NCBI GenBank assembly: GCA_022560615.1
Contig: JADFSR010000032.1
Location: 1 to 49,661, forward strand
Direction of reading: 5' to 3'
From: Gemmatimonadota bacterium
Lineage (GTDB): Bacteria > Gemmatimonadota > Gemmatimonadetes > Longimicrobiales > Gaopeijiaceae
DNA length: 49,661 bases
This document shows, in pieces, positions 1-49,661 of the stretch (the first letter of the stretch is position 1; each line of letters starts with the position of its first letter). A program made the translations under genes and the position numbers. The notes below the pieces were generated by a model that was given only the letters and a program-made list of their open reading frames with translations, was not told the origin of the DNA and did not search any database.

Positions 1-147
1 GATTTGGAGGGGGCGGACCAATACCATCGCAACGTTTTCAGCGTTTTTAGCCGCTATCGTTTTGGGCAAAATTTCTCCGAATAGTAGCAGCATTAGCGTG
101 ACGCCGACGACAGAGGCGGCGAAACGCCCTGTCAAACCCGTTCCCGT
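1..147 (-). pseudogene. CNNM (DUF21) domain fragment, runs off left edge
   Basis: On the minus strand, 49 codons are open from 147 to the window edge. They encode a stretch with the motif FGEILPKTIAAKNAE followed by a hydrophobic run ending RPLQI. That pattern is the end of the third membrane helix plus the conserved G-E-x-x-P-K-T signature of CNNM/DUF21 domains (CorC/HlyC-type magnesium or metal efflux proteins with C-terminal CBS domains). An in-frame TGA at 148-150 closes the frame upstream. No recognisable first helices of the family were found in any frame between 150 and 300, so the N-terminal part appears lost. The C-terminal part would lie left of the window. It could still be expressed from the TTG at 133-135, but that would lack most of the membrane domain. 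The domain call is firm; pseudogene status is inference. Confidence 0.65.
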
Positions 148-191
148 TCAGCGACCCTAACCGATTCCGACAGAAGGGCTTGGACCACTAG

Positions 192-217
192 AGCCCCACC
201 TAGCACAGTGGGGGGCT
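192..217. terminator. imperfect GC-rich hairpin
   Basis: AGCCCCAC at 192-199 pairs with GTGGGG-GG-CT at 208-217 around an 8-base loop, with two extra G residues bulged. There is no T tract. It lies upstream of the truncated CNNM fragment and may be a terminator or simply a stable hairpin in a decayed region. Confidence 0.25.
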
Positions 218-956
218 ACCAAGCACTCCAGGCGGTCATGTCTATGGGACGCGCGCCGGGCCTCACGCGCGGAGCGACACCCTCCGATCACTGCCCCCGC
301 GCACTGCCCCTTCTCAGGTCAACCGCACGCCGGGACCGCCTGTAAACTGAAAGCCCCTGTGCGCGCCTGTGTTCGCATTCGGGGGCGTTTGAAATGTCTC
401 GATTCTATGGCCGTTTCAGCGTAAACGTGCACAGCAACGTGCACAACACGGCGACGGATTGGCCTAGCTAAAGGATGAACGAGGTATCGACCGCCTGCTC
501 CATGGGCAGGGGCGGGTGGGCACGTTAGCTGATCCGACGACGCCTGACGCCCGTGTCGAGGGTCACCGAGGTCGTCCCCATTGCTGCTGAAGCTGAAGTC
601 GTGTCGAGCAGCACTGCTGTGGTGGACGAACAGGGTACAGATTAGCGGGGCTGACTGTCACCAGGAAGACAAGAATCAACCTGAAACTACAGCCTCGAAC
701 TCAGCAATCTGCAGGGCCAAAGGTGGGGGGGACCTCTGCACGGATCCCGGTATGTGAGCACGTAAAACGGGTCCCATCTCCCCCTCATACGATTTTGACC
801 CAAAATCTTTTTTCCAAATAGGCGCTTCGAGTCCCACCAAGCCAACGAAAAAGGAGCAGACCCGTGGATGCTGCTGGGGCGGTGATCACGGTGCCGTTGG
901 TGCCGCTGTAGCGGGGGCCACTCGCGCTCCACCGACCCACGCCGCATCTTCTGCGC
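218..956. other. gene-free scarred stretch
   Basis: No ORF here has convincing protein character; the open frames are short and rich in Arg and Pro. A near-perfect 12-base tandem repeat built on AACGTGCACA lies at 424-447. AT-rich patches at 790-815 contrast with the surrounding GC-rich sequence. The stretch sits between two gene fragments (CNNM and kinase start) and is best read as decayed or recombined DNA. Confidence 0.4.
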
Positions 957-1031
957 ATGACTGATCCCATCACCCGCCTGAACGGAGCCCTAGATTGGCC
1001 ACTACTTTGCGACCGTCACTCGACTGCCTGA
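957..1031 (+). pseudogene. Ser/Thr kinase N-terminal remnant (1 of 4)
   Basis: The ATG at 957 opens a 24-codon frame beginning MTDPITRLNGAL and then running into unrelated residues and a TGA at 1029. The start matches the leader typical of Hanks-type kinases in this lineage (M-S/T-D-P-x-T-x-L-x-A-A-L-E), and closely matches the better preserved remnant at 33294. No kinase domain follows. It overlaps the start of the FG-GAP lipoprotein gene in another frame. Resemblance is seen directly; loss of the rest of the gene is inferred. Confidence 0.5.
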
Positions 1032-2950
1032 TCTATTCTGAGGGCACCGTAGCTCGTTGGCTACTCGCGTGCAGCCTTCTGCTTTCATTCGCGGGGTGTG
1101 GGAGTGATGCGGTAGAACCGGCGGGGCCATCCGGCCCAACAGCGCCGGTAGTTGCGAGTATCGAAGTGTCACCGTCTGCGCAAACCCTTGTGTCTGTCAC
1201 CGTTGATCAACAGTTCAGCGCGGTGGCGAGAGACGCTTCAGGGACCACGATATCAGGTCAGTCCTTTGCCTGGTCGTCATCGAACGTCGGTGTCGCGACC
1301 GTGCACGCTTCGACCGGCCTCGCCACATCCGTGGGGAACGGCACCTCAACGATCACGGCCACTATCGGCGCGGTGTCCGGCACAGGCTCGATCACGGTCC
1401 AGCAGGAAGCTGTCGATGTGGTGTTCTCCCCTGACTCGCTCGTGCTGGATCGGTGGGCCGACACGGCTCGCGTGACCGCTCAGGCGGTCGATGCAGCAGG
1501 CGCACCCGTTGCAGGAGCGTCTACGACCTGGTCGTCCTCCGATGCCGAGGTGGCTTCCGTTGACGCCTCCGGGCTGATCACGACAGGCGTGGCTGGAGAA
1601 GCCGTTATCACTGCTGAGGTCACGGTTGCTGGAGCAAATGCCGCCCCTTCGTCGCAGTCGAGCACCGCTCAAACGGAGTTGATCGCTGAGGCGACGATCC
1701 CTGTGCGGGTAGCTTTGCAACGCAACGTGCTGTGCGTCGTCCCAACGACTTTTCCCACACGAGGGCCTGTGGCAGGTCCGCCGACCTTCGACGAGGTGCC
1801 GGGAGCTTTCGGCAGCATCGAGACTCGCTACTCGGCTCGTGCACCATACGCTGGCGTGGCAGACTTTGACGGCGATGGAGACCAAGACATCATGTTCCCC
1901 AACTTCGACTTTGCGTCGGATAGCCCGGGACGGCTGCTGTTTTGGCGAAACGTCGGCGGTACGTTTGAGGATGCCACGGAGGCGGGGATTCAGGATTCGA
2001 TTCGAGCAGATCACACGAACCAAGTCCTCACTTCGGATCTAAACGGCGACGGAATCGCGGACTTGGTCTTGGTCCAGGGGGGAAAGGATGCCCCACCGTT
2101 CCCGGGAGCCCCGAACGTCCTGCTGTTGTCCCAGGATGGAGGCGCCTTTCTCGATGCCTCCTCAACGAATCTCGTACCCAACCGGCCCGACCAGTTCACG
2201 CATGGAGGCGCGAGTGGGGACGTGGATTGCGATGGCGATGTGGACCTATGGACTGGAGAGTCAGGGTCGTTACCCCCCAACTACAGCAACATTTACGTCA
2301 ACGACGGCTTCGGGCACTTCGTTGCCGAGCCTCTGCGTTTCCCAAGACTTTTCAACGAGAGTAGTCTGCTGGAGGATGGCTCGATGGGGAACTACAACTG
2401 GCTGGTCGGCGATTTCTGTGACCTGGACCGAGACGGAGACAACGACCTGTATCTTGGCGGGCAAATTGGGTCGGGGGCGGTTCCACGAGACTTCATCATG
2501 GTTAACGACGGGTTCGGCCACTTTCGTAAGGCGCCTGCGGTGTTGCCATCAGACCAAGGTCTCCTACCCGAACGTGTAGTCTGCCGTGACATGAACCTGG
2601 ATGGGCTACCTGACCTGGTCCTTTTTAGACCTCCGCTATTCCTTCTGTGGTACAATCGCGGAGACCTGGTCTTTGAGGACGTAACCACTGAGGTTTTCGG
2701 CGGGAATCCGGGAAGTGGTTTGAGCTTGCAGGTGGCGGATCTGAACGGGGACGGATGGCCCGACATTCATCCAAACTCGGGGAGCCCCCCTATCTTCTAC
2801 ATCAACAACGGCGGGGCCGCCTTTCTTCAAATTGATGCTCCAGGGCCTAGCGCCGAACTCATCGATGCCAACGGTGATGGCAAGCTGGATGTCGTGATCG
2901 TTGTCCTCGGGGGGGGTGGTGGTACGATCGCCTTGTGGCTCAACCGCTAA
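995..2950 (+). CDS. Big2 plus FG-GAP/VCBS repeat lipoprotein
   Basis: 651 residues from a TTG at 995; the true start is uncertain because no good ribosome site is visible and the frame overlaps a kinase remnant. A lipoprotein signal peptide ends in the lipobox SFAGC near residue 35. Residues about 50-240 hold Ig-like bacterial domains of the Big2 type, with the typical I-x-V-S-P and S-S-x-x-x-V-A-x-V patterns. From about residue 280 come seven Ca-binding FG-GAP motifs (DFDGDGDQD, DLNGDGIAD, DVDCDGDVD, DLDRDGDND, DMNLDGLPD, DLNGDGWPD, DANGDGKLD), enough for a seven-bladed integrin-like propeller. It is predicted to be anchored at the cell surface and to act in adhesion or glycan binding; the ligand cannot be read from the sequence. 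It stands alone between decayed stretches. Confidence 0.85.
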   Translation: MATTLRPSLDCLIYSEGTVARWLLACSLLLSFAGCGSDAVEPAGPSGPTAPVVASIEVSPSAQTLVSVTVDQQFSAVARDASGTTISGQSFAWSSSNVGVATVHASTGLATSVGNGTSTITATIGAVSGTGSITVQQEAVDVVFSPDSLVLDRWADTARVTAQAVDAAGAPVAGASTTWSSSDAEVASVDASGLITTGVAGEAVITAEVTVAGANAAPSSQSSTAQTELIAEATIPVRVALQRNVLCVVPTTFPTRGPVAGPPTFDEVPGAFGSIETRYSARAPYAGVADFDGDGDQDIMFPNFDFASDSPGRLLFWRNVGGTFEDATEAGIQDSIRADHTNQVLTSDLNGDGIADLVLVQGGKDAPPFPGAPNVLLLSQDGGAFLDASSTNLVPNRPDQFTHGGASGDVDCDGDVDLWTGESGSLPPNYSNIYVNDGFGHFVAEPLRFPRLFNESSLLEDGSMGNYNWLVGDFCDLDRDGDNDLYLGGQIGSGAVPRDFIMVNDGFGHFRKAPAVLPSDQGLLPERVVCRDMNLDGLPDLVLFRPPLFLLWYNRGDLVFEDVTTEVFGGNPGSGLSLQVADLNGDGWPDIHPNSGSPPIFYINNGGAAFLQIDAPGPSAELIDANGDGKLDVVIVVLGGGGGTIALWLNR

Positions 2951-3298
2951 CAATAGTGGCGCCTTTGGTCACTGATCGGGGTCGATTCGTCGGGGCTGCT
3001 CCCCCTGGCTTCGCGTCTTCGTGGAATCGGTCGGCGAGGATCATCACTTGGAGGTGGCTCACTCAACGTGAGCGTGGCACGGGCGACTAAGATTCAATTA
3101 GGACACTACCAACGGTTCGGGAGGGTGTGGCAAAATTGCCACCACCTATCCCCGACACCGGGAAGTCCCGAGAGAAGGCGGGAGCCCGCCCCGTTCCCCT
3201 TTTCGTGAAGTGCACGCAGTGTGTACGCACACAATCCACCTTCCGACAAGCGAAGCCATACGAGGCGGTAAAGCCCTATAGGGCTTCGCTTTACCCAA
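2951..3298. other. non-coding stretch with two hairpins
   Basis: No protein gene is convincing here. Two symmetrical elements are visible: GTGGCAA/TTGCCAC at 3127-3142 with a two-base loop, and a nested structure at 3267-3295 in which GGTAAAGC pairs with GCTTTACC around the perfect 16-base palindrome AAGCCCTATAGGGCTT (3271-3286). The second lies directly beside the tRNA-Val 3' fragment and could be a recombination or transcription-end structure. Confidence 0.4.
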
Positions 3299-3345
3299 TG
3301 GGCACTACTGGACTCGAACCAGTGACCCCCTGCTTGTAAGGCAGA
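3299..3345 (-). tRNA. tRNA-Val(TAC) 3' half only
   Basis: Read on the minus strand, an anticodon arm (loop CTTACAA, anticodon TAC, forward 3336-3338) is followed by a five-base variable region, a perfect T arm (ACTGG TTCGAGT CCAGT), the acceptor 3' strand AGTGCCC and discriminator A. No CCA is encoded. The 5' acceptor strand (GGGCACT) and a D arm should lie at about 3346-3375 but are absent, so this is not a complete tRNA. Three-prime halves like this are what integrases leave when they use tRNA genes as attachment sites. Confidence 0.6.
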
Positions 3346-3452
3346 GGGGGGCGCGCCCAAGCCTCCCCCTCCTAGCTGGCTGCCAACCCGTTTCGGAGCT
3401 ACCCCCTCGCCGTGGCCCCGGCCCCGCTGGAACTGGCGAACCGCGTCCCACC

Positions 3453-3473
3453 GGACCCTATACGGACCCTATA
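3453..3473. repeat. tandem GGACCCTATA repeat
   Basis: GGACCCTATA occurs at 3453-3462 and again at 3464-3473, separated by one C, between the two tRNA 3' fragments. It could be an accessory site of a former integrative element. Nothing else in this gap looks coding. Confidence 0.35.
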
Positions 3474-3535
3474 ACGCGAAAACGGCCACCCACATAGTAG
3501 GAGGCCGCTCCCGTAAGTCGTTGTCCTGTAACGAG

Positions 3536-3582
3536 TGCCCCGCCAGGGACTCGAACCCCGAACCTACTGATTAAGAGTCAGC
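3536..3582 (-). tRNA. tRNA-Lys(CTT) 3' half only
   Basis: On the minus strand the anticodon arm GCTGA-CTCTTAA-TCAGT (anticodon CTT, forward 3573-3575) is followed by a T arm CGGGG-TTCGAGT-CCCTG, acceptor strand GCGGGGC and discriminator A. The matching 5' acceptor strand GCCCCGC and a normal D arm are not found in the next 40 bases, which instead run toward the lipoprotein gene at 3629. It lies on the same strand as the Val fragment, about 190 bases away, and is likewise best explained as an attachment-site relic or a deletion scar. Confidence 0.6.
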
Positions 3583-3628
3583 AGGCTTTGGTGCCGCCGA
3601 CACCCGAGCTGGCTCGCGCGCTTCCCCG

Positions 3629-4483
3629 ATGGTTGCCAGATTGCGTCGGTCAGCCGCGCCCAGACGCTCTAGGAACCGATTCCACTTCCCCACCGTGTGC
3701 AAACGACCCACACACCGTGTCCGCTGGCCCGCTACCGTGCTGTGCCTGCTCGTTGTGCTCGGCGTTGCCGCTTGCGGACGCGGAGCCCCCGAAGCTGATA
3801 TCGCAAGCGGTGGCTCGCCCGACGACGACGCCCCCTCGGCGGCCGCGTACGTCTTCACGTACACCGAAGTCCGCACGCGAAACGACTGGGCTCCGGCGCT
3901 CGAGGAGTTGCGCGACCAGGCGCTTCCGGGAATCGCCGAGCAGGGTGGTCAGCTCATCGGCGTGTGGCGCGCGGTTCCGCTCGCGGACGATGCGCCGTTC
4001 GAGCGACTCGGGCCGAACGAGCTGCTCGTGATGATCGCGTGGCCGGATGGCGCCGCCGAGAGTCCGAGCGACCGGACGGATCGAGCGCTGAACGCGCTGG
4101 ACGAAGTGATCCAGTCGCGAACTCGCGTGTTCCGGTCCACGGTGCGCCCCGAGCACGTGCGCGAGCTCACCCGGCCCGGCTTTTACGTGCACCGCCTCAA
4201 CAAGTTCGCCGCGGACGACATCAACACGGTCATCCGACTCAGCGTCGAGGCGTGGCAGACGTTCGAGCCGACCTTTGGAGCCGAGGTCGTAGGACTGTTT
4301 CGTGAGACGCCCGATCGCGATGGACAGGCTCAGATGCTCCGCATCGCGTGGTACCGCAGTTACGAGGGTTGGCAGGAATCGCGCATGTTCGGCCGTGACC
4401 CCGCGTCTCTGGAGCGGTTTCGCGAGCGAGGGGCGCTACAGCTCGACTCCGAAGGGTTTGCCGGCGCGTTGGCGGTGAACTGA
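3629..4483 (+). CDS. NIPSNAP-like lipoprotein
   Basis: 284 residues with a lipoprotein signal peptide (hydrophobic core about residues 32-47, lipobox GVAAC). The mature part carries two copies of a ferredoxin-like alpha+beta module. The first starts YVFTYTEVRTRNDWAP and the second FYVHRLNKFAADDINT; both are the Y-x-x-x-x-Y/N-x-x-x pattern of NIPSNAP and related dimeric alpha-beta barrel proteins. The family has no settled enzymatic role, and anchoring in the envelope suggests ligand or stress-related binding. The start is uncertain: the GTG at 3695 gives a more ordinary signal peptide than the Arg-rich 22 residues before it. It ends tail to tail with the PQQ dehydrogenase, with a hairpin between them. 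Confidence 0.65.
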   Translation: MVARLRRSAAPRRSRNRFHFPTVCKRPTHRVRWPATVLCLLVVLGVAACGRGAPEADIASGGSPDDDAPSAAAYVFTYTEVRTRNDWAPALEELRDQALPGIAEQGGQLIGVWRAVPLADDAPFERLGPNELLVMIAWPDGAAESPSDRTDRALNALDEVIQSRTRVFRSTVRPEHVRELTRPGFYVHRLNKFAADDINTVIRLSVEAWQTFEPTFGAEVVGLFRETPDRDGQAQMLRIAWYRSYEGWQESRMFGRDPASLERFRERGALQLDSEGFAGALAVN

Positions 4484-4511
4484 GGAGCCCGACTCGGAGA
4501 CGCCGGGCTCC
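4484..4511. terminator. bidirectional hairpin between convergent genes
   Basis: GGAGCCCG (4484-4491) pairs perfectly with CGGGCTCC (4504-4511) around a 12-base loop, immediately after the TGA of the lipoprotein gene and 23 bases before the end of the convergent PQQ dehydrogenase gene. It lacks a T tract but is placed to stop transcription from both sides. Confidence 0.5.
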
Positions 4512-4534
4512 CCCTCCACCGCCCCTCCACAGCT

Positions 4535-6577
4535 TTAGTTCGGTAGGCGCAACGCCACTAGCCGACCTGGCCGTCCGACCTGTACGACGACATGCTGCTG
4601 ACCCTCGTGCATGTACGTCATCATGCCGTACTGCCCTGGCGAAGGAAGCTCCACCTCGCCGACTTGCATGCCCGTCCGCTTGTCGAAGGCGTTGAGAACC
4701 GCCGGTCCGCTCGAGCCTTCGGTCGCGTACAGCAGGTCACCCGCGACCATCTGAATCGAGCTGGCACCGCTGCCCATGCGCGAAAGGTCCACACCCTGCA
4801 GCGCGGGGTGATCCCGAACCGCTTCGGGCGCGTCCCCGATCGGGATCCACCAGATGCGCTCGCCCGTGTTCATGTCGAACGCGGACAGGCGGCTGTACGG
4901 CGGCTTGTGGATCGGCAGCCCCTGCACCGTACCCATCCCGCCCCCAGGGCCCGCGACCCATTGAGAGATCGTCGTGCCCGTCGTTCGGGGGTTCGCCGGA
5001 TCGTCCGCCTCGATGCCGAGCGCAACGCTGCCACCGCTACACCGACGCGCCGAAGCCATGTAGAGGATGCCGGTCGACGGGTCGAGTGTCGCGGGGTTCG
5101 TGATGTTCAAGCCGCCGTAGCAGCGGATGTTGTCCTCGAAGCCCGTGCTGTGATCGTCGTAGAGCCGCGGCATGAACGGACCGCCCACCTGATACCTGCT
5201 GAGGATCTCGAGCGCCTCCGCACGCATCTCGGGGGTGAAGTCGATGACGTCTTCCTCTGGGAGCCCAAATGGCTCCGCAGGCTCAGGGCGCGTGGGGATG
5301 GGCTGGGTTGCCGCGGTCCAGTTCCCGGGCACGACGGTCTGTACGACCGGCTCCTCCTCGATCGGCCAGATCGGCTCTCCGGACTCGCGGTCGAACGCGT
5401 AGATCATCCCCGTCTTGGATGTCTGGATCACCGCGGAAACCGGCCTCCCGTCCACTTCGAGATCGACGATGATCGGCACGTTCGGGATGTCGTAGTTCCA
5501 CTGGTCGTTGTGGACCGTCTGGAAGTGCCACACTCGCTCGCCGGTCTCGGCATTGAGCGCGATCACGGTGGTCCCGAACAGGTTGTTGCCCGGCCGGAAG
5601 CCCCCGAAGTAGTCGATCGTGGGCGGGTTCGTCGGGATGTACACGATCCCCCGCTCCAGGTCGGCAGACATGGGTGCCCACGAAGAAACGTCTCCCGTGG
5701 TCTCCCATGCGTCGTTCAACCACGTCTCGTGCCCGACCTCGCCCGGGCGCGGAATGACGTGGAACTTCCACTTGAAGTCGCCGGTCGCGGCGTCGTACCC
5801 GAGGATGTCACCCGGCACGTTCTCGATCCGCGTCTGGTTGTAGCCCTGTTCGGCGGAGTTCCCGACGACCACCGTTCCGTTCACCACGATCGGGGGCGAT
5901 GACGTCGTGATGAAACCCAGCTCGCGCGGGATCCCGAAGTCCGGATCGTACGGCTCATCCCACGCTTCCCAGGGACCCCAGTCGTCCAGGAGGTCGACGA
6001 GCAGGTCGACGACACCGGTCTGGGGGAAGCCCTCGATGGGCACCGGGGCACCGAAGCCCTCGATGTGCCGGCCCGTCTTGGCGTCCAGCGCATGCAGGAA
6101 GAAGGCCGGGGAGGTGTAGAAGATCACGCCCCTGCCATCGATCTCTCCGTAGGCGACGCCCTTGCCGTAGTTCTGCCGCATGGAGCGCTCCCAACGAGTC
6201 GTGTTCGGCTCGCGGTACGTCCACAGCGTCTCACCCGTCGCGGGGTCGATCGCCGCTACGGTGCGGCGTTGGCCGGCTACCGTGTAGAGGATCCCGTCGA
6301 TGTACGTCGGGGTCGACTTGAACTGATAGTCTACCGTGGGGCCATAGTTGTTGGCCTGCCAGACCCACGCCACCTCGAGGTCACCGAAGTTGTCGGCGTT
6401 GATCTGATCCACGGGCGAATAGCGCGTACCCCACGAGTCGGCGCTCTGGTAGCGCCACTCCCCGTACGGGTTGCCGCGATCCTGCGCGAGTCCCAGCACA
6501 GGCACGGTCAACAAGACGGCCAGTGCGAGGGTGAGGCTCTGCGGGAGGCAGGAGGGTCTACGGGACGACGAAGGCAT
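4535..6577 (-). CDS. exported PQQ-dependent alcohol/sugar dehydrogenase
   Basis: 680 residues from the ATG at 6577, chosen because GAGGAGG lies eight bases upstream and the following residues form a Sec signal peptide (LALAVLLTVPVLGLAQ). An upstream in-frame start at 6628 would add 17 residues without a ribosome site. The mature protein begins WRYQSADSWGTRYSP, the usual opening of quinoprotein propellers. It carries tryptophan-docking repeats and the motif WHFQTVHNDQWNYDIPN typical of membrane-free PQQ glucose/ethanol dehydrogenase relatives. It would oxidise an alcohol or sugar in the periplasm and pass electrons to a cytochrome or quinone. No fused cytochrome c domain is present. Substrate cannot be assigned. 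It is a single gene divergent from the toxin-antitoxin cluster. Confidence 0.88.
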   Translation of the reverse strand: MPSSSRRPSCLPQSLTLALAVLLTVPVLGLAQDRGNPYGEWRYQSADSWGTRYSPVDQINADNFGDLEVAWVWQANNYGPTVDYQFKSTPTYIDGILYTVAGQRRTVAAIDPATGETLWTYREPNTTRWERSMRQNYGKGVAYGEIDGRGVIFYTSPAFFLHALDAKTGRHIEGFGAPVPIEGFPQTGVVDLLVDLLDDWGPWEAWDEPYDPDFGIPRELGFITTSSPPIVVNGTVVVGNSAEQGYNQTRIENVPGDILGYDAATGDFKWKFHVIPRPGEVGHETWLNDAWETTGDVSSWAPMSADLERGIVYIPTNPPTIDYFGGFRPGNNLFGTTVIALNAETGERVWHFQTVHNDQWNYDIPNVPIIVDLEVDGRPVSAVIQTSKTGMIYAFDRESGEPIWPIEEEPVVQTVVPGNWTAATQPIPTRPEPAEPFGLPEEDVIDFTPEMRAEALEILSRYQVGGPFMPRLYDDHSTGFEDNIRCYGGLNITNPATLDPSTGILYMASARRCSGGSVALGIEADDPANPRTTGTTISQWVAGPGGGMGTVQGLPIHKPPYSRLSAFDMNTGERIWWIPIGDAPEAVRDHPALQGVDLSRMGSGASSIQMVAGDLLYATEGSSGPAVLNAFDKRTGMQVGEVELPSPGQYGMMTYMHEGQQHVVVQVGRPGRLVALRLPN

Positions 6578-6750
6578 GGTGTTCCTCCTCGACGAGTACG
6601 ACGGGTCGGCCTTTTTGGCACTGAGCATGGTACTGCGCGGGCGGGGAGTCAGCTAGGCGCGAGGGTCGAGGAGTGCGGGATACGGACTTCGTGGCGAGCG
6701 GAGCAGCGTTGATGGTGCGTTCTTGACTCTCAGGATGCTCTGCGCCAGGA

Positions 6751-6768
6751 TGTACATGATTAGGTACA
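6751..6768. promoter_or_regulatory. TGTACA-type operator candidate for the Phd/ParE pair
   Basis: TGTAC at 6751-6755 and GTACA at 6764-6768 form an inverted repeat 20 bases upstream of the antitoxin ATG. The hexamer TGTACA is the known core of operators bound by YefM/Phd antitoxins, so autoregulation is a reasonable inference. Confidence 0.4.
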
Positions 6769-6788
6769 GTTATGCAGTGGAGGGACCA

Positions 6789-7082
6789 ATGGCACGCAGC
6801 ACCGACATCACCAGCTTCACGGAGCACCGCCGGCACCTCAGAGAACACTTTCGCCAGGTCCGAGAGACCGGCCGACCCCTCTATGTGACCCGGAACGGCA
6901 AGACCGATGCGGTTGTCCTGAGCCCGGAAGCATACGACGCGCTCGCCGATAAGGCTGAGCTCGCGGAGAGCCTGGCCATGATCGATCGCGGCATGGAGGA
7001 CATCCGCGAGGGTCGCTCGCAGCCGGCAAAGACTGCGCTCAAGCGGGTAGCGGATGAGCTTGGGTTGAAACTGGACCGGTGA
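6789..7082 (+). CDS. Phd/YefM-family antitoxin
   Basis: 97 residues from the ATG at 6789, preceded by GGAGGG five bases away; a start at 6723 would add residues that do not fit the family. The sequence shows the Phd/YefM pattern: an N-terminal segment with S-F-x-x-H-x-x-x-L, then RPLYVTRNGKTDAVVLSPE and YDAL, the beta-strand and helix that make the DNA-binding dimer. The C-terminal half is charged and helical, as expected for the toxin-binding tail. It overlaps the downstream ParE-type toxin gene by four bases (GTGA), so the two are translationally coupled. It should neutralise that toxin and repress the operon through the TGTAC repeat upstream. Confidence 0.88.
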   Translation: MARSTDITSFTEHRRHLREHFRQVRETGRPLYVTRNGKTDAVVLSPEAYDALADKAELAESLAMIDRGMEDIREGRSQPAKTALKRVADELGLKLDR

Positions 7083-7438
7083 CCAGATACGCGGTCGAGC
7101 TCACTGAAGCAGCTCTGGCCGCGATCACCGCCAACGCCAGGTACATCGCCGTCGAGGGCCAGGCGCCCGTGAACGCTCAGCGTTGGCTCGAGCGCATCTG
7201 GGATGCCGTGGACTCCCTCGCTCAGTCGCCCAGGCGAGCCGCGAAGGCCGAAGAAAACGCCTACGTCGGGTACGAGGTTCGCCAGCTCGCCATCGATAGC
7301 CATCTTCTCCTTTTCACGGTCGATGACCGTCGCTCAAAGGTGTGGATCATCGGGCTCCGGCACGCTCACCGACTTCCACGTCCAGGCGACGTGCCGCGGG
7401 GCCAAGCATTACGCGAAGACGGCGACCCCGAGATCTGA
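7079..7438 (+). CDS. ParE/RelE-superfamily toxin
   Basis: 119 residues from a GTG overlapping the antitoxin stop. It has the RelE/ParE fold signature: an initial strand YAVELTEAAL, two helices with AQRWLERIWDAVDSL and P-x-R, the strand pair YEVRQLAIDSHLLLFTVDD, and a final KVWIIGLRHAHR. The closing arginine/histidine-rich segment resembles ParE gyrase-targeting members more than the mRNA-cutting RelE group, but the target is not certain. Placement directly after a Phd antitoxin makes a complete type II toxin-antitoxin pair. Confidence 0.87.
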   Translation: MTRYAVELTEAALAAITANARYIAVEGQAPVNAQRWLERIWDAVDSLAQSPRRAAKAEENAYVGYEVRQLAIDSHLLLFTVDDRRSKVWIIGLRHAHRLPRPGDVPRGQALREDGDPEI

Positions 7439-7451
7439 AAGGGAGGGGTGA

Positions 7452-7565
7452 CCAGGGGTCGAATACGGCATTCTCGTCGGCGGTGACGAGCCGCGGGGCG
7501 AGCTTCGTCCTGTGGCCCCGAAGCCAGGGGCCCTCCAACGCTTCCTCGAAGGGCGGGACGATTGA
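7452..7565 (+). pseudogene. VapB/MazE-like antitoxin C-terminal remnant
   Basis: The frame is open from 7452 to a TGA at 7563 and ends ELRPVAPKPGALQRFLEGRD-D. This is the tail of antitoxins that accompany PIN-domain toxins, including the K-P-G-A-L-x-R-F-L-E segment that lies across the toxin. A stop at 7449-7451 closes the frame and no DNA-binding N-terminus or start codon is visible upstream. Only about 37 codons remain, directly after the ParE gene. Confidence 0.6.
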
Positions 7566-7812
7566 AGGCCGCCCCGTCGATACGTCTTGCCTGGTCGCGA
7601 TCGCGTTCGACGAACCGGAGCGGGATGAGATGGTCTCGCGACTGCTCTCGGACGAGATCACCCGCGTACTCCAGACGGCGTGCATGCGGGGCTCCGATCT
7701 CTGGCACCTGCCAGCCGCGATCTACGTCACCTCCGAGCCCGGCGACCTCACGTTTCTGACGCTCGACCGCCGACAGGGGGAGGTCGCGGCGGCGCTCGGC
7801 TTCAGGGTGTAG
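7562..7812 (+). pseudogene. VapC PIN toxin with internal deletion and frameshift
   Basis: From the TTG at 7562, which overlaps the antitoxin stop, codons read M-K-A-A and then must shift by one base to enter the frame VDTSCLVAIAFDEPERDEM. That is the normal first strand of a PIN nuclease with its first catalytic Asp. After LLSDE the sequence jumps to ITRVLQTACMRGSDLWHL and DLTFLTLDRRQGEVAAALGF, the normal C-terminal third. Roughly 45-50 residues are missing, including the region of the second acidic residue. Only about 80 residues remain of a usual 130, so the toxin should be inactive. Confidence 0.65.
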
Positions 7813-7857
7813 TTGCTCCTGCGGGGTGGCTGGCGGAACTTGGCCGGAGGCCACTAC

Positions 7858-9531
7858 GTGAACGCCTCAGACGCGAGCGAGTTACCGATGCATCACTCCC
7901 GCCCCCGCACCACCCAGGCCCACCGTGTCCGGCGCGTGCCGTTCGCCATCGCCACTGCGACGCTGCTCGCGACCGCGGGACTCGCGATGAGCCCGCCCGT
8001 GCACGACTCGTCGCTCGTCGCGCAGGACGCCCCGCGCTGGCCCGTGGACATCGACGTGGTCGCCAAGATCCGCGAGGAGGGCCTGCAGCGCTCGCAACTT
8101 CCGAATACGCTCTCCTACATGACGGACGTGCTCGGGGCGCGCCTCACCAACTCCGACGACATGGATCGGGCTCAGCGCTGGGTCATCGAGGAGATGAGGC
8201 GCATCGGCCTCACCAACATCGCTCGCGAGCCCTTCATGGACTACGGGGTGAGTTGGGACAACGAGTACGTCTCGCTGCACATGCTGGCACCCGACTACTC
8301 CCCGCTCGTCGCGTACCCGATCGCTCACACCCCCGGCACCGACGGCAAGCAGCGCTTGAGCGTGGTCATAGGGAACGTGCGCACGCGTCATGACTTGGAG
8401 CGGTATCGCGGTCGGCTGCGGGGCATGGCCGTCATGTCGTCGCCCCCACCGACGATCGACCTGACGCGCTTCGCCACGGGCACGCCCCGGCGGACCGACG
8501 AGGAGATGCGTGCCCTCGCAGAGGACGTCATCGTGCCGCCTTCAGGACCCGACCCGTATTTCTCTCGCCTGTATCCGCCCACGCCGGTCAACCCGGAGAT
8601 TCTGACCGCCGCGGAGAGGTTGGAGTTCTACGTATCCGAGGGGGCGGCCGTCGTCCTCGAATCGAATAGCGGCTGGCCCGGTGCCGTCCGCGGCTTCGCA
8701 CGCCCGGGCGCCAAGATCGATCGCTGGGCGCGCGATGAGACGCTGGCCTCGGTGCCGATCATCGCCATCACGCCCGAGCACTACAACCGCATGTACCGAG
8801 TGCTGGCCCGCGACATCCCGGTCGAGATCGAAGTCGAGGTCCGGAATCGCCACGGCGCCGACGTGAGCCAGGCGAACAACGTCATCGGGGAGATCCCAGG
8901 GAGCGATCGGGCCGACGAGGTCGTCATGCTCGGCGCGCACTTCGATACCTGGCACGCCAGTCCCAACGCTTCCGACAACACGTCCGGCGTTGCCGTGATG
9001 CTCGAAGCGATGCGGATTCTGACCGCGATCGGCGCCGAGCCGCGACGCACCATCCGGATCGCGCTCTGGTCCGGAGAGGAGCAGGGCCTCTGGGGATCGC
9101 GCGCCTACGTCCGCGACCACTTCGGCGATCCGAGCGATCCGGCCGTCGGGAAGAAGGACGCGTACGACAAGTTCTCCGTGTACTTCAACCAGGACTATGG
9201 ACCGGGTCAGTACCGTGGAATCTGGCTGCAGGGCAACGAGCATGTGCGCGCCCCGTTTACAGCGTGGATGGAGCCGCTGCGTGACATGGGGATGACGACG
9301 ATCTCCCCTCAGGGCGTGGGGAGTACGGATCACGTGCCCTTCGACGATGTCGGACTGCCCGCGTTTCAGTTCCTCCAGGCGCGCGTCGGCGGGACCGGTG
9401 GTCACACGAACCTCGATTTCTTCGACACGATTCCGCTCGACGACCTGAAGAAGAACGCTGTGATCATGGCGGTGTTCGTCTACCACGCCGCGATCGCGGA
9501 GCACGTGATGCCGCGTGCGGGGAACCGCTAG
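7858..9531 (+). CDS. exported M28-family zinc peptidase
   Basis: 557 residues from the GTG at 7858, chosen for a GGAGG seven bases upstream; an ATG at 7888 is the alternative. A signal-peptide-like segment follows (FAIATATLLATAGLAM). The C-terminal half carries all M28 ligands and catalytic residues in order: GAHFDTW, NASDNTSG, WSGEEQG, NQDYGPG and STDHVPFDD. Between about residues 130 and 300 lies a protease-associated-type insertion. Family members are aminopeptidases or glutamate carboxypeptidase II-like enzymes acting on peptides outside the cytoplasm. The stop overlaps by four bases the stop of the convergent FitB-like toxin gene, so no terminator separates them. Confidence 0.88.
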   Translation: MNASDASELPMHHSRPRTTQAHRVRRVPFAIATATLLATAGLAMSPPVHDSSLVAQDAPRWPVDIDVVAKIREEGLQRSQLPNTLSYMTDVLGARLTNSDDMDRAQRWVIEEMRRIGLTNIAREPFMDYGVSWDNEYVSLHMLAPDYSPLVAYPIAHTPGTDGKQRLSVVIGNVRTRHDLERYRGRLRGMAVMSSPPPTIDLTRFATGTPRRTDEEMRALAEDVIVPPSGPDPYFSRLYPPTPVNPEILTAAERLEFYVSEGAAVVLESNSGWPGAVRGFARPGAKIDRWARDETLASVPIIAITPEHYNRMYRVLARDIPVEIEVEVRNRHGADVSQANNVIGEIPGSDRADEVVMLGAHFDTWHASPNASDNTSGVAVMLEAMRILTAIGAEPRRTIRIALWSGEEQGLWGSRAYVRDHFGDPSDPAVGKKDAYDKFSVYFNQDYGPGQYRGIWLQGNEHVRAPFTAWMEPLRDMGMTTISPQGVGSTDHVPFDDVGLPAFQFLQARVGGTGGHTNLDFFDTIPLDDLKKNAVIMAVFVYHAAIAEHVMPRAGNR

Positions 9532-9917
9532 AGCGGCCGGGCCACGTCTGAAGCGGCTGCCAGGATCCGCTGATCCGCCGAAACGAGCTCGCACTCCAGC
9601 TCCCGAGCCAATACCACGAACTCGGCGTCGTAGGCGCTGAGACCGAGGGATGCCGCGACAGCCAGGACTTCGGAGCCGTCCACTGCTCCGATCCGGTCAG
9701 CGAGGATCGCCAGGGCGTCATCGTGCATGGCCTTCGCATCTGAGAGTTCCACCCATTCGCGCCGGACGAATCCCGTCAGAACGTTCCGCAATTCACTGAG
9801 CAAGATCGATGGAGCGGCCCAGTCCGACTCGGTTCGGAGTAGCGCGGCGGCCCGATCACCGTGGTCCTCAGAGCCCGTGACGACGTACACCATCACGTTG
9901 GTGTCTACGACGATCAC
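9528..9917 (-). CDS. FitB/VapC-type PIN-domain toxin
   Basis: 129 residues from the GTG at 9917, which overlaps the antitoxin stop (GTGA). The PIN acidic residues are all present: MIVVDTNVMVY (first Asp), LSELRNVL (Glu), and SAYDAEFVVLA with the following C-terminal acidic position. The length is standard. PIN toxins cut structured RNA such as tRNA, with magnesium held by these acids. It is intact, unlike the VapC remnant 1.7 kb away. Confidence 0.88.
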   Translation of the reverse strand: MIVVDTNVMVYVVTGSEDHGDRAAALLRTESDWAAPSILLSELRNVLTGFVRREWVELSDAKAMHDDALAILADRIGAVDGSEVLAVAASLGLSAYDAEFVVLARELECELVSADQRILAAASDVARPL

Positions 9918-10156
9918 GCGCGACCCGTGTCCTTCAGATCGCTGAGTAGCCGGTCGTCGAAACGCGGCATGCGAAGTCGAGCGGTGCGTGCCGCGACTCG
10001 GGCCAAAATCACTTCTGCGTCGGTGGCGGAAGAGCGAAGGGAGGCTTCGAGACGAGTAAGAATCTCACCGTTGAGACTGCGATGGTTACGCTTCGCGGCC
10101 TCTTTCAGCGTCTGATACATACCTTCGGGGACTCCTCGCAGCGCCAGGTTCGCCAT
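9914..10156 (-). CDS. FitA-like ribbon-helix-helix antitoxin
   Basis: 80 residues from the ATG at 10156, with GAGG six to seven bases upstream. The N-terminus MANLALRGVPEGMYQTLKEA followed by NHRSLNGEILTRLEASL is the FitA/Arc-type ribbon-helix-helix DNA-binding domain. The rest is a helical and then extended tail ending near FDDRLLSDLKD, typical of the segment that blocks the PIN active site. It is the first gene of a two-gene operon with the PIN toxin. An AT-rich region with repeated ATGATA directly upstream is the probable operator. Confidence 0.87.
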   Translation of the reverse strand: MANLALRGVPEGMYQTLKEAAKRNHRSLNGEILTRLEASLRSSATDAEVILARVAARTARLRMPRFDDRLLSDLKDTGRA

Positions 10157-10170
10157 TCTCGACCTCAATA

Positions 10171-10200
10171 TGCTATCGTTATGATAGTAATATGATACAC
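10171..10200 (-). promoter_or_regulatory. AT-rich promoter/operator of fitAB-like operon
   Basis: This 30-base stretch is strikingly AT-rich for the region and contains ATGATA at 10181 and 10192 plus the related CTATCG at 10173. It lies just upstream of the antitoxin start. Repeated half-sites like these are typical of ribbon-helix-helix autoregulation. Confidence 0.4.
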
Positions 10201-10312
10201 ATGAAGGCCGTCCAGATGAAGATCTCCGGGATGAAAGATCTCCGAGATATGGGGCTCCTACATGCTCGTATAGGGCCAACCCTTTCTTTCGGCTCGCCCG
10301 CCGTCGGCCTGC

Positions 10313-11323
10313 CTACTCGACTGAATGCCGCAACGCCGGAAACACCTTCGAGACCTTCCCCAGCACGTAGTCCCCGTACGTGCCCTCGAAATCGTGCACG
10401 CTTGCGTGGTCCCAGCGTTTGTCCGCGTCGTTTGCCGGAAGCGTTACGCCGCTCAAGTCGATCGGTCTCACGTGCGCATCGAATCCAGGGTCGAAGAAGA
10501 ACGGAAACGACAGGCGCCCTCGCCCGGAGACGTTCAGCACGCGGTGAGGCGTGGAGCGATAGAGCCCGCGGGTCAGGCGGTCGAGCATGTCCCCGATGTT
10601 GCATACGAAGGAGTTCGCTACGGGTCGTGCGTCGATCCAACGGGACTCGGTTCTTACCTGGAGACCGCCCACGTCGTCTTGCCTGAGGATCGTGAGCACG
10701 CCGTAGTCGGTGTGCTCGCCCACGCCCCACTGCTGCTCGCGAGCCGGTACGGGTGGGGCGGGGGGGTAGTGGAAGATCCGGAACAGCGTGAGCGGATCAG
10801 CCATGTACCCGGCGCGGAAGTAGTCGGGCTCCAGAGCGAGGCTCATGGCGATGCCCCGCATGAGTGCATGACCCAGGTCGGTCAGCGCCGCCATGTACTC
10901 CAGGATCGTGTCCCTGAAGCCGGGGAGTCCCGACGGGAACAGATTCGCTCCGTGGAGCGGAACGCCGGCCCGCACTCGCCGATCGTCGTCACCGAGCTCG
11001 GCGCCGAAGTAGAGCCCCTCCTTGAGGTCCGGCCTGCCCGACGTGAGCTCGCCGCCCACGGGGAAGTATCCGCGCCATGCATTGCCCGCGAGCTCCATCC
11101 GGATTTCGAGCTTCGTCTCGGGATCTTGCGCGAAAAAGCTGTGGGCGAGCTCGTCCAGCCGGCGCTGAAGGTCCTCGCTCACACCGTGCCCCACGACGTA
11201 GAAGAAGCCCTCGAGCCGGCACGCCTCGCCCATGGCGGAGCTCACGGCTCCCTCGTCGCCCACGCCGGTGACCAGTGGCGCGACGTCGATGATGGGGACC
11301 TGGAACGAGCTACGGTACTTCAT
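10313..11323 (-). CDS. isopenicillin-N-synthase-like 2-oxoglutarate/Fe(II) oxygenase
   Basis: 336 residues from the ATG at 11323, where the family opening FQVPIIDVAPL follows directly; a longer frame to 11443 adds only Arg/Pro-rich residues. The N-terminal DIOX_N part includes GFFYVVGHGV and the C-terminal jelly roll has the iron ligands H-T-D (VGEHTDYGVLTILRQDD) and STPHRVL. The RLSFPFFFDP segment supplies the Arg-x-Ser that binds 2-oxoglutarate. Family members hydroxylate or oxidise small organic molecules in the cytoplasm; the substrate is unknown. It has no signal peptide, unusual among its neighbours, and stands alone. Confidence 0.9.
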   Translation of the reverse strand: MKYRSSFQVPIIDVAPLVTGVGDEGAVSSAMGEACRLEGFFYVVGHGVSEDLQRRLDELAHSFFAQDPETKLEIRMELAGNAWRGYFPVGGELTSGRPDLKEGLYFGAELGDDDRRVRAGVPLHGANLFPSGLPGFRDTILEYMAALTDLGHALMRGIAMSLALEPDYFRAGYMADPLTLFRIFHYPPAPPVPAREQQWGVGEHTDYGVLTILRQDDVGGLQVRTESRWIDARPVANSFVCNIGDMLDRLTRGLYRSTPHRVLNVSGRGRLSFPFFFDPGFDAHVRPIDLSGVTLPANDADKRWDHASVHDFEGTYGDYVLGKVSKVFPALRHSVE

Positions 11324-11467
11324 CCTGCACGGTAGAGCGGGCTTGGGGGCGAGAGCAAGGCGCTCGCGACTGACGGTCCACCGGCGCCCGCTTCCTTGTC
11401 TGCCCGGCCCGCGCATCGGATGTTGGCTTCGGTGTGAAAACATCGGTTTGAAACCAACAGGGCCGAC

Positions 11468-11697
11468 ATGAAGAAGAGGAAGCTGACGCTGGCGATGATA
11501 ACGTCGCTGGTCGTGGCACTGAGCTTGGCTGGACGATCCCCGACGACCCGGTCGCCGTGTACGAGTCGGGCCGCCAGCACGACATGCCGCTCGTCGTCGG
11601 CATGAACGGCGACGAGGGCTCGATGTTCACGCGCCGGATGGGGATCGAAGATGTCGCCAGCTTCGAGGCACATATACGCAGCGTGTATCGTTCATGA
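11468..11697 (+). pseudogene. type B carboxylesterase remnant
   Basis: The ATG at 11468 starts a signal-peptide-like stretch (MKKRKLTLAMITSLVVALSLAG). From 11527, in a different frame, comes WTIPDDPVAVYESGRQHDMP followed by LVVGMNGDEGSMF. That is the C-terminal third of carboxylesterase/para-nitrobenzyl esterase proteins around the catalytic Glu region. The catalytic Ser and His regions are absent. A 59-base offset between the two parts shows both deletion and frameshift. The stop overlaps the next start (ATGA). Confidence 0.6.
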
Positions 11698-12044
11698 ACC
11701 GACGCGACTTTTTATCGCTCAAGACCGATCGCGGAAAGGAGATCCTCCACCTCTCCTGCGAGCGGCTCTACATGTGCTGCCTCAACACCGGGTTGACCGG
11801 CGCTGAGCAAGACGAGCGCTTCGACCCCGTGGCCGATGGCGAGCCGCCGGCAGCGCTCGATGAGCGCACGACGCGGCAACTGTTCCACAATCTTGACCGG
11901 GTCCTCCGGGACGTGGATGTCCTGCGCGTCCTGGACCGCGAGTGGCTGTCCAACGAGGAGTTCAGCCTCGAGTTCGAGGCTCTTCTGACGTCCTTCCGGG
12001 CGCGCGGTGGGCGAGTGGAATTCGCCGACGCGTTTGCGCACTGA
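11694..12044 (+). CDS. conserved hypothetical protein, 116 aa
   Basis: A soluble, acidic 116-residue protein beginning MNRRDFLSLKTDRGKEIL, with LSCERLYM, a linker rich in Pro/Ala/Asp, then LFHNLDRVLRDVDVLRVLD, EWLSNEEFSLEFEALLTSF and RARGGRVEF. The double arginine near the start recalls a Tat signal but no hydrophobic core follows, so it is not one. I do not recognise a functional family. The alternating strand and helix pattern suggests a small alpha/beta domain. It overlaps the decayed esterase by four bases and may have been the downstream gene of that operon. Confidence 0.65.
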   Translation: MNRRDFLSLKTDRGKEILHLSCERLYMCCLNTGLTGAEQDERFDPVADGEPPAALDERTTRQLFHNLDRVLRDVDVLRVLDREWLSNEEFSLEFEALLTSFRARGGRVEFADAFAH

Positions 12045-12100
12045 CGCGCCCCGCATTAGGCGTTACCCACACGAGCCACCGAATCAACAGGGAGATCGAC

Positions 12101-12904
12101 ATGCGACCCTCCGCCGCCAGAGTGATCCTAGCACTTGCCGCCACCGCGTTCCTCGCCGGGGCTGCGAGCGCACAGGTCACGACTCGCCTCTACGACCACG
12201 TCCACATGTCGGTCCCGGACCCGCAGGTTGCGGCCCAATGGTACCATGACCACATCGGCGGCGAGTGGGTCGACGGAAGGACCGATCGGCTGCTGTTCGG
12301 CACGACCCGGATCATGTTCCTCCCGAACCGAGGCGATCCCAGAAAGCCGAGCGCCGGCGGGGCGATCGACCACCTCGGGTTCTCGTTCCCGGATCTGGCC
12401 GCCAAGGTCGACGAGGCGGAGGCCGCGGGCGCGACCGTCACGACGCCCGTTCGTGACGTGCCCAATCTCTTCAAGCTGGCTTTCATCGTCGATCCGTGGG
12501 GCACTCGACTCGAGTTCATCGAGGACGCGCAACACCTCGGGTTCCATCACATCCATCTACGGGCGCCAGACCCGAAGGAGACACTCCAGTGGTACGAGGA
12601 CACCTTCGGCGGAGTGCGCATGAACCTGAGGGGACGTCTGGACGGCATCCTGTACCCGGGCAACGTCTGGATACTCGTCCAGCAAGGAGAGACCTTCCCG
12701 AGCAGTGAAGGCACGATCGACCACATCGGTTGGCGTGCACCCGACGCGGCCCCCACGCTCGCCGATCTGACAGCCAGAGGCATCGAGATCACGTCAGCCC
12801 CGCGAGAGATGACGCTCCCGAGCGGGATGATCGAGTTCTTCTACGTCGCCGGGCCACACGGCGCGAGGGTCGAGCTCGTCGACCGGGCACCCGACATGAG
12901 ATGA
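12101..12904 (+). CDS. exported two-domain VOC (glyoxalase-like) protein
   Basis: 267 residues from the ATG at 12101, with GGGAG eight bases upstream. A Sec signal peptide (VILALAATAFLAGAASAQ) is followed by two VOC beta-alpha-beta-beta-beta modules. The first starts YDHVHMSVPDPQVAAQWYHD and ends with WGTRLEF; the second starts FHHIHLRAPDPKETLQWYED and ends ARVEL. His residues at each module start and Glu at each end match the metal-binding positions of glyoxalase and extradiol dioxygenase relatives. It may bind a metal and an aromatic or glyoxal-like ligand outside the cytoplasm. It is first in a three-gene run with the NHL lyase-like gene and a second VOC gene. Confidence 0.85.
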   Translation: MRPSAARVILALAATAFLAGAASAQVTTRLYDHVHMSVPDPQVAAQWYHDHIGGEWVDGRTDRLLFGTTRIMFLPNRGDPRKPSAGGAIDHLGFSFPDLAAKVDEAEAAGATVTTPVRDVPNLFKLAFIVDPWGTRLEFIEDAQHLGFHHIHLRAPDPKETLQWYEDTFGGVRMNLRGRLDGILYPGNVWILVQQGETFPSSEGTIDHIGWRAPDAAPTLADLTARGIEITSAPREMTLPSGMIEFFYVAGPHGARVELVDRAPDMR

Positions 12905-12945
12905 GCCGACATTGGCTTCCCACTTGCGGTATAGGAGGAGCAGTG

Positions 12946-13884
12946 ATGTCGCACGCGAGCCGAGTTCTGATTTGTGTCGCAGCGGTCGCGCTTGGGGCGG
13001 CGAGCGCAGACGCCCAAGAGGTGTCCTACCGCCTCGTCGACGGCTGGGCGCAGTTACCGGACGGCGTGGAAGCGTGGGGACAGACCATCGGGGTCGAGAT
13101 CGGCGCCGACGGGAATCTGTGGGTCTTCCAACGATGTTTCGCGAACAACTGCGTGGACGGCCGCGAAGACGTCACGCCCATGCTCAGGTACGAGCCATCG
13201 GGCAGGCTCGTGGACAGCTGGGGTGCGGGCATGTTCGTGTGGCCGCACGGTTCTACCCTCGACGCGGACGGGAATCTCTGGACGACCGACGCGCAGGGAC
13301 GGGATGGCATGGGCCACCAGGTCTTCAAGTTCAGTCCGGACGGCACGGTACTGATGACGCTCGGCACCGCGGGTGTGGCCGGCGACGGGCCGAGCACGTT
13401 CAACGGTCCGGCTGACGTCGCGATCGCGCCGAACGGCGACATTTTCGTGGCCGACGGCCACGGCAACAACCGGGTCGTGAAGTTTTCGAGCGATGGGGAA
13501 TTCCTCATGGCCTGGGGCTCGGAAGGCACCGGCCCGGGCGAGTTCGACGAGCCACACACCCTCGCCTTCGACTCCAGAGGGAGGCTGTTCGTCGGCGACC
13601 GCGTGAATCAGCGGATTCAGGTCTTCGACCAGCAGGGAAACTTCCTGGATGAGTGGCCGGACATCATGGCGAGCGGAATTCACATTACCGCGGACGACGT
13701 CATCTATGTGGCCGACTACCAGCTGAGAGAGGGCATCGTGATCGCGAACGCCACCGACTTCTCGGAGATCGGTTTCATTTCTGAAGCGCTGGCCGAAGGC
13801 GTGACCGTGGACGCTGCGGGCAACGTGTATGCCGGAGAAGTCTCGTCCCGCAATCTGAAGAAGTTCGTCCGAAACGGGCGGTGA
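12946..13884 (+). CDS. exported NHL-repeat, amidating-lyase-like protein
   Basis: 312 residues from the ATG at 12946, with AGGAGGAG six to thirteen bases upstream. A signal peptide ends near ASADAQ. The mature protein is a beta-propeller of NHL repeats with the recurring pattern DGNLWV/GNGDIFVADGHGNNRVVKF and RLFVGDRVNQRIQVFDQQG. The order of the first blades (W-x-Q-T-I-G-V-E, W-P-H-G-S) resembles the peptidyl-alpha-hydroxyglycine alpha-amidating lyase group, which in bacteria usually has unknown substrates. It lies between two VOC genes and overlaps the next one by four bases, so coexpression is likely. Confidence 0.8.
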   Translation: MSHASRVLICVAAVALGAASADAQEVSYRLVDGWAQLPDGVEAWGQTIGVEIGADGNLWVFQRCFANNCVDGREDVTPMLRYEPSGRLVDSWGAGMFVWPHGSTLDADGNLWTTDAQGRDGMGHQVFKFSPDGTVLMTLGTAGVAGDGPSTFNGPADVAIAPNGDIFVADGHGNNRVVKFSSDGEFLMAWGSEGTGPGEFDEPHTLAFDSRGRLFVGDRVNQRIQVFDQQGNFLDEWPDIMASGIHITADDVIYVADYQLREGIVIANATDFSEIGFISEALAEGVTVDAAGNVYAGEVSSRNLKKFVRNGR

Positions 13885-14912
13885 GCGCCGCCAGCCGAGA
13901 CGGTGTCATGACGCGCAGAGCGCTGTTGCTTTCGCTGCCGGCGTTTGCCCTTTCCCGCCGCTTGCTCGCGCTGGAACAGGCCGCTCCGCTCCGCGTCCGA
14001 GGGCTGCACCAGGTGACGCTCGCCGTATCGGATCTGGAGCGCTCGTTGGAGTTCTACCAGGGGCTCTTCGGCATGCCAGTCCAAGCGCGTCGGGCGGGCA
14101 CGATCGTCCTCCGCATCGGCGACGGACCGCGCTTCCTCGCGCTCACCGACGCGGGCGACAGTCCGCCGCGCATCGATCACTTCGGCATGGCGGTCGAGGA
14201 CTTCGACGTCGATCGCGTCGTGCGTATCCTGGGCGGCCACGGGGTCACCGCGGCGAGTGGAGGCCAAGGGCTGAGAAGTGGCCTGAGCGGGGGCGCGATG
14301 AGCGTGCGCGTCACCTCGAGAGGAAACACGCGCGAAGTCCACCTGGGCGATCCCGACGGTCTCGTCATTCAGCTGCAGGATCCGAGGTATTGCGCCGGTG
14401 GCGGTCCGCTCGGCGATGTGTGCATGGACGCTGAGCCCGCGCCGGGGCCCGCGCCGGGGCGGGGATCGCTCACGCCCGTCGGACTGAGCCACTTCACGAT
14501 CAACGTTACCGATCCACGTCGCACGAACGCGTTTTATCAGCAGACGTTCGGCCTGGACACCCAGACCATGCAGGCCGCCACGCCTGCGCTCGGCGTAGGG
14601 CCAGGCGAGCACTTCCTGATGTTCATTGGGGTCGGCGGTGGCGGTGGCGCTGCCCGCATCAACCATGTCTGCCTCACGGTGGAGGACTTCGACGTGGAGC
14701 GCGTTCAGAGCGTGCTGGAGGAGCACGGCGTCACTCCGAGAGACGGCGGACCCGGACCACTGCGGCACTGGATATCCCTGCGCATGCCAAATCGCGGTGG
14801 CGCGCCGGAAGGCACGCCGGAGCTCTACTTCAGCGACCCCGACGGCCTATCTATCCAGCTGCAGGACCCGACGTACTGCGGTGGCGGCGGGTACCTGGGC
14901 GACGTGTGCTAG
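13881..14912 (+). CDS. exported two-domain VOC protein with Tat-like signal
   Basis: 343 residues from the GTG at 13881 overlapping the previous stop; the ATG at 13908 is the alternative. MTRRALLLSLPAFALSRRL resembles a Tat signal. Two VOC modules follow: LHQVTLAVSDLERSLEFYQG with RIDHFGMAVEDFDVDR, and LSHFTINVTDPRRTNAFYQQ with RINHVCLTVEDFDVER. Each ends DPDGL-x-IQLQDP followed by a YC-x-GGG-x-LGDVC tail. The duplicated cysteine-bearing tails suggest internal disulfides or a metal site. A Pro/Gly/Ala linker joins the halves at about residue 190. The Tat route would fit export of a folded, metal-loaded protein. It ends two bases before the convergent FG-GAP gene. Confidence 0.82.
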   Translation: MSAASRDGVMTRRALLLSLPAFALSRRLLALEQAAPLRVRGLHQVTLAVSDLERSLEFYQGLFGMPVQARRAGTIVLRIGDGPRFLALTDAGDSPPRIDHFGMAVEDFDVDRVVRILGGHGVTAASGGQGLRSGLSGGAMSVRVTSRGNTREVHLGDPDGLVIQLQDPRYCAGGGPLGDVCMDAEPAPGPAPGRGSLTPVGLSHFTINVTDPRRTNAFYQQTFGLDTQTMQAATPALGVGPGEHFLMFIGVGGGGGAARINHVCLTVEDFDVERVQSVLEEHGVTPRDGGPGPLRHWISLRMPNRGGAPEGTPELYFSDPDGLSIQLQDPTYCGGGGYLGDVC

Positions 14913-14913
14913 C

Positions 14914-16122
14914 CTACATGCCTAGGTTCTCATACCACCTGATCATGCCGCCCCTGCCGGTGCAGATGATGTCGGGCCGACCGTCCTGATTCATGTCCCC
15001 GCCCACGCAGCCGTTCATGGCGAACTCGCTCTCGATGCGCACGTAGGTCCATTCACCCGTCGCGGGATCTTCCGGCGAGAAGAACACGTGCACGCCCGGC
15101 GTGGCATTGGGGTTGTTCTCAGTCACGCGACTGTTGTCGTTGGCCACGATGTCCGCCCGGCCGTCGCCATTGAGGTCGAGCACGGCGATCTCGTGTCCGC
15201 TGGTGACCTTGTCGAAGATGACGCGGCGCTGCCACGCGCCACCGGACTCGGTATAGACGACCACTTCGTTCCCGTGCCAAGGCTCCACGGAGGCCACGAT
15301 ACGCCTACCGTTGCTCATGCCAACGCCGACGTCACTCGCGCCGAGTCTGGGGGCCGCGTCGACGTGGCCGTTCGAGATGACCTCCTTCTCGAACGTCATC
15401 GCGGCGCCCATACCGGAGGCGCGATAGAGCGTGATGCCCTCGAAGCTCGCGACGAGGATTTGGTCGCGGCTTCCCGCATCCCACCGGACGGTGCGCACGC
15501 GGTGGATGATCCCGGGAATGTCGGTGGCGATAGTGCCGCGATGCCAACCGTCCTGCCCGTACCAGAAGACCGATGCCTGGTCCTGGTCATAGGTGGGCGC
15601 GAGGCTGCCGTGCCCGAGGAGCGCGGCATTGACTAGCTCCAGCTTACCATCGCCGTCGAGGTCGGCCCACGTCACGTGGTGTGAGGTGGCCCACCGGTCG
15701 ATCGGCTCAGCCTTCCATGCCATCCCCGGATCGCCCTGGCTTCTCGCGATCCAGTTGATTCCCTCGCTGTTCGCTGGCACCATGGCGAACGAGCTCTGGA
15801 ACGCCACTTCGGGGATGCCGTCGCCGTCGATGTCGGCGATCGCCAGGTTCACGATGGAGCGCGTGTCGGCAACGATCACATGACGCTCCCAGGTGGGATT
15901 CTCGAGCCACGCGACTTCGGGCACGCCCAACGAGTTGGCCATCACGTCGAGCCGACCGTCGTTGTTGAAGTCGGCCACCGCGACGGCGTAGCCGCCCCGG
16001 ATCTCGGCGATATCATGCGCCCGGAATCGAACCGGGGCGGTGGAGGGTGACTGTGCTGATACGGCGGGCACGCCGATGGCCAGGGCCGCGGCTGTCATGA
16101 GAGTAAGGCTCTTCAGAAGCAT
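14914..16122 (-). CDS. exported FG-GAP repeat protein
   Basis: 402 residues from the ATG at 16122, with GGAGG ten bases upstream; upstream residues to 16236 are out of character. Signal peptide LMTAAALAIGVPAVSAQ. FG-GAP/VCBS calcium motifs recur: DFNNDGRLD, DIDGDGIPE, DLDGDGKLE, DLNGDGRAD and DMNQDGRPD. It should fold as a calcium-stabilised propeller in the periplasm or outside the cell. No lipobox or anchor was seen, unlike the FG-GAP lipoprotein at 995. Confidence 0.85.
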   Translation of the reverse strand: MLLKSLTLMTAAALAIGVPAVSAQSPSTAPVRFRAHDIAEIRGGYAVAVADFNNDGRLDVMANSLGVPEVAWLENPTWERHVIVADTRSIVNLAIADIDGDGIPEVAFQSSFAMVPANSEGINWIARSQGDPGMAWKAEPIDRWATSHHVTWADLDGDGKLELVNAALLGHGSLAPTYDQDQASVFWYGQDGWHRGTIATDIPGIIHRVRTVRWDAGSRDQILVASFEGITLYRASGMGAAMTFEKEVISNGHVDAAPRLGASDVGVGMSNGRRIVASVEPWHGNEVVVYTESGGAWQRRVIFDKVTSGHEIAVLDLNGDGRADIVANDNSRVTENNPNATPGVHVFFSPEDPATGEWTYVRIESEFAMNGCVGGDMNQDGRPDIICTGRGGMIRWYENLGM

Positions 16123-16282
16123 GGGAGGGCACCTCCGTGGGCTTGCGCCGTCGTATCCACCGACTGGCTCCCTCACATCAGAAGTGTCTCGCGCGGCGTG
16201 GGCAAGGGGCGTGCTCTGCGAAGACCTCATCTGCACGGATTCCTGGGCATCTTGAGTCCGCTCGGCCGCTGCGCCGTCCCGC

Positions 16283-17473
16283 TTATCGCGTCAGCGCGGC
16301 CAATCGCCCCACGAGGCCCTGCGCGGCTCTCCCCAGATTCGTCGCGCCACCCTGATAGTTGCGCAGCAGTACCACGCCGATGCGCGCGTCCGGGTCGACC
16401 GCCATGTGCGCGGTGTACCCGGCGACCGAGCCGCCGTGGCTGACGATCTTGTTGCCGTCCCCATCGGCCCTGACGGAGAAGCCAAGGCCGTACCCGCGGC
16501 TCGGGTCCTCGGGCGTCTGGACCGAGATCATCTCCAGGCGGCTCGCTTCGGAGAGAATGCGCAGCCCCGGCACGCCTGCGATCGCGCCGAGCAGGCGCCC
16601 GAGATCGGCCACCGTCGAGTACACCCCCCCGTTGGGGACCTTATAGCCTCGGCCTTCGTGCTCCCGGGCCGGCTGCTCGGCGTCGATGGATCCGTCTCGT
16701 CGATTCACATAGCCGGTAGCGAGCCGCGGTTCCAATTCGCCTCCCACGACGACGAACGATGAGCCCGTCATGCCGAGCGGATCGAAAACCTCCGACTGGA
16801 CCATGTCCATGAACGGTTTCCCGGCCGCCCTGGAGAGCGCGAGCCCGAGCGCACCGAAGCCGATGTTGGAATACTGATAGCGCGCGCCCGGAATGGAATC
16901 GTACGCGGTGTTTTCGAGCGACTCGACGATGCGCTCTTCCCACAACTCGAGCCGGCCCCGGACCATCTCGGCCACGTTGGTCGGTTCGCGAATCAGGCCG
17001 GCCGTATGGCTCGCGAGGTGCCGGAACGTCACAGTCTCCGCCCCGGGCCGCTTGTCGCTCACGCGCGCGAACTCCGGCAGGTACCGCTCGACGGGCTCGT
17101 CGAGTGCGATGACCCCCTGGTCCACGAGGCGCATCATCAGCACCGCGGTCACGGACTTCGAGATCGAGCCGGTACGCGATACCGCGGAGGGAGACATCGG
17201 AACGCGTCCGTCACGATCGGCCCAGCCGAAGCCCCGGGCCCACACCAGGTCACCGTCGACCACGATGCCGGCGGCGATACCGCCCACGTCGTCCTCGGAC
17301 ACCTGCACCGAGAGCTGCTCGGCGAAGTCTGCGATCTCGCGATCCCACGCAGCGTTCTGGGCAGCGACCGGTGTCCCGACCAGCGCCGAGACCAGCAGCA
17401 GTCCGAGCAGCCACCGACGGCGCTCCGCGATTCGGCTCCCACGCTCCTTCATCTTGATCGCCTCACTGTCCAT
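16283..17473 (-). CDS. exported serine beta-lactamase-family hydrolase
   Basis: 396 residues from the ATG at 17473 (GGGAGG two bases upstream) or from the ATG at 17452, which has a better spaced GAGG. Signal peptide WLLGLLLVSALVGTPVAAQ. Class C/EstB-like motifs are all present: SISKS (nucleophile and Lys of S-x-x-K), YQYSNIGFG (Y-x-N) and a SHGGSVAGY segment at the K-T-G position. HLASHTAGL is also typical. Such proteins act as D-amino peptidases, esterases or penicillin-binding-like hydrolases rather than resistance enzymes; which one is open. It is transcribed alone. Confidence 0.87.
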   Translation of the reverse strand: MDSEAIKMKERGSRIAERRRWLLGLLLVSALVGTPVAAQNAAWDREIADFAEQLSVQVSEDDVGGIAAGIVVDGDLVWARGFGWADRDGRVPMSPSAVSRTGSISKSVTAVLMMRLVDQGVIALDEPVERYLPEFARVSDKRPGAETVTFRHLASHTAGLIREPTNVAEMVRGRLELWEERIVESLENTAYDSIPGARYQYSNIGFGALGLALSRAAGKPFMDMVQSEVFDPLGMTGSSFVVVGGELEPRLATGYVNRRDGSIDAEQPAREHEGRGYKVPNGGVYSTVADLGRLLGAIAGVPGLRILSEASRLEMISVQTPEDPSRGYGLGFSVRADGDGNKIVSHGGSVAGYTAHMAVDPDARIGVVLLRNYQGGATNLGRAAQGLVGRLAALTR

Positions 17474-17568
17474 ATCCTCCCGTGCTCCGCGAAACGATAC
17501 CTTGGGGCCCGTTGAGAGTAGGACCGGGCGTCGGGGAGCACCACCGAGAGGGGGACCCCATGGAGGAG

Positions 17569-18171
17569 CTACGCCTTGCACGCCTCGAAGAGCTTCACCA
17601 TGTCGAGGTAGACGTTGAACTCGCGGGTGAGCCGGAATCCCGCCGTGCGGAGGTTGTCGGCGGTTCGGCGGTTGATGTTCGGTCCCATCATCCTGGCGAC
17701 CGGGTTCATCAGATCCGTCACGAAGCCCAGGTAGAAGTTGGAGGGGCGCACGTGCTCGAACATCAGGAGCGCGCCGTCGTCCTTGAGAACGCGGCGGAGC
17801 TCCCGAAGTCCTTTGACCGGGTCCGGGACGGAGCAGAAGGTGCACGAGGTGACGACGGTGTCGAAGTGAGCGTCGGGGTCGTCGAGATGCGTGACGTCCG
17901 CCTCTGTCAGCGTCACTGGAGCCGGACACTCACCCACCTTGTTCTCCGCCACCTCGAGCATGCTCGGAGAGAAGTCGATGGCGGTCAGCTCGATGTCGGC
18001 AGGGAAGTACTTGAAGTCGACGCCAGTCCCCGCGGCCACCAGAAGTGTCTTTCCCTTGGCCTTGCCGAACAGATCCCGCTTGAACCGGCCGTAGCGCGCT
18101 TCCTCTCCGCGCAGGCCGGCGTCGAGGAACTTCGCTGCCTTGTTCCACTTGGCGATCGCGCGGTCGTTCAT
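17569..18171 (-). CDS. SAM-dependent methyltransferase (class I)
   Basis: 200 residues from the ATG at 18171, where ATGA overlaps the stop of the membrane-protein gene; the longer frame to 18360 is an artefact over that gene. Motif I reads LLVAAGTGVDFKYFP, followed by LTAIDFSPSMLEVAENK (motif II acidic residue), DAHFDTVVTSCTFCSV and LRELRRVLKDDGALLMFEHV. The last part (GFVTDLMNP and GPNINRRT) resembles the METTL7/phospholipid-methyltransferase branch. Its partner is a small membrane protein, so a lipid or membrane-borne substrate is a fair guess but not shown. Confidence 0.85.
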   Translation of the reverse strand: MNDRAIAKWNKAAKFLDAGLRGEEARYGRFKRDLFGKAKGKTLLVAAGTGVDFKYFPADIELTAIDFSPSMLEVAENKVGECPAPVTLTEADVTHLDDPDAHFDTVVTSCTFCSVPDPVKGLRELRRVLKDDGALLMFEHVRPSNFYLGFVTDLMNPVARMMGPNINRRTADNLRTAGFRLTREFNVYLDMVKLFEACKA

Positions 18172-18539
18172 TCGCAGCTCACCTCGCCATGCAGAGCGCC
18201 GTCGGCCACGTGCAGGAGGAGCTGGACTGCCAGCCCCGTCAGCGCGCCCACCAGCGCTACCCGAGCCGGCCCTTGAGAATCGGTCATGACGCCGAGCATT
18301 CCCGCGAGCATGCCGATCTGCATCGACATCATCAAGATCTCGAATCCGCCGAGCAGCCATGAGAACAGGCCGAGCAGGGGGAACGCGGACGCCATGCCTA
18401 TGACCATGCCCGCGAGCAACGCGAAGGGCGTGGGAAGGAGATCGGGAACGAGGAAGGAGGATGCCAGGGCGGCGACGGCGCCGAAGGATACGGCGGCAGA
18501 GTAGTCGAAGGCTCGAATGGCGACGGGCTCGGCTTTCAT
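18168..18539 (-). CDS. small integral membrane protein, unknown function
   Basis: 123 residues with four predicted helices: about 14-32 (YSAAVSFGAVAALASSFLV), 38-60, 62-84 rich in Met (FEILMMSMQIGMLAGMLGVM) and 92-110. No enzyme motif is visible. It is the first gene of a two-gene operon, overlapping the methyltransferase by four bases. I do not recognise a named family. Confidence 0.65.
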   Translation of the reverse strand: MKAEPVAIRAFDYSAAVSFGAVAALASSFLVPDLLPTPFALLAGMVIGMASAFPLLGLFSWLLGGFEILMMSMQIGMLAGMLGVMTDSQGPARVALVGALTGLAVQLLLHVADGALHGEVSCE

Positions 18540-18727
18540 CAGCGGATCCGGTAGGAGCCTGAAGGCGGGGCTTGGGTGTGCCTGTCGGAGTGGGTCGCGG
18601 AATGAGTCAATCTACTCGTTCTGCCGCTGCCTCCCGCTGGCGGATACGGGAGAAGGTTCGGAGTATTAGTCGACCTACCCATTGAATTGCTGAACTGCCT
18701 CCCCAGCGATCAGCGGAGGAGTCTCAT

Positions 18728-21700
18728 ATGAAGTCGTCGCGGAGCTTGTTGCTCTTGGTGAGCGCCCTGTCCACGGTGGCCGTCGCCGCGCGCACCACGG
18801 CCCAGAGCCCGGACGCCATTGCGGGTGCCCTGGGCGACCTGGAGTGGCGCCATATCGGACCGGTGAACATGGGAGGTCGCGTTTCGGCCATTCTCGGCGT
18901 TCCCGGCGATCCCAGGACCTTTTGGGTCGGCGGCGCCGACGGTGGCGTTTGGAAGACCAGCAACGGTGGCGTCACGTTCGAGGGGCAGTGGCAGGACGAA
19001 GAAGCGTACTCCGTCGGCGCGCTCGCGCTCGCGCCCTCCGACCGCAACGTCGTCTGGCTCGGCTCTGGAGAAGGGGATCCGCGGAACTCGGTGTCGTACG
19101 GGCTCGGCGTGTGGCGCTCGACCGACGGCGGCGCCAACTGGTCGCATCTCGGGCTCGAGGACACGGAGCGCATCAAGAGGATCGTCGTCGACCCGAGGGA
19201 CCCGGACGTCGCGCTCGTGTGCGCGATGGGGCACCAATGGGGTCCCAATGCCCAACGAGGTGTCTTCAAGACCACCGACGGCGGCCAGAACTGGACCCAC
19301 GTGCTCTTCGTCGACGAAGACACGGGCTGCTCGGACATGGACATCGACCTGTCGAATCCGCGCAATGTGTACGCCGGTATGTGGACGTTCCGGCGTCGCC
19401 CGTGGCGCTTCGACGACGGAGGCAAGGAGACGGCTCTGTACGTGTCGCGCGACGCGGGGGACACGTGGCGCAAGGTGACCACCACGCCGGACGAGCCCAT
19501 GGCTCGAATCGGGATCAGCGTCGCACAGTCCCGGCCGAACATCGTCTATCTCATCACCGAGTACCCGACGGCGGGATCGCTCTTCCGATCGGAGGACTAC
19601 GGCGAGACGTGGACGATGATCAACGACGACAAGAACACGATCAACTTCCGCCCGTTCTATTACTCCGACGTGTTCGTCGACCCGAGTGATCACAACACGC
19701 TGTTCACGCTCTCCGGGGGCATGGCGAAGTCCGTCGACGGCGGGCGCACCTTCCGGCGTATCGCCCAGGGTGTGCACGGCGATCACCAGTCCTTCTGGAT
19801 CGATCCGGAGGACGGCGAGCACATTCTGTCCGGCAGCGACGGCGGAATGCAGGTGTCGAACGACGGCGGGGCGAACTTCCACATCTTTCGCAATGTCAGC
19901 CTGGCGCAGTTCTATCACGTGGCCGTCGACGACCGAGACCCCTACTACGTGTGCGGCGGACTGCAGGACAACGGCAACTGGTGTGGGCCGTCGCAGATGA
20001 ACGAGAACGCGGGCATCGTGCCGGGCGCGTGGTACACGGTGAGCGGTGGCGACGGCTTCCATACGGTCCCGGTTCCCGGGCGGCCGAATCTGGTGTACTC
20101 CAACGCGCAGGGCGGCTACTTCCGCATCACCGACACGGACTCGGGCCAGATCCGGTCCATCGAGCCGTTCCCGCTCATGATCGGCTCACAGGGCCAGGGC
20201 ATGTTCCAGGCGCGGTACCGGTTCAACTGGGACGCGCCGATTCACATCTCCCCCCACGACCCCGGAACAGTGTACTGGGGTGGCAACGTACTCTTCAGAA
20301 GCCGGGACTACGGGCACAGCTGGGACATCATCAGCCCCGACCTCACCACCGACGATCCCGAGAAGCAGCTCGACTCGGGCGGTGAGATCTACAACGACAA
20401 CACCGCGGCCGAATTCCACACCACGATCCTGACCATCGCCGAGTCCGAAGTGGAGGCGGGTGTGATCTGGGTGGGGACCGACGACGGCAACGTCCAGATC
20501 ACACGGGACAACGGTGCCTCGTGGACCAACGTTCGAGACCGCGTGCCTGGACTGCCGGCCGAGACCTGGATCGGCAACATCGAGGCCTCCCCCACGGAGG
20601 CGGGCACCGCGTTCATGGCGGTGGACAACCACAGGCTCGACGATTTCACGCCGCACCTCTACGAGACCACCGACTATGGTCGGAGTTGGCGTGATCTCTC
20701 CGCGGGGCTGCCCCAGGACGACTACGTGAAGGTCGTTCGTCAGCACCCGTCGAACCCCAACCTGCTCTTCGTGGGCATGGACCGCGGTCTCTACGGTTCA
20801 TGGGACCGCGGTGAGCACTGGGTCGACATCCGCGGAAACATGCCGCGCGTGTCGGTGCGGGGGATCAAGATCCAGCGCCAGTACAACGACCTGGTCGTTG
20901 GCACGCACGGTCGGGGCGCGTGGATTCTGGACGACATTCAGCCGATGGTCGAGATGGCCGAAGCGCTCCGGAGCGACGCACACATGTTCGATATCCGCAA
21001 CGCCACAGAGTGGGAAACGTGGGGCAGGGGAAGCAGCCTCGGACAGAGCTTGTTCACGGGTGACAATCCCCAGCCGGGCGCGTGGATCCACTTCTACTTG
21101 TCGGACGACGTGGCGGCGTCCCTCCCCCGAGCCGGTGTGACCGTGCGCATCACGGACCCGAGCGGCCAACTCGTGCAGGAGGTCCCCCATCGAGAGGCGC
21201 GGGCAGGCATCAACCGGGCCGTGTGGAATCTCTCGTGGACCGGCGCCGAGCCGATTCCCGGACAGCAGGGCGGCGGCGGCCGTGGCGGCGGCTTCTTCGG
21301 TGGTGGCGGGGGACCTCCCGCGGTTCCCGGTGCTTACACCGCCACGATCGAGGTCGGCGGACGTGAGCTCTCGAAGGACTTCGTGCTGCGAGGCGATCCG
21401 AACGTCGCGGCTTCTCAAGCCGTGTACACCGAGCGCTTCACCGCAGCCATGAGGGTCCGTGATCTGGAGACTCAGCTCAACCAGATGGTCGGTACGATGG
21501 TGGACCTCAACGGCCAGATCGGCGGGCTTCTCGAGTCGATCGACGGGAAGGACCTGTCGAACGAAGCGCAGATCCGTGAGACGGCAGGACAGGCGCAGGG
21601 AGCGCTGACGGGACTCGAGGCCGAGGTACGTCGGCCGGTGGGGTCGATGAACTACCGCGACTGGCCGCGCCTGATCGAGCAGTTGCGGAGGATTTCCGGC

Positions 21701-21886
21701 AGCATCCAGGGCCCGCAGGCTCGCCCGACCGTGGGGCAGATGGAGGTGCTGACCGAGGTCGAGGTGGCGGCAGCTCGGAGGGCGGAGGAGCTGAGCGTGA
21801 TCGTCAACGGCGTGATCGCGGACCTCAACGAGCTGCTCGAGGACGCTCCGAAAATCCTCACCAACTGGCGGCGCGTCATCAGCTAG
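18728..21886 (+). CDS. giant Asp-box (VPS10/BNR-like) exported protein
   Basis: 1052 residues from the ATG at 18728, with GGAGGAG upstream and a signal peptide ending near ARTTAQ. Residues about 30-740 hold at least ten Asp boxes (for example STDGGANW, TTDGGQNW, SRDAGDTW, SEDYGETW, SRDYGHSW, TRDNGASW, TTDYGRSW, SWDRGEHW), enough for one large or two smaller propellers as in sortilin-like proteins. A C-terminal part with fibronectin-like features follows, with a glycine-rich loop at about 850 and coiled helices after 920. In Gemmatimonadota and Acidobacteriota such proteins are often called glycosyl hydrolases, without proof. No acid/base residues can be assigned. Likely a periplasmic or surface binding protein. 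Confidence 0.85.
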   Translation: MKSSRSLLLLVSALSTVAVAARTTAQSPDAIAGALGDLEWRHIGPVNMGGRVSAILGVPGDPRTFWVGGADGGVWKTSNGGVTFEGQWQDEEAYSVGALALAPSDRNVVWLGSGEGDPRNSVSYGLGVWRSTDGGANWSHLGLEDTERIKRIVVDPRDPDVALVCAMGHQWGPNAQRGVFKTTDGGQNWTHVLFVDEDTGCSDMDIDLSNPRNVYAGMWTFRRRPWRFDDGGKETALYVSRDAGDTWRKVTTTPDEPMARIGISVAQSRPNIVYLITEYPTAGSLFRSEDYGETWTMINDDKNTINFRPFYYSDVFVDPSDHNTLFTLSGGMAKSVDGGRTFRRIAQGVHGDHQSFWIDPEDGEHILSGSDGGMQVSNDGGANFHIFRNVSLAQFYHVAVDDRDPYYVCGGLQDNGNWCGPSQMNENAGIVPGAWYTVSGGDGFHTVPVPGRPNLVYSNAQGGYFRITDTDSGQIRSIEPFPLMIGSQGQGMFQARYRFNWDAPIHISPHDPGTVYWGGNVLFRSRDYGHSWDIISPDLTTDDPEKQLDSGGEIYNDNTAAEFHTTILTIAESEVEAGVIWVGTDDGNVQITRDNGASWTNVRDRVPGLPAETWIGNIEASPTEAGTAFMAVDNHRLDDFTPHLYETTDYGRSWRDLSAGLPQDDYVKVVRQHPSNPNLLFVGMDRGLYGSWDRGEHWVDIRGNMPRVSVRGIKIQRQYNDLVVGTHGRGAWILDDIQPMVEMAEALRSDAHMFDIRNATEWETWGRGSSLGQSLFTGDNPQPGAWIHFYLSDDVAASLPRAGVTVRITDPSGQLVQEVPHREARAGINRAVWNLSWTGAEPIPGQQGGGGRGGGFFGGGGGPPAVPGAYTATIEVGGRELSKDFVLRGDPNVAASQAVYTERFTAAMRVRDLETQLNQMVGTMVDLNGQIGGLLESIDGKDLSNEAQIRETAGQAQGALTGLEAEVRRPVGSMNYRDWPRLIEQLRRISGSIQGPQARPTVGQMEVLTEVEVAAARRAEELSVIVNGVIADLNELLEDAPKILTNWRRVIS

Positions 21887-21888
21887 CG

Positions 21889-21910
21889 GACAGCCGACCA
21901 CTCGGCTGTC
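21889..21910. terminator. bidirectional hairpin between convergent genes
   Basis: GACAGCCGA (21889-21897) pairs perfectly with TCGGCTGTC (21902-21910) around a four-base loop, three bases after the TAG of the Asp-box gene and four before the end of the convergent amidohydrolase gene. There is no T tract, as usual in GC-rich genomes. Confidence 0.55.
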
Positions 21911-21913
21911 TGC

Positions 21914-23638
21914 CTACTGCCGGCCACCTCCCGTCCACCCCGGACCCCGGACCACCCGGCCCGGGGTCGCCTCGGTATGCTCACCGTCACGCAGTACCTG
22001 CCCGCCGTTCACGAACACATGCACGACGCCGGTCGAGTACTGGTGCGGGTCCTCGAACGTCGCGTGGTCGATGATGGTGGCGGGGTCGAAGACAACGACG
22101 TCCGCGTAGTAGCCCTCGGCGAGCAGGCCCCGATCCGCGATGCCCAGGTTCGTGGTCGGAAGCGACGTGAGCTTACGGATCGCTTCTTCCAGCGGGATGA
22201 CGCCTTCTTCGCGCACGTATTTTCCGAGCAGCCGCGCGAAGTTTCCGTAGGCTCTGGGGTGCGTGCTCACGTCGGTGAAGGGAGGCTCGGGCGCCATCGA
22301 ACCCGCGTCGGAATCGAAGGAAACCCACGGCAGAGCGATCTGCCGCTTCACGTTGTCCTCGGACATCAGGAAGTACACGACCTGGACGCGGCTCCCGTCC
22401 TCGACCACGAGGTCCATCGCGGTCTCTTGGGCTGATGTGCCCCGTTCCGCCGCCACCTCCCCCAGCGTGCGGCCGGTGTAGTTGCGCAGGCCTGGATTCC
22501 GGAACCCGACGAGCAGCGTGCCTTCGGGAGTGGCGCCCTGCATGAGGTTCTCCCAATCGTCCTGCTGCGCGACCATCTCGGCCGCGACGCGGGCTCGGAC
22601 GCCAGGGTCGCGAAGGCGCTCAGCCCACGCGTCGTATCCGCCCTCCTGTACCCACGGGGGCATCGCCGCATCGAGTCCGGTCGATCCTGCGGTGTAGTTG
22701 TACATGTCGGCCGTGATGCGCAGGCCCTCGGCGCGCGCTGACTCGACCATCTCGATGACCTGGTCGAGCTTACCCCAGTTCCGCTCGCCGGCTGCCTTCA
22801 GGTGGTAGATCTCTGCCGGCAGCCCTGCTTCGCGTGAGATGCCGATCAATTCCTCGACGGCCTCGAGCAGCCGGTTGCCCTCGCTGCGCATGTGGGAGAT
22901 GTACATGCCACCGTACTCGGCGGCGACGGAGGAGATCGCGACGAGCTCGTCCGTATTGGCGTAGAACGCCGGCGCATAGATGAGCGAGGAGCCGATGCCC
23001 ATGGCGCCCTCGCGCATGGCCGCATGTACGAGCTGCCGCATGCGTTCGAGCTCTTCCTCATTCGGAGGTCGGTCCGCGTAGCCCAGCTCGTGGATGCGCG
23101 CGGTGGTCGCGCCGAGGAACGAAGCGACGTTGGTCGAGATTCCCTTGGTCTCCAGGAACTCGAGGTACTCACCCAGCGTCGTCCACGGCACCTCGACCGC
23201 GCCCCCGAGCAGCTCGGCCGCGCGCTGCTCGGAGCCGACGAAGTCCACGAACCTCTCCAGCCACTCTTCTTTCATGGCGTCGTTCATCGGCCCCATGGAG
23301 TTGCCCTCACCGAACACTTCGAGGGTGACACCCTGGCGGAGGTCGCCCTGCGAACGACCATCGACGATGAGGGACTCGGTAGCCCAAGAGAGCATGTTCA
23401 CGAAGCCCGGCGAGACCGCCAAACCGGACGCGTCGACCACCCTCTCAGCGGTCGCGCCGGCGAGGTCTCCGACCGCCACGATGCGGTCTCCGTCGATCGC
23501 CACGTCCCCTATGAACGATGCCGCACCGGAGCCGTCGTAGATGGTTCCCCCGCTGATGAGGAGATCGTAGGTGGCAGCGTCGGTGCACGCCGCGGTGGCT
23601 GCGAGCACCGTGGCGATGGACAGCATCCGTCTGATCAT
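21914..23638 (-). CDS. D-aminoacylase-like amidohydrolase lipoprotein, altered metal site
   Basis: 574 residues from the ATG at 23638; lipobox ATAAC near residue 18. The start LLISGGTIYDGSGAASFIGD and the end LGIADRGLLAEGYYADVVVFDP are those of N-acyl-D-amino-acid deacylases of the amidohydrolase-3 group. The strand-1 metal motif, normally P-G-F-x-D-x-H-x-H, reads PGFVNMLSWATES (around 23384-23410), so both histidines are missing. Downstream elements (FGEGNSMGP, ISHMRSEGNRL, EIYHLKAAG, DVSTHPRAYGNFARLLG) are kept. A subfamily with MLSW at this place exists, so it may be a real mono-metal or non-catalytic variant rather than damage. Envelope location would let it act on D-amino acid derivatives from cell wall turnover. 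Confidence 0.83.
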   Translation of the reverse strand: MIRRMLSIATVLAATAACTDAATYDLLISGGTIYDGSGAASFIGDVAIDGDRIVAVGDLAGATAERVVDASGLAVSPGFVNMLSWATESLIVDGRSQGDLRQGVTLEVFGEGNSMGPMNDAMKEEWLERFVDFVGSEQRAAELLGGAVEVPWTTLGEYLEFLETKGISTNVASFLGATTARIHELGYADRPPNEEELERMRQLVHAAMREGAMGIGSSLIYAPAFYANTDELVAISSVAAEYGGMYISHMRSEGNRLLEAVEELIGISREAGLPAEIYHLKAAGERNWGKLDQVIEMVESARAEGLRITADMYNYTAGSTGLDAAMPPWVQEGGYDAWAERLRDPGVRARVAAEMVAQQDDWENLMQGATPEGTLLVGFRNPGLRNYTGRTLGEVAAERGTSAQETAMDLVVEDGSRVQVVYFLMSEDNVKRQIALPWVSFDSDAGSMAPEPPFTDVSTHPRAYGNFARLLGKYVREEGVIPLEEAIRKLTSLPTTNLGIADRGLLAEGYYADVVVFDPATIIDHATFEDPHQYSTGVVHVFVNGGQVLRDGEHTEATPGRVVRGPGWTGGGRQ

Positions 23639-23768
23639 GCGGGTCTCCCTCGCTTCGTATTTCGACGGTTCTCCGCCGACGTCGACTCAGTGGTCGGTCG
23701 GCCGGGGCAACATAGGGCGGTAGCGATGCCGCGGGCGAGATGGCCAGAGAGGCCGTAGGTTGCCTCGC

Positions 23769-25274
23769 ATGATACGTAAAGGCCGTACTTCCTTGATCCC
23801 GGTGCTCCTGCTGGCGCTCGCGTGCCAGGTGGAGCCGACTGAAGACTCGCGTGCGTCCGCCGACCTTCCGCCTCTGGACGGACCTCGACCCAACGTCGTC
23901 GTGATCGTCGTCGACGACCTGCGCTGGGACGAGTTCGGCGCCGCGGGGCACCCCTACCTGCAGACGCCGAATATCGACCGGCTCGTGGCCGAAGGTGCCA
24001 TGTTCGAGAACTCCTTCCACGCGGTGCCGCTCTGTTCGCCGAACCGAGCCAGCCTGCTGACGGGCCAGTACCCGTCCCAGCACGGCATCATCGACAACGT
24101 GGCCAGGAACCGGGTCAGCCATCGCTTGAAGACCTTCCCTCGGGCGCTGCAAGCGGACGGCTACGACACCGCCTTCCTCGGCAAGTGGCACATGGGCAAC
24201 GACCCGACGCCGCGACCGGGCTTCGACTACTGGGTTGGTCTGCCGGGTCAGGGGCGCTCCGAGAACCCCGAGTTCTTCGAGGATGGTCGACTGCACGAGG
24301 TGGAGGGATACACGACCGACCTGTTGACCGAACGCGCGATCGACTTCATCGAACGCGACCGTGACGGGCCATTCCTGGTGTACATTGCTCATAAGGCGGT
24401 GCATCCCGACGTGACCCAGTTCGATGACGGATCGACCGGGGGTTCACGCGGATACATCCCGGCTCCGCGTCATGTCGGCGAGTACTCCGACGAAGTCTTT
24501 CCCAGGCGGCCGAACGGGGTGGAGACGCTGGCGGACCTCGACGACAAGCCCGCCATCCAGCGCGCGCTGGCGTATCGAGCGACCGGGGACGTCACAGCGA
24601 TTTACGGGGAGGTCGAGGCGCCCAAGACCGCCGAGCGTACGATCCGCCGTCGTGCGGAGATGCTGCTCGCGGTCGACGATGGCGTTGGTCGCCTGCTGGA
24701 GACGCTCGAGCAGCGCGGGGAGCTCGACAACACCGTCTTCGTCTTCACGAGCGACAACGGCTTCTTTTACGGCGAGCATGGCCTCACGAGCGAGCGCCGC
24801 CTTCCGTACGAGGAATCGATCCGGAACCCGCTCGTCATCCGGTATCCGCCAGCCGTGGAGGCCGGATCGCGTCCCACCGCGCTCGCGCTCACCGTCGATC
24901 TGGCGCCCACGATTCTCGAGTTCGCCGGATCGGAAATCGGGGACCACATTCAGGGTCGCTCCCTCGTTCCGGTGCTGCGAGGGGACGACTCGAATTGGCG
25001 GGAGTCGATATTGATCGAGTTCTACACGTACGAGAATCCGTTCCCGCACCTCATGGACATGGACTACCGCTCGATTCGCACCGACCGGTACAAGTACATC
25101 CACTGGGTACAGCACCCGGGCCTGGACGAGTTGTACGACCTGGAAGCGGACCCGTACGAGATGACGAATCTGGTGAACGATCCGGGTTCCGCCGAGCTGA
25201 GGGCGGAGCTACGCGAGCGGCTCGGCCAACTCGTGCTCGGCGCGATGGGGTTGGGCGCGGAGGGCGCTCGCTAG
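23769..25274 (+). CDS. sulfatase (type I, formylglycine) lipoprotein
   Basis: 501 residues from the ATG at 23769 (a TTG at 23760 is possible). Lipobox LALAC, then the sulfatase start PNVVVIVVDDLRWDEFG with the metal-binding Asp pair. The formylglycine signature is CSPNRASLLTGQYPSQHG, with its Cys at 24033-24035; the activating FGE is not in this window. FLGKWHMGND, FVFTSDNGFFYGEHG and YKYIHW complete the alkaline-phosphatase-fold active site. It should cleave sulfate esters, probably on polysaccharides, at the cell surface. It is divergent from the amidohydrolase gene. Confidence 0.9.
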   Translation: MIRKGRTSLIPVLLLALACQVEPTEDSRASADLPPLDGPRPNVVVIVVDDLRWDEFGAAGHPYLQTPNIDRLVAEGAMFENSFHAVPLCSPNRASLLTGQYPSQHGIIDNVARNRVSHRLKTFPRALQADGYDTAFLGKWHMGNDPTPRPGFDYWVGLPGQGRSENPEFFEDGRLHEVEGYTTDLLTERAIDFIERDRDGPFLVYIAHKAVHPDVTQFDDGSTGGSRGYIPAPRHVGEYSDEVFPRRPNGVETLADLDDKPAIQRALAYRATGDVTAIYGEVEAPKTAERTIRRRAEMLLAVDDGVGRLLETLEQRGELDNTVFVFTSDNGFFYGEHGLTSERRLPYEESIRNPLVIRYPPAVEAGSRPTALALTVDLAPTILEFAGSEIGDHIQGRSLVPVLRGDDSNWRESILIEFYTYENPFPHLMDMDYRSIRTDRYKYIHWVQHPGLDELYDLEADPYEMTNLVNDPGSAELRAELRERLGQLVLGAMGLGAEGAR

Positions 25275-25382
25275 CGAGTCTGGGTCGCTGCGAGGGCGCC
25301 TGCGGGAGGAGTAGCAAGCAGCCTGGCACCCGTCCGCCGTGTATCTTTGGCGCTCCACTGCCTCACCAACTCGGAGACCACC

Positions 25383-25979
25383 ATGAACCGCCTGACCCGT
25401 CCGCTGACCGTCCTGTCCGTTCTCGCCATGGCGGCGTCGCTTTCTGCGCCCCTGGCGGAGCCGATCGCGGCGCAGTCGACACCCGACGGCTTCAAGACGG
25501 AGATCCAACGGCAGTTCGGAGCGTCGGCCAGGAAGGCGGTCATGCTCGCCGAAGCGATGCCGGCCGAGAAGTACGGCTGGAGTCCCGGAGAAGGAGTGGC
25601 ATCCGTCGCGAGGGTCTACATGCACATAGCCCGCTACAACTACATGTACCTGGAGCAGAGCATGGGCATCGAATCGCCGATGGGTCAGGACGCGTACATG
25701 CGTTGGGAGGACGACGTGACCGCGCGCTTCCAGGCGAAGACGGCGTCCGCCGCGGACAAGGAATGGATCGTCGGGGTCCTCAGCGCCTCGATGGACCACG
25801 TGCGCGACAACCTCGAGTCGATGTCTGAGTCGGACTTTGCAATTTCCACCCGGCTGTACGGCCGGCAGGTCCAGAAATGGGCGGTCATGCTGCAGCTCGT
25901 CGCGCACATGAACGAGCACTTGGGACAGTCGATCGCGTATGCCCGCATGAACGGTGTCGTGCCGCCGTGGTCCAGATAG
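25383..25979 (+). CDS. exported DinB-superfamily protein
   Basis: 198 residues from the ATG at 25383, with GGAG six bases upstream. Signal peptide VLSVLAMAASLSAPLAEPIAAQ. The mature part begins FKTEIQRQFGASARKAVMLA and continues with helices carrying MPAEKYGWSPGEG, VYMHIARYNY and LQLVAHMNEHLGQSIAYAR. That is the four-helix DinB bundle with its metal-binding His positions (H in VYMHIA, H in AHMNEH and the second H). DinB-like proteins often use metal and thiols; exported versions are common in this lineage and unassigned. It overlaps the aldolase start by 13 bases. Confidence 0.82.
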   Translation: MNRLTRPLTVLSVLAMAASLSAPLAEPIAAQSTPDGFKTEIQRQFGASARKAVMLAEAMPAEKYGWSPGEGVASVARVYMHIARYNYMYLEQSMGIESPMGQDAYMRWEDDVTARFQAKTASAADKEWIVGVLSASMDHVRDNLESMSESDFAISTRLYGRQVQKWAVMLQLVAHMNEHLGQSIAYARMNGVVPPWSR

Positions 25980-26872
25980 AGGATCGCCGGCGCTACGCGC
26001 TGGCCCTCGTCTCGCTCTTCGCACTGAGCGCTTGCGGCGGAGAGTCGTCGGAAGCCGCGACGGACGGTACTTCTGCCACAACGCCGCCGGTCACCTCGGC
26101 GGCTCAATCCGTCGCGATCCGGCTCTGGGCGGAGGGTCAGCCGGCCTTCGGCATCTTCGTGCCAAGTGAGCGCCCGCGCGGCGAGCGTGGGCCGGCCGGT
26201 GAGCGCCCGCCCGCGCTATACACCACCGAGGGCGGCACCGAGCTCGGCCGCAACGACTTGCTGGACTACCTGTTCCTGAACCTCGAGGGGTCGTACGACG
26301 CCGAGGCTATATCCGCTATCTCCAGCGGGCTCGGCAACGAGGGGACTTCTGAGAGGAAGACCTTGCTCGTGCGCATTCCGCCGATCTCGGCGGACGGCCC
26401 CGAGGCGGCGCGGGCGCGCGTCGTCGAGGCGCTCGAGCGCGGCGCGGACGGCGTCGTATTGCCACACGTGCGCAGTGCCGAAGAAGCGGCGCTCGCGGTG
26501 AGCTTCTTCACGGACGCGGGAGCCGACGTGTGGTCGCCCACGAACCCGACGGGGACCACGATCGCGATGATCATGATCGAAGATCCTGGCGCGTTGGCGG
26601 AGGTTCGGGCGATAGCGGATACGCCAGGGTACAGCGTTCTCGCCTGTGGCATCGGCAGTCTGACCCGTGCGCTCGACGGCGACCGGGAAGCCGCCGAGGC
26701 CGGGAACCTGGAGGTGCTCGGGCACGCGACACGGATCGGTATGCCGGACATGATTACCGCCAACAGCGACGACGTAGCACGCCGGATCGAGGAGGGATTC
26801 CTGGGACTGCTCATGAACGGACCCCAGGCCGACGAGGCGATCAGGGTCGGGCGGGCGGCGGTGGGGCGCTAG
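25967..26872 (+). CDS. HpcH/HpaI aldolase-family lipoprotein
   Basis: 301 residues from the GTG at 25967, 13 bases inside the DinB gene. The first residues form a lipoprotein signal (LALVSLFALSAC). The mature protein has the TIM-barrel signature of HpcH/HpaI aldolases and citrate-lyase beta relatives: GADGVVLPHVRSAEEA, MIMIEDPGALAEVRAIADTP and a final helix before GR. Normally these are cytoplasmic enzymes cleaving 2-keto-3-deoxy acids with a divalent metal, so an exported lipid-anchored member is unusual. The last 23 codons are repeated at 33538, where they end against the aminotransferase gene. Confidence 0.8.
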   Translation: MVQIEDRRRYALALVSLFALSACGGESSEAATDGTSATTPPVTSAAQSVAIRLWAEGQPAFGIFVPSERPRGERGPAGERPPALYTTEGGTELGRNDLLDYLFLNLEGSYDAEAISAISSGLGNEGTSERKTLLVRIPPISADGPEAARARVVEALERGADGVVLPHVRSAEEAALAVSFFTDAGADVWSPTNPTGTTIAMIMIEDPGALAEVRAIADTPGYSVLACGIGSLTRALDGDREAAEAGNLEVLGHATRIGMPDMITANSDDVARRIEEGFLGLLMNGPQADEAIRVGRAAVGR

Positions 26873-26921
26873 CCCGTTGCCGCGTCCACCCCGATCCGGA
26901 GCGCCTCCACGATCCGGGGAA
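26803..26921 (+). repeat. direct repeat L (119 bp), left end of inserted block
   Basis: Matches 33538-33656 with five mismatches, all within the aldolase tail; the last 49 bases are identical. It holds the aldolase C-terminus and stop plus, on the other strand, the last 16 codons of the aminotransferase (PRIVEALRIGVDAATG). This shows the two genes were once adjacent tail to tail. Confidence 0.85.
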
Positions 26922-26992
26922 TGGCTGAGGATCCCTCCCAGCCGTTCTAGCCGGAAGTCGCGCGGGCGCGCACCGACGGCCGGGTACAGAGG

Positions 26993-28729
26993 CTACCGAT
27001 CGAACCTGTTCAGTAACCGCTGAAACCGCGGATAATCGCGCAGGGGATCGAAGCGCGCGCCGTGATGAATGTAGACCAGCGCACCGTTGCGCTGCTCGAA
27101 GGCCAATTCCAATTGGTCGATGGCTTCCTCGTATTCACCAAGACCGATATGAACCAGAGCGAGGTCGGACGCGGCTGCCAGGTCGCTCTGGCGGAGCTCC
27201 TCCCGTAGGCGACGGGCCTCATCGAGGCTGCCCATCCGGGCATGGATGTACGCGAGTTGCGAGACATACAGCGGAGCCCGCCCGGAAAGCTCCACCGCGG
27301 TTCGGCTCAGGTCCAGGGCACGCTGTAACTCGCCTTGCTCCACATAGGCCCAGGCCGGCCAGGCCACCAGCACGGGGTCACCCCTGTCCAATGCCAGGGC
27401 CTTGTCGAAGGCTTCGATGGCCGCGTCGAAATCCCGCGCCAGCAAGTAGATCTGGCCCAGCGCGTGGTTCGCGGAAGTGTTGAGCGGGTCGAGTTCGATG
27501 GCCTTGAGAGTAGGTGGCAGAGCATCCTCGAAGCGCCCCGATTCTCCCAACAGCCATGAGCTGTGAATCAGGGCCTTGACGCTGCCCGGGTTCAGCTCCA
27601 GCGCTCTTTGTAGCTCCAGTTCGGCCGCCGCCCGATCGAACTCCAGGTAATACAGCACCCCGGCCATCGCCACGTGCGCCTCGGCCAGTTGCTCGTCCAG
27701 CTCCACCGCCCTCTGCGCGGCGGCTTTCGATTCCTCGTAGACGTCCAGTGGCAGGACGTAATTGAAGAAAGCGCTGTACTGGAGGCACAGCGCTAGCTCC
27801 GCTTGAGCCGGGGCATAGGCCGGATCGAGCCGGGAGGCCTCGCGCATCAGGTCGATACCCTGTTGCATCTCCTGTGGACTCCAGTTTTCACACAGGTAAC
27901 GCCCTTGCAGGTAGCGTTCATATGCAGCCGGGCTCACCGTCCGGCTCGCGCTGAGTCGTGACGCTTCTTCCGGCGTCACCTCGACCCGGATCTGTGCCAC
28001 GATCTCCCGCGCCACCTCGCCGTAGAGCGCCAGGATATCGGTCAATTCGCGATCGTAGTTCTCGGCCCACAGGTGGCGGTCGGTGCCGGCCTCGATCAAT
28101 TGGGCAGTGACCCGCACGGTACTGCCGGCACGCAGCACGGAGCCCGTGACCACGGCGTCGACGCCCAGTTCACGTGCGATCTGCCGCAGCGATTTCTCGG
28201 AATCCTTGTAGGCCATGGCCGAGATGCGCGAGATCACGCTCAGGGCTTCGACCTTGGAAAGCTCGGTGATCAGCGCCTCGTGCATGCCGGACACGAAATA
28301 GGCCTGGGCCGGGTCGTTGGTCAGATCATCCAGAGGCAGCACCACGATCGCGTCGATCCGGGACGGCGATCCCGCACTCCCGGATCCGCCGTCCCAGTCA
28401 CGCGAGTACAGGGCGTAGCCTGCGGCGGTGAGCAGCGCCAGCGCGATGAGGGCATCGAGCTTGTATGACCGTGAACCCTGTGTTGCAGTTTCCCCTGGCC
28501 CGTCTTCACGGCGCAAGCCCTCCGGGGTCAATTGGAAGGCCCAGGCCAGCACCAGGGCGACCGGAAAGCCCAGCACCAGCAGGACGAATATCAGGCTGCC
28601 GGTCCATTCAGGCAGGGGCAGGAAATCCATGAACACGTCCGCCACCTGCAACACCAGCCAGCTGACTACGAGGTACAGCGCGGGGACCCGGTACACCTTT
28701 CGGCGTTTCAACTCATCGAAGAATGACAT
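26993..28729 (-). CDS. membrane TolB/FlgO-like plus TPR protein
   Basis: 578 residues from the ATG at 28729, with AAGGA upstream. It starts MSFFDELKRRKVYRVPALYL, the opening of a family common in gammaproteobacteria where it is often mislabelled adenylate cyclase. Two helices (about 15-33 and 43-64) and a third near 95 are followed by a TolB/FlgO-like domain (IDAIVVLPLDDLTNDPAQAY to HLWAENYDREL, about 125-235). From about 265 to the end are TPR repeats (for example AAAELELQRALELNPGSVKA). No cyclase or kinase domain is attached. It lies in the inserted block and may have been acquired with it. Confidence 0.82.
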   Translation of the reverse strand: MSFFDELKRRKVYRVPALYLVVSWLVLQVADVFMDFLPLPEWTGSLIFVLLVLGFPVALVLAWAFQLTPEGLRREDGPGETATQGSRSYKLDALIALALLTAAGYALYSRDWDGGSGSAGSPSRIDAIVVLPLDDLTNDPAQAYFVSGMHEALITELSKVEALSVISRISAMAYKDSEKSLRQIARELGVDAVVTGSVLRAGSTVRVTAQLIEAGTDRHLWAENYDRELTDILALYGEVAREIVAQIRVEVTPEEASRLSASRTVSPAAYERYLQGRYLCENWSPQEMQQGIDLMREASRLDPAYAPAQAELALCLQYSAFFNYVLPLDVYEESKAAAQRAVELDEQLAEAHVAMAGVLYYLEFDRAAAELELQRALELNPGSVKALIHSSWLLGESGRFEDALPPTLKAIELDPLNTSANHALGQIYLLARDFDAAIEAFDKALALDRGDPVLVAWPAWAYVEQGELQRALDLSRTAVELSGRAPLYVSQLAYIHARMGSLDEARRLREELRQSDLAAASDLALVHIGLGEYEEAIDQLELAFEQRNGALVYIHHGARFDPLRDYPRFQRLLNRFDR

Positions 28730-28818
28730 CCAGATCCTTGTCGCTCGGCGGCTGGGCGATCAAACCTTTTCATTGCAGCCTAGACGTTACAGGCGCCAGA
28801 CCGTATTAGCCAAGTTCA

Positions 28819-28842
28819 CGGAAGACCCTTAGCTGTCTTCCG
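28819..28842 (-). terminator. hairpin at end of cupredoxin-like gene
   Basis: CGGAAGAC at 28819-28826 pairs with GTCTTCCG at 28835-28842 around an eight-base loop spanning the stop codon of the gene ending at 28829. No T tract. It may separate this gene from the TPR gene downstream. Confidence 0.35.
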
Positions 28843-29779
28843 GCCCAATGCTGAAGAGCTTCAACATGCCCTTATCTGAGGAGCCCGGGACCTCGGAGAC
28901 CCACGCGTAATCGCCACTCTCGAGCACCACGGTGAAGTAGCCGGTGGTGCCGGCCGGCATCTCATTGCTGCCGCCCAGGAACACGGCGGGAGCGGGGGTC
29001 TGGAGGCCCATGGGCTGCCTCCAGTCCATCCACCGCTCCAGCTCCGCGATGTCCACGTCGTCGGTGATGCGTACCAGATGGATGTCATGTTCGACGAAAT
29101 TCTCGTGGACGGTCTGATCAACGAAGCGCACGGCCACCGTATGCTCCCCGGGAACCAGCTTTCCCTCCACCTCGATCCCACCTGCTGTGGAGATCTCGAT
29201 CTGAATGGTAGAGCTGGGCTCCACGGCTTCCGACGACTCGTCGGTGACCGTGAACTCGTGAACCATACCGTTGATCGAGGGGTCAGGGTTGTAGCTGTGG
29301 AAGACGCCGTTGGTCTTCACATAGCACTCCAACAGGTAGGTGCCTGGCTCCAGAAAGACCGTGGCCTGGCTGGTGCGGCCTGGCGACGTGAGTCCGGGGC
29401 CACCCAGGAAGACGATCTCGCCGAACCAGGCGGGGAGATCTCCGAATCTCCGGAGCGCAGCGTCGACCTCGCCTGCGCTCAGAAGATCCAAACCGTCCTG
29501 GAACACCGGGGCGACCTCTGCCTGCTGCGACTCGATCCCCTGACCATCAGGGAGCCGCTCCACCACCGCGAAGTGGATCATCGGGGTTTCGTTCCTGAAG
29601 CGGAACGTCGTCCATCCTGATGGGATCTCGTCGGGCGCAACCAATGTCATGCCGCGAGCGATGACATCGACGACACCCGGGGTGTCCGCCGGGTCGAGAG
29701 ATTCCGATGGGCTGTCGTCGCGCGGAGCGCATGCTCCGGCCAATAAGAGCAGGGCGGTCGCGAGTCCGATTCGCTTCAT
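28829..29779 (-). CDS. lipoprotein with two cupredoxin-like domains
   Basis: 316 residues from the ATG at 29779, with GGAGG eight bases upstream. Signal peptide with lipobox LAGAC. The mature part has two similar beta-sandwich halves. The first has PSGWTTFRFRNETPMIHFAV and EPGTYLLECYVKTNGVFHSY; the second has GEHTVAVRFVDQTVHENFVE, HDIHLVRI and TGYFTVVLESGDYAWVSEVP. The layout, a beta sandwich with His near the end of one strand and Cys in a C-terminal loop, recalls cupredoxins. The Cys-x-His-Met copper set is complete in neither half, so binding is not certain. Possibly an envelope protein sensing or binding small ligands. It sits upstream of the TPR gene on the same strand. Confidence 0.65.
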   Translation of the reverse strand: MKRIGLATALLLLAGACAPRDDSPSESLDPADTPGVVDVIARGMTLVAPDEIPSGWTTFRFRNETPMIHFAVVERLPDGQGIESQQAEVAPVFQDGLDLLSAGEVDAALRRFGDLPAWFGEIVFLGGPGLTSPGRTSQATVFLEPGTYLLECYVKTNGVFHSYNPDPSINGMVHEFTVTDESSEAVEPSSTIQIEISTAGGIEVEGKLVPGEHTVAVRFVDQTVHENFVEHDIHLVRITDDVDIAELERWMDWRQPMGLQTPAPAVFLGGSNEMPAGTTGYFTVVLESGDYAWVSEVPGSSDKGMLKLFSIGPEDS

Positions 29780-30060
29780 CCAGGCATCCTCCGGTGTTGA
29801 TCATTCCCACAGGGCGGCAATCGATATGGGAGGAGGGATAAGGAATTCAACCGCGGTACGAAAGCGGAAGGGATGGCACCACCTGTCATCCGCCAGTTCC
29901 GGTGGCGTGGAGCTTCGCTAGCTTCGCGACCCCTTCCTCGAGATCGGACTTTGCCGTGCGTAGGACCCAGGTCCCGCACGAAGAACTCCTTCCTCACCGG
30001 TTCCGTCGCGCGCCCCCGATGTCTCAGCGCCGGTTGCTACTCGACTCCGGGATCGACCTT

Positions 30061-30133
30061 TCCGGAGCGCCTCCACGATCCGGGGAACCTGCGCCTCCGG
30101 CGTGGCGCACAGCGCCACCCTCACCGCACCCTC
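30061..30133 (-). repeat. direct repeat T (73 bp), aminotransferase tail fragment
   Basis: Identical over all 73 bases to 33630-33702, the C-terminal coding part of the intact aminotransferase (RVALCATPEAQVPRIVEALR). It overlaps the L repeat over a 27-base core. It has no gene around it and marks a third boundary inside the inserted block. Confidence 0.85.
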
Positions 30134-30137
30134 ACGT

Positions 30138-30203
30138 CGCGTGCTCCGCTACTTCCGCACGCACGGCCTACTCGACGGTGACTTACTCCTCGATCAGACC
30201 TGA
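30138..30203 (+). pseudogene. possible IS91-type transposase fragment
   Basis: Directly after the T repeat ends, 21 codons read RVLRYFRTHGLLDGD and so on to a TGA. The pattern R-R-V-L-R-x-F-x-x-x-G-L-L-x-x-D is found in the middle of IS91/IS801-type transposases. It is too short for more than a suggestion. Confidence 0.3.
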
Positions 30204-30243
30204 GCGCCACCTTCGACCCCACGCTTGCCGATCCCGGCCCTTT

Positions 30244-30489
30244 CTAGTCCGTCGCTTCCAGCCTCTTGGGGTCGTAGGTCTCGCCGCTGCGCCACAGCGC
30301 CAGCATGATCGAGCCGATCTGTCGCGCGATGGTCTGCTTCGCAAGGTTCGGTTTCGTGCCGCCGTCCAACAGGCTCTGGTAGTGGTCGCCGCACCCTTGA
30401 ACACGCGCTTCAGCGTGTGGTTGAAGTTCCGGTTCAGGCGCCGCGTCTGCTGTACCGGTCTCCTCACTCACCGCCCGCTCGCTTCCCAC
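30244..30489 (-). pseudogene. IS110-family transposase C-terminal remnant
   Basis: On the minus strand one frame reads LNRNFNHTLKRVFKGAATT, then a one-base shift gives HYQSLLDGGTKPNLAKQTIA followed by RQIGSIMLALWRSGETYDP and KRLEATD before a stop at 30244. This is the C-terminal end of IS110/IS1111-type DEDD transposases (L-K-x-V-F-K-G-A-A, T-K-P-N-L-A-K, x-W-x-x-x-x-x-Y-D-P). The catalytic N-terminal part is absent, so the element is dead. Confidence 0.7.
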
Positions 30490-30876
30490 ACCCAGTCCGA
30501 CGAGGTCCGCGTCACCACGCGAGCCCGCAATACGACCAGAAATTGCCGCGGCTCTGGAATCGATATGGCGTCGCCTCGGCGAGCATCCTCTTCTCGGCCT
30601 TCACCCGCAGAGCCGCGAGCGCGAGGTGAACGCCTCTTCACTTTTGGGGCTGCTTTGCTGCTGATCCAAACCAGTAGCGGACGCCGTGCCTCCCATGATG
30701 CCTATCCATGCAAGGGCAGGTGAGAGCCGACGGGGGCGGGAGGGACGGCACCCTCGGGTTCAGGTGAGAGCAGCAGGAGCAACAGGGACCGACGAGGTAA
30801 GGTGAGGGCGTACTATCAGTTTGACCATCAGTCGTGATACTCGCGCCCCTCACATCTTTCCCGCATCTTGCGTTTC

Positions 30877-30938
30877 ATGCCGACCCCATGAACCAACTGA
30901 ACGCAGCCCTCGAACGCGTGGTATCACGTGGGGCCTAG
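30877..30938 (+). pseudogene. Ser/Thr kinase N-terminal remnant (2 of 4)
   Basis: After ATG-CC the frame GAC-CCC-ATG-AAC reads DPMNQLNAALERVVSRGA and stops at 30936. It equals the kinase leader D-P-x-x-x-L-N-A-A-L-E with one base missing just after the ATG. The bases before the ATG (CCGCATCTT) also match those before the remnant at 957, suggesting a shared 5' leader. It is followed at once by the TPR gene at 30993. Confidence 0.5.
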
Positions 30939-30992
30939 TGTCCTTTCGTGGCTCTCGAAGGATTGCAGCATGTTGGTGGACAGGTAGGAAGC

Positions 30993-33281
30993 ATGGAACC
31001 TTCGCCGCATAGTTTCTTCCGCAGCCTCCGCGAGCGGAAGATCGTCCAGTGGCTCGTAGTTTACCTCACGGGCTCGTGGGCAACGTTGGAGGTTGTCGCC
31101 ACGCTCGCGGAAACGGTTCAGTTCCTGGAATCCGTCCAAGCGATGCTGCCGATTCTGATCGCACTGGGGATCCCAGTGGTGCTGGTGCTCGCCTGGTACC
31201 ACGGCGAGAAGGGACGACAGCGCTTTAGCGGGGCCGAGCTGGTGATTCTGGCGACGCTTCTGGCTGGCCTTGGCGGTGTATTCACGTTGTTCAGCGGCGG
31301 CCGCGCGTACCGGCCACGGGCTGGCACCGCCACGGTACTCGGCGCGGACTTCGAGCCCGCGCCGGCCATCGCCGTGCTGCCGAGTGTCGCCGCAGGTGCG
31401 GGTGCCGAAGACATTGGCGAAGGCATCGTGAGCGTGCTTTCGTCTGGTCTGGACGCCGTGTCGGGGTGGCGGGCCGTGAGCCCCCGAACCGTGCGGGCGC
31501 GGTGGGCCGAGCGTGTCCCGGAGGGCGGTACGGCCGATGAGTCCACAGCTCTCGAGATCGCCGTGGCGACCGGTGCGACGTACGCCGTCCTCCCGACTAC
31601 GACCGTGCTGGGGAGTGTGGTACGCGTCTCCGTCGACATCTACGATCTCAGAAATCCGGGAGCGGCCGCGTGGTCGATCGAGCGCTCTGGGAACCCCGGA
31701 GATCTTCTCCCGCTGGCGGATGGCCTGGCAGTGGAGATCCTCGGTGCGGTCCTCCAGGGGGAAGGGCAGATTCCCGCCGTCGACCTCTCGCGCACCACGA
31801 GTGAATCACCCGAGGCACTGCGCGCGTTCTTGCAGGGCGAGGTGCTCTACCGCGAATACCGTCTGGAAGACGCGCGAGACGCCTTCAACCTCGCGCTCGA
31901 TCACGACCCGACCTTCGCCCGCGCACACTATCGGCTGATGGAAGTCCACGGCTGGGGCGCGACGATGTCAGATCCACTTGTCCTGCGACATCAGCGTCTC
32001 GCGCGGGAGAACATCGGCCGCCTCACCAACCGCGAGGCTTTGGTGATTCAGGGGCTCACGGAGCCCGATCTGCGAGACCGGTTTCGACTGCTCGAGGAAG
32101 CCGTCGCGAGGTACCCCGACGACGCGACCGCTTGGTACTGGCTGGGCGAGCAGCGCTTACACAACGTTGGGGGGCTCGCGAACGCTCTGGAGCTCGAAGA
32201 GCCGTTTCTGACCGCGATCCAGCTCGATCCCGGACGGGCCGCGCTATATCCGCATGCGGTGTTACTCGCATTCACGGAACGCGCGGACAGTGCTCTGGCG
32301 ACGGAGCTGGTGAGCGCCTTTGTGGACGCGTCATCAGGTGTGACCGGCCCGCCCATGCCCGACATGGACCCGCGGGGTGCACAACTCGCTTTGGATCTCG
32401 CGTTCGGAGACGAGACGGCGCGTGAAGCGGCCTGGATCCAAGTCGATGCCGAGGTCGGTGGAGCCACGGCGGCGCTCTTGATCGTGGGCTACCTCTACCA
32501 TCCTCATCACTATGAGAAAGCCCGGCGGGTTGCTGCCGTTCTGGGGGATCGCCCGATGCCCACCCTCGACCTGTTCGACGCGGACCTCCAATGGCGTGGC
32601 CACGTTCGCGAGGGCCTCTCTAACCTAGATGACGTCTTGACGGATCGAGAGGTCATCTCACTGCACGACGCCTTCGTCATGGGACTTGCCTCCGCCATCC
32701 CCCGGGATCTGCTCCTCGAACACTTCGGACCAGCAGAGATTCACGAGGGTGCCGGGCAGAGACGGCTGGCCATGGCCGGCATGTGGGCGGCGGACGATGG
32801 ACGGTGGGAAGACCACCGACAGGTCATCGAGCTTCTGACGGAGGCCTCTGAGGTGAGCGACGCGCCGGACAACGTCGATCGATTGGGGCTCGATGTAGTC
32901 GAGGCTTACGGGACTTTGCGACGTGGCGAACCGGCTTCGGCGCTACCCGCGCTCGTCGAGTTGGTGACGTCCGGACGCCGCGACACGCGCAGCACGATGT
33001 GGGCGCTGGGAGAGGCCTACACCGCGCTCGGCCGATGGGCGGATGCCGAGCGGGTGTTTAGGACGTCCGCCTGGGCCGGCCTCCTACGGCCGTTTGCGGC
33101 TTATCCCATGGTCCGGCTCAGGCTCGCACACGTCCTTGAAGCCCAGAACAGGGTGGCTGAGGCGGTCGAGGCATACGCGTACTTTGTGGAGCACTGGGCG
33201 ACTGCCGACCCCGAGCTACAACCGATCGTCCAGGATGCCCGCGACGCGATCGCCAGGCTGAGCGGAGGGGCTGGCCGGTAG
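30993..33281 (+). CDS. membrane TolB-like plus TPR protein
   Basis: 762 residues from the ATG at 30993, with AGGAAG upstream; an upstream ATG at 30948 adds 15 atypical residues. The start SFFRSLRERKIVQWLVVYL leads into two or three membrane helices (about 19-37, 51-70, 80-99). A TolB/FlgO-like domain follows (about 120-235, with PAIAVLPSVAAGAGAEDIGE and DIYDLRNPGAAAWS), then a long helical TPR region (ALRAFLQGEVLYREYRLEDA, ALDHDPTFARAHYRLMEVHG). The same layout is usually the C-terminal half of kinase-TPR proteins in this phylum. Kinase-start remnants flank it on both sides, so it may be the surviving tail of such a gene that gained its own membrane start. Confidence 0.8.
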   Translation: MEPSPHSFFRSLRERKIVQWLVVYLTGSWATLEVVATLAETVQFLESVQAMLPILIALGIPVVLVLAWYHGEKGRQRFSGAELVILATLLAGLGGVFTLFSGGRAYRPRAGTATVLGADFEPAPAIAVLPSVAAGAGAEDIGEGIVSVLSSGLDAVSGWRAVSPRTVRARWAERVPEGGTADESTALEIAVATGATYAVLPTTTVLGSVVRVSVDIYDLRNPGAAAWSIERSGNPGDLLPLADGLAVEILGAVLQGEGQIPAVDLSRTTSESPEALRAFLQGEVLYREYRLEDARDAFNLALDHDPTFARAHYRLMEVHGWGATMSDPLVLRHQRLARENIGRLTNREALVIQGLTEPDLRDRFRLLEEAVARYPDDATAWYWLGEQRLHNVGGLANALELEEPFLTAIQLDPGRAALYPHAVLLAFTERADSALATELVSAFVDASSGVTGPPMPDMDPRGAQLALDLAFGDETAREAAWIQVDAEVGGATAALLIVGYLYHPHHYEKARRVAAVLGDRPMPTLDLFDADLQWRGHVREGLSNLDDVLTDREVISLHDAFVMGLASAIPRDLLLEHFGPAEIHEGAGQRRLAMAGMWAADDGRWEDHRQVIELLTEASEVSDAPDNVDRLGLDVVEAYGTLRRGEPASALPALVELVTSGRRDTRSTMWALGEAYTALGRWADAERVFRTSAWAGLLRPFAAYPMVRLRLAHVLEAQNRVAEAVEAYAYFVEHWATADPELQPIVQDARDAIARLSGGAGR

Positions 33282-33293
33282 GGCTCCAGATTC

Positions 33294-33443
33294 ATGTCCG
33301 ATCCCCTCACCCACCTAGACGCGGCCCTCGAGAGCAGCTACCGCATCGAGCGTGAGCTCGGCGAAGGGGCTATTTCCGTCCGTCCTGTTTCAAAACTCAG
33401 CCCGGCAATCGGCCGATCGACGGGGTTCCAGAACCCGCCCTAG
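33294..33443 (+). pseudogene. Ser/Thr kinase N-terminal remnant (3 of 4)
   Basis: The best preserved of the kinase starts: MSDPLTHLDAALESSYRIER followed by ELGEGA, i.e. the leader and the beginning of the glycine-rich ATP loop (G-E-G-x). Right after GEGA the reading changes to unrelated residues and a TAG at 33441. The break lies inside the P-loop, so no kinase activity is possible. It directly follows the TPR gene on the same strand. Confidence 0.7.
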
Positions 33444-33537
33444 GGCCTGTCGTTCGACAGGAACGGTTGGGAGACATCCTCAGCCGTTACTATCGAGAAG
33501 CCGCCTGATCCGATCGATCGAATATTGGGACAGGACG

Positions 33538-33656
33538 GGGACTGCTCATGAACGGCCCCCGCGCCGACGAGGCGATCAGGGTCGGGCGGGCGGTGGCGGG
33601 GCGCTAGCCCGTTGCCGCGTCCACCCCGATCCGGAGCGCCTCCACGATCCGGGGAA
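33538..33656 (+). repeat. direct repeat R (119 bp), right end of inserted block
   Basis: Second copy of the aldolase tail, ending NGPRADEAIRVGRAVAGR and stop, with the aminotransferase 3' end on the other strand. The stop codons overlap as CTAG at 33604-33607. The aldolase part is only a fragment here and differs from the intact gene by five bases. Confidence 0.85.
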
Positions 33657-34842
33657 CCTGCGCCTCCGGCGTGGCGCACAGCGCCACCCTCACCGCACCC
33701 TCCATGGGCACGACGTAGACTCCCTCGGCTCGCATCGCCTCCGCGGTCTTCTCGCCGTCGGGCGTGAACACCGCTACGAAGAAACCGCCTTCGTAGCGCG
33801 GAACCCTCAGGCCGGCTTCCCGGGCGCCCTCATTGAAAGCGCCAACGCGGCGGCGGAGCATGTCGATCAGCGCATCGCGCTCTGCGTCCGCCCGCGCCTT
33901 GAGGTCCGGGTCCGTGAGTAGGTCGGTGACCGCGAGCTGACCGAGGTGGTTGCAGTTGGACCAGGTTGCGCGACACGAGTATGAAAGAGCGTTCGTCAGG
34001 CGCTCCCGCTCGGCTGCGTCCTGGTGCATCGCGATGAGCGCGCCTATTCGCGCGCCGTATTGGGCGAACGTTTTGGACGCGGTCCACGCTACGAGCACCG
34101 TGCTCGTCTCCAGCATGGTCCCGATGGCGTGCAACCAGTGGTCCGACGCAGGATCCGCGAAGCGTAGGTACGCGCAGTCGAGCAGGGTGGCGACGGGGGC
34201 TCGCTCGCCCGCGAAGCGGACGACTTCCGCGACAGCGGCCCACTCGGACTCGTCCAGCGAGTACCCCGTCGGGTTGTGGCAGGGGAAGTTGAGCAACAGC
34301 AGGACACGGCCCTGCCGTTCGATGTGGCGATCGATACCTATGGCCAGCGCGTCGAGATCGAGGCGCCCGTCTTCACCGAACATGCGGAAGGTGTCGACGT
34401 CTCGCCCCGCGTGCGTGGTGATCACACCGTAGGGCCCCCAGAAGTAGCTGGGCGTCAGCGCGCTCTGACCGGGTTCCAGGAAGTTGACGACCGCGTGGTG
34501 GATCGCGCCCGTACCGCCCGGAGTAGCGGCAGAAATGGCCTGGGCGGCGAGGGGGCCATCGTCGAAGAGATCCGAGATCGTCGCCCCCAGGAACGGCGCT
34601 GAACCTGCGATCGGGGCGTACCCCGCGGCGCGCTCCAACGGAACGCGCAAGAGCGCCTCGGACACGCTCGGCATGACCGCCAGCTTGCACGCGTCGTCCA
34701 TCAGCACGCCAAGGGTGGCATCCAGGATCGACTCGCCTGCGGCGCTTCGCTTCGCTGCCTCCGCGTTGAGCGAGAAGATGGGGTCGTCGCCGGGTCTGTT
34801 CTGTGCGCTCTGAATGAGCGCGCTTGCGATGGACACCGTCAC
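33604..34842 (-). CDS. class I/II PLP-dependent aminotransferase
   Basis: 412 residues from the GTG at 34842, which overlaps the stop of the upstream metallo-beta-lactamase gene (GTGA). PLP-binding features in order: PGGTGAIHHAVVNFLEPGQ, FPCHNPTGYSLDE (Asn), LLDCAYLRF (Asp), WTASKTFAQYGARIG (Schiff-base Lys and following Arg) and AVRVALCATPE (substrate carboxylate Arg). The overall pattern is that of aspartate/aromatic-type aminotransferases with a cytoplasmic location. It is the second gene after the lipoprotein MBL. Its 3' end is the site of the threefold duplication. Confidence 0.88.
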   Translation of the reverse strand: MTVSIASALIQSAQNRPGDDPIFSLNAEAAKRSAAGESILDATLGVLMDDACKLAVMPSVSEALLRVPLERAAGYAPIAGSAPFLGATISDLFDDGPLAAQAISAATPGGTGAIHHAVVNFLEPGQSALTPSYFWGPYGVITTHAGRDVDTFRMFGEDGRLDLDALAIGIDRHIERQGRVLLLLNFPCHNPTGYSLDESEWAAVAEVVRFAGERAPVATLLDCAYLRFADPASDHWLHAIGTMLETSTVLVAWTASKTFAQYGARIGALIAMHQDAAERERLTNALSYSCRATWSNCNHLGQLAVTDLLTDPDLKARADAERDALIDMLRRRVGAFNEGAREAGLRVPRYEGGFFVAVFTPDGEKTAEAMRAEGVYVVPMEGAVRVALCATPEAQVPRIVEALRIGVDAATG

Positions 34843-35807
34843 TCGGACCCCCCCGGTAGCTCCCCGTCCAGCTCCGCATACACCTGTTGGATCGCTCGGG
34901 ACTTTTGACTCGAGCGCAACGACCACGTCTCGATCTCCCCCATAACCGCTTCTGCCTGAGCATCCTCCAGGCTCAACCCCTGAGCGTGCAGTCGTGTGGC
35001 CTCAGCGATGACTGTGACCAGCGCCTGCCGGTACGTCTCGAGCTCCTCTTCGAGCACGTCCGGCGAATCGACGAAACCGTGCCCCGGCACGTAATAGTCG
35101 ACATCCATGGCCTGTGCACGCTCGATCATCGCGACCCATTCCGACGGGAACGCCGTGCGCATCGCCGGGAAGACTCGGTGCAGATACGCCTCGCTCATGA
35201 AGAGGATCTTCTCGGCGGGCAGATAGACGGAGAGGTCGCCTCCGGTGTGGGCCCTGCCGAGGAAGAGGATTTCGATCTCCTGGTCACCGAGCGTGATGGT
35301 CGTCGTCTCATCGTGCACGATTTCCGTGGCCAGCACGACGGGCGGGGCGTCCTCGCGACGGTTCGGGTTGTTCGCGCTCGAAGCGAGTGTGGCGGCGGAC
35401 GTCGGATGGGCAAGGAAGACCGCGTCACTGGGGAACGCAGAGTTTCCATTGGTGTGATCGCCGTGGTCCGAGCAGATCACGACATGCGTGATCGGCTGGT
35501 CGGTGATTTCGGCGATGTGGTCGATCAAGCGTTGCGTCTCTTCGACACTCCCCTGACCGTCCGCCACCAGAACACCTTCGCTGGTGACCACGAACATGCT
35601 CACGGTGGTGAAGCGCTCGTCCCCAGCCGACCGGAGCTGCTCGTAGGAGTAGACGTTGGCAGCGAGCTCTCGGATCCGAGGGAAGTCCTCGTCCGTATAG
35701 CCTCGAGCATCCGGGTCGGCGGTGCGGACGAGCGGGGCTGGCTCCGAGCAGCCTCCCATGATGAGCATCAACGCGAGTGCCGCAGACCGACGACGGTGGT
35801 TCGCCAT
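34839..35807 (-). CDS. metallo-beta-lactamase-fold lipoprotein
   Basis: 322 residues from the ATG at 35807; lipobox IMGGC near residue 18. MBL-fold motifs: VLVADGQGS, ICSDHGDHTNGN at the H-x-H-x-D-H position, FLGRAHTGGDLSVYLPAEKI, and VPGHG. The first histidine of the metal motif is replaced by Ser (S-D-H-G-D-H), while the Asp-His pair and the later His residues remain. This matches a known branch with S-x-H-x-D-H and may hold metal differently. Similar exported proteins sit near PQQ or amidohydrolase genes. It is coupled to the aminotransferase and lies 27 bases after the monooxygenase-like gene. Confidence 0.82.
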   Translation of the reverse strand: MANHRRRSAALALMLIMGGCSEPAPLVRTADPDARGYTDEDFPRIRELAANVYSYEQLRSAGDERFTTVSMFVVTSEGVLVADGQGSVEETQRLIDHIAEITDQPITHVVICSDHGDHTNGNSAFPSDAVFLAHPTSAATLASSANNPNRREDAPPVVLATEIVHDETTTITLGDQEIEILFLGRAHTGGDLSVYLPAEKILFMSEAYLHRVFPAMRTAFPSEWVAMIERAQAMDVDYYVPGHGFVDSPDVLEEELETYRQALVTVIAEATRLHAQGLSLEDAQAEAVMGEIETWSLRSSQKSRAIQQVYAELDGELPGGSE

Positions 35808-35833
35808 GGATGAAACGAGCCTGGCGCGAAACC

Positions 35834-37252
35834 CTACCGGTTCGTGGGCGCCGGGGCCCCGTTCTCGTCCTCGTCGTTGTTCGCTTCGTCGGCGTTCATC
35901 GCCTCTCGTTTGGCGACCTCGCTCTCGTACTCCTCTTGGGTCAGGTAGGTGACGTCGACCCACGCGTGGGCCATCTCGTCCACCGTCCTATCACCCCAGC
36001 CGACCCACTGCGTGTGATCGGGGTTATTCGGGTTTTCCGCCGTGTTGTCGTGCCAAGCGGTAATTACGAGCGTCGTCCCCGCCGGCAGCAGCGGAGCCGC
36101 GTGATCCGCGTAGATGTAGTTGACGTGCCACTTCCACTGGAAGTTGTTGACCTGGCTGAGGATCTCCTTGCGGCCGTCGGGATAGATCGCCTCCATCGAC
36201 ATCGCCTTGCCACGCATGTGCATGTGCGGCTGAAAATTCTCGAGGCGAGCGGGCCATTTGAGCACATGGAAGTCCTGCGTCACCGCGACCTCACCCGGCG
36301 GAATATCGAGATCCGAACGGCCGCGCGCGTCGAACATGTTCAGGCGCGTGCGGTTCCGGGGCTGCTCGCCCTTGGGGTAGAGCCAGACGCCGAGCTCGAC
36401 CTGTCCGGCCTCCACCTTCTCACCGATGGCGTGCAGGTGTATCTCCCAGAGAATCCTCGCGCCGGGCATCATCAGCTTGCCGGCGCCCTCGGGGAAGATC
36501 TCCCCGCGCTTGCCGACCGCCCACTCCATGAAGAGGCCAGGGCCACCCATCGCTCCGCGATCGGTCACCTGCGCGGCTCCGGCGCTCCTCTCGCCCTGCT
36601 CCTCATCCTGCAGGAGAAACGCGAGTGCGTGGTGCACGATCCTGCGACTCCCCAGACCGACCGGCCGGATCTCGATCGCCTTGACCCAGCGCGGCTCGGT
36701 GATTCCGGTTTCCGTGATGGGCCGGTACCACTTGTCCTGCGTCTCGGCCGCGAGATCGTACGCTTCGGAGGCGAAGACCATGTCGGGCTCGCCGAAGTCG
36801 GGCGCGAACTGCCAGTCGTTCGGATCCGGGAACTCCATCGGCGGTGGCATGTCGGCTTCGTCCCCGAACGGCGTGCCGTTGTCGACCCACTGAACGATCG
36901 TCTCGATCTCGTCCTCGCTGAGGCCGCGGTCGTTCTTGAATTCCTGGATGCCGACGCTACGGTCGATGTGCCAGGGAGGCATCGAGCGCTCGGCGACCTT
37001 CGAACGGATCCGCCGCGCGTATCTGCGGGCGTCGTCGTAGGTCATCAGCGAAATAGGTGCGATCGAGCCCGGTTGGTGACAGACCTGGCAGTTCTCCTGC
37101 AGGATCGGCGCGACGTCGCGTGCGTAGGTCACGTTGTCCTCTAGGCTCTCCTGAGCCGCGATATCTCCGGCCCCGATCGCGAAAGCGACCGCAAGCGCCA
37201 CGACACCGGTGCCCCCCACCTTCAACAACATCGAACTCGACGTCCTTCGCAT
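35834..37252 (-). CDS. exported cytochrome c/PHM-like copper monooxygenase-type protein
   Basis: 472 residues from the ATG at 37252, with AAGGAG seven bases upstream. A signal peptide is followed by a cytochrome c domain with CQVCHQPGSIAPISLMTYDD (C-x-x-C-H) and the distal MPPWH. From about residue 165 comes a type II copper ascorbate-dependent monooxygenase (PHM/DBM) fold with RIVHHALAF, WEIHLHAIGEK and FQPHMHMRGKAM. The HH, H-x-H and H-M-H-M-R-G sites are the copper ligands of both copper centres. The C-terminal tail is acidic. The haem domain may feed electrons to the copper site. A partner gene follows upstream on the same strand, a pairing often seen in Acidobacteriota and Gemmatimonadota. 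Confidence 0.85.
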   Translation of the reverse strand: MRRTSSSMLLKVGGTGVVALAVAFAIGAGDIAAQESLEDNVTYARDVAPILQENCQVCHQPGSIAPISLMTYDDARRYARRIRSKVAERSMPPWHIDRSVGIQEFKNDRGLSEDEIETIVQWVDNGTPFGDEADMPPPMEFPDPNDWQFAPDFGEPDMVFASEAYDLAAETQDKWYRPITETGITEPRWVKAIEIRPVGLGSRRIVHHALAFLLQDEEQGERSAGAAQVTDRGAMGGPGLFMEWAVGKRGEIFPEGAGKLMMPGARILWEIHLHAIGEKVEAGQVELGVWLYPKGEQPRNRTRLNMFDARGRSDLDIPPGEVAVTQDFHVLKWPARLENFQPHMHMRGKAMSMEAIYPDGRKEILSQVNNFQWKWHVNYIYADHAAPLLPAGTTLVITAWHDNTAENPNNPDHTQWVGWGDRTVDEMAHAWVDVTYLTQEEYESEVAKREAMNADEANNDEDENGAPAPTNR

Positions 37253-37271
37253 GACGCGCTCCTTCTAGTGT

Positions 37272-37300
37272 TAACGGACCGTCTACTGCTAACGGACCGT
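37272..37300. repeat. short direct repeat at gene end
   Basis: TAACGGACCGT occurs at 37272-37282 and 37290-37300, the second copy covering the stop codon and last codons of the gene ending at 37289. It looks like a small tandem duplication of the gene end. Confidence 0.4.
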
Positions 37301-38155
37301 GACCTTCACGTACCCGTTGGTCCAGCAACATTGGGAGTGGCCGGCTGTGGCGACTCCAGACGAATCGTTCGCCCGCACCCTCAGAATGTACTCTCCCGGC
37401 GTGTCGAACGTGGCGGTCGTGGTCATCATACCGCCCTCGGCCGGCACGCGCCCTGACTCTTCGCTGAACGTTACCTGTCCCGGACCCTGATGCTTGAACC
37501 ACGTCAGCGTCACGCGTGGCGGGGCCCTCCCGCGTCCCCCGGAGAACGCGGCGGCGAGGCCAGCTCCGGACACGGCGTCGTCCTTCGACCACACGATGAC
37601 CTCGACAGGCTCACCGACGGCGCCGCTGAGTGTGGGACCCACGATGCCGAGAGGCGCGGCACCCTCGGGGCCTCCCTCGACAAAGGAAAGCCGGGGCGGT
37701 GTGTTGCCGTTTGCGCCCTCGCCTTCCAGCGCGTCGATCTTCCAATCGGTCTTCAGCGCGGCGGGGATGGAGTACACATGGCTGCCCATCTTGATCGTCC
37801 ACGTAACCGTCGCGCGCTGTCCGAAGTCCGCCGGAACGACGATCCCGAACACGCCCCAGTGGCGTCGCGGCTCGAAACGGGTCGGCTGCATGCCGTCGAA
37901 CTCCGCGGGCTCGATGGAGTTGTTCTCACCCAGCGGGATCTCGAGCACCTGATCGGTATTTCGGTTGAAGTAGCCGAAGGAGATCGTGAAGGTGCCGTCC
38001 GGGTTGGGGTACCACCCCTCGTAAGCGGGCGTCACGCCTTGGCCGCTGCCACTCGTGAGACCGAGCGGAACACCCTGTGCGGCGGTCGGAACCGGCAACC
38101 ACAAACCGACGATCAGCGCTAGCGCGCCCATCGCCGAGAAACGCTGACTGCGCAT
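37289..38155 (-). CDS. exported partner protein of the PHM-like enzyme
   Basis: 288 residues from the ATG at 38155, with AAGGGAG seven bases upstream. Signal peptide ending near PTAAQG. Recurring features are GWYPNPDGTFTISFGYFNRN, PLGENNSIEPAEFDGMQPTR and RRHWGVFGIVVPADFGQRAT. A PKD/cadherin-like C-terminal part follows, ending PGEYILRVRANDSSGVATAG and a Cys-Cys pair (HSQCCWTNGYVKV). The Cys-Cys and nearby His could form a metal or disulfide site. The family regularly lies beside PHM-like cytochrome genes, and its function is not known to me. It is probably cotranscribed with the downstream monooxygenase-like gene. Confidence 0.7.
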   Translation of the reverse strand: MRSQRFSAMGALALIVGLWLPVPTAAQGVPLGLTSGSGQGVTPAYEGWYPNPDGTFTISFGYFNRNTDQVLEIPLGENNSIEPAEFDGMQPTRFEPRRHWGVFGIVVPADFGQRATVTWTIKMGSHVYSIPAALKTDWKIDALEGEGANGNTPPRLSFVEGGPEGAAPLGIVGPTLSGAVGEPVEVIVWSKDDAVSGAGLAAAFSGGRGRAPPRVTLTWFKHQGPGQVTFSEESGRVPAEGGMMTTTATFDTPGEYILRVRANDSSGVATAGHSQCCWTNGYVKVTVR

Positions 38156-38241
38156 CGATTCTCCCTTGGGACGATTTTTGCTACGCCAAGCTCAGGCCCG
38201 AGCGGGGTTTGCGCAACCGATCTCGACCCCGCCGGAGCGTG

Positions 38242-39084
38242 CTATTCGCCACCTTCCTGCCTGGCTTTCCACGCGTCGTAGCGCATCCTCAGCGTGATGA
38301 CCGGATTGGCGTTCTCGTGCTGCTGGATGTCGTCGTCGGTGACATTGATGTACATGGCGTAGTCACCGTCGTTGAACGACTCGCCCTCGGGATCGTCCGC
38401 ATCCGCCGCCAGGATGTAGGCTACGTGCGCGTTCTTACTGTCGCAGGGCGCGTCCGGCAGCGGCTCCCTCTCGCAGGTGCAGCGCACGTCGCCGCCGGCC
38501 TCGTCGGCGGCTTCCATCGCCGCCATCACACGGTCGGCGAGTGTGCCCTCGGTCTGCTCGAGCGCGCGCGCGGCGTCGTGGACCACCGCGTCGGAAGCGA
38601 GGATGTTGCCCTGCACCGAGTAGTAGATGTCGGTGCCCGGCACGCGAGCTTGGTACGAAAGCGATGCGGCACGGTTTCCGCTTCCCGAGAAGCCGGCCGA
38701 GCGGCCCTGCCGGTCGATGATGCCGAATTGGCGGCGTTCGATATCGGGATCGGCCTGGAGGAGCTCGAGGATCTGCTCGGGGTGCGTGCCCGCCTTGAGC
38801 TGCGCGTAGATGAGCCGCTGGTTCTCACGCGTGTTGTCCACACCCGCCTGGGCCGCCGCCACGCCGATCCCGGGCACCACGATCGCCTGGATGTCCATCA
38901 GGCCCTTGGCGGGGAAGCCCGCGAAGCGGCTCTGAGGCACACACGTAGCCGACGCGACGACGATGCGGCCCGTGCGTGCGTCGATCGCGATAACCGACCA
39001 GGTGGCCGACGCGGTAGCGGGCAGGAGCGCGAGAGCGATCAGCGAAAGAAGCGCCCAGCGCATGGGCCGCGGGACCGAGAACAT
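38242..39084 (-). CDS. exported DUF1028-family protein
   Basis: 280 residues from the ATG at 39084, with AAAGGAG upstream. Signal peptide LLSLIALALLPATASA. The mature protein begins TWSVIAIDARTGRIVVASAT and continues with GVAAAQAGVDNTR, QAGTHPEQILELLQADPD-like repeats, RRQFGIIDRQGRSAGFSGS and YSVQGNIL. That is the DUF1028 (Ntn-hydrolase-like) domain, with Thr after the signal peptide as possible nucleophile. The end adds a Cys-rich segment (RCTCEREPLPDAPC) not in the core domain. DUF1028 genes are often with peptidases, as here with the M19 gene downstream in the same block. Confidence 0.82.
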   Translation of the reverse strand: MFSVPRPMRWALLSLIALALLPATASATWSVIAIDARTGRIVVASATCVPQSRFAGFPAKGLMDIQAIVVPGIGVAAAQAGVDNTRENQRLIYAQLKAGTHPEQILELLQADPDIERRQFGIIDRQGRSAGFSGSGNRAASLSYQARVPGTDIYYSVQGNILASDAVVHDAARALEQTEGTLADRVMAAMEAADEAGGDVRCTCEREPLPDAPCDSKNAHVAYILAADADDPEGESFNDGDYAMYINVTDDDIQQHENANPVITLRMRYDAWKARQEGGE

Positions 39085-39120
39085 GGCTAGACTCCTTTGG
39101 AGTTGTGTGACGAGCCTTCC

Positions 39121-40209
39121 TCAGGCCCGCCAGGTCTGTTCAAGCACGCGTATCCAATTCTTGTACGCGATCTGTTCGATTTCCTTCTCCTCGAAGCCTG
39201 CGTCACGAAACGCCTCGATGAGGCGTGGCAGGCCGCTCACGTCCCGCAGGTCGTCCGGTATCGTCGCGCCGTCGAAGTCCGAGCCGAGCGCGACGTGGTC
39301 CACGCCGACACGGTCCACGACGTAGCGGGCGTGACGCACGATCTCCGTGAGAGGAGTGACGACTTGTCCGGTCCCGTTACCGTCCGCACGCAGAAAACCG
39401 ACCGCGTAGTTGATGCCGACGACACCACCACTGTCGCCGACGGCGTCGAGCTGCTCGTCGGTGAGGTTGCGCGGGGTCTGAGAGAGTGCCCACGCCGAGG
39501 AGTGCGTCGCGACGAGCGGGGCGTCCGAGATCCTGGCGACGTCCCAGAAGCCTTTCTCGTTGAGATGCGAGAGATCGATCAAGACTCCGAGCTCGTTGCA
39601 GCGCTTGACCAATCGATGTCCTGCGGGCGTGAGCCCCGGGCCGGTATCGGGGCTGCGTGGGAAGTCGAACGGGACCCCGTGCCCGAAGATCGTCGGCCGG
39701 CTCCACACCGGGCCCAGCGAGCGTAGCCCCGCCTCGTAGAAGACGTCGAGCGCCTCCAGATTCCTGTCGATCGACTCGGCGCCCTCGATGTGCAGGATCA
39801 CGGCGAACGTGCCCTCCGCCAGGCATCTTCGGAGATCGGCCACGCTGCGCACGACCTCGATCTCCCCGTCCGACTCGGCCTCGAGCCGGAACAGGTCGGA
39901 CATCACGGACAGCGTCCACGAAGTCGCGATGCGCCGCTGGAGCTTCGCAGGCAGTTGGATGGACCAACCGCCGGGCACGACTTTTCCGTCCGGACCGAGG
40001 AGATCGCCCACCACCCGCTCGTACTTTGGGGAGGACGTGAAGATCGCGAAGAACCCCCCCACGAGCCCGCCCTCGCGGGCCCGCGGGAGATCCAGGTGGC
40101 CCAGCTCACTCCGCTCGAGGAACGAACGCTGCGCGTCCGGACCCCCGTGACGAATCTTCGTAAGAGTGTCGCTGTGGCCGTCGAAGACCGGAATCGTCTT
40201 CTCAGGCAT
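39121..40209 (-). CDS. membrane dipeptidase-type M19 peptidase
   Basis: 362 residues from the ATG at 40209, with GGAGAG upstream. Renal-dipeptidase motifs: VFDGHSDTL (H-x-D metal ligands), ILHIEGAESIDRN (Glu bridging two zincs), GVLIDLSHLNEKGFWDV and VATHSSAWAL (His). VDHVALGSDFDGATIP is the C-terminal Asp motif. No signal peptide is seen, so it is probably cytoplasmic, hydrolysing dipeptides including those with D-residues at the C side. It follows the large protease gene by 12 bases and would use its products. Confidence 0.9.
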   Translation of the reverse strand: MPEKTIPVFDGHSDTLTKIRHGGPDAQRSFLERSELGHLDLPRAREGGLVGGFFAIFTSSPKYERVVGDLLGPDGKVVPGGWSIQLPAKLQRRIATSWTLSVMSDLFRLEAESDGEIEVVRSVADLRRCLAEGTFAVILHIEGAESIDRNLEALDVFYEAGLRSLGPVWSRPTIFGHGVPFDFPRSPDTGPGLTPAGHRLVKRCNELGVLIDLSHLNEKGFWDVARISDAPLVATHSSAWALSQTPRNLTDEQLDAVGDSGGVVGINYAVGFLRADGNGTGQVVTPLTEIVRHARYVVDRVGVDHVALGSDFDGATIPDDLRDVSGLPRLIEAFRDAGFEEKEIEQIAYKNWIRVLEQTWRA

Positions 40210-40221
40210 GCGTTCTCTCCG

Positions 40222-42801
40222 TCAGCGGTAGCTCTCCCAGTCGTGGCTGTCCCATGCGCACCACGGCTCCATCGAGCTAAGCCAGTTCCTGGCGGGCGTG
40301 CCCGTCATCCACCGCAGCCCCGGGTCGCCGATCGGTGCGCCTGGAGGCGCGTCTACCGCGCTCTGGGTCTCAGCCGGGGTGGCCGGGCGCTCCAGGAACC
40401 GCCGCACGTCCAGCGCGAGCGTGGCGGCCTGGGGCGAGTCGTTCATCGCCATCAGGTTGGTCTGCATCCGTTGCAGCACCGCGGTCGACGCCGTGCGCAC
40501 CTGCAGCATCGGTGCGCTCGCCGCGAGCCACTTGACGCGCTCGATCACCAGGCCCTCGATCGCGTGCTTGACCTCCGTCTCGTAGGCGCCATTCGCCGAT
40601 GCGCCGAAGCTCGCGTCTATGAGACGGCCCAGGACGTCGTGCAGACTCGGCAGCGACGAATCGAACATGTTCTGTTCGACCATCCTGGCCGCTCGCTCGG
40701 GCGTGAGCAGCGAATTGATCGTGGTGCTGGCCGCGACGACCGCGGGAGTGAGCGCATCGAACGCGCCGCCAGTGTAGCGGGGGAACGTTTCGCGGCCTCG
40801 GCCGAAGCCCGGGGGACGCGGCGGGATGAGCGCCAGGATCGATTCGGGCAAGACCAGCTCCGAGGGAGCCAGCGTGCGCATGAGGGCGTCCAACGCTCGG
40901 TTCTGCGCGTCGGCTGGAATGCGCCAATGGGGAGTGAGGCCGTCACCCCGGGACGCGTACCAGTATCCGACGCCCCCCACGGCGGTGACCGTCGACTCGA
41001 CCTGGTAGCGATGGTACATGTAGAGGGGCACGAGAACCTCTTCGACCTTCGCCATCGGAGTGCCGTTCTTGATCGCGGTCTCGCCGAAGCGCGACAGCGC
41101 GGCGGCGCGCACGTCCATCATGCGATTCAGCTCCCTCGCCATATCGGTTCCATTCGCCCACTGATCGGCCTGGGGCGTGGTCGCGATGTCCTGGTTCGTC
41201 ATGTAGCGGATGTCGTCGTCCCAGGCGTCCTGCAGGATGCGCTCGAGCGCGGCTTCCTCATCGGTCCCGTCGGGGAAGTCCTGATAGCCGTACGTGACCG
41301 CCACCTTGTCCCACTCGCCGATGCCGACGTCGTAGACCTCCGAGTGGTTGAGGGATCCGTCACCGTTCAGAGTCACGAGCGGATGTGGATAGTCGAGGAC
41401 CGAGATCCGCCCCGCGCTGCTGTTGTAGTAGTTGTGGCCGAGGCCGATGGTGTGGCCGACTTCGTGTGCCGCGAGTTGGCGAATGCGAGCGAGCGCCCAT
41501 ACCGCGAGCTCGGGAGGCGTCTCGTCACCGGTCGCGTACGGTGAGAGCAACCCTTCAGCCATCATGTAGTCCTGACGCACGCGTAGTGAGCCGAGCGTCA
41601 CGACGCCCTTGATGATCTCACCCGTGCGTGGGTCGGACACCGATCCACCGGTGCTCCAGCCACGCGTCGAGCGGTGCACCCAGTTGATCACGTTGTAGCG
41701 AGCATCGAGAGAGCTGATGCTGTCCGGGCGGATCACGACCTGGAACGCATCGCGATAGCCGGCAGCCTCGAACGCCTGGTTCCACCAGCGGGCGCCGTCG
41801 AGCAGAGCGGACCGCACCGGCTCCGGCGTGCCGGGATCGAGATAGTAGATGATCGGCTCGACGGGATCGCTCACAGCGGCGTCCGGGTCGACCTTCTCGA
41901 GTCGATGCCGCCGAATGAAGCGCTGTGTCATATCCTCGCCGAGCGGGACGGCGTAGTCCTGGTACGACGACGAGCCGTAGCCGGATCGCGGATCGAACAT
42001 GCGCGGCTCGTAGTCGTCGTCCGGCAGCTCGAAGAACGAGTGATGGATGCGAATCGTCGCGGCCTCACCCGTGGAGGCAACGGACCCGACACCCGCGAAG
42101 CCGCCTCCGCCGCGCCCTCCTCGACCGCCGCCGCCTCGACCGCCACCGCCGCCGTCACCCGACACGAACGTCAGCTCGACCTCCAGCTCGGTGTTGGTCG
42201 GAAACACGTCGGTCATGTCCATGTACACGGAGCTGCGGCTGTTATCGAGCCGATAGCCACCCATCCTGTTCCCGGCTCCGAGCGCATCCCGGATCAGAAA
42301 GTCCGTCATGTCCACGAGCACGCGACCGTCCGTCTCGGCGGCCGCCGTGAAACCCCAGAGCACCGAGCGCGCGAAGGCGTCGCGCACCGCCTTTACCTCG
42401 CTCGGGTTGTCCGAATTCGCCCGGAAGCGGTAGTTCGGCTGAACCATCATGATCTTCCGCCCCACGCGCTCGAACTCGACGATGCGGGAGCCACGCAGCG
42501 CGCCGCGGTCGAGCCCGATGTCGTTGGAGCCCAGGCCCGCACCGAAGCCCGCGAAATGGATCATCTCCTGGTCGAGCTCGGGGATCTCCATCCAGAGCTG
42601 TCCGAGATCTGCGTCCCAGTAGAGTGGCAGGAAGCCGTCCAGCTTCTCCATGTCGGCCGTCTTCTCTTCGATAGACGGCAGGTCGCCGGAGTCTTCGTTG
42701 TCACCACCGCGCTGCGCGGCGGCGGGGAACGTCGTGGCCATCAGCAGGAAAGCGATGGCGGCTGCGAGCTCGACAGAGCGGCGGAGTGTCACGCGTGTCA
42801 T
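40222..42801 (-). CDS. large exported zinc-dependent protease (DUF5117/DUF4953)
   Basis: 859 residues from the ATG at 42801, with GAGGAGG upstream; the longer frame to 42966 is unlikely. Signal peptide AAAIAFLLMATTFPAAAQ. The first 500 residues belong to the DUF5117 group (FLPLYWDADLGQLWMEIPEL). At about residue 420 comes the metzincin zinc site AAHEVGHTIGLGHNYYNSS with H-E-x-G-H-x-x-G-x-x-H. A glycine-rich insert (about 42100-42160) separates two parts of the N-terminal domain. Such proteins are putative exported metalloproteases in many soil and marine bacteria. It is the first gene of the block leading to M19. Confidence 0.88.
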   Translation of the reverse strand: MTRVTLRRSVELAAAIAFLLMATTFPAAAQRGGDNEDSGDLPSIEEKTADMEKLDGFLPLYWDADLGQLWMEIPELDQEMIHFAGFGAGLGSNDIGLDRGALRGSRIVEFERVGRKIMMVQPNYRFRANSDNPSEVKAVRDAFARSVLWGFTAAAETDGRVLVDMTDFLIRDALGAGNRMGGYRLDNSRSSVYMDMTDVFPTNTELEVELTFVSGDGGGGGRGGGGRGGRGGGGFAGVGSVASTGEAATIRIHHSFFELPDDDYEPRMFDPRSGYGSSSYQDYAVPLGEDMTQRFIRRHRLEKVDPDAAVSDPVEPIIYYLDPGTPEPVRSALLDGARWWNQAFEAAGYRDAFQVVIRPDSISSLDARYNVINWVHRSTRGWSTGGSVSDPRTGEIIKGVVTLGSLRVRQDYMMAEGLLSPYATGDETPPELAVWALARIRQLAAHEVGHTIGLGHNYYNSSAGRISVLDYPHPLVTLNGDGSLNHSEVYDVGIGEWDKVAVTYGYQDFPDGTDEEAALERILQDAWDDDIRYMTNQDIATTPQADQWANGTDMARELNRMMDVRAAALSRFGETAIKNGTPMAKVEEVLVPLYMYHRYQVESTVTAVGGVGYWYASRGDGLTPHWRIPADAQNRALDALMRTLAPSELVLPESILALIPPRPPGFGRGRETFPRYTGGAFDALTPAVVAASTTINSLLTPERAARMVEQNMFDSSLPSLHDVLGRLIDASFGASANGAYETEVKHAIEGLVIERVKWLAASAPMLQVRTASTAVLQRMQTNLMAMNDSPQAATLALDVRRFLERPATPAETQSAVDAPPGAPIGDPGLRWMTGTPARNWLSSMEPWCAWDSHDWESYR

Positions 42802-42938
42802 TCGGGCCTCCTCGGCCAGGTCACTGCGGTTGAACTGAGGGGAAAAGAAACCCTCATCGCCGAGTAAGCCAGGCCTCTCTGGAGGCCGTGACAGCCTTCT
42901 GGGGAACCCTTGGGGGGCACTTCGTCGTATACCCTCAC

Positions 42939-43976
42939 ATGAGGATGCGACGACTACTTCGGTCACGGGCGACTCTCTTGCTCGCCCTCGGCGCGGATCT
43001 GCTGATCTTTGCGGGTCCCCAAGATCCCTTCGAGTTCAGCGGAGCCTCTTTCGAGGCAGCGCTCGCGCTGCAGGAACAGGTCACGGATGACTGGCTTGCG
43101 CGAGATGGCGTGGTCGGGACCGCGATCGGTGTGGATGGACGAGGACACGCCGTTCTCAAGGTGTACCTGAGCTCGATCGCCGCAGCCACCTTCCCACAGT
43201 ACGTGGTCGGCGTTGAAGTCGTACCGGAGATCACCGGACCCTTCCTGGCGCTCGGGGACATGCCGATCCCGGCAGATGCCGAGGCGGTCGATCCCAAGAA
43301 GAACTTCCCGCGTCCTGTGCCCATCGGGGTCAGCACCGGGCATCCGAACGTGACCGCCGGCACCATCGGCGCCCGCGTAACGGACGGCTCGCGCATCTTC
43401 GCGCTCAGCAACAACCACATCTTCGCGGCCAACAACAGCGGGCGCATGGGCGACAACCTGCTTCAGCCCGGTGTGGTCGATGGCGGGCGCGATCCCGACG
43501 ACGTCATCGGGACGCTGCACGACTACGAGACGATCGACTTCTGCAGTGGCCGCCTCTGTGGCATGAACAAGATCGACGCGGCGATCGCGCTCACCACGAC
43601 GGACGATCTCCAGAACGAGACGCCCGAGGGCGGCTACGGCGCCCCGCGGAGCTGGACCATCGAGCCCAAGATCGGCATGGAGGTGCAGAAGTACGGCCGC
43701 ACCACCGGATACACGAAGGGTCGCATCACCGGGCTGAACGCCACGATCGACGTCGGGTACGCAGCCGGGACCGCCCGCTTCGAGGACCAGATCGTCATCT
43801 CGGGCAACGGCTTCAGCGCGGGTGGAGACTCGGGGTCGCTCATCGTGACCGACGGGTTCTTGCTCGCCGACCGGCGTCCGGTCGGCCTGCTCTTCGCGGG
43901 GACGGCCGTCGCGACGCTTGCCAACCCGATCGATCTCGTGCTGGATCGCTTCGGTGTCAAGATCGACGGCAATTGA
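42939..43976 (+). CDS. trypsin-like serine protease with N-terminal VGTAIG domain
   Basis: 345 residues from the ATG at 42939, with a short signal peptide-like core (LLLALGADLLIFAG). An N-terminal domain (about 35-105, WLARDGVVGTAIGVDGRGHA and LKVYLSS) precedes the chymotrypsin-like domain. Catalytic triad: His in LSNNHIFAANN (43416), Asp in MNKIDAAIAL (43575) and Ser in SAGGDSGSLIV (43830). The N-terminal domain matches the separate 69-residue protein encoded directly downstream, so it could be a prodomain or inhibitor-like module. Divergent from the metzincin gene; the 138-base gap would hold both promoters. Confidence 0.85.
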   Translation: MRMRRLLRSRATLLLALGADLLIFAGPQDPFEFSGASFEAALALQEQVTDDWLARDGVVGTAIGVDGRGHAVLKVYLSSIAAATFPQYVVGVEVVPEITGPFLALGDMPIPADAEAVDPKKNFPRPVPIGVSTGHPNVTAGTIGARVTDGSRIFALSNNHIFAANNSGRMGDNLLQPGVVDGGRDPDDVIGTLHDYETIDFCSGRLCGMNKIDAAIALTTTDDLQNETPEGGYGAPRSWTIEPKIGMEVQKYGRTTGYTKGRITGLNATIDVGYAAGTARFEDQIVISGNGFSAGGDSGSLIVTDGFLLADRRPVGLLFAGTAVATLANPIDLVLDRFGVKIDGN

Positions 43977-43998
43977 TCACCATGCGTGGCAGCGTCTG

Positions 43999-44208
43999 AT
44001 GGCCGGCGACATCAAGACCGCACAGCGCGAGCTCAACGGCAAGGTCATGGGCCGCCCCGGGATCTCGGGCACGGCGATCGGCGAGCGCGGTGGCAAGCCG
44101 TGCCTCAAGGTCTACGTCTCCGACTCCAAGGCCGGTGGTCGCGTACCCAAACGGGTCGGTGGCTACCCCGTCGTCGTGGAGAAGACCGGAGGCTTTCGGC
44201 GGCTCTGA
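43999..44208 (+). CDS. 69-aa protein related to the protease's N-terminal domain
   Basis: 69 residues from the ATG at 43999, 22 bases after the protease stop. LNGKVMGRPGISGTAIGERG followed by KPCLKVYVSDSKAG matches the protease segment (VVGTAIGVDG and LKVYLSS) and then GYPVVVEKTG, in the same order. It has no signal peptide or motif for an enzyme. A freestanding copy of a protease prodomain could act as an inhibitor or folding aid for its neighbour. It is present in the same orientation and nearly coupled, so joint function is a good inference but not shown. Confidence 0.7.
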   Translation: MAGDIKTAQRELNGKVMGRPGISGTAIGERGGKPCLKVYVSDSKAGGRVPKRVGGYPVVVEKTGGFRRL

Positions 44209-44210
44209 GC

Positions 44211-44534
44211 TCAGAGAGCTTTCCCGGAGGTGATGGCCCTGTGCCAAGCGGGCGAGCGAACCGCCAGCGAGTCGATTTCCGCCTCGGTGAGCACAAAGAG
44301 ATCGATTCCTGTGGGGAAGTCATCTGGCAGATAGTCGGGTATGCGGTCCCGCGGTCTGCGGTCGTCAGCGTGGACGACGACGCATAGATCCACGTCACTC
44401 GAGGGCGTGGCGGTGCCGGACACCCAAGACCCGTACCACAGGATACGGGACACGTCTGGGTGGTGGCGACGAATCGACAACGCGCACGCCTCTACGGCCG
44501 TGGAGACGGCCTCGACGTCAGCCCAGCGCACCAT
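44211..44534 (-). CDS. MNT-type nucleotidyltransferase antitoxin
   Basis: 107 residues from the ATG at 44534. The minimal nucleotidyltransferase signature is clear: ILWYGSWVSGTATPSSDVDL (G-S-x10-13-D-x-D), then VVVHADDRRP and a C-terminal acidic strand. MNT proteins pair with HEPN toxins and modify or block them. The HEPN partner directly upstream (44518-44835) is broken, so this is an antitoxin left without an active toxin. Start overlaps the last 17 bases of the HEPN remnant. Confidence 0.8.
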   Translation of the reverse strand: MVRWADVEAVSTAVEACALSIRRHHPDVSRILWYGSWVSGTATPSSDVDLCVVVHADDRRPRDRIPDYLPDDFPTGIDLFVLTEAEIDSLAVRSPAWHRAITSGKAL

Positions 44535-44835
44535 GGCAGAACCCCATGATCTGGTCAGCGTCAGCGATCGCGGCTTCGGCCTCCGCCTCGGTAGTAGTAG
44601 TCCGTGGGTGCCCCTGAGTCGAAACTGTTCGGATACCGCGTCAGGATGTAGTGCTTGTCCAGCCGCTTGCCGGTGTCGACGAGAGCAGTAGTGACCTCAA
44701 GTCGCTCCGCCAGATCGCCTAGGAGCACTGTGCCGCGAAGCATGCCCATTCCTGGTCCCCGGCCTCAACGGAGTTGCGAGCGTGGCGCAGGTCTGCATCA
44801 GCCTGCCTCAGCCGATCTGCGTGTCGGTTCGCCAT
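44518..44835 (-). pseudogene. HEPN-domain toxin remnant (PF05168 type)
   Basis: From the ATG at 44835 the frame reads MANRHADRLRQADADLRHAR followed by NSVEAGDQEWACFAAQCS and a stop. A second piece in another frame gives LLGDLAERLEVTTALVDTGK then RLDKHYILTRYPNSFDSGAP and TDYY. A third, shifted by one base, gives TEAEAEAAIADADQIMGFCH ending GALG. Together these make the start, middle and end of a HEPN protein, whose usual pattern includes Y-I-x-T-R-Y-P. About 20-25 residues between the first two pieces are missing. Two frameshifts or deletions therefore inactivate it. Confidence 0.7.
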
Positions 44836-45085
44836 GGTCGAAGGCTAGACCTACTAGAGCCGTCAACGGGTACAGGCAACGACCGCGCCTTTTCGAGGCC
44901 GAAGGCATGGCAGGTTGGGACGAGGCGGGTGACGAGGTGAGAGGAGGGCCGGAGTGGAGTAGGGAAACGGAGGTCAGGTCGCGGAAAGTCCGCCGACACG
45001 CTTGCCCATAACGTCCGGCTGTGATCTACTATTGGCCATCGAAACACTCCAGAGCGACACCGGATATAGGAAAGGAGAGAAGCCC

Positions 45086-45235
45086 GTGTCCAGCACTGAT
45101 CTAGACATACCCGACATCGGCGACCCCACGCTCGAAGCCGAAGTCGTCCGCGATATCATCCTCCTCAAGTATGTCGTCGGTTTGGGATTGACGCTCTTCG
45201 CCGCATGGATCATCACGATGCTGCTGCTGCCTTAG
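45086..45235 (+). CDS. small single-helix membrane protein
   Basis: 49 residues from the GTG at 45086, with AAAGGAGAG six bases upstream, better than an upstream ATG at 45002. The first half is acidic (STDLDIPDIGDPTLEAEVV) and the second is one membrane helix (YVVGLGLTLFAAWIITMLLL). It resembles short anchoring or assembly subunits but no family is recognised. No partner gene adjoins it. Confidence 0.5.
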   Translation: MSSTDLDIPDIGDPTLEAEVVRDIILLKYVVGLGLTLFAAWIITMLLLP

Positions 45236-45291
45236 GAGACCTTACCTCACGTGCCCAGTACACGTCGCGGGGCACCAGGCGCGCTTCCAGG

Positions 45292-46278
45292 TTACCTCGC
45301 CTCAACGAAGTGACAATCCAGTCCCTGCACTGTTGAGGGAGAGATTGTTACCCGTTCTGCGCTTGACTCTCCCCGCATATCCCGGCCGGCGAGAAAGTCG
45401 CGTGTCCGGGCGATTGATTGGACCGCAAAGGTCAGCGAGAGAATGCCGACGTCAGTAGCCGGAACCAGCCGGATGGCCGGACCCTCCCCAACGGCCCACG
45501 CGCCCTCGCCCAGCGACGGGGCCGGCCGGAGTACCCGCTCCCAACGAGCGATTGCGCCGCTGTAGCCCGTCACGCCGATCGTGATCTCCTTGACTCCCAA
45601 AATACCCAGCGGGCCACCCTCGCGTGCACGGAGCTGTTCGCGCAGCGCCGGCCGATTCGCAGGAGCGAGGTCTCGGACAAAAATTTCTGGCCACTGCTGG
45701 TCGTGGTACTCGGAGAGGTAGATCACCAGCCCACTGGCACGAAGGGGGAGTGAAAAGAACCCGGTTTCAGCCGGGGCCATCGAAACCGGAGCGGTGCCAT
45801 CCCACCGCTCCGACAGTTCCGTCAGCATCACGAGTGTAAAAAACGGCCAATCCTTTGGATCGCGGCTGAACGGTTCGACCGGGCCGTGCGTGATCCCGCG
45901 GCGATCCAACTCGGCCACGCTCTGCTCCAGCGGCAACGGCTCGAAAGAAAAGCCCATGAACGCAGCCCGGGTGTCGCTTGGTGATGCGCTCGGCAACGGA
46001 GCCACGCTAATGAACTCGAGATACACGTTTCCCGCGCTGATATATCCCGCGGGTCGTGCGGATCGATTTGGGGGGGATGCGACCGGGAGCTGGAAGTCCT
46101 CGGCGAACAGCCGGTAGAGCGGCCCAAACGGGTCCGACCGGATAACGATATGGTCGACCTGCCTGACGATGCTCTGAGGGACACCCCGTTCCTGGGCGAC
46201 TGCCGCAGGCACGAGGCACGCCAAGAGCGACGTGAACAAGACGACCGAGACCATTCCGTAGCGACGTAATCGGTTCAT
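45292..46278 (-). CDS. exported VOC/glyoxalase-like protein
   Basis: 328 residues from the ATG at 46278, with GGGAGG seven bases upstream. Signal peptide VVLFTSLLACLVPAAVAQ. VOC module starts with VDHIVIRSDPFGPLYRLFAE and ends in the second half with GVKEITIGVTGYSGAIARWE, so two or more modules are present. It is larger than the other VOC proteins in the window and lacks close pattern identity to them. Substrate unknown; exported like its relatives at 12101 and 13881. Confidence 0.75.
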   Translation of the reverse strand: MNRLRRYGMVSVVLFTSLLACLVPAAVAQERGVPQSIVRQVDHIVIRSDPFGPLYRLFAEDFQLPVASPPNRSARPAGYISAGNVYLEFISVAPLPSASPSDTRAAFMGFSFEPLPLEQSVAELDRRGITHGPVEPFSRDPKDWPFFTLVMLTELSERWDGTAPVSMAPAETGFFSLPLRASGLVIYLSEYHDQQWPEIFVRDLAPANRPALREQLRAREGGPLGILGVKEITIGVTGYSGAIARWERVLRPAPSLGEGAWAVGEGPAIRLVPATDVGILSLTFAVQSIARTRDFLAGRDMRGESSAERVTISPSTVQGLDCHFVEAR

Positions 46279-46771
46279 CAGTTACCTCCCACCTGTTTGA
46301 CGGCTCTTCCCATTCAAGCCCCAAACGCACATCCGCGGTAGGCGGGTCCGTCTGCCAAGCGCGCGCCCAGCAACAGAACTGGCGCATGCCCCCCTCACCG
46401 ATATGAGGGCGGTCACGTCGTAGTGCCCGAGGTGAGGCGATCCCGCTAATGCTGCCCATCGTCCTAGACCGTATGCTCGGTGGATGCAGTGGTCGAGTCC
46501 CCCTTCTCTCGATAGAATCGGGCGCCGAGCATCATCGCGAGACAGACGGCCGACAACGTCCCATTCCATCATCTGGGCGGCTCCCCGTGTCGATAGAGCG
46601 GTTGGAGCGCTATCCATGGCCCACCCCCCTTTCCGATCACCCTTCTAGAGGGCCGCTACCGCGTAGAGCGTGAGCTGAGCTAGGCGAGGGCGGGATAGGC
46701 GACCGGTCTACTTGGATCGGCGTGTCGACCGGTGGCAGCACGTCCGGTCCCCGTCGGCGTCGCCCGCCAGC
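46279..46771. other. gene-free stretch with kinase remnant
   Basis: No ORF here shows family features. The only recognisable item is the kinase-start remnant at 46636-46683. Short Arg-rich frames were rejected as chance. Confidence 0.45.
46636..46683 (+). pseudogene. Ser/Thr kinase N-terminal remnant (4 of 4)
   Basis: The frame reads ITLLEGRYRVEREL-S and stops at 46681. It matches the segment L-E-x-x-Y-R-I-E-R-E-L-G that follows the kinase leader in the remnant at 33294. Nothing kinase-like follows. A possible start at 46616 lies in another frame. Weaker than the other three because it is shorter. Confidence 0.4.
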
Positions 46772-47107
46772 TTAGAACGCTGTGGCTGCGGCCTCCGCAA
46801 CGGCATGGTCCTGCTCTCCCGATCCGCCGCTGACACCGACCGCACCAACGACCTGCCCGTCCTTCTTCAACGGAACGCCACCAGCAAAAATCATGACCTT
46901 GCCGCTGTTGGAAGCGTGGATTCCAAAGAACTGATTGCCGGACTGTGAATGCTCCGCCAGATCCTTCGTCGCGATGTCGAATGCTCTGGACGTGTAAGCT
47001 TTCTTCTGGGAGATGTCGATGCTCCCGATCCACGCTCCGTCCATTCGAGCGTGCGCCACGATGTTCCCACCTGCATCCGCCACGGCGATGTTCTCCGCCC
47101 GGGCCAT
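46772..47107 (-). pseudogene. GlcG/HbpS-family gene with frameshifted 5' end
   Basis: The open frame from the ATG at 47107 encodes AENIAVADAGGNIVAHARMD, GAWIGSIDISQKKAYTSRAF, GIHASNSGKVMIFAGGVPLK and VGAVGVSGGSGEQDHAVAEA, an almost complete GlcG/HbpS haem-binding/regulatory domain. The usual first 20-25 residues (L-T-L-A-D-A...) are not in frame. A different frame just upstream encodes EGLTVADRVGDDG, which looks like that missing part, with a TGA at 47129-47131 in the main frame. This suggests a frameshift near 47110. A short protein could still be made from 47107, so it may not be fully dead. Confidence 0.55.
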
Positions 47108-47169
47108 CGCCCGTCGTCGCCGACACGGTCAGCGACGGTGAGACCTTCGCGACAATAGGCCCTGGGCGA

Positions 47170-47304
47170 TTACGGCGACAGCGGTAATCCACCGTGGAGG
47201 AGGCCCTGTGCCTCGGCGTCCCCACCGTTCCACGTGTTGAAGTAGGCTTTCTCGATCCCCTCGAGGGCGCCGCAGATGGTCCCGCCAGCCGTACATTCGA
47301 TCAT
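47170..47304 (-). pseudogene. short ORF, possible SnoaL/NTF2-like fragment
   Basis: 44 codons from the ATG at 47304 read MIECTAGGTICGALEGIEKA then YFNTWNGGDAEAQGLLHGG and LPLSP before TAA. The middle resembles the first helix of NTF2/SnoaL-like proteins (x-A-I-E-x-x-Y-x-x-T-W-N-x-G-D-x-E-A). The rest of such a domain (100 more residues) is absent. It lies just upstream of the damaged GlcG-like gene. Confidence 0.3.
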
Positions 47305-47336
47305 ACGAGAACGCACACTCTAAGGGGGCCGGTGAA

Positions 47337-47561
47337 ATGACGAAGATCTCTCGCAGGCGGCATGTCGCGAAGGCTTTCACCTGGCGGGTTCTTGCCACCA
47401 CGACGACGGTGTTGATCGCGGGGCTCGTCAGCGGTGATTGGGCGATCGGCGCTCAGATCGGGGTGATCGAGTTCTTCGCGAAGCTGGTGCTCTACTATGG
47501 TCACGAGCGCGCCTGGTACCGCTTCGCCCACTTCGGCGTGAACGAGAACGTGGCCGCCTAG
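47337..47561 (+). CDS. DUF2061 small membrane protein
   Basis: 74 residues from the ATG at 47337. The sequence KAFTWRVLATTTTVLIAGLV followed by AIGAQIGVIEFFAKLVLYYG and HERAWYR is the DUF2061 signature, with two membrane helices and a conserved E-F-x-x-K-x-x-x-Y-Y-x-H-E-R-x-W. Its function is unknown; in other genomes it is a stand-alone or fused to sulfate-assimilation enzymes. Transcribed alone. Confidence 0.85.
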   Translation: MTKISRRRHVAKAFTWRVLATTTTVLIAGLVSGDWAIGAQIGVIEFFAKLVLYYGHERAWYRFAHFGVNENVAA

Positions 47562-48220
47562 CCCATCGAACCATCGCAGGTCCCAGAGCACGAAGCTCAT
47601 GTCCACATCCTCCTGAAACGAGAAAACGGCCGACCTCCTACGATGGGGCCGGCCCGTTCTGCGTGGGGAAAGCTGGATTGGGACGCTCAGCGGGCGGTAA
47701 CTAGGACTAGGACTAGGTGCCCGAGAGTGTGCATTGTGTTCCGGTCGCGGAGGGCGTGGTGACTCGGCCAAGGTCGCATATGGGGATTTCGAACTTCAAC
47801 AGCCCTGAAGGGTTGCGGCAGGCTACGCGCTGGCCTGACGGGCGACGCAGATCCATCTCAGGACCGAGCTGACGATCGACTAGGCCCTACCCAGACGAGA
47901 ACGTGAAGATCGTCGTGGTGCGAAACGGTGTGCCTGGTCGCACGGGTGCTGACTGCAAGTCGGGGGCTTCGCATCGCCACGAGCCTAAATTAGGAGCCCG
48001 CACCGACGCTGGAGCTTTGACGCCCACGGAGCCGGCAGGCTATCCTTCACATTACTCCGGGTCGGCCGGACCTGCGTGGAGTCAAGAGCTTCCCAGCAAC
48101 GCGGGGGGGGGGTAGAACCGGCTCAGCCAGGGGGAGGTCCTCATCTTCGGACCGGCGCCACGCCCAGGACATCCGGGCGGTCGAGGAGATGGCGCTCCTG
48201 CTTACCATTACGGGCGGCGA
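47562..48220. other. 660-base stretch without a recognisable gene
   Basis: No frame gives family-like protein. A small tandem repeat ACTAGG x3 lies at 47700-47717. A G tract of eight or more lies near 48104-48112. The regulatory region of the large gene starting at 48221 should be at the right end, but no clear promoter was seen. Confidence 0.4.
47700..47717. repeat. ACTAGG triple tandem repeat
   Basis: Three perfect copies of ACTAGG in a row inside the non-coding stretch. No function is evident. Confidence 0.4.
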
Positions 48221-49661
48221 ATGCGCGTTATGAAGTCCATGGTCTTCCAAAAATACGGCAGGATCCACCAACTGCGCATCGAGAGCGCGGAAGATCTTGC
48301 CTTCATCCACCAGCTCCATCCAGCTCGCTGGGCGGCTACCAGCGTGCAGATCGAGAGCCTACAGTGCGATCCCGCGTTCCTCGAGTACTTGAATCAGGAC
48401 GGCAGCGGGACCATCCGGCCCGAACATTTACGGGCGGCAGTGACTTGGATCTTCCGTGTGATGGCGAACTGCGACCGAATGGCGACTTCTTCAGACGTCC
48501 TGCGCCTCGCGGACCTGGATACCAGCCACGAGGAGGGCCGGCATCTCAAGGAAGCCGCGGTCCATATCCTGGGACAGCTGAAGGTGGAGAACCTGGACGA
48601 GATCAGCCTGGAACAGGTGCGCATCTTTCGGAATACGTACGGGATGACCCCTCCCAACGGCGACGGTGTGCTCCCCCCCCAACACGTTTCGGATCCGGCT
48701 GCCGCACAGTTGGCGAATGACGTACTCGAGCGGGTGGGCGGTACCAAGGATATGAGCGGCCAAGACGGCATCAACGAAGGTCACTTGTGCCAATTCCTGG
48801 ATGGTGCGAGGAAGTACTTGGCCTGGAAGGCACTCGCCGAAGATGACGGCGCGGCACGGATTCTGGCGTGGGGCGACGACACGGCGGCGGCCCTAAAGCT
48901 CACGTCTGAAGTCGATGCCAAGATTGAACAGTTCTTCTGGCAGTGCGACCTGGTAAAGCTCGATGCTCGCACCGCCGAACGGATCTGCTTGAGTGAAGAA
49001 GAGCTGCAGAAGCTGGACGGCTCCGACCCCCAGGCCATGGAGAGACAGCTCGCGCGAGCGCCACTGCAAACGCCGAATGTTGAAGGGGTGCTGAATCTGG
49101 AGGGCCCCGTCAATCCGTACTACCGGGATCAGATGGACGAATTACGAGACCGGGTCCTTGCCCGTGCCCAGCCGGACTCCCCCGAAACTCTCACGCGGAT
49201 CGGCTGGCAGCGGGTCAAGGCCATCTTCGAGCCCTATGGCGCGTGGCAGGCGGAGAAGCCATCGGATGGCGCAGCCGAGCTGAGTGAGACCACGCTGAAA
49301 GAGTACTTGGAGGGGCCAGCTCAGAAAAAACTACTCCAGCTCCTGCTGGAGGACCTGGCTGTGAAGGATGAGGTGAAGCAAGTGACTGCCTTGGAGAAGC
49401 TCACCCTGTACCAGCGCTGGCTCCTGGAAACGGCCAACAACTTCGTAAGCTTTTCCGCGCTGTACGACCCCAGTCGCCGTGCCCTGTTTGAATTAGGCGA
49501 CCTGATCATCGACGGCCGTGAACTTACCTTCACGATGAAGGTCCGAAACCGCGCCGAGCACAAGAAGATCGCCCAGACCAGCAAGATGTTCCTGGTGTAC
49601 GCCGAGATCACCGTGTCCCAGGAGCAGGGGCGGAGTTTCGAGATTGCCGCCGCCCTCACGG
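48221..49661 (+). CDS. large uncharacterised protein, N-terminal 480 aa, open at window end
   Basis: An ATG at 48221 (or 48230, 48239) opens a frame that runs to the window edge without a stop, so at least 480 residues. It begins MKSMVFQKYGRIHQLRIESA, LHPARWAATSVQIESLQCDP and FLEYLNQDGSGTIRPEHLRA, an EF-hand-like calcium loop (D-x-S-G-x-I) after a short strand-rich start. It is then mostly helical and acidic, with RRALFELGDLIIDGRELTFT near the present end. It has no signal peptide or membrane helix. It resembles large hypothetical proteins of Planctomycetota and Verrucomicrobiota of unknown role, from memory only. Codon use has more AT-ending codons than its neighbours, hinting at transfer. 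Confidence 0.75.
   Translation, partial: MRVMKSMVFQKYGRIHQLRIESAEDLAFIHQLHPARWAATSVQIESLQCDPAFLEYLNQDGSGTIRPEHLRAAVTWIFRVMANCDRMATSSDVLRLADLDTSHEEGRHLKEAAVHILGQLKVENLDEISLEQVRIFRNTYGMTPPNGDGVLPPQHVSDPAAAQLANDVLERVGGTKDMSGQDGINEGHLCQFLDGARKYLAWKALAEDDGAARILAWGDDTAAALKLTSEVDAKIEQFFWQCDLVKLDARTAERICLSEEELQKLDGSDPQAMERQLARAPLQTPNVEGVLNLEGPVNPYYRDQMDELRDRVLARAQPDSPETLTRIGWQRVKAIFEPYGAWQAEKPSDGAAELSETTLKEYLEGPAQKKLLQLLLEDLAVKDEVKQVTALEKLTLYQRWLLETANNFVSFSALYDPSRRALFELGDLIIDGRELTFTMKVRNRAEHKKIAQTSKMFLVYAEITVSQEQGRSFEIAAALT

Follow-up and report, generated by a model that had tools for sequence, protein, structure and literature searches.

The window, by which we mean the whole analysed stretch of 49,661 nucleotides, is an entire contig (C32) of a draft genome (G000; 4.5 Mb in 105 contigs). 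It carries a convergent gene pair separated by 6.7 kb of inserted DNA. The left member, a HpcH/HpaI (PF03328) aldolase-like lipoprotein gene on the forward strand (25877-26872; 331 aa as read here), is intact, as is the right member, a class I/II aminotransferase gene (PF00155) on the reverse strand (33604-34926). The initial annotation had described both genes as unharmed, with pieces of their 3' ends repeated around the inserted DNA and no integrase left there. Our analysis agreed on each point: both reading frames are open, and no recombinase or integrase gene was found between 26922 and 33537.

Base-by-base alignment reproduced these repeats, coordinates included, and gave two direct-repeat families in the window and no more. 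Repeat L (26803-26921, forward strand), within which the aldolase-like gene ends, consists of about 70 bp of the aldolase tail and then 49 bp of the aminotransferase end, a relic that breaks off at 26921; it matches 33538-33656 over 119 bp, with 114 of the 119 positions identical (96%). Repeat M (30061-30133, forward strand) is 100% identical to 33630-33702 over 73 bp. Their counterparts together make up repeat R (33538-33702, forward strand), where a relic of the aldolase tail continues into the aminotransferase end. Chance is ruled out for both matches (E-values of 1e-50 and 1e-31). The previously noted 27-bp core is present exactly in all three copies (26895-26921, 30061-30087 and 33630-33656). 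This core is a part of the aminotransferase coding region and simply the place where L and M overlap; in M it is followed by a further 46 bp of the aminotransferase end, likewise a relic. A genome-wide search found no other copies of the repeats or of the core.

When the part of L that precedes the core (26803-26894, 92 bp) is joined to M (30061-30133, 73 bp), the composite aligns with R over 165 bp, 160 of them identical. Every one of the five mismatches (33556, 33561, 33562, 33594 and 33597) falls in the aldolase tail, i.e., five in about 69 positions vs. none in the remaining 96, in line with the earlier remark that L and R differ in this tail only. Under even decay such a placement would occur with a probability of about 1.3% ((69/165) to the fifth power), a value that comes from a small sample (n = 5). 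The simplest reading is a pair of nested duplications, one of 165 bp around 30134-33537 and one of 27 bp around 26922-30060, the latter inside the left copy of the former. The idea of two insertions was thus upheld, in a nested form, by the alignment of L and M with R.

The segment bounded by the exact 27-bp repeats, insert 1 (26922-30060; 3139 bp), is not present at the DNA level in the congener G001. Exactly at its left junction lies an interior fragment of an rve-type IS/MITE (26920-26949, forward strand), which is 100% identical over 30 bp to a sequence in contig C2 of the same genome and 96% identical to one in C23; two bases (AA) are common to the end of the core and this fragment. Two genes follow on the reverse strand, one for a TPR membrane protein (26993-28729; 578 aa) and one for a lipoprotein-like product (28829-29779; 316 aa). 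A DNA match of 84.5% in the genome G143 (29822-28851) was limited to the 316-aa gene; therefore, as far as the sequence tells, insert 1 is itself probably composite. An origin of insert 1 wholly from G143 was rejected, since that gene alone matches there. Copying of the whole insert from elsewhere in the genome was also rejected, as no second copy was found.

Insert 2 (30134-33537; 3404 bp) starts with 44 bp from within an IS91-like transposase gene (30134-30177, forward strand), a fragment that reads RVLRYFRTHGLLD, adjoins M, and is 93% identical to a sequence in G014; the name was given from the peptide, without a Pfam match. At the joint 30133/30134 the aminotransferase end and this fragment have about 0-1 base in common. 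Next comes an IS110-family remnant on the reverse strand (30216-30710), made of a C-terminal part of the transposase with an internal deletion and of an upstream non-coding end (30620-30710); it is 74% identical to a full IS110 gene in contig C89. IS110 elements encode a guide RNA upstream of the transposase. Isolated short copies of the 90-bp end (30620-30710), with no adjoining transposase match, were seen in contigs C2, C23 and C8. The remnant is followed on the forward strand by an intact gene for a TPR membrane protein (30948-33281; 777 aa) and by the start of a serine/threonine-kinase-like gene (33295-33380), named by peptide resemblance without a family match and truncated by a MITE. 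This MITE is complete (33381-33536; 156 bp), with inverted ends GTCCTGTTTCAA and TTGGGACAGGAC, and stops on the right one base short of R. We assign it to an rve-type IS, taking it for a relative of an rve_3 IS that has undergone internal deletion: its inverted ends are common to a transposase-bearing rve_3 + HTH element in C23, and it has no gene of its own. In the related rve-type IS of C23 (L067, 2340-3864) the transposase halves are apparently split by another repetitive sequence.

Overall, the inserted DNA is a patchwork of TPR and lipoprotein genes and of element scraps, and MITE or IS sequence is found at three of the four insert junctions. The MITE/IS sequence at the outer junctions and the IS91-like and IS110 scraps inside had gone unnoticed in the initial annotation. 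One MITE family stands at both outer junctions (26920-26949 and 33381-33536), in opposite orientations. The genome search turned up no more than a few rve-IS/MITE copies; judging by this copy number, chance would hardly have placed the family at the two outer joints.

An ancestral tail-to-tail arrangement with stop codons overlapping as CTAG had been proposed. Such an overlap is seen in the R copy, and the relatives supported the proposal. In the congener G001, whose aldolase-like gene is an 83% identical orthologue, the two genes stand tail to tail about 60 bp apart with no insert, and the DNA identity around this empty site is 81-85%. This is the empty site suggested for related genomes. Among 21 genomes of the family with both genes on one contig, with gaps taken from gene coordinates, the gap was 2-236 bp in 17 and held an insert in four. 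Besides the 6.7 kb of the present window, these were 0.9 kb in G005 (a gene with an AraC-like C-terminus), 0.9 kb in G131 (a lipoprotein-like gene, a different one) and 2.6 kb in G014 (L100, 2241-5305; proB and proA by sequence). The genes in the last three are unrelated to those of the window insert, and none of these three inserts is surrounded by gene-end repeats. G091, from the genus of G014, has a 236-bp gap with an apparent proB relic (L101, 2860-3097).

The boundary had also been called an insertion hot spot, for which the comparison gave weak backing: four of 21 genomes hold an insert, yet in about 40 kb aligned between the window and contig C74 of G001 the two congeners differ by six or more further indels or replacements, each at least 0.5 kb long. 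These included stretches of about 0.6, 2.3 and 1.4 kb specific to G000, two of about 0.8 kb each specific to G001 and a replaced region of 5.7 vs. 6.6 kb. No long flanking repeats were found at these other indels, where the end-to-end match never exceeded 10 bases. Since indels are frequent nearby, a special hot spot is not needed; the aldolase/aminotransferase boundary is permissive, with weak grounds for a special status. A 2.3-kb stretch missing from the congener (9539-11857) contains two small genes (9528-10279) that overlap each other and by eye resemble a VapC-type toxin with its antitoxin.

Imprecise recombination seems to have left an ordinary scar of a known kind here, and the locus does not look like a dedicated insertion site. 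We give a probability of about 0.5 to successive, non-site-specific insertions into the convergent gene pair, through one-sided integration that combines homologous with illegitimate recombination, or through end joining. The process would start from an empty pair of the aldolase-like and aminotransferase genes. Insert 2 would arrive first, on a piece of DNA ending with the MITE and an aldolase tail, which would find its anchor in homology with the overlapping gene ends; its other end would make an illegitimate joint 46 bp beyond the core, inside the aminotransferase end. Such a one-sided integration, whether by homology-facilitated illegitimate recombination or by an equivalent single crossover in which the homology is truncated, would double the stretch between the joints; insert 2 would come to lie between direct repeats of 165 bp, and neither gene would be broken. 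Insert 1 would then enter the left copy with 27 bp doubled. For this step end joining or slippage would be more likely, 27 bp being a short stretch for RecA. We infer the order of events, the anchoring by homology, the donor, the uptake route and the role of the MITE.

Several observations argue for one-sided integration. The nested geometry of the repeats and the empty site in G001 count in its favor, as do the junction partners, which are unrelated scraps (a MITE interior, an IS91-like fragment and a MITE end). The target between the joints is duplicated, with 165 bp around insert 2, as homology-facilitated illegitimate recombination would have it. The confinement of the mismatches to the aldolase tail fits a tail derived from the donor, with the crossover just behind it. 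On the other hand, the aldolase tail is diverged on one side and no donor sequence was found, so a homologous and an illegitimate end are indistinguishable at M. The 27-bp repeat also counts against one-sided integration, being at or below the length that RecA usually needs to pair (for E. coli, PMC2884548 cites about 30 bp). The MITE at both outer junctions suggests recombination between elements as an additional contributor. Also in its favor, genes for Ku (TIGR02772) and ComEC are present, which makes end joining and DNA uptake possible; a role of either protein in these insertions is possible only.

A local rearrangement without any homology anchor, by repeated microhomology-mediated template switching of a fork or broken end or by Ku joining of staggered ends with fill-in, seems to us rather unlikely. 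The variable duplication lengths (27 and 165 bp), the 2-bp overlap (AA) at the left junction, the position of junctions within scraps rather than at element ends and the presence of Ku would all suit it, but it leaves unexplained why the mismatches of the 165-bp repeat all gather near one of its ends, and the inserted kilobases have no second genomic copy that could be a surviving resident template. We consider improbable a MITE-driven rearrangement, in which two rve-IS/MITE copies, inserted about 119 bp apart in inverted orientation or carried by two alleles of this boundary, would have been joined by recombination or a transposase to give A-core/MITE ... MITE/tail-core-B. The low-copy family sitting exactly at the outer left and outer right junctions, in opposite orientation, speaks for it. 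By eye, the window MITE has no matching bases on its two sides, so that its surroundings were probably altered after landing, which agrees with such a history. However, the piece at the left junction comes from the interior of the element and has no terminal repeat, and M would be left unexplained. Target-site duplication by a transposon as the sole cause was rejected, given the lengths of 27 and 165 bp and the three of four joints that are not element ends (33536 alone is).

An assembly artefact, made by joins between strains or by a separate 6.7-kb circle threaded into an A-core-B chromosome, we hold to be quite improbable. The draft consists of 105 contigs, the exact common stretches of about 59 bp (L/R) and 73 bp (M/R) could permit threading of a loop, and the other possible path, A-core-B, is precisely what the congener has as its empty site. 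Yet the insert bears the IS and MITE families of this very genome, the repeats are below ordinary read length, five mismatches separate L from R, and no replication gene that a circle would need was recognised. Most doubtful is the mechanism implied when the gene ends were called attachment-like sites, in which a tyrosine or serine recombinase, later lost, would have integrated islands at the 27-bp core in the aminotransferase 3' end. The direct repeat of exactly matching 27 bp, located in the 3' end of a gene, and the preserved 3' ends speak for it, and att cores of about 27 bp are within the sizes seen. Still, the insert has no recombinase, the second insertion spans 165 bp with different end points, so that the four junctions lie at different positions, the inserts of G005, G131 and G014 at the same boundary have no gene-end repeat, and the core is found nowhere else in the genome. 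An integrase-type genomic island was accordingly rejected for lack of a recombinase, for its unequal repeats and for the lack of reuse in relatives. Gene-3'-end direct repeats around inserted DNA are what the locus has in common with tyrosine-recombinase islands; these three features set it apart from them.

Closest to the favored one-sided integration are the homology-facilitated and single-crossover integrants described in Acinetobacter, Pseudomonas stutzeri, pneumococcus and E. coli (PMC3240628), with one homologous and one illegitimate joint. Of 60 integrants from E. coli conjugation, 56 yielded a PCR product indicative of a duplicated target, and in 14 sequenced ones the duplications were 109-950 bp long (PMC3240628); kilobases were added with a target duplication there as here, where it is 165 bp. 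Unlike those integrants, the present case is a natural event in an uncultured Gemmatimonadota, with donor and experiment lacking, and its 27-bp step is shorter. Successive additions at one boundary are also known from the orphan immunity arrays of the Vibrio cholerae T6SS, for whose stacked immunity genes the same kind of recombination was proposed (PMC5361080), and from orphan Rhs/CDI 3' regions. Those arrays stack whole effector-immunity modules, whereas here the TPR and lipoprotein genes are unrelated and only relics of gene ends are stacked. Short variable segments in bacterial species, 10-18% of which are flanked by repeats mostly shorter than 30 bp (PMC2884548), are similar as insertions or deletions at gene borders; here, in contrast, one repeat has 165 bp and the two repeats are nested.

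At this locus one can follow how new genes enter between two convergent genes with neither harmed, the order of events being legible from the nested duplications and the empty site of a close relative. It also calls for caution, as gene-end repeats are not to be taken for integrase sites. Local duplications were surveyed in 824 kb of G000 (the window included) and in 400 kb of G005. The G000 sample contained others, two of them of gene 3' ends, and the window case is thus not unique in the genome, though 824 kb is too small a sample to call this a system. A habit of the whole lineage, in which MITE/IS scraps and gene ends would seed repeated one-sided insertions and so stack duplicated gene 3' ends, appears very improbable to us. 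In contig C2 (79268-81388), a class-III aminotransferase-like gene has its 3' end in two copies (79624-79885 and 81056-81317; 262 bp, 95%) beside duplicated fragments of an IS91-like transposase; a gene for a group II intron-type reverse transcriptase (81692-82645) comes after it. In contig C23, a gene 3' end (19309-19452 and 22291-22434; 145 bp, 88%) stands on either side of two genes, a layout that resembles that of the window.
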